Shown here: positions 1 through 21,552 of the stretch, in pieces
Numbering within the stretch: position 1 is the stretch's first letter
Layout: every line of letters begins with the position of its first letter
IMG/VR virus record: IMGVR_UViG_3300022690_000203
Coordinates: 1-21,552 of that record
Source of the DNA: a virus
Length of the DNA: 21,552 nucleotides
Direction: 5' to 3' (one strand)
Program-made: the position numbers and the translations under genes
The notes under the pieces: model-generated
What the model was told of the DNA's origin: nothing
What the model saw: the letters and a program-made list of their open reading frames with translations, nothing else
The model's database searches: none

Positions 1-171
1 TTTACTTTAGATTTTTTAAATTTACCTAATGTCGATACAACCGAACCTGGAAGTTTTATAACTGCTATAAGTAAAAGATATTTTGGGCCAGGAGTTTATA
101 GAGATTCTGTACTACATTTACCTTATAGAGAAACTTTTAGACATCTTATAGATTTCTCTCTCTATTTCTAA
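1..171 (+). CDS. 3' end of an unidentified plus-strand protein (partial)
   Basis: Frame 1 is open from the window edge for 56 codons and ends in TAA at 169-171. It uses the same AGA, TTA and ATA codons as the phage genes, and all three minus frames of bases 1-117 contain stops, so plus coding is the better reading here. The peptide includes the segment ISKRYFGPGVYRDSVLHLPY. I do not recognise the family. It would converge tail to tail with the minus-strand gene at 118-285 and overlap its last 54 bases, which is a long overlap for convergent phage genes. It may be a real oppositely oriented gene, the edge of another module, or sequence joined here by a chimera. Confidence 0.35.
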   Translation, partial: FTLDFLNLPNVDTTEPGSFITAISKRYFGPGVYRDSVLHLPYRETFRHLIDFSLYF

Positions 172-285
172 ATCAGTTTTAGGAAGATTCTCTACCATAA
201 GTTTTAGTCCTTTTCTTATTAATTTATATGATTCATTAAGATTTTCTAATTGTTTTTGTTCTTTTTTAGATGGCTTATAAACCAT
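118..285 (-). CDS. Small hypothetical phage protein (55 aa)
   Basis: ATG at 285, TAA at 118-120. A perfect AGGAGG lies at 292-297, seven bases before the ATG and overlapping the stop of the preceding gene, so translation of a short product is well supported. The protein is highly charged and mostly helical in character: it starts MVYKPSKKEQKQLENL and has a second charged helix ending in KMSKSFSIR. There is no signal peptide or membrane segment. As the last gene of the leftward tail-tip operon it could be a small accessory protein or the start of the next module. No family recognised. Its last 54 bases are overlapped by the plus-strand partial frame. Confidence 0.6.
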   Translation of the reverse strand: MVYKPSKKEQKQLENLNESYKLIRKGLKLMVENLPKTDLEIEREIYKMSKSFSIR

Positions 286-296
286 TTTATGCCTCC

Positions 297-593
297 TTAT
301 TCTACTAAAGTTGCTCCCAATTTTGCAAAAGCGGGGCCACCCTGTTCATCATTTTCATGTGTATGTTTTGGTATTGCTGCACCTGTATTTACGAATTGAC
401 CTATAAAAGGTCTTAAAAATGCAGCCCATTGTTCTTGTGTCCAATCAGACATATTGGTTTCTGCATCTAAAGCATTTAACATATCTTGCATAGAATTAGT
501 CAATAATTGTAAATCTTCTACCTGACTTTCTAAATTTCTAATCCTTTTAGACATCTCCTGTATTTTTGCTCGTTCTTCTCTAGTTAATGCCAT
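297..593 (-). CDS. Small tail-tip or fibre-associated protein with coiled coil and HTH-x-GGP motif
   Basis: 98 residues behind a strong AAGGAGG six or seven bases before the ATG. Residues 5-45 form a heptad-rich charged helix (KIQEMSKRIRNLESQVEDLQ), a likely trimeric or dimeric coiled coil. Residues 50-70 contain the aromatic stretch WTQEQWAAFLRPF. The C-terminus has KHTHENDEQGGPAF; short His-x-His, Gly-Gly motifs of this kind occur in phage fibre and baseplate proteins, where closely spaced histidines can bind a metal ion. The gene follows the giant hub gene by 12 bases, so a role at the tail tip is inferred from context. It could also be a small assembly factor. No catalytic motif is visible. 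Confidence 0.7.
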   Translation of the reverse strand: MALTREERAKIQEMSKRIRNLESQVEDLQLLTNSMQDMLNALDAETNMSDWTQEQWAAFLRPFIGQFVNTGAAIPKHTHENDEQGGPAFAKLGATLVE

Positions 594-605
594 ATATTCC
601 TCCTT

Positions 606-3600
606 TTATTTTAAGAATTCTGAAGTTACTTCCAATGTAGTTGTGTTCGCATCAAAATCATAACGAATACCAACAACTTTAATATTTATAGTATCAAAAG
701 AACCTTGTTGAGTATTTATTAGATTAACAGTATTATCTAAATCCCAAACTAAATCAATTGTATCTAAAGTAATCGAACCATTTATTTTGATATCTTTAAA
801 CTTTTGTAAAGAATCAGTAGCATACTGAATCATTTCAGCCGTATCATCTCTAAAATTATCGGGGTCTTCATCAAATTTAAATTCTGTTCTAACAATTCTA
901 AGAACTTTATCAGTAACTGCACTTCCAGAAACTGTAACTTCTGCTCTTAAAGGTTCAGTTTCTATTAAAGCATCCACCCTAACATCTGCACATTTTTTCT
1001 TAGGTACTTCTCTCCAAAAATAACTAGGAGCTATAGGATTTGATGTATCCAAACCTGGCTGTGCAATAATAAGTCCACTAGTATTAAAACTTGTTCCAGT
1101 AGGCCAAAAGCTATACATTTCTCTAGAAAATCTTACTGTATTAAGTGGGCCGAGTGTTCCTTGAATTTCATCTGCCTCTACAGTTTCTACAACTGGACTA
1201 AAACCTACTAATTTTTGTGATACAGGAAAAGACCCCGCTAATGGTAAAAGATTATTAAATCCACCTAATGCTGGAGTAGAATCATTAGGATTAGTTGTAT
1301 TTGTAGGTTGTCTAACTAAACCATCTTCTATTGGAATTGAAGAAAGTGTAGAATACCTTGCTCGTCTAGAATATTTAAGTAATTTATTATCTCTACAAAC
1401 ATCCCATTCCTGTAAAACAATATTAAAAGAAGAAAATCCTATAAAACCAGATGCAATAGGAATTAATGTAAATTTTTTAAGTCTAGCGTATGTTACAAAA
1501 GTTTCTATAATCTTTACAACTTTTTTATTAGTATTTATTGTAAATATTTTATATTTAATACCTGAAGCTCTATCACTTTCAGCAATTAAAGCCTCTTCTG
1601 ATTTAGGAGGAGCACCACAAGATGCGTTTAAAGTTACTCTTTCTCTTTTTCTAGCTCCCTCTATAACGGCTTTTTTATATCTTCTAATACCATCAAATTG
1701 TAAATTAGAACCCATTACATTAAATTGAGGACTTAGAGAACTAACAGTGGTTCCAAAAATTCCAAATTTAGCTTCTTCTGGATTATTAACTGTAGAATCT
1801 ATAGAAAATAATGTACCATTTGGTTGTATAAACCATCCAAATTTAGTTCTTTCATATATTCTATCTAAAATTTGTGATACGGTTTGTGCTATATATCTAT
1901 CAGAGACATTCGCTCCTGTAGGAAGACTATCTATATTTTTTATAACATCAGGTGCGATATTAGCAATTGTGGTTACAACGGTGCTAATAGCGACATCATC
2001 AAATTCTATTTGTGCAGTATCTCCTAATTCTGGATCGTTTATAGTAGCATAGCATTCATTTAATTGGCCTCTTGGCCCGACACAGTTATACATTACACCT
2101 TCAGCACCTGCATCAATCATTCTCTCTATGATTTTTATTTTTCCTCTAAATACAGTAGTATTGGCACTTCCATGAACAACGGATATTTCATCTCCTACTG
2201 AAAAGGGTAGAGTATCATCAAAAAGTACAGGTTGAAATATTCTACAATTTCTGGCTGAATCGAAATCCCATTTAATGGTCTTAACTTGAATTTCTTTTAA
2301 ACTTTGTTTTAAAGTCGTACCTGGCCCTATAACGGCTGTATCATTCGTAAAAGTTTGAGAACCAAATACAAATACAAATTCTTTTGTTTTTCCAGAATTA
2401 TTTGTTATAGTATCAAAGGGTTTTATTTTAATAATAGTAGTACCTTCTGCAAATGGCCCTAAATTTAGAGTTGTTCCAGAAGTAAAAGAATCTGATTGAG
2501 TAGGCTCACTTCCATCAGTAGTAAAATGATATTGAATTGGCCCTGGTTCTGCAGGAGCAGCTGTCCATTCGAAAAAGGGCGTATCATCTGCAGTTTGATA
2601 TATTCCATTTACAAATTGAATTACTTTGGCTGGACTATCAAAAGCAAATAATTCCCCCATTTCTGGAGAATCTTCTGCAACAAAAATATCAAAAGTAGAA
2701 ATTATTGTAACCGATCCATCGGATAAAGTTGCTTCTACTTTAAAAGTATGTTGTCCAGATTCTAATGGACTAGTTACAAATTTATTAACTTTAACTTTAG
2801 TATCTCTAATATCAGTAACAGTTGTATTTGCAATTAATGTAGTTCCAGCTGGAACTAGGACTGTTGCTAAATCTATACCATCTTGAAGACTTTCGGGTAC
2901 AACAGGAGAACCACTTTCAACTCCTTTTATAAAATTTAAACTTTCATTTTGAGAACTTATATAAATTAAATCTATTCTGTCTTGTGCTCCACCATCATCT
3001 AATGTTATAGCCTGTGTTGCGAATTCTTTTAAATCAGAATTGTAATAGAAAAACCCATCACTTGCTTCTACCGTCATTTCAGGTGTAGGCGTAGCTTTTG
3101 AAACGACTATATCGTTTCTAACTATATTTGGAGTAATTATATTAAAACTACCGTCGGGATCATCATCTATCTCAAAATTATAATCTTCGTAAGGAACATC
3201 GGATATTGGAACACTCCATTGAAAAAATGGAGTATCGTCAGTTTGAAATACACCTTCAGATATAGGAGTAGTTGCCGTTTCATCTTCAAATGCTTCTATT
3301 GTTACAGGTGTGGGTGCAACAGTAGTAACAATGGCTTCAATTAAATCTAAACCATTTGTAATATTACCTAATACATCTTGAAATCTAACAAATACTGTTT
3401 TAGTCCCATCTCCAGAACTTAAAGTTACAAATTTAGTTTCATTAAAATTTTCAAAAGATGAAAATTCTGTATCATCCTCATTTCTAAACTGCATCCTTAC
3501 AGCACCAAAAACGTCTAATTCTAAAGTTCCTGAATTAGTTGTAAGAAATCTACCTTCTTGAAAACTTATACTATTAACAACAACTTGACTAGTAAATATT

Positions 3601-5915
3601 GTATGAAATACTCTAATATCAGTAGACATATCATCTAACGAAGCATTTACTGTTCTAATATCTGTATCTATATCTTCTAAAACTTCGGTAACAGCAATAA
3701 TTCTAATATCTGTATCAATATCATCCAAAATTTCTGTAACAACCCTAATATCTGTATCTATATCATTAAGAGATTCATTTGTAATAACTCTAATATCGGT
3801 ATCTATATCTGATAAACTTTCTCCTAATGTTCTAATATCAGTATCTACATCATCTAAGACTTCTGTATGTTTTATTCTAATATCGGTATCGATATCACAA
3901 AGAGATTCTACTGTAGCTATAGTTAATAAATTATTAGATTCAGATTCAAATGATAACTTTATTTCATCAGCAGTTAAAACTCCATCAAATACCCTTGTCT
4001 CGTCTTCTAATCCATCATGTGAATCTAAAACTATAGAATCTCCCATATGAAAATCTGACGGACTAGTATAATCTATATTTCCACTTGTGGCTCCTCCAAT
4101 AGTACCTAATTCTTCTGCACCATTTATATAAATTCTTGGTGTTACACCATCCCAAGTTCCAACTATATGAGTTTTTGTTCCTGATAAAACAGTTATCGAT
4201 TCTCTTCCAATAGCCGCAACAGGTGATGTAAATATGAAAAAATTTGCTTTATCTGTATCTAAAATTTCTAAACCATATGAAGGTGCAAGTGCGGTTCTCA
4301 ACTTAGCAAGAACATTCTTTTTAGCTACTTGATCAGTATCTACAGTAATCCAAGTACTTATAGAAATATTTGCAGGTTCCATAGAAGTACTTTGAGGTAC
4401 TTTTATCTTATCATCAACACCATCGAAATCTTGACCTTTAAATATTTGACCATTTATCTGTGTAGGTACATCAGCACCAATACCTGCTCCACCTTGACCA
4501 TCATTATTATTAGAAGTAGAATCTAAATATTCCCCTACCGAACCATTTCCAATTTCTTTTAAATGATGCACAGATTTATAATCCGATCTCCATACACTAG
4601 TTGCATCTTCTCCATCAACAGCAGATGGATTTCCGAAATACATATAAATATCTTTATCATTTCCAGATAAAATAGATGGAATTTTTACCCAATAATATGC
4701 TTCTTCTCCTATCGAATCATGATTTTCTCTTTCAAATTTTAATAAAGTTTGACCATCATTATCAGTAAAACAAATATCAGTACCATTGGAATCAGCTAAT
4801 AAAAAATCAAAATTTGTTGCATCTAATTTAACTAATATAGGAACATCTACTAAATTATTTGTTAATGATAAACTTGCAGAATTTAAAGTAATTTTTTGTC
4901 TAAATTTAAATCCCTGTTTTGTTGATGCAGGTAATATCTGTTCTCCTGCAAAAGTTAATAAAGTATCAAATCCAGAATTTTTTGAAGCTTTTCTCCAAGA
5001 AGCGGTCTTGATACATGTACTTAATCTAACTTCTGAAATATCACCATTAAAAAATTTTGTATTATTATTTTCTGTTCCTATATCAAATCCCGCACCTGGC
5101 CCTGGGCCACCAGAAATAGTTTCTTTTAAAACATCATCCACATATATTCTAGTATCTGTTCCATCATAAGCCACATCAACAACGTGTAATGCTCCATCAT
5201 CTATAAATGCATTTGCAAAACCTACCCCTTGAAATATACCACTCCAAGCCATTCTAAAATTACCAGCACCATCGTCTAATTCTATTTTTAAATCAAAAGG
5301 ATTACGCCATTTACTAATTAAATTATGAGCTGCAGGAACTGATCCATCCCATTTAAACCATACTGTCCATGTATGTGTTCCCGATATATTAACAGAAGCG
5401 TCTGTTGGTACATTTATTGTACTCGTAGTTCCATCAAAACTTTGTCCTTTTCCATGAGAAGTATTAACTTCTGATGGATTATTAGCAGAAACTTTAGTTC
5501 CATCATTATTATTAGAAGTAGAGTCTTCAATAGTAGAAGTAGTCAAATCATCCATATGATGAACTGATTTAAAAGTAGAATCCCATGTATTTTCTGGATC
5601 AGAAAAATCTATTGCAGATGAGTTTCCATAATAAATAAAAATATCTGTATCTACCGTAGAGGAAATAGAAGGTATCTTAACAAAATATTCTGCAATTTGT
5701 CCCGAATCATTATGAAATACACGTTCAAATGTAAGTATAGTTGTACCATCTGCAGATGTAAAACGTATATCCGTTCCATCGGGTTCGGCTTTAGTAAAAT
5801 CAAAATTACCAACTGCTAAAGCTACCCTAACAGGAAAATCCACTAACGTTGTATCTATCTTAGTATTATCTATAGTTAATTTTTTTCTAAAATCGTATCC
5901 TGCTAAAAATCCCAT
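606..5915 (-). CDS. Giant tail-tip protein: two DUF2341-LamG lectin units, DIDTDIR repeats, Ig-like region and hub-like C-terminus
   Basis: 1769 residues. In order: a DUF2341-like domain (about 5-115, with DFPVRVALAVGNFDFTKAEP), a LamG/concanavalin-like domain (about 115-325), a second DUF2341-like domain (337-445) and a second LamG (450-660), seven LxDIDTDIR repeats (about 670-770), an Ig-like segment (770-870), two related Ig-like pieces marked QTDDTPFFQW (near 890) and QTADDTPFFEW (near 1110) around a fibre-type insert with ATVLVPAGTT, and a C-terminal region (about 1170-1769). That region resembles tail hub proteins: GDEISVVHG, FRGKI, then QILDRIYERTKFGWFIQPNG. The position after tape measure and Dit-like genes supports a hub or tail-tip role, with LamG domains binding host glycans. 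The ATG overlaps the upstream TAA as TAATG, so translation is probably coupled. Domain names come from pattern recognition, not a profile search; the hub call is the least certain. Confidence 0.8.
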   Translation of the reverse strand: MGFLAGYDFRKKLTIDNTKIDTTLVDFPVRVALAVGNFDFTKAEPDGTDIRFTSADGTTILTFERVFHNDSGQIAEYFVKIPSISSTVDTDIFIYYGNSSAIDFSDPENTWDSTFKSVHHMDDLTTSTIEDSTSNNNDGTKVSANNPSEVNTSHGKGQSFDGTTSTINVPTDASVNISGTHTWTVWFKWDGSVPAAHNLISKWRNPFDLKIELDDGAGNFRMAWSGIFQGVGFANAFIDDGALHVVDVAYDGTDTRIYVDDVLKETISGGPGPGAGFDIGTENNNTKFFNGDISEVRLSTCIKTASWRKASKNSGFDTLLTFAGEQILPASTKQGFKFRQKITLNSASLSLTNNLVDVPILVKLDATNFDFLLADSNGTDICFTDNDGQTLLKFERENHDSIGEEAYYWVKIPSILSGNDKDIYMYFGNPSAVDGEDATSVWRSDYKSVHHLKEIGNGSVGEYLDSTSNNNDGQGGAGIGADVPTQINGQIFKGQDFDGVDDKIKVPQSTSMEPANISISTWITVDTDQVAKKNVLAKLRTALAPSYGLEILDTDKANFFIFTSPVAAIGRESITVLSGTKTHIVGTWDGVTPRIYINGAEELGTIGGATSGNIDYTSPSDFHMGDSIVLDSHDGLEDETRVFDGVLTADEIKLSFESESNNLLTIATVESLCDIDTDIRIKHTEVLDDVDTDIRTLGESLSDIDTDIRVITNESLNDIDTDIRVVTEILDDIDTDIRIIAVTEVLEDIDTDIRTVNASLDDMSTDIRVFHTIFTSQVVVNSISFQEGRFLTTNSGTLELDVFGAVRMQFRNEDDTEFSSFENFNETKFVTLSSGDGTKTVFVRFQDVLGNITNGLDLIEAIVTTVAPTPVTIEAFEDETATTPISEGVFQTDDTPFFQWSVPISDVPYEDYNFEIDDDPDGSFNIITPNIVRNDIVVSKATPTPEMTVEASDGFFYYNSDLKEFATQAITLDDGGAQDRIDLIYISSQNESLNFIKGVESGSPVVPESLQDGIDLATVLVPAGTTLIANTTVTDIRDTKVKVNKFVTSPLESGQHTFKVEATLSDGSVTIISTFDIFVAEDSPEMGELFAFDSPAKVIQFVNGIYQTADDTPFFEWTAAPAEPGPIQYHFTTDGSEPTQSDSFTSGTTLNLGPFAEGTTIIKIKPFDTITNNSGKTKEFVFVFGSQTFTNDTAVIGPGTTLKQSLKEIQVKTIKWDFDSARNCRIFQPVLFDDTLPFSVGDEISVVHGSANTTVFRGKIKIIERMIDAGAEGVMYNCVGPRGQLNECYATINDPELGDTAQIEFDDVAISTVVTTIANIAPDVIKNIDSLPTGANVSDRYIAQTVSQILDRIYERTKFGWFIQPNGTLFSIDSTVNNPEEAKFGIFGTTVSSLSPQFNVMGSNLQFDGIRRYKKAVIEGARKRERVTLNASCGAPPKSEEALIAESDRASGIKYKIFTINTNKKVVKIIETFVTYARLKKFTLIPIASGFIGFSSFNIVLQEWDVCRDNKLLKYSRRARYSTLSSIPIEDGLVRQPTNTTNPNDSTPALGGFNNLLPLAGSFPVSQKLVGFSPVVETVEADEIQGTLGPLNTVRFSREMYSFWPTGTSFNTSGLIIAQPGLDTSNPIAPSYFWREVPKKKCADVRVDALIETEPLRAEVTVSGSAVTDKVLRIVRTEFKFDEDPDNFRDDTAEMIQYATDSLQKFKDIKINGSITLDTIDLVWDLDNTVNLINTQQGSFDTINIKVVGIRYDFDANTTTLEVTSEFLK
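3600..3905 (-). repeat. Seven tandem LxDIDTDIR coding repeats
   Basis: Within the giant tail-tip gene a unit of about 41-49 bases recurs seven times. On the plus strand each copy carries a variant of ctaatatctgtatctatatc. Each encodes a nine-residue core such as LDDIDTDIR, followed by a five- to seven-residue variable linker often ending in E. The first copy reads CDIDTDIR and the last LDDMSTDIR, so the array degenerates at its edges. The linkers vary in length without breaking frame. It joins the lectin half to the Ig-like and hub half and may be a flexible or Ca-binding linker; the Asp spacing suggests metal binding, but this is inference. Confidence 0.9.
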
Positions 5916-6319
5916 TATTTAATTCCCTTTTTCCAATTACTAACTGGTCTACCTTTAAATTCCTTACCAAATTCAAATTCTCTTTTTGTTATATCACCTT
6001 TTATATACTTATCTGTTCCTGCTACACCATTTAAATTAATTCTATAAGAAGTTACCCTACCATTTCTAAGTCCCATAATATAAATATTATGTAATTTCAT
6101 TTTAAGGTCGGTTCCTTTTGGCCCATGTACGTTTTGAGTAGCTTCTATAAAATGACTATAAGCTTCAAAATGAGATAGAACTAATGTGGTATTTTTTGAC
6201 AAAAAATAATCCAGACGAAGAATTGCCTTGTCTGGAATAGGGTTCCACTTACTATTTAAAATACTATCCCCACCTTCATAGGTAGAGTTATCTGTAAAAG
6301 TAATCTTAAATAAAGGCAT
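5915..6319 (-). CDS. Hypothetical tail-tip protein (134 aa)
   Basis: Starts at ATG 6319 with AAAGGTGA about nine bases upstream, and its TAA overlaps the ATG of the giant hub gene by one base (TAATG). The protein starts MPLFKITFTDNSTYEGGDS, reads as mixed beta and alpha, and has the lysine- and arginine-rich end VSNWKKGIK. The stretch NIYIMGLRNGRVTSYRINLN suggests beta hairpins. No signal peptide, membrane segment or catalytic motif is seen, and I do not recognise the family. The tight coupling to the hub gene suggests a baseplate partner or hub-assembly factor made in similar amounts, which is inference from gene order only. Confidence 0.75.
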   Translation of the reverse strand: MPLFKITFTDNSTYEGGDSILNSKWNPIPDKAILRLDYFLSKNTTLVLSHFEAYSHFIEATQNVHGPKGTDLKMKLHNIYIMGLRNGRVTSYRINLNGVAGTDKYIKGDITKREFEFGKEFKGRPVSNWKKGIK

Positions 6320-6373
6320 GATATTTTATCACCTTTCCTTTTTATTTTTTATAAATTATTATAATACAATACT

Positions 6374-7012
6374 TTATGAAAAAGTAAATCTGATTGTCAA
6401 AACGGGGGCCTCCACGAATGGGGTTGCAAAATTACCTGGTACAATAATCTGAATATTTATATAAATTTCAGTTGCTCCACCAAGCGCACCTCCACCCGCA
6501 TTTAAAAGTAGAATATTTGGTGCTAATGCTCCAGCAATTGTAGTCCCTGTCCAAGCCGCTCCAGGTGAACCTGTTGTAGTTAAAATAGCCTTTACCATAC
6601 TATCTGCAGGAGTTCCCGCACCTAAAACATTTGCATTAGTAGAACTATGGGAATTATCATCAAATCCTTCAAAAGAAGGTTCAGAAGCAGTTGCTCCGTC
6701 AAAAGAAAAATTAATTACAAACTGTGTATCCGTACTTCCAGCAAGATCAATCTCTTTTAATTCTTGTCCCGCATCTGAAAAATCTAATAAAAATAATTTA
6801 TCTATTTCTACATCAGTGGGTTGTATAATTGTTGCAGCAGCATTTAGTTCAGACCCTGTAGGGGTATCATCTCCGTCTGTTACGCCTGTTCCACCCGCAC
6901 TAAAAATAAATTTATCGTTTGCTAAATCTACTTGTTCGTAATTTCCAGGTTGTGCAATTCTGTCACTATCGACAGCAGTTGTATTAACATGTACTGTTAA
7001 AGCGGTTGCCAT
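6374..7012 (-). CDS. Probable structural protein, acidic and Gly/Ala/Thr-rich (212 aa)
   Basis: A perfect GGAGGTG at 7020-7026 lies seven bases before the ATG, among the strongest ribosome sites in the window, which suggests high expression. The protein starts MATALTVHVNTTAVDSDRI, is acidic with few lysines, and has low-complexity stretches such as NAGGGALGGATEIYINIQII. It ends in beta-strand-like LTIRFTFS. These features fit a secreted-style beta-rich virion protein (tail-tip, decoration or tube-associated) rather than an enzyme. It sits downstream of the HNH insertion and upstream of the hub gene, so tail tip is the favoured site. No family recognised with certainty. Confidence 0.7.
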   Translation of the reverse strand: MATALTVHVNTTAVDSDRIAQPGNYEQVDLANDKFIFSAGGTGVTDGDDTPTGSELNAAATIIQPTDVEIDKLFLLDFSDAGQELKEIDLAGSTDTQFVINFSFDGATASEPSFEGFDDNSHSSTNANVLGAGTPADSMVKAILTTTGSPGAAWTGTTIAGALAPNILLLNAGGGALGGATEIYINIQIIVPGNFATPFVEAPVLTIRFTFS

Positions 7013-7034
7013 TTTATTTCACCTCCATATAATT

Positions 7035-7778
7035 TTATCTTGTTATTGGTATATTTAAATGACAATCTTTACATAAAGTTATGCCATTATCTATATTCCA
7101 AAATTGTTTATATTTTGTAGCCAATCTTACTAAAGTTTCTTTATCCTCTATAGGGCTAAATTGATCATACTCTTTTAAGAATTCAGATAAAATAATTGCA
7201 AATGCTATTTTATGATGTGCATTTAAATTTCCTCCTTTATTATCTCCACATTCTTGGCAAGTATAATTATCCCTATTGAAAACAAGGTTTCTCCAAACTT
7301 TATAAATTTCAGAACCTCTAATTATATTATATAAAGGAGTTCGACCATCTATATAATTTGGATGATTTTTACCTTTAAATTTGCATTTAACACATCTTTT
7401 ATTATGGTAATTACTTAATTGCCTATTACAATCTAAACAATATGGTTTTCCATTTTTCCAATTTGGGTGATTTTTACCTTTAGTACTAGTGTAATAGCAG
7501 GATCGACATCTTTTATGTGTATAACTATTTAATTGTTTTTTACAATCTATGCATTTAGGTTTACCTTTTTTATATTTATCACTATTTTTACTAGAAAGAA
7601 GATTAATTTTTTGAGCTTCTTTAAATGACCGTATAGGAATATTATATTTATTTAATCTTACGTCTATTGTTGATTCGCTACAATTTAATAAAACTGAAAT
7701 TTTCTTTTTTGATAATTTTTTAGTAATATATAAATTAAATAATTTATCTTTAAAAATTTTTATACTTTCTTTTTTCAT
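7035..7778 (-). CDS. Free-standing HNH homing endonuclease with HTH and zinc-ribbon repeats
   Basis: 247 residues. Residues 5-50 form a helix-turn-helix of the kind found at the front of phage HNH enzymes (LSKKKISVLLNCSESTIDVR, ending NIPIRS). Two zinc-ribbon repeats follow: CxxC pairs at 76/79 with 91/94, and at 114/117 with 129/132, each followed by the NUMOD3-like string KGKNHPNW or KGKNHPNY. The HNH nuclease core is at 168-240: YTCQECG, the His pair in NAHHK (188-189), and NGITLCKDCH, giving four Cys and the expected Asn/His. Such genes cut intron- or gene-free alleles and spread by repair; they have no structural role. It is lysine-rich and has no clear Shine-Dalgarno (only AAAAG), unlike its structural neighbours, consistent with insertion between the Dit-like gene and the 212-residue gene. 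All key residues seem intact. Confidence 0.93.
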   Translation of the reverse strand: MKKESIKIFKDKLFNLYITKKLSKKKISVLLNCSESTIDVRLNKYNIPIRSFKEAQKINLLSSKNSDKYKKGKPKCIDCKKQLNSYTHKRCRSCYYTSTKGKNHPNWKNGKPYCLDCNRQLSNYHNKRCVKCKFKGKNHPNYIDGRTPLYNIIRGSEIYKVWRNLVFNRDNYTCQECGDNKGGNLNAHHKIAFAIILSEFLKEYDQFSPIEDKETLVRLATKYKQFWNIDNGITLCKDCHLNIPITR

Positions 7779-7786
7779 ACTTTTAA

Positions 7787-8134
7787 TTACCCGCTACGAA
7801 TGAATGTTATTGTAAATCTTGCCCATCTGTTATGTTCACTACTTTGACTAATATTATCCATTACACAATTTGAATAAGTTTCAGTATTTATAATTAGATC
7901 AGCTACAGCAGAACTTAAATTGGCTGCTAACTGATCAAAAAATTGTTCTATTTCTGATCTTGACTTTTTAATAATCCAACCATGAACACTCATAGTTTTC
8001 ACTCCTCCACCTCGTCTACGGACTATTGAACCATCTGCTCTAGGTATAATATGAATCTCTACTTGATTTTTAGTATCAACCTGTAACCAAGCAAAATCCC
8101 CTAAAGCTACACCATTAAAAGTTGCATTTGACAT
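7787..8134 (-). CDS. Probable distal tail (Dit-like) or tail-tip adaptor protein
   Basis: 115 residues; ATG overlaps the stop of the tape measure gene as TAATG. The position directly after the tape measure is where distal tail or minor tail-tip proteins are encoded in siphoviruses. The protein has VEIHIIPRADGSIVRRRGGG, followed by VKTMSVHGWIIKKSRSEIEQ, a helix (FFDQLAANL), and a final strand ARFTITFIRSG. A charged loop followed by beta strands and one helix fits the small beta-sandwich hub ring proteins that connect tube to tail tip. No carbohydrate-binding insert is present; that job lies in the giant protein downstream. The family call is by context plus shape and is moderate. Confidence 0.65.
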   Translation of the reverse strand: MSNATFNGVALGDFAWLQVDTKNQVEIHIIPRADGSIVRRRGGGVKTMSVHGWIIKKSRSEIEQFFDQLAANLSSAVADLIINTETYSNCVMDNISQSSEHNRWARFTITFIRSG

Positions 8135-10383
8135 TATTCCATATCCACCCTTGGAGCAGTTTTATCTACTGAATCTGTAAAAACTTTACTAACTTGACCT
8201 TTTATAGTATCCAATTCTTTTCTAAAAATTAAAATTTGTCCATTTAAACCATCTAACTTATTGCCTGTATCTCGCATAATAACTGTTGCATCTTTGAAAA
8301 CTCCCTCAATATTTGTAAATAATTCTGTGGTTGTATCCGAAGCCTTTTTACCTGCTGAAATTAATTCATCCGTACTTAAAGCCGCTTGCATTATTTCTAA
8401 TATTCCACCTGTAGCAGCAGTTGGGACTAAGCCCCCTTGTTCTTTATCTTTCTGTCTTTCTGCTATTCGTCTTTTACGTTCAGCATCTATTTCGTCTGAT
8501 GCTCCTTGTCTTATTCCTACTTCTTCTTTAGCAGTAGCAACTCTTTTTTGAAAACTCTTATCAAGAAAAAGTGTTGGATTAAATGCAGCTTCAATACCTA
8601 AACCTACTAACTTACTTAATGATATAATCACTCTAAAATCTGACATTATTTTAGCTAACGCTAATTCAACAAAACCTATTTCATCTAAAAATGTTCCAAA
8701 TTTCCATCCTATAATGGCTGCACCTATTAAACCTACTAATACAAGAATAGGTATAAGAATAGCTTTCCATCCTGTTAAAACAACTCCCATAAAGGTAACA
8801 TTTGTTATAATGCCACCTACAATAGCACCAATTGATATAAATAAAATAATTATATTTAAAAGTCCACCTACTAAAGCTAAAATACCTACCGATACTAAAA
8901 TAATAGCTCCTAAATTTTCTTTAATAATATTAGGGAGAGCATCCCATAGTGACTTAAAAAATTTAGTTACATCCGTAATAAATTTAATTATATCCCCAAT
9001 TAATACTAAAGCATTCATAAAAGTTTTAATATTACTTGTATCTGTAAAAAACCCTATGAAATCCGAAACTCTACGTTTAAGTCCATCAAAAAATGTAAGA
9101 ACATCTGCAGGAGTTAATTCAAGAAGAAATTTTTTAAATTGTTCTGCTAAAGATTTAATTATATCTGTTAAAGGGGAAAGTGCGCTCATGATTCCCATAA
9201 CAATTGATTTAAATACTGCTGATCTACCTAATGCTTCTGTAATTTCTTTAATATAATTTCTTATACCAAAAATCGTATCTGCTAAAGGTTTATTAAATCT
9301 TTGAGAAAAAGCTAATCCCAAATTAACAATTGATGCACCCAAGTCTCTAACCCTACCAGTTACAGTAGTTCTAAATGCTTGAGCCATCCTATTAGCTGCA
9401 CCTTCAGAATTATTTAATTTACTTTCTAATTGACCAAGAGCAGAAGAACCTGTTTGTAATAATGCAGCCATACCTGGCCCCGCTATTCTACCAAAAACAG
9501 TTTGAACTTGAGCAGCGGTTAAATTCGCACTAGTTAATTTTCTAATTATTGTTGTAAAAGATTCTAGTTTACCTCTTGATGTTACAAAAGTTAAACCTAA
9601 TTCATCAAATATTTTCTTTGCCCTTCCTGTAGGTGCTAATAAAATTGATAATGCCCTTCTTAAAGTTGTACCTGCTCTACTTCCTCTAATACCAGCATTT
9701 GATAAAACACCTATAGCTGCAGCAGTTTCTTGTATAGATAATCCAGCAGAATTTGCTACAGGAGCAACGAAACTTAAGGCAGAACCCAATAATTGTACAT
9801 CTGTATTAGCTTGAGATGAAGCTAAAGCTAGAATATCGGAAACTTTTCCAGCTTGATCTGCTGCTAAATTAAATCCAGCTAAAGATGCAATTGTAATATC
9901 TGTTGATTCTTTTAATCCTATATTTCCTGCAATAGCTAAATTTAATGTAGGCCCAATAGCGGTTAGTGTTTGTTTTACAGAAAATCCAGCCCTTGCCAAA
10001 CTTTGCATACCTTCAGCTGCATCAGTAGCAGAAAACAAAGTTTCACTACCTAATCTTATAGCCTCATTAGTTAATGCTCTAAAATCTTCTTTAGTAGCAC
10101 CTGAACTTTCTTGCATAATTACAAATGCTCTAGTAATATTATCCTGAAAATCAGCACCACTTTTAGCAGCTAATGCAAAAGTTCCAATCATTGCTGCTGC
10201 ACTAACTGTCAATGCTCTAAGACCAATAGCAGCAATATTCTGAAATGCTGTAGTAACCCCTTGACTTAAACCTGTAGCTAATAAAGACCAATCCCTGATT
10301 AAAGATGAGGCTTGAGCTAAGTTGGCCCTCAATCTATTAGTTGAGGCTGAAATTTCAATTTTTAATTCACCAATAGTTGGCAT
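8134..10383 (-). CDS. Tail tape measure protein (TP901-like core)
   Basis: 749 residues. It spans the tail lumen during assembly, sets tail length and helps DNA delivery at infection. The conserved core is at roughly residues 60-270: GADFQDNITRAFVIMQESSG, then SLARAGFSVKQTL, ALASSQANTDVQLLGSALSF, and the GIRGSRAGTTLRRALSILL stretch that is typical of TP901 or PhageMin_Tail proteins. Residues about 484-565 carry three or four hydrophobic membrane-like segments (for example AIILVSVGILALVGGLLNII). The C-terminus is helical and charged. At about 1.5 angstrom per residue the tail would be roughly 110 nm, an inference from known scaling. It follows the two chaperone genes and its stop overlaps the next start, as in a normal siphovirus tail operon. 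Confidence 0.95.
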   Translation of the reverse strand: MPTIGELKIEISASTNRLRANLAQASSLIRDWSLLATGLSQGVTTAFQNIAAIGLRALTVSAAAMIGTFALAAKSGADFQDNITRAFVIMQESSGATKEDFRALTNEAIRLGSETLFSATDAAEGMQSLARAGFSVKQTLTAIGPTLNLAIAGNIGLKESTDITIASLAGFNLAADQAGKVSDILALASSQANTDVQLLGSALSFVAPVANSAGLSIQETAAAIGVLSNAGIRGSRAGTTLRRALSILLAPTGRAKKIFDELGLTFVTSRGKLESFTTIIRKLTSANLTAAQVQTVFGRIAGPGMAALLQTGSSALGQLESKLNNSEGAANRMAQAFRTTVTGRVRDLGASIVNLGLAFSQRFNKPLADTIFGIRNYIKEITEALGRSAVFKSIVMGIMSALSPLTDIIKSLAEQFKKFLLELTPADVLTFFDGLKRRVSDFIGFFTDTSNIKTFMNALVLIGDIIKFITDVTKFFKSLWDALPNIIKENLGAIILVSVGILALVGGLLNIIILFISIGAIVGGIITNVTFMGVVLTGWKAILIPILVLVGLIGAAIIGWKFGTFLDEIGFVELALAKIMSDFRVIISLSKLVGLGIEAAFNPTLFLDKSFQKRVATAKEEVGIRQGASDEIDAERKRRIAERQKDKEQGGLVPTAATGGILEIMQAALSTDELISAGKKASDTTTELFTNIEGVFKDATVIMRDTGNKLDGLNGQILIFRKELDTIKGQVSKVFTDSVDKTAPRVDME

Positions 10384-10393
10384 TTACTACTCC

Positions 10394-10669
10394 TTATATT
10401 ACTATCTCTTTTGTTCCATCTTCTCTTACTGTTGTTTTACCTAATAATTCAAAATGTGAAAGGGGTAATTCCTGTTCAGAATTTTCCTCATTATTTTGAT
10501 TATTTTTTATAGACTCCTCTTGTCTAGCATATCTCGCCTTTATAGACTTTATCAAAATTATTAATTGAGGAAGGGTTAGAGTTTTTATATAGTCTATAGT
10601 CCAACCATATTCGGCTGCAAGAACGTCTACAATCATTGCCCAATCTATATTAAGTTTACTTTTTTCCAT
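10394..10669 (-). CDS. Tail assembly chaperone, second (gpT-like) member
   Basis: 91 residues. It holds WAMIVDVLAAEYGWTIDYIK followed by LTLPQLIILIKSIKARYARQ, the compact helical pattern with a Tyr-Gly-Trp turn common in proteins encoded just before tape measures. The rest is an Asn/Glu-rich linker. Such proteins coat and fold the tape measure during tail assembly and are absent from the virion. It is in the same reading frame as the upstream 106-residue gene, separated by one TAA and three further codons, and its ATG has no Shine-Dalgarno. Initiation by coupling or occasional stop readthrough is therefore plausible, unlike the -1 frameshift used by lambda. Confidence 0.75.
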   Translation of the reverse strand: MEKSKLNIDWAMIVDVLAAEYGWTIDYIKTLTLPQLIILIKSIKARYARQEESIKNNQNNEENSEQELPLSHFELLGKTTVREDGTKEIVI

Positions 10670-10678
10670 AATATTAAA

Positions 10679-10999
10679 TTATTGTTTAGCTTTAATCATA
10701 TTTTGAAGTGCTTCTATATCTTGTCCCATTATTGCTGCAATAATTTTCTGAATATCAAGCATATCTACTAAATCTCCGACATCTTTACCTTTTGCTTGAT
10801 CTCTAAGTGCTACTTTAACAAGTTTTTTTATGTCAGAGAATAATTCTATATCAACTTTTTGACTTTTATTTTCCAATTTTTCAACAATAGGTATAATATC
10901 AATCAATTCATTGATAGTTAAAGGTAAAACACTATATACTTTATTATCTCTTAAAGTTATTTTTATTTCTTTTTTTGATATAATATCTTCATTAGTCAT
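10679..10999 (-). CDS. Tail assembly chaperone, first (gpG-like) member
   Basis: 106 residues with AAAGGAGA eight bases before the ATG. The sequence EIKITLRDNKVYSVLPLTIN followed by ELIDIIPIVEKLE resembles the short N-terminal strand and helix of phage tail assembly chaperones, and the remainder is helical (DIKKLVKVALRDQ, QKIIAAIMGQDIEALQNM). It lies between the tail tube gene and the tape measure gene, the invariant place of this family. I found no slippery heptamer near its end, and the next gene is in the same frame, so a -1 frameshift fusion is not supported. It should bind the hydrophobic tape measure during assembly. Confidence 0.75.
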   Translation of the reverse strand: MTNEDIISKKEIKITLRDNKVYSVLPLTINELIDIIPIVEKLENKSQKVDIELFSDIKKLVKVALRDQAKGKDVGDLVDMLDIQKIIAAIMGQDIEALQNMIKAKQ

Positions 11000-11063
11000 T
11001 TTAATATCTCCTTTATATTATTGTTTAGAGGCATTCGCCCATCTAGTTAATAAAATATCTTTA

Positions 11064-11429
11064 TTATACTTCAATATCTTTCTTTCGCCATTCTAATCTA
11101 GTTCCAACGAAAGTATTCTGTGTAGAAGTAACCTCTGCTGTAACTAATTTCATATTGGTAAAAGTAACAACAAGACCACCACTATTTGCACCTGCTTGCA
11201 ATTCTAACGTAAACGTTGAATCGAAATCAGGATTGTTAGCATCGAAATCCGCTGTTTCAGCTGTGACGATTAAAGATTGATCTCCAGGTTCTATCTCTAA
11301 AGGAAATCTAAAATCTCCACCTCTAAATTCTTGAGGATTTCCATCATGTCTAACAGTGATGTTTGTTGCAACTCCAATAGGGCTACCATCCGCAATTATC
11401 TTTCCTACAGAAAATTTTCTAATACCCAT
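11064..11429 (-). CDS. Major tail tube protein (probable)
   Basis: 121 residues behind a perfect AGGAGGTG. It polymerises into the tail tube if the assignment is right. The start MGIRKFSVGKIIADGSPIGV, then ATNITVRHDGNPQEFRGGD, and alternating strands to the end match the small beta-barrel tube proteins of the XkdM/gp19 type. The segment FRFPLEIEPGDQSLIVTAET fits the tube loop region. It lies just upstream of the chaperones and tape measure, which is the standard place, and its strong ribosome site fits a highly expressed subunit. It is at the short end for siphovirus tube proteins, and no Ig-like extension is present. The neighbouring 87-residue gene is a weaker alternative. Confidence 0.75.
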   Translation of the reverse strand: MGIRKFSVGKIIADGSPIGVATNITVRHDGNPQEFRGGDFRFPLEIEPGDQSLIVTAETADFDANNPDFDSTFTLELQAGANSGGLVVTFTNMKLVTAEVTSTQNTFVGTRLEWRKKDIEV

Positions 11430-11447
11430 TTTATTACACCTCCTTAA
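11430..11447 (-). promoter_or_regulatory. Strong ribosome binding leader, copy 1
   Basis: The minus strand reads TTAAGGAGGTGTAATAAA directly before the ATG of the tail tube gene. The same 18 bases precede the 87-residue gene at 11727-11744. The core AGGAGGTG matches the 16S anti-Shine-Dalgarno over eight bases with good spacing, which marks both products as abundant. Confidence 0.85.
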
Positions 11448-11462
11448 ATTTTATTATTATAT

Positions 11463-11726
11463 TTATGTTCCTACTGCTGTAACGAGTAAATGATCCGCTG
11501 ATACACCAACATCATTTATAGTAATAACATTTGTTGCAATATCAACAGTTACATCAGTAGCATCTGCTAAATCTATAACTTTTACACTATCAATAGTTGT
11601 TAAAGCATCTACTGTAATTGTATCAGCATCATCTACTTGAAGTACTTCTAAAATAGAATACTTCTTTAATAGAGTAACATCCCTTGCCTGACTTTGTGAT
11701 TTTACTTCTCCTACTCTTTCGGCCAT
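11463..11726 (-). CDS. Small structural protein, tube-associated or decoration (87 aa)
   Basis: Begins MAERVGEVKSQSQARDVTLL and continues as strongly alternating acidic beta strands (DADTITVDALTTIDSVKVID, then DVTVDIATNVITIND). Lys and Arg are almost confined to the N-terminal third. It shares an identical 18-base leader with the tail tube gene, so it is probably made in similar high amounts. It lies between the tail terminator and the tail tube genes. A decoration, tube-lining or capping protein is possible, but I do not recognise a family. No membrane segment or enzyme motif. Confidence 0.7.
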   Translation of the reverse strand: MAERVGEVKSQSQARDVTLLKKYSILEVLQVDDADTITVDALTTIDSVKVIDLADATDVTVDIATNVITINDVGVSADHLLVTAVGT

Positions 11727-11744
11727 TTTATTACACCTCCTTAA
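11727..11744 (-). promoter_or_regulatory. Strong ribosome binding leader, copy 2
   Basis: Identical over 18 bases to the leader at 11430-11447 and placed directly before the ATG of the 87-residue gene. The exact match extends upstream of the Shine-Dalgarno core as far as TTAA, so it is more than a shared core and may reflect duplication of the leader or selection for matched output. Confidence 0.85.
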
Positions 11745-11750
11745 TTATTT

Positions 11751-12158
11751 TTAATCGCTGTAACCTTGCATTACAACATTAAAAGTTAATACTTTATGAA
11801 AAGTTTGAGTTTCGTCTTCAAATAAATCCGTTCCTGTACTTTTCCATACTTGAAAAATACATTTATCAACTTGTAAAAAAGATTTTCTATCTATTCTTAT
11901 TAAAATTCTTCTTGCTATTTTATTTCCTTCTGTAACTTTTTCATCCCCTCTTGTCCAAATATGTAATTGTAAATCAGGAAAATAATCATTTGTTACAGAA
12001 TCAGTAGGGCCATCAGAATCCATTATAGTAATTTGTGGATAATCTACTATTGTATTTGCAGCAGGTTTAAATGCCCAAAATATTCTAGAATCTACAAAAG
12101 CAGTAATAGTAGGATCAGCTAAAAGATCATCTCTGATTGTTTTAATTAAATCTAACAT
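11751..12158 (-). CDS. Tail terminator or completion protein (DUF3168-like)
   Basis: 135 residues. It caps the top of the growing tail tube and joins it to the head stopper. It shows the family pattern: helix at the start (LDLIKTIRDDLLADPTITAF), then a VDSRIFWAF strand, a central YPQITIMDSDGPTDS, LQLHIWTRGD, a helix (EGNKIARRILIRID), and closing strands such as TFHKVLTFNVVMQ. The length is normal for gpU/DUF3168 proteins. The start is fixed by TAATG overlap with the gp10-like gene. The gene order gp10-like, terminator, tube is the standard siphovirus order. Confidence 0.85.
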   Translation of the reverse strand: MLDLIKTIRDDLLADPTITAFVDSRIFWAFKPAANTIVDYPQITIMDSDGPTDSVTNDYFPDLQLHIWTRGDEKVTEGNKIARRILIRIDRKSFLQVDKCIFQVWKSTGTDLFEDETQTFHKVLTFNVVMQGYSD

Positions 12159-12565
12159 TAAATTAATCCCTCTTTAGTTTGTTTTCTTTTACTTTCTGCT
12201 TCAAATGTGGCTTCTATTAATCCTCTTCCTAAAGTTTGCATAACAAATTCTGTATTTTGTTTAAAAGATGGTCGCATAAAAGGATGAGCAGAATGATTAA
12301 CTGTTCCAAATTCTTGATGTACAGAATAAGGAGCCTTTGATATAACATTTCCTATAATTAAAAATCTTTTCTTTCTTACACTTGGTATAATATTATCCCT
12401 AAGAAATCCAGTTTTAAAAGGTGCAAATGTTTTTGCATCAAAGGCTATTTTAGCAACAGACTTACCCATACCTATTCCCAATTTTCTTTCAGCAATATCT
12501 GTGAATTTAGAAAGATTTTCAGCTATTTCTTGCATACCTCTAATTCTTACAAATATTTCAGCCAT
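12158..12565 (-). CDS. HK97 gp10-like head-tail protein
   Basis: 135 residues from the ATG at 12565 (MAEIFVRIRGMQEIAENL). The frame opens earlier with an ATG at 12595, but only the second ATG has a plausible ribosome site, AAAAAAGG about ten bases upstream, and the ten extra residues (MKKQKKGINI) look like part of an upstream relic. Family features: N-terminal strand and amphipathic helix, APFKTGFLRDNI (the conserved TG.L segment), then SKAPYSVHQEFGTVNHSAHP and FMRPSFKQN. In HK97-type phages this protein acts at the head-tail junction. The stop overlaps the next start as TAATG. Confidence 0.9.
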   Translation of the reverse strand: MAEIFVRIRGMQEIAENLSKFTDIAERKLGIGMGKSVAKIAFDAKTFAPFKTGFLRDNIIPSVRKKRFLIIGNVISKAPYSVHQEFGTVNHSAHPFMRPSFKQNTEFVMQTLGRGLIEATFEAESKRKQTKEGLI

Positions 12566-12712
12566 TATATTAATACCTTTTTTCTGTTTTTTCATTTGAG
12601 CAATGGATGTATTTTTTCTAGTTTCTCAAAGTTTTTTAGCTACTTCAATTCCGTATATTTCTTCGTATGTTTTACCTTTTGTATTTCTCATAAGTACTTT
12701 ATTACCAATAGT
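12566..12712 (-). pseudogene. Relic of a homing-endonuclease-type (NUMOD-like) segment
   Basis: In the gap between stopper and gp10-like genes the minus strand encodes MRNTKGKTYEEIYGIEVAKK (ATG at 12691) then Leu, TGA at 12626-12628, and continues in frame as ETRKNTSIAQMKKQKKGIN into the gp10-like start. The string GKTYEEIYG followed by an Ala-Lys helix is the hallmark of NUMOD-type DNA-binding modules around phage HNH/GIY-YIG enzymes. There is no nuclease core and the frame is broken by one TGA where Arg or Lys is usual. It is also in frame with the upstream stopper gene. I read it as a scar of a lost homing gene; a functional 21-residue peptide is less likely because the ribosome site is weak. 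Confidence 0.55.
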
Positions 12713-13156
12713 TTACAAATTATCGATGCGTCTACAGAAGACTTCCCGATGGTGCATTTTACTTTGTCCAAATAATTCATCTACTAATATAGCCTGATAT
12801 TCTCTTGATCCAATAAATATTGAATCATTTTCTCTAATATCTATTTCTGGACAAAAGAAAGCTCTAAATGTTGCAAATACTTCTCCACCTTGAATTCTAA
12901 TTTTAAGTCCCATTTCTCCTCTTTGTCTAATGGGATCAATTCTAACTGGAATATCCGTTCCTATTACTTGTGCATTAGGATAAGTTAAAATAACTTCTCC
13001 AAATTCATTAGTCTTTTTTACACCTTCTGTAGCATCATAGGGTCTTTTAATGATTACAGTTTGAGGTAGCAATGCTAAAAATACAGAATCACAAGGTACA
13101 TCGATTATAGGATTTACTGTAAATTGATTTATTGTTATTTCAGTTGTATTTGCCAT
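12713..13156 (-). CDS. Head closure or stopper protein
   Basis: 147 residues. It closes the connector after DNA packaging and receives the tail. Beta-rich throughout: FTVNPIIDVPCDSVFLALLP, a charged loop, VILTYPNAQVIGTDIPVRID, then GGEVFATFRAFFCPEID and NDSIFIGSREYQAILVDELF. The ending, GQSKMHHREVFCRRI, matches the G.S..HH.EV...R close seen in stopper and head-tail joining families. It lies between connector and gp10-like genes as expected, and its ATG overlaps the upstream TAA (TAATG), so it depends on translation of the 105-residue gene. Confidence 0.8.
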   Translation of the reverse strand: MANTTEITINQFTVNPIIDVPCDSVFLALLPQTVIIKRPYDATEGVKKTNEFGEVILTYPNAQVIGTDIPVRIDPIRQRGEMGLKIRIQGGEVFATFRAFFCPEIDIRENDSIFIGSREYQAILVDELFGQSKMHHREVFCRRIDNL

Positions 13157-13473
13157 TATATTATATGTTCTCGTATTATATTAATAGTTCTTTTACCCGT
13201 TAAACAATCTAAATTTAAGTCTACCCAAGTTATTTCTCCTATTTTTTTTAGAATACTTCTTGAATAAATTTTTTTATTTTTAATGTAGTCTCTTTGCCAA
13301 AAAGTACTAGTTTGTTTTCTTTTAGAAGAAAGAGTATGTATTTTTCCATTTTCTTCTTGTATTTGTAAAGAACTTAGAGATTCTTTAAAAAGTTCCTTTA
13401 AATCATATATGCAATCCCAAACACCTGTCCAAGTATTTCCATTAAAAAAATGTAATATCAATCTTGTTCTCAT
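13156..13473 (-). CDS. Unknown protein in the neck cluster (105 aa)
   Basis: Starts MRTRLILHFFNGNTWTGVWD and continues with a lysine-rich middle (SSKRKQTSTFWQRDYIKNKK) and ends IREHII. Basic, with many aromatic residues, unlike its acidic structural neighbours. No recognised family. The ATG immediately follows seven T residues of a terminator-like hairpin whose 3' arm contains the likely ribosome site (TAGGA), so its translation and all downstream tail expression could be controlled there. The stop overlaps the stopper start, hence probable coupling. It might be a neck protein, an assembly factor or an inserted moron. Confidence 0.65.
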   Translation of the reverse strand: MRTRLILHFFNGNTWTGVWDCIYDLKELFKESLSSLQIQEENGKIHTLSSKRKQTSTFWQRDYIKNKKIYSRSILKKIGEITWVDLNLDCLTGKRTINIIREHII

Positions 13474-13503
13474 AAAAAAATCCTATACACAAGTGTGTAT
13501 AGG
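13474..13503 (-). terminator. Hairpin terminator or attenuator abutting the 105-aa gene start
   Basis: The minus strand reads CCTATACACA, CT, TGTGTATAGG, then A and seven T residues directly before the ATG at 13473. The arms are a perfect 10-base inverted repeat (13482-13491 and 13494-13503); sterically this is a nine-pair stem with a four-base loop. Stem plus T tract is the classical intrinsic terminator on this strand only; the plus strand lacks a T tract. The 3' arm also contains AGG of the only visible ribosome site, so the hairpin could either end transcription of the fibre genes or mask translation of the neck and tail genes. Confidence 0.8.
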
Positions 13504-13667
13504 CGTATGTTAAATGTATTAACGATAGTTAGGTATCCTAACATCTCCATTTAATCCCTATTTATTCACTTGTGACCTTTAAATCTAATCCAAATATCCT
13601 AAGACTTGTAATTAGAAAGTCCAAATTATGAAATTATCTATTAAATTATTTATTCTTATATCTATGA
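13504..13667 (-). promoter_or_regulatory. Structured non-coding leader upstream of the 105-aa gene
   Basis: No credible reading frame. On the minus strand I see GTTAGG-ATA-CCTAAC (13528-13542), GTTAA-TACAT-TTAAC (13509-13523), a longer TCTAAT/ATTAGA pairing (13584-13616), and CACAAGTG at 13567-13574, which is exactly complementary over eight bases to CACTTGTG in the apex of the terminator (13488-13495). That could form an alternative, anti-terminator pairing. A weak promoter-like TTGGAC, 17 bases, TAGGAT also lies in the upstream part. With the terminator this may be a regulated leader for the tail operon. The complementarity could be chance because the element is nearly palindromic. Confidence 0.4.
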
Positions 13668-15170
13668 TTAACTAGTAAAATCAAAATTATACTTAAGATT
13701 AAAATTCCTAATTCCTTCATTACTCTCCCCACTAGGTACTTTTATTTTAATTACAATTATCTTTTCTTCAGCGGGGTTAATATCTCCAAGATTTATAGCA
13801 TTAACTAATGAATCCCCTATACCTGTTTTAAAATTGACATCAAAGGTTCCATTATTATTTGTATCCAATAATAAACCATCTCCAGCATTATCATCAGCCC
13901 ATTGTAAAATTTCTGATAATCCATCTAAAAATATTTTTAAATTTTGTATAGGATTAATTCCATCATGTCTAATAAAAAATATCTCTTCCAAAGTAGTTAT
14001 ATTATTAGTAACTTCTCCATGATTAATACCTATTTGATTATTAATTAATCTATCTTTTATTTCTAAATCACTAGAAGATCGAGATATAATAAATTTAGGG
14101 AAAATTACTACTAATGTAGTATCATTTGCTTCATTAGAAAAATTTCCTACTCCTTCTATATTTATAGCTGAAACTCTATAATTAAATTGTGTATTACCAT
14201 CTAAACCAATATCAGAAAATGTTATATTTGTATTTCCTGTATCAGAAATAATTATTGAAAATCCTCCTCCTATAGGGGATTCTCTTTCTATTTGATATCC
14301 AGTAATAGAACTTCCCCCATCATCAATAGGTGCAACCCACGATAAATCTATTTGACTAGATGAAATTGTTGTTGCTATTAAACTAGTAGGAGGATCAGGA
14401 GGAGTATCTGGACTATATTCACTAATCGGAACTGTAATTATTCCAAGATTATTTCCAGAATTATCCATCCAGTTCCCACCTGGATCAGATGCTGCAACTG
14501 TCACGTTAAAATCATTTGATTTTTGAATTCTAAGTTCATCTAAATTACCATTTAATGTGGTATTAGGATTTAAAGGACTATCTCCATTTTCACCAATATA
14601 GAGCGGGCCTGTAATATTTAATATTTGATTACTAGATATATAATCGGTTTGTTGTCCATCTATATATAATGCATAATCTGCATTAGGAGAACTACCTATT
14701 TTAATAAGAGCCAAATGATGATAATTTGTATCAGAAATAAGTCCACCCTTTAAAGATAAGGTAATCGCACTATTTACAACAATAAAACGAAATTCACCAT
14801 CAGAACTATCTGATAATAATATCCATCTAAAAGAACCGCCAGCCAAGGGTTCAGTGGCATGAGTACAGTAAAATTCACCATTATGAGAAGTTGAAGCATG
14901 TTTTACCCAAAAATCTATAAGATAATCTTCTGTGGTAACACCTACAACATCCCAATCTGTAGAATCCGCTATTTTTAAAGAATCGCTATTTCCATCAAGA
15001 AATAATCCTGCGGAACCAAATTTTACATTTGTTGGTGTTGTATCTAATTGTGCAGTTCCTTTAAATATTATAGGACTATGTGCCGAAGGAGATGAATCTA
15101 TAGTAGATGTTTGTCCATTAATTCCATTTAAATGCAACATTAATTTTGTGTTAGAATTTATACCTGGCAT
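13668..15170 (-). CDS. LamG plus fibronectin III adhesin or fibre protein
   Basis: 500 residues with AAGGA nine bases before the ATG. Residues about 5-235 form a LamG/concanavalin-like lectin domain (KLMLHLNGINGQTSTIDSSP, FGSAGLFLDG, ALYIDGQQTDYI, LNGNLDELRI). Residues about 253-352 are a fibronectin type III domain (PPDPPTSLIATTISSSQIDL, SWVAPIDDGG, GYQIERES, YRVSAINIEGVG). The last 145 residues are a beta-rich domain of unknown type with a DTNNNGTFDV calcium-loop-like segment. It likely binds glycans on the virion surface. It sits among connector and stopper genes, so a neck or capsid fibre is more likely than a tail fibre. Its LamG is closely related to that of the 530-residue gene. Confidence 0.8.
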   Translation of the reverse strand: MPGINSNTKLMLHLNGINGQTSTIDSSPSAHSPIIFKGTAQLDTTPTNVKFGSAGLFLDGNSDSLKIADSTDWDVVGVTTEDYLIDFWVKHASTSHNGEFYCTHATEPLAGGSFRWILLSDSSDGEFRFIVVNSAITLSLKGGLISDTNYHHLALIKIGSSPNADYALYIDGQQTDYISSNQILNITGPLYIGENGDSPLNPNTTLNGNLDELRIQKSNDFNVTVAASDPGGNWMDNSGNNLGIITVPISEYSPDTPPDPPTSLIATTISSSQIDLSWVAPIDDGGSSITGYQIERESPIGGGFSIIISDTGNTNITFSDIGLDGNTQFNYRVSAINIEGVGNFSNEANDTTLVVIFPKFIISRSSSDLEIKDRLINNQIGINHGEVTNNITTLEEIFFIRHDGINPIQNLKIFLDGLSEILQWADDNAGDGLLLDTNNNGTFDVNFKTGIGDSLVNAINLGDINPAEEKIIVIKIKVPSGESNEGIRNFNLKYNFDFTS

Positions 15171-15185
15171 AAATTAATATCCTTA

Positions 15186-15650
15186 TTATACTGGATGTAT
15201 CAATTGTGATCCATCAAAATCTATATATGAATAAACACCGTCTTTTATTAATGGAATTTCTTCATGTCTACAAATATAATATCTACAATTTCTTATATAA
15301 ACTATTGGGCCTGTATTTAAAGCATTACTTTTTATAGTTTCAACATAATTTAAAAAATCATAATAGTCTTGTTGTACTGTAAATGAAATATCAATAATTA
15401 TATGAAAATCTGTAATACCACCTGGACTATCTATATGATTATACTGTGAACTATCGAAATCAATAGACGCATATTGATTTTCTTGGATTAATGCATCCTC
15501 TTCATAATTTCCTTTATATGCTTTTCTTACAATAGGTACTTGGGTTCCTATTTGATTAAAAATTTTTGTTTTAATACTTTCTATATAATTTAATAAAGAG
15601 TTTGCATCTGTATTATTAAAAACAGTATTTAATTCAACTCTATATTTCAT
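15186..15650 (-). CDS. Unknown neck-cluster protein with internal duplication (154 aa)
   Basis: Two halves of about 69 residues align: residues 4-72 and 84-152. Shared landmarks are LLNYIESIK with FLNYVETIK, QVPIVRKAYKG with GPIVYIRNCRY, ALIQENQYASIDFD with PLIKDGVYSYIDFD, and SQYNH with SQLIH. A linker HIDSPGGITDF separates them. Each half looks like a small alpha-beta fold. Shine-Dalgarno TAGGT upstream of the ATG. I do not recognise the family. Position between the connector and the LamG/FN3 gene suggests a neck or fibre-attachment role; the duplication gives two equivalent sites in one chain, which could suit symmetry mismatch, but that is speculation. Confidence 0.7.
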   Translation of the reverse strand: MKYRVELNTVFNNTDANSLLNYIESIKTKIFNQIGTQVPIVRKAYKGNYEEDALIQENQYASIDFDSSQYNHIDSPGGITDFHIIIDISFTVQQDYYDFLNYVETIKSNALNTGPIVYIRNCRYYICRHEEIPLIKDGVYSYIDFDGSQLIHPV

Positions 15651-15664
15651 AATTAATTACCTAT

Positions 15665-16324
15665 TTATACCGATCTCATTTTTCTATCTCTATACATTCT
15701 TAAAACATTTTTAGCACTAAAAACATCTTCTTCTAATCTATCATTTACAATCTTAGATTTTTCGACACTAATATCAAAACTTATATCACCAGAAGATTGT
15801 TCTGCTTTTCTTCTTCTATATTCACCAATCTCTTCTTCAATTACATCACCAACACTTAGGGTTCCTGATTGCTTTAAAGCAGTACTTGCTATTGAAGCCG
15901 ATAAAACTGTTGCTGCCCATTCTATCTCTTTTGGTACTGAAGCATAACCAAAAGTATAAGTAACTTCAACTTTTTGTCTACCAGGAGTAAAAGGGCCAGG
16001 TTGTATTAAATTATTTGTTCCAATAAATTCATCAGCAAGTTTTATAAAACCCTCATCTTCATAAACTAATAAATCCCCTAATGAAACTATTACCCCATCA
16101 TCTTTTAATTCTGATAAAGTTATAATTGGATAATTATCTAACTGTAGTACATCTTGATCACGTCCAATATCATATAATTCAATTGTTGCTGTAAGATCGA
16201 ATATTTGACAAGTAAAAGTATTAATATAACCTGTAGACCACTGTATCCAATCTAATTGAATAGTAGAGACATCTACATTTAAATAATCGGCTACTTTTTG
16301 AGTTGTTGTATAATCTATTGCCAT
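15665..16324 (-). CDS. Head-tail connector (gp6-like adaptor)
   Basis: 219 residues with AAGGAA before the ATG. It attaches under the portal and extends the channel toward the stopper. The pattern fits gp6-like adaptors: N-terminal helix (TTQKVADYLNV), an acidic beta part with QDVLQLDNYPIITLSELKDD, LLVYEDEGFIKLA, the characteristic KVEVTYTFGYASVPKEIEWA, a long alpha segment (AATVLSASIASTALK) and a C-terminal tail EIGEYRRRKAEQSS followed by VLRMYRDRKMRSV. Longer than the minimal HK97 gp6 but normal for environmental homologues with an inserted beta domain. It precedes the stopper, gp10-like and terminator genes as expected. Confidence 0.85.
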   Translation of the reverse strand: MAIDYTTTQKVADYLNVDVSTIQLDWIQWSTGYINTFTCQIFDLTATIELYDIGRDQDVLQLDNYPIITLSELKDDGVIVSLGDLLVYEDEGFIKLADEFIGTNNLIQPGPFTPGRQKVEVTYTFGYASVPKEIEWAATVLSASIASTALKQSGTLSVGDVIEEEIGEYRRRKAEQSSGDISFDISVEKSKIVNDRLEEDVFSAKNVLRMYRDRKMRSV

Positions 16325-16337
16325 TATTTATTCCTTA

Positions 16338-16490
16338 TTAAAGAAGACCTTGAGACATAGCCATCTTTTTTACTAAACTATTAATTTCATCTTGGGTTAG
16401 TTTAGAGGGGTCTTTTCCTTTAAATTCTTTAAAATTTAATTTTTTTAAATTTTTTCTTTTTTCTTCTGAAATTAACCTTTTTATAGCCAT
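16338..16490 (-). CDS. Small basic helical protein (50 aa)
   Basis: ATG at 16490 with GAGGT eight bases upstream, right after the stop of the preceding small gene. The sequence MAIKRLISEEKRKNLKKLNF and then KDPSKLTQDEINSLVKKMAM predicts two helices, lysine-rich first and mixed second. No family recognised. The good ribosome site and the tight spacing to both neighbours support a real gene. It lies directly upstream of the connector gene. It could be a small neck or capsid-associated protein or an accessory factor. Confidence 0.6.
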   Translation of the reverse strand: MAIKRLISEEKRKNLKKLNFKEFKGKDPSKLTQDEINSLVKKMAMSQGLL

Positions 16491-16504
16491 TTAATATACC
16501 TCAA

Positions 16505-16684
16505 TTATTTATCTTTCTTTTCATCTATAAACTTGACTACTACATAATCAGGGTCTGTATCTTTCTTCTTCTTACTATTTTTATATGCTATATAATTTTC
16601 TTTATATAAAGAAATCTTTATTCCTTCTTTACCATTTTTAAATTTTCTATTCCAAGCAACTCCAACATTTTGTATTTTAGCCAT
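16505..16684 (-). CDS. Small conserved-looking phage protein (59 aa, KKKDTDPDY motif)
   Basis: ATG at 16684, GAGAGG eight bases upstream. The protein starts MAKIQNVGVAWNRKFKNGKE, continues GIKISLYKENYIAYKNSKKK, then KDTDPDYVVVKFIDEKKDK. The layout of a Trp followed by Gly-Lys, a strand, a lysine patch and PDY.VV resembles small single-domain proteins seen in phages and mobile elements (DUF736-like), but I am not certain. It might bind nucleic acid given the basic patch, which is inference. It is the first gene after the 530-residue gene's terminator, so either a promoter lies in 16685-16728 or there is readthrough. Confidence 0.6.
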   Translation of the reverse strand: MAKIQNVGVAWNRKFKNGKEGIKISLYKENYIAYKNSKKKKDTDPDYVVVKFIDEKKDK

Positions 16685-16728
16685 TTTGGTATCCTCTCTG
16701 ATTTAAAATTATTAAGATTTCTTTAAGA

Positions 16729-16763
16729 ATAATAGGGTTAAGTAAATTACTTAACCCTATTAT
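16729..16763 (-). terminator. Long perfect hairpin after the 530-aa LamG gene
   Basis: AATAGGGTTAAGTAA (16731-16745) and TTACTTAACCCTATT (16747-16761) are exact inverted repeats around one base, and the pairing extends by two more base pairs outward. As RNA this gives a stem of about 15 pairs with a five-base loop. It starts about 15 bases after the stop codon. The minus strand continues ATTCTT, U-rich but short, so it fits a moderate intrinsic terminator for the LamG gene or an RNA-stabilising 3' hairpin. The symmetry also allows it to be a protein-binding palindrome. Confidence 0.8.
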
Positions 16764-16777
16764 AATTATATTATTAC

Positions 16778-18370
16778 TTATGCCCAGGATAAACCTGTTC
16801 CATGAAGTTTTAAACCTTTAAGATTAGCTGTAACGATCTTATATCTCATAGCTGTTCCAACTGGTTGAGAACTTATATCAATTGAAGCTGCAAGAACTCT
16901 TCTTCCTGTTTCATATTCACCTTCATTTACTAAGGTAACTTCTGAATAGGTTACACCATCATCTCTACTAATAAATGCTTTAAGATCAGTATTTAGAACA
17001 ATTATATCAATATCTTGTTCAAAAATAACTATTCTAGCATCATCTGCTTGTGTCTGTGCAGTAACTGCTTCAGAAATTAAAGTAGTATTAACTGATCCAC
17101 CCGCAAATTCAGCAGTAGGTACTGTAATTGTATCTGTTAATCCTACATTTGGAGCAGCAGCAAAAGTATTAGCAGATTCTAAAAGTACTTCGTCTAAATG
17201 TCCTTCAAGATTAGTAAAACCTGTACCATCTTCAGCTAAAAATAAATCACCTGCATATGTATCTGTAAATGTGTTGGATTCATATGCTACTTGAACTCCA
17301 TCTACATAAATAGCATACTCACTTCCAACTCTTGTCACAGCAACATGATGCTGATTGGTATCTGTTATTTCACCACCAGATATATCCTGTTTAATAACAC
17401 CACCTGATATAACTAGCAATCTAAAACCTGTACCATCAATATGATTTAAAATCCATCTATTAGCACCATCTTCTCTTTGAGTTAAAATATATTCTGTTCC
17501 AGTATGATTTGCAAATTTTACAAATAAACTAATTGTATAATTTGTATTACTAGCTCCAACTAAATCAAAATCTGCGCTATCGGGAATACTTGCACTATCT
17601 CCTGTTCCATCCAATTCTAAAGAAGCACTTCCAAATTGTTTAATTGATGTATCAAGTTTCGCTTGACCAATCAATGTAACAGTATGTCCTGCTGGAGAAG
17701 AGTCTACAGTGGTAGTTTGCCCATCTAAACCATTAAAATGTAAAAGTAACTTTATATTATTATTTTCTGTTTCATATAAACTTTCAACAGAATTAAATAA
17801 TTCATCAATAGAAGCAGCATTATCTATTCCACTTTCATCTTCGTATTCATCTACAAAACCATCAACCATATTAGATAAAGTTAATGAATGTAATGTAGCT
17901 ATTCTAAAAGCATTTAGAACAATATTATCTGAATTCCTATCAATAGCTGCTTGAATATTAGCTGATATTTCTCCAGCACCAGTAAACTTAATAAAGTTTA
18001 ATGATGTGATATCTAATGAAATAGGATTGTCCGTAATTAACAACCATCCTGTATCCTTATTAGTTACACCCTCTTCAACAAAAGTAAACATACCTGCTGT
18101 TACTTCTTTATCTCTATTAGCATCCTGTGATCTTTGTAATGTAGCGGATGTACCAACTACTTTTCTAACATTATAAATACCATTTCTTTTAGAATTTGGA
18201 ACTTCTATACCATCTTTAGAAGCCGTATCTTTTACAAGTACCCTATCTCCTTGTTCTAAAGTAATACCATCTATAGAACTAGTATCTACATCTTTTAAGT
18301 TAGAGACACTATTAATCGTAGCGACTCTTACGGATGCTTTTGCATCCAATTTTTTATTTCCTTCTGCCAT
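16778..18370 (-). CDS. LamG-containing fibre protein in its own transcription unit
   Basis: 530 residues. Residues about 10-135 match a widespread phage fibre N-terminal domain: VRVATINSVSNL, IDGITLEQGDRVLVKDTASK, RNGIYNVRKV, EVTAGMFTFVEEGVTNKDTG. Residues 205-430 are LamG (KLLLHFNGLDGQTTTVDSSP, FGSASLELDG, YAIYVDGVQVAYES, GHLDEVLLES). Residues 435-530 form a beta-rich C-terminal domain (VFEQDIDIIVLNTDLKAFIS, SWA end). A perfect AGGAGGTG (18376-18383), a plausible promoter upstream and a long hairpin downstream imply high, independent expression. It probably binds glycans from the capsid or a fibre. It is upstream of the connector, not in the tail-tip block, so a head-fibre or decoration role is favoured. 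Confidence 0.82.
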   Translation of the reverse strand: MAEGNKKLDAKASVRVATINSVSNLKDVDTSSIDGITLEQGDRVLVKDTASKDGIEVPNSKRNGIYNVRKVVGTSATLQRSQDANRDKEVTAGMFTFVEEGVTNKDTGWLLITDNPISLDITSLNFIKFTGAGEISANIQAAIDRNSDNIVLNAFRIATLHSLTLSNMVDGFVDEYEDESGIDNAASIDELFNSVESLYETENNNIKLLLHFNGLDGQTTTVDSSPAGHTVTLIGQAKLDTSIKQFGSASLELDGTGDSASIPDSADFDLVGASNTNYTISLFVKFANHTGTEYILTQREDGANRWILNHIDGTGFRLLVISGGVIKQDISGGEITDTNQHHVAVTRVGSEYAIYVDGVQVAYESNTFTDTYAGDLFLAEDGTGFTNLEGHLDEVLLESANTFAAAPNVGLTDTITVPTAEFAGGSVNTTLISEAVTAQTQADDARIVIFEQDIDIIVLNTDLKAFISRDDGVTYSEVTLVNEGEYETGRRVLAASIDISSQPVGTAMRYKIVTANLKGLKLHGTGLSWA

Positions 18371-18444
18371 ATTAACACCTCCTGTTATTGTTTATTTAAT
18401 ATAATAAAAGCCAATTTATAACTTTTATTTATCTGTCTATACTT

Positions 18445-18474
18445 ATTATACACTAAAAATTGATCAAATGTGCA
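18445..18474 (-). promoter_or_regulatory. Probable promoter for the 530-aa LamG gene
   Basis: On the minus strand a perfect TATAAT (18445-18450) is preceded, 18 bases upstream, by TGCACA (18469-18474), which matches the -35 consensus TTGACA at four of six positions. The spacer is T-rich. It lies about 75 bases before the strong ribosome site of the LamG gene, in the longest gap on this side of the fibre block. AT-rich DNA makes TATAAT common, so the call rests on its position and on the matching terminator downstream. Confidence 0.45.
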
Positions 18475-18488
18475 TTTTATTTTAAATT

Positions 18489-18632
18489 TTATTCCTCAAT
18501 ATTCTCTATTACAAAATCCTTTATTATATGAGATTCATGTCCAGTTGGAACCAAATTTTCATCCAATGTTGTCTGTGTAGCTCTATAATATTGATCATCT
18601 TCTACACAATATACTCTTACATGATATGTCAT
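18489..18632 (-). CDS. Small fibre-associated protein (47 aa)
   Basis: ATG at 18632, TAA at 18489-18491. The product starts MTYHVRVYCVEDDQYYRATQ and ends HIIKDFVIENIEE. It is acidic with an initial beta strand; short proteins with a VRVY...YY start and an acidic end commonly follow fibre genes in environmental phages. The ribosome site is weak (GGA ten bases upstream), and the start lies ten bases after the stop of the collagen-like fibre, so coupling is likely. I do not know its function; it might cap or chaperone the fibre. Confidence 0.55.
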   Translation of the reverse strand: MTYHVRVYCVEDDQYYRATQTTLDENLVPTGHESHIIKDFVIENIEE

Positions 18633-18642
18633 AATTTATCCA

Positions 18643-20313
18643 TTAAAAATTAATACTAATACCATGAGCCGACATGGTACTATTAACTTTTTTAACTTGT
18701 AATTCAAATAAGGCTTCTCCTGCAGGTAAATTTGATAATGTTCCCAAATCAACAATTGCTGGAGAAGCTTCAATTATTCCTGTTTTTTCACAAATTGTTT
18801 GAGAATTAGTAACATCATAAATTTTTGCATTTCCACCAGAAACACTATCAAGAATTCCTTTTATATTTGTAGGAGTTCCCATCTCAGTTGTTCCTTTAAA
18901 AATAAAATGTACTGCTATTACATAAGATGTTGAATTCGTTACAAAATCTTGAAAAGAAATATCTATACTTGTTACACCATCACCTGCTGGCCCTTGTGGG
19001 CCAACTAAAGATGTAGGACTTCCCCAAGAACCTCCCGTTTTAGGCCCATAAATTTCATCAGTATCCGTTCTTATATAAAAATCACCATCTACACCCTCTG
19101 TTGTAGGAACAACTGTACCATTTAAAACTGTCTTACCGTCCGAACCATTTGAACCTGTTGCTCCAGCATCTCCTTTTTGTGCTAATAAATCCCAATATGT
19201 GGCATCAGACGGATTTTCACTTGATACTGTATTTAAAATACAAATATAGGCTGAACCTAGATACTCAACGGCATCGTCTACAACATAATTTTGTGAAACC
19301 CAAGTTCCTTGCCAATTTAATCCTTTTGGCCCTTGTGATCCAGTTGCACCATCCGAACCATCACTACCTGCTGGCCCTGTTGCTCCAATTTTACCAGTTA
19401 ATCTAACAATATGAAGTATTGAATTAATTCTAATATTACCTACAGATGCCCCTGTATCTTTTATTTCTAAAGTAATATAATCATTGACATTTAAATCTGT
19501 TATAATAGTTGTAGAAGATGAAGCTGAAGCATTATTATTACTCATTTCTAATAAATCGAAGCTTCCTAGTATTTCTGTGGTTCCATTTTTAACACATCTT
19601 GTTTCTATGTGTGAAGATGATGTAGAATCCGCATCTATATCATAAGTAATTAAATATCTTCCAGTTTGTTTTATATTAATTCTTTCAGTATTTGTATCAT
19701 CATGTTCTAAAACGTTTATATCAGATTCTAAATCAGTAGTATCAAAAGTTAATGCTACATAAGATGCAGTTGGAGTATAACTAGTAGTTCTTCTTATAGC
19801 ACAAGCATCCATTTCTCCTACAGCCCCATCAGAACCTTTTTGAACTAATAAATCCCAATAAGTTATATTAGTAGGTAATTCACTACTAACGGTATTTAAT
19901 TTACATATATATCCTGAACCTAAATATTCTACAGCATCATCAACTATATAATTTTGAGAAACCCAAGTTCCTTGCCAATTTAATCCTTGAGCTTCATCTA
20001 CCATTTCATGTTCATCTAAAGAAGCGTTATACCTATAAATTCTTTTATCTGCTTTATTACTATCATTTACATTGACATCTCTTATACACGTTGCATTTAC
20101 TGCTCTAAATATAGATAAGCCTTCTGCAGGATCGGTGTAGTCTTGAGTTCCATCATTAAATATTGCATCTCCTGAATTAATATCAGTTTCTAAAACTGAA
20201 TCATATAACCATTCATCATATTCATGTTCTTCTAAAATATAATAAGCTCCAGCAGCAACTTCCTGACTAAGCCATATTTTAGTAGCACCTGTATTATTTT
20301 TAATTTTTTTCAT
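18643..20313 (-). CDS. Multidomain fibre: two CBM5/12-like modules, C1q-like domain, collagen-like repeats
   Basis: 556 residues. Residues 1-108 are an N-terminal domain starting MKKIKNNTGATKIWL. Residues 110-160 and 331-381 are duplicated aromatic modules (LNWQGTWVSQNY, DDAVEYLGS.YIC, YWDLL), like small chitin- or glycan-binding CBM5/12 domains. Residues 175-307 form a jelly-roll, C1q/TNF-like domain (TPTASYVALTFDTT, GRYLITYDIDAD). Gly-X-Y collagen-like runs occur at 310-330, 380-394 and 438-446. Residues 396-436 hold the common fibre motif GDFYIRTDTDEIYGPKTGG. The C-terminal domain is beta-rich. Collagen runs imply a trimer. The Shine-Dalgarno is weak (AAAGAT), so coupling to the upstream gene may matter. 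Likely a surface-binding fibre on the head or neck. Confidence 0.85.
   Translation of the reverse strand: MKKIKNNTGATKIWLSQEVAAGAYYILEEHEYDEWLYDSVLETDINSGDAIFNDGTQDYTDPAEGLSIFRAVNATCIRDVNVNDSNKADKRIYRYNASLDEHEMVDEAQGLNWQGTWVSQNYIVDDAVEYLGSGYICKLNTVSSELPTNITYWDLLVQKGSDGAVGEMDACAIRRTTSYTPTASYVALTFDTTDLESDINVLEHDDTNTERINIKQTGRYLITYDIDADSTSSSHIETRCVKNGTTEILGSFDLLEMSNNNASASSSTTIITDLNVNDYITLEIKDTGASVGNIRINSILHIVRLTGKIGATGPAGSDGSDGATGSQGPKGLNWQGTWVSQNYVVDDAVEYLGSAYICILNTVSSENPSDATYWDLLAQKGDAGATGSNGSDGKTVLNGTVVPTTEGVDGDFYIRTDTDEIYGPKTGGSWGSPTSLVGPQGPAGDGVTSIDISFQDFVTNSTSYVIAVHFIFKGTTEMGTPTNIKGILDSVSGGNAKIYDVTNSQTICEKTGIIEASPAIVDLGTLSNLPAGEALFELQVKKVNSTMSAHGISINF
19171..19323 (-). repeat. CBM5/12-like module, copy 2 of 2
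   Basis: Encodes residues 331-381 of the 556-residue fibre. It is highly similar to 19834-19986 at protein and DNA level; the stretch on the plus strand from ttgtgaaacccaagttcctt to gccaatttaatcc is nearly identical to the other copy. It follows a collagen-like run and is followed by another. A within-gene domain duplication is the simple reading. Confidence 0.85.
19834..19986 (-). repeat. CBM5/12-like module, copy 1 of 2
   Basis: Encodes residues 110-160 of the same fibre. The aromatic positions (WQGTW, Y, Y, YWDLL) are conserved between copies, while the region between SSE and YWD differs (LPTNIT against NPSDAT). Conserved aromatic residues and a variable loop fit a glycan-binding surface. 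Confidence 0.85.
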
Positions 20314-20319
20314 GATATA

Positions 20320-20898
20320 TTAATCTTTAATTTTAAACCATAAAGTAAGTATTGGTTTAGTAAAAGAACCACTTGATACTTTTGCAGATATTTCTGTTCC
20401 TGCTTCAAAACTTATATTTAAATCATTTTCTCTTTTTTTTGCTTCATTAGTCATTTGAAATGTTTTAACTAATACTCCATCTTTAAATATTTCTATATCA
20501 CCTGTTTGATTGGAATCAGATGCTAAAGTTATAGAAGAAAGAGTAATATCTCTATTTGTTAATACTGGACTCTGATTAGTTCCAACGTTATGTTGAGCTT
20601 CAAAAAATTTACCTACATTTGCCGTACCATCCGTACCCAAAATTATAGGAGCAGTATTTATATCACTTTGCTGTTGATTATCGTCACAATTAGCATCATG
20701 AGTAGCTACAATATTATCTAAAGTCGTCTGTTCTCCTGCAGTTAAAGATACATCAAAAGTTATAGTAACATCATCATCAACTATGGTTATAGAATCTAGA
20801 ACAGCAGTAATACTACTAGCTAAGATTTCTGCAGTAAGACATGTAGAACTAATAACTCCACCAAAATCTGCTGCTACTGAATATGCTATATCTGCCAT
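20320..20898 (-). CDS. Fibre-associated structural protein (192 aa)
   Basis: AAGGATA lies eight to nine bases before the ATG, and the stop is six bases before the next ATG. Residues 1-75 start MADIAYSVAADFGGVISSTC, then SSITAVLDSITIVDDDVTIT, then LTAGEQTTLDNIVATHDANC; this ADFGG, then ITFD.SLTAGEQTTLD.IVA.HD layout is a module I know from fibre regions of environmental phages. Residues 85-192 form a beta-sandwich-like domain with a Q-rich linker before it and ending PILTLWFKIKD. It probably connects or decorates the fibre. No enzyme motif. Confidence 0.7.
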   Translation of the reverse strand: MADIAYSVAADFGGVISSTCLTAEILASSITAVLDSITIVDDDVTITFDVSLTAGEQTTLDNIVATHDANCDDNQQQSDINTAPIILGTDGTANVGKFFEAQHNVGTNQSPVLTNRDITLSSITLASDSNQTGDIEIFKDGVLVKTFQMTNEAKKRENDLNISFEAGTEISAKVSSGSFTKPILTLWFKIKD

Positions 20899-20910
20899 AA
20901 TATTTTATCC

Positions 20911-21501
20911 TTAACTTACCCTATGCAAAGTTATTGTTGTATCCCATATAGATGATTCATCACTAAGAAAACTTGTTCTAAATTGTAATTTAAAATTCTT
21001 TATTCCAGTTAAATTTAATATTCTAAATCCATGCGATCTGGAAAGTTGATCTGTTGCACTTGCAACATACCTGCCTACAGCTATTCCAGAAGAATCACTT
21101 GGTTCTTCTCTATGTTCCATTATTAAATTATTTGTAGTAAAATCATCGTCTAAACCTATTCTAGCATGAAAATCATTTTGGATATTATCATGATTCCATC
21201 CATATGACCATTCTAATTTATAATTTCCAGCAGGTAAACTCGTAGTGGTAAAATCTATAATATTTTGAAAAAGATCACTGGTTGTTACAATTACAGAAAG
21301 ATTTTCTGAAAATTGAAACTCATCTCCAAAAACTCCCCCACCACCTGATATAACTAAATTATCTATTGTATCTAATGCTTTTTGTACTGTATCATCAGCT
21401 GAAGATAGATTATTATTAAAATTAGTAGTGTCGGTATCTACTTCAGTTGCATCATGTGCATTTAAATTATCTAAATGACTTCTTAATTCTGCAGCAAGAA
21501 G
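20911..21501 (-). CDS. Fibre protein, 5' truncated (jelly-roll C-terminal domain)
   Basis: The frame runs from TAA at 20911 up to a TGA at 21502-21504 with no ATG, GTG or TTG apart from an internal ATG at 21120 that has no ribosome site. The region upstream of that ATG is clearly coding: it holds LRSHLDNLNAHDATEVDTD and SSADDTVQKALDTIDN, the typical linker of phage fibres, and then SGGGGVFGDEFQFSE leading into a beta jelly-roll (NYKLEWSYGWNHDN, SHGFRILNLTGIKNFKLQFR). So the real protein is at least 197 residues and its start lies beyond the break. The TGA may be a frame break, a junction or a sequence error. Shortening to the ATG at 21120 would remove conserved fibre sequence. Confidence 0.75.
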   Translation of the reverse strand, partial: LLAAELRSHLDNLNAHDATEVDTDTTNFNNNLSSADDTVQKALDTIDNLVISGGGGVFGDEFQFSENLSVIVTTSDLFQNIIDFTTTSLPAGNYKLEWSYGWNHDNIQNDFHARIGLDDDFTTNNLIMEHREEPSDSSGIAVGRYVASATDQLSRSHGFRILNLTGIKNFKLQFRTSFLSDESSIWDTTITLHRVS

Positions 21502-21552
21502 TCAAGATATTGGAGCTTTCCCACATTTTTTTGGATTAGTAGATACTGCATT
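21502..21552. other. Right-end segment after the fibre break; plus-strand coding possible
   Basis: In frame with the fibre gene the minus strand reads NAVSTNPKKCGKAPIS then TGA. The plus strand is open through the same bases as SQDIGAFPHFFGLVDTA, which is richer in protein-like sequence, but there is no start codon for it nearby; the frame is closed by TGA at 21476-21478. The segment has no similarity that I can see to other parts of the window. It may belong to another gene or another molecule joined here. Confidence 0.3.

Follow-up and report, generated by a model that had tools for sequence, protein, structure and literature searches.

In several systems the tail hub and the domains that bind carbohydrates or receptors are part of one chain, as in the Tals of lactic-acid-bacteria phages, gpJ of lambda, gp44 of HFTV1 and gp21 of Stenotrophomonas phage AXL3 (PMC9437275, PMC10721106, PMC12494034, PMC7504290). 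In these proteins the binding domains are placed C-terminal to the hub or inserted in it, which is the usual order, in contrast to the protein analysed here, a chain of 1769 residues in which the putative hub comes last. The megatron of RcGTA (Rcc01698) has an adhesin-like region (residues 47-229) and a peripheral region (230-744) before its central hub-core domain (745-984) (PMC7296036). It resembles the present protein in carrying large peripheral domains N-terminal to the hub core, but no DUF2341-LamG has been reported in it, its hub domains are shared with g13, and it possesses a C-terminal fibre-binding domain.

Lectin-first hubs in Methanoculleus virus Blf4 and its relatives

Among 50,697 phage records, the only ones matched by the 1769-residue protein were two of Methanoculleus virus Blf4/L4768. 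The gp33 protein of this virus (725 aa) begins with DUF2341-LamG and carries a Sipho_Gp37 hub at residues 369-704 (E 3e-68); the main text of the Blf4 paper names neither LamG nor gp33 (PMC8540584). As in our protein, DUF2341-LamG is N-terminal, the hub is C-terminal and the gene lies downstream of those for the tape measure and Dit; in contrast, gp33 has a single unit, with neither repeat nor Ig stalk, and its hub is of the Sipho_Gp37 type, to which the hub-like region studied here shows no detectable resemblance. Three IMG/VR contigs (L029, L030 and L031) encode the architecture of gp33, and a further scan for Blf4-like fusions returned only these three, already known. In the annotated Sipho_Gp37 phages examined the hub was first in the protein in seven out of seven.

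Within this group of four viruses the DUF2341 domains are 82-93%, the hubs 84-94% and the Dit proteins about 80% identical, whereas the lectin (gp33 residues ~190-349) retains 20-28% identity in every pair. A lectin that alone is strongly diverged or replaced between conserved neighbours is the pattern expected of a part that determines receptor specificity. The lectin stretch of L031 no longer matches Laminin_G_3, and in L030 a second stretch downstream of the hub gene (4005-4274) shares 54% identity with the C-terminal part of the Blf4 Dit.

Other arrangements were also found. Two contigs (L041 and L042) place 180-255 residues of repeats ahead of a Sipho_Gp37 hub; at ~10001-11391 the Sipho_Gp37 match extends beyond the end of the frame at 10708, and the hub gene seems to be interrupted or frame-shifted. 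Contig L009 encodes, directly after a tape measure and a Dit-sized gene, a 1061-aa chain with an N-terminal DUF2341-LamG (9890-13075), whose C-terminus has an unnamed PHROG as its sole match and would be a hub by position. At its C-terminal end this chain has a repeat of the SDHxDxxH type, rich in histidine and aspartate.

The window and its tail genes

The window, that is, the whole stretch of DNA analysed, is a virus record of 21,552 bases and probably a fragment; all its plausible genes lie on the minus strand. The tail genes around the giant chain are the following:

8134-10383, minus strand: tape measure protein, 749 aa (PF10145, E 1.8e-43)
7787-8134, minus strand: Dit-like (RIFT-related Sipho_tail) protein, 115 aa (PF05709, E 3.4e-4, just under the cut-off)
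6374-7012, minus strand: tail-module protein, 212 aa, no Pfam or PHROG match
5915-6319, minus strand: unassigned tail-module protein, 134 aa, its stop overlapping the start of the 1769-aa chain
606-5915, minus strand: single 1769-aa chain with (DUF2341-LamG)x2, DIDTDIR repeats, Ig-like/DUF4815-like modules and a hub-like C-terminus
297-593, minus strand: 98-aa protein downstream of the putative hub chain, with a strong ribosome-binding site

Following the tape measure, the Dit-like gene and two small genes, the 1769-aa chain occupies the position of a hub, and no other large chain lacking an assignment follows the tape measure within the window. A preliminary description of this DNA had reported one chain here; indeed, a single intact frame covers 606-5915, its ATG at 5915 overlapping the stop of the preceding gene (TAATG).

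Several other genes of the window are worth recording. A free-standing HNH-type endonuclease-like gene (7035-7778, minus strand) lies between the tail genes, in the most AT-rich stretch (GC 0.25), and shares 34% identity with a stretch of contig L006. Two further lectin-type chains of 500 and 530 aa (13668-15170 and 16778-18370, both minus strand) have in common a LamG-like region of ~250 aa (39% identity), the former being located among head-tail connector genes and containing an fn3 domain as well. Together with the 1769-aa chain, the fragment encodes four LamG-like domains in three proteins. A 556-aa protein (18643-20313, minus strand) combines collagen-like repeats with a part resembling BclA_C, and it matches PHROGs of tail fibres. 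With regard to the host, DUF2341 was found in only two of 14 control genomes, both of methanogens, and the nearest isolate with DUF2341 infects a methanogen, which makes an archaeal host a fair guess; the similarity of the tape measure is broad and bacterial.

Domain organization of the 1769-residue chain

The features of the chain, from its N-terminus, are:

5526-5780, minus strand: DUF2341 domain 1, residues ~46-130 (PF10102, E 5e-13)
5016-5453, minus strand: Laminin_G_3 / ConA-like lectin domain 1, residues ~155-300 (PF13385; boundaries obtained by aligning the two units)
4593-4787, minus strand: DUF2341 domain 2, residues 377-441 (PF10102, E 3.4e-15)
3957-4424, minus strand: Laminin_G_3 / ConA-like lectin domain 2, residues 498-653 (PF13385)
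3591-3932, minus strand: seven repeats of 14-16 aa built around DIDTDIR, residues ~662-775 (positions 674, 689, 703, 718, 732, 748 and 762)
3081-3293, minus strand: first half of Ig-like copy 1, residues ~875-945 (duplicated within the chain as copy 2)
2736-3110, minus strand: module related to a protein of contig L008, residues ~936-1060, between the Ig-like copies
2355-2663, minus strand: Ig-like copy 2, residues ~1085-1187 (CHB_HEX_C_1; internal duplication)
1626-2333, minus strand: hub-like part 1, residues 1195-1430, aligning to YqbQ/GPD-type hubs
996-1625, minus strand: ~210-aa stretch within the hub-like region, residues 1431-1640, without match
609-995, minus strand: hub-like part 2, residues 1641-1769, by eye like the C-termini of hubs

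The two N-terminal DUF2341-LamG units of the preliminary description were confirmed, PF10102 being matched twice (E 1.4e-21; 51.0 and 43.9 bits against a curated cut-off of 23.4) and PF13385 over two stretches (E 2e-25; 90.1 bits against a cut-off of 27.6). The units share 37% identity over 281 aa (E 1e-48), which indicates an old duplication. They are followed by the DIDTDIR repeats, likely a spacer; short tandem repeats of differing kinds often come after viral DUF2341-LamG, as in L006, L011, L016, L017 and L018. The Ig-like pieces of the same description can be retained tentatively, on the basis of an internal duplication (~875-917 and 1091-1134; 34% over 44 aa, E 2e-5) and of a CHB_HEX_C_1 match at residues 1130-1174 (E 0.0013) just under the Pfam cut-off. 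The module between the two copies resembles a tail protein of 176 aa that L008 encodes separately (pairwise E 3e-4) and phrog_3398, a virion structural protein (E 9e-4).

Split versions of the same parts

The viral contig L008 (IMGVR_UViG_3300009503_000033) encodes a 970-residue protein in which DUF2341 and LamG each occur twice, and its gene is preceded by the tape-measure region and a pair of small genes; a 549-residue hub gene begins 2 bp past its stop, and the next-but-one gene specifies the 176-residue protein, which has a weak DUF4815 match. The window chain has counterparts of all three proteins. The hub of L008 is assigned from phrog_400, a tail protein (E 1.2e-6), and from PF24032 (E 3e-4, below the cut-off). 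The window chain and L008 share the order, two DUF2341 and two LamG ahead of a hub whose remote type they have in common, but L008 has two genes instead of one chain, and by eye its hub contains a ConA-like stretch. In L005, which shows similarity to the window in the tape measure and the head-tail adaptor, the hub matches PF24032 (YQBQ) over the cut-off and phrog_196, a baseplate hub (E 6e-9), and is separated from the DUF2341-LamG protein by two small genes. Accordingly, the same parts occur as distant genes, as direct neighbors and as a fusion.

Since in L008 the parts are separate genes two bases apart, and the window is a metagenomic contig, the fused frame might be thought an error of assembly or sequencing that joined neighboring genes. 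We regard this as highly improbable: the lectins are set apart from the hub-like region by long linker domains (residues 660-1190), so that one frameshift or one faulty junction would not account for the chain, the base composition is even, and the isolate genome of Blf4 contains the same kind of fusion. The separate neighboring genes of L008 also indicate that its hub is able to work unfused, and the chain could be processed after translation into a lectin arm and a hub that are present apart in the virion, an outcome equivalent to that of the two-gene arrangement in L008. Nevertheless, neither a protease gene nor a cleavage site was seen, no internal start with a convincing Shine-Dalgarno sequence for a separate hub product was found within the 1769-aa frame, and the fused order is kept in the four viruses of the Blf4 group; processing is consequently considered quite unlikely, and a chain that remains fused is the reading we follow.

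The C-terminal region as a putative tail hub

The preliminary description had called the C-terminus a tail hub. Profile searches of the chain, which it had proposed, gave DUF2341 and Laminin_G_3 over their cut-offs and no curated hub family over cut-off for the C-terminus (Pfam and PHROGs), PF24032 having no match in the window. Likewise, a PDB sequence search with the C-terminus gave no match, no close relative of the whole protein or of its C-terminus was confirmed among 2.9 million IMG/VR viral contigs and the GTDB genome contigs, and genome contigs scanned with two hubs of related type yielded no relative. Because these searches were silent, profiles were built from hubs found during the analysis, and the final one comprised four YqbQ/GPD-type hubs only, those of L005, Thermoanaerobacterium phage THSA-485A, Methanosarcinales virus vir515 and L008.

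When aligned to this profile with hhalign, residues 1185-1440 scored 31.0 in a co-linear match of 117 columns (residues ~1236-1374). None of 500 shuffles (maximum 25.6) and no piece in a decoy set of 228 taken from other long viral proteins (maximum 21.7) scored as high. The L008 hub was included because, used as a presumed decoy, it had scored higher than the window protein; with the preceding three-hub profile the window protein scored 28.2, a value reached by none of 200 shuffles, and against the profile without itself the L008 hub scored 32.0, about equal to the window protein. In a single BLAST comparison, hub-like part 1 matched the L008 hub with an E of 0.008; BLAST of the hub-like region against Blf4 gp27 and against the L005 hub found nothing. 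The last 130 residues (1641-1769) alone gave no significant hub-profile score, and for residues 1431-1640 the L008 hub also has, by eye, extra sequence at the equivalent place. Residues 1185-1440 are thus co-linear with members or near-members of the YqbQ/XkdQ and P2 gpD-type hubs (PF24032, PF05954, phrog_196), but against the curated models of these families the window protein scores below detection. The Sipho_Gp37 family (PF14594) was rejected as hub type, with no Pfam match and an hhalign score of 18.6 that 24 of 200 shuffles matched, i.e. noise.

The hub-profile method misses most hubs yet is not easily fooled. In fact, T4 gp27, TP901-1 Tal and Dp-1 gp54 score at noise level against the YqbQ/GPD-type profile (13-17 for the first two), and as these are known hubs a low score is no evidence against a hub. 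AlphaFold models of residues 1126-1769 alone, without relatives (pLDDT 28.6), and of residues 1191-1430 with three sequences, including two distant relatives (pLDDT 34.3), were too poor for a four-sub-domain hub fold to be read, and a Foldseek search with the latter returned noise and no hub, the model being too poor to test the fold.

The majority of the viral DUF2341-LamG proteins encountered are stand-alone chains that are not hubs, and this, together with the lack of a family match in the C-terminus, would agree with a large adhesin or side fibre, attached to the tail (or head), that bears lectins without a hub. In that case the true hub would be encoded beyond the left end, as the record, being a fragment, stops ~600 bp downstream of the giant chain and a further hub might lie outside. 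This explanation appears unlikely given a hub-profile score that exceeds those of all shuffles and decoys, the absence from the window of a second large chain without assignment downstream of the tape measure, and the arrangements of L008 and Blf4. Although no family model matches it, the profile score, the gene position and the split arrangement of L008 point to the C-terminus as a likely tail hub.

Proposed function

Judging from its sequence and context, the 1769-aa protein is probably a siphovirus-like baseplate or tail-tip hub with adhesion arms fused at its N-terminus. The C-terminal ~575 residues would form a gp27/Tal-like ring, presumably a trimer, stacked beneath the ring of the Dit-like protein, and the N-terminal ~1190 residues an arm, in which two DUF2341-LamG lectin units are held on a stalk of repeats and Ig-like pieces. 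A trimer would set six lectin domains around the tail tip, where they may bind glycans of the host surface, and such binding could be passed straight to the hub, opening the tail channel and being coupled in this way to DNA release. From the divergence of the lectin in the Blf4 group we infer glycan binding for the lectins of the window protein as well; trimer, arm geometry and the coupling to DNA release are likewise proposals.

The preliminary description had considered the reversed order unusual. The layout is uncommon but not unique, being found in gp33 of Blf4/L4768 and its three IMG/VR relatives and in the RcGTA megatron; it has precedent in an isolate, and the window chain differs in its larger size, its two lectin units and a hub type unlike that of Blf4. 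We hypothesize, tentatively and with somewhat less than even confidence, that DUF2341-LamG is an exchangeable glycan-reading cartridge which has been acquired N-terminally more than once by unrelated hub families, namely the Sipho_Gp37 type in Blf4, the YqbQ type in the window and perhaps a third type in L009, DUF2341 acting as the conserved adaptor and the lectin as the swapped specificity part.

Host recognition by tailed viruses of archaea and of uncultured microbes is poorly known, and a lectin arm at the front of the hub would link the DNA gate directly to glycan binding. In the relatives of Blf4 one domain changes while its neighbors do not, which makes a determinant of host specificity testable in an isolated virus, and DUF2341, to which no function has been ascribed, can be tested as the adaptor that links the lectin to the tail tip.
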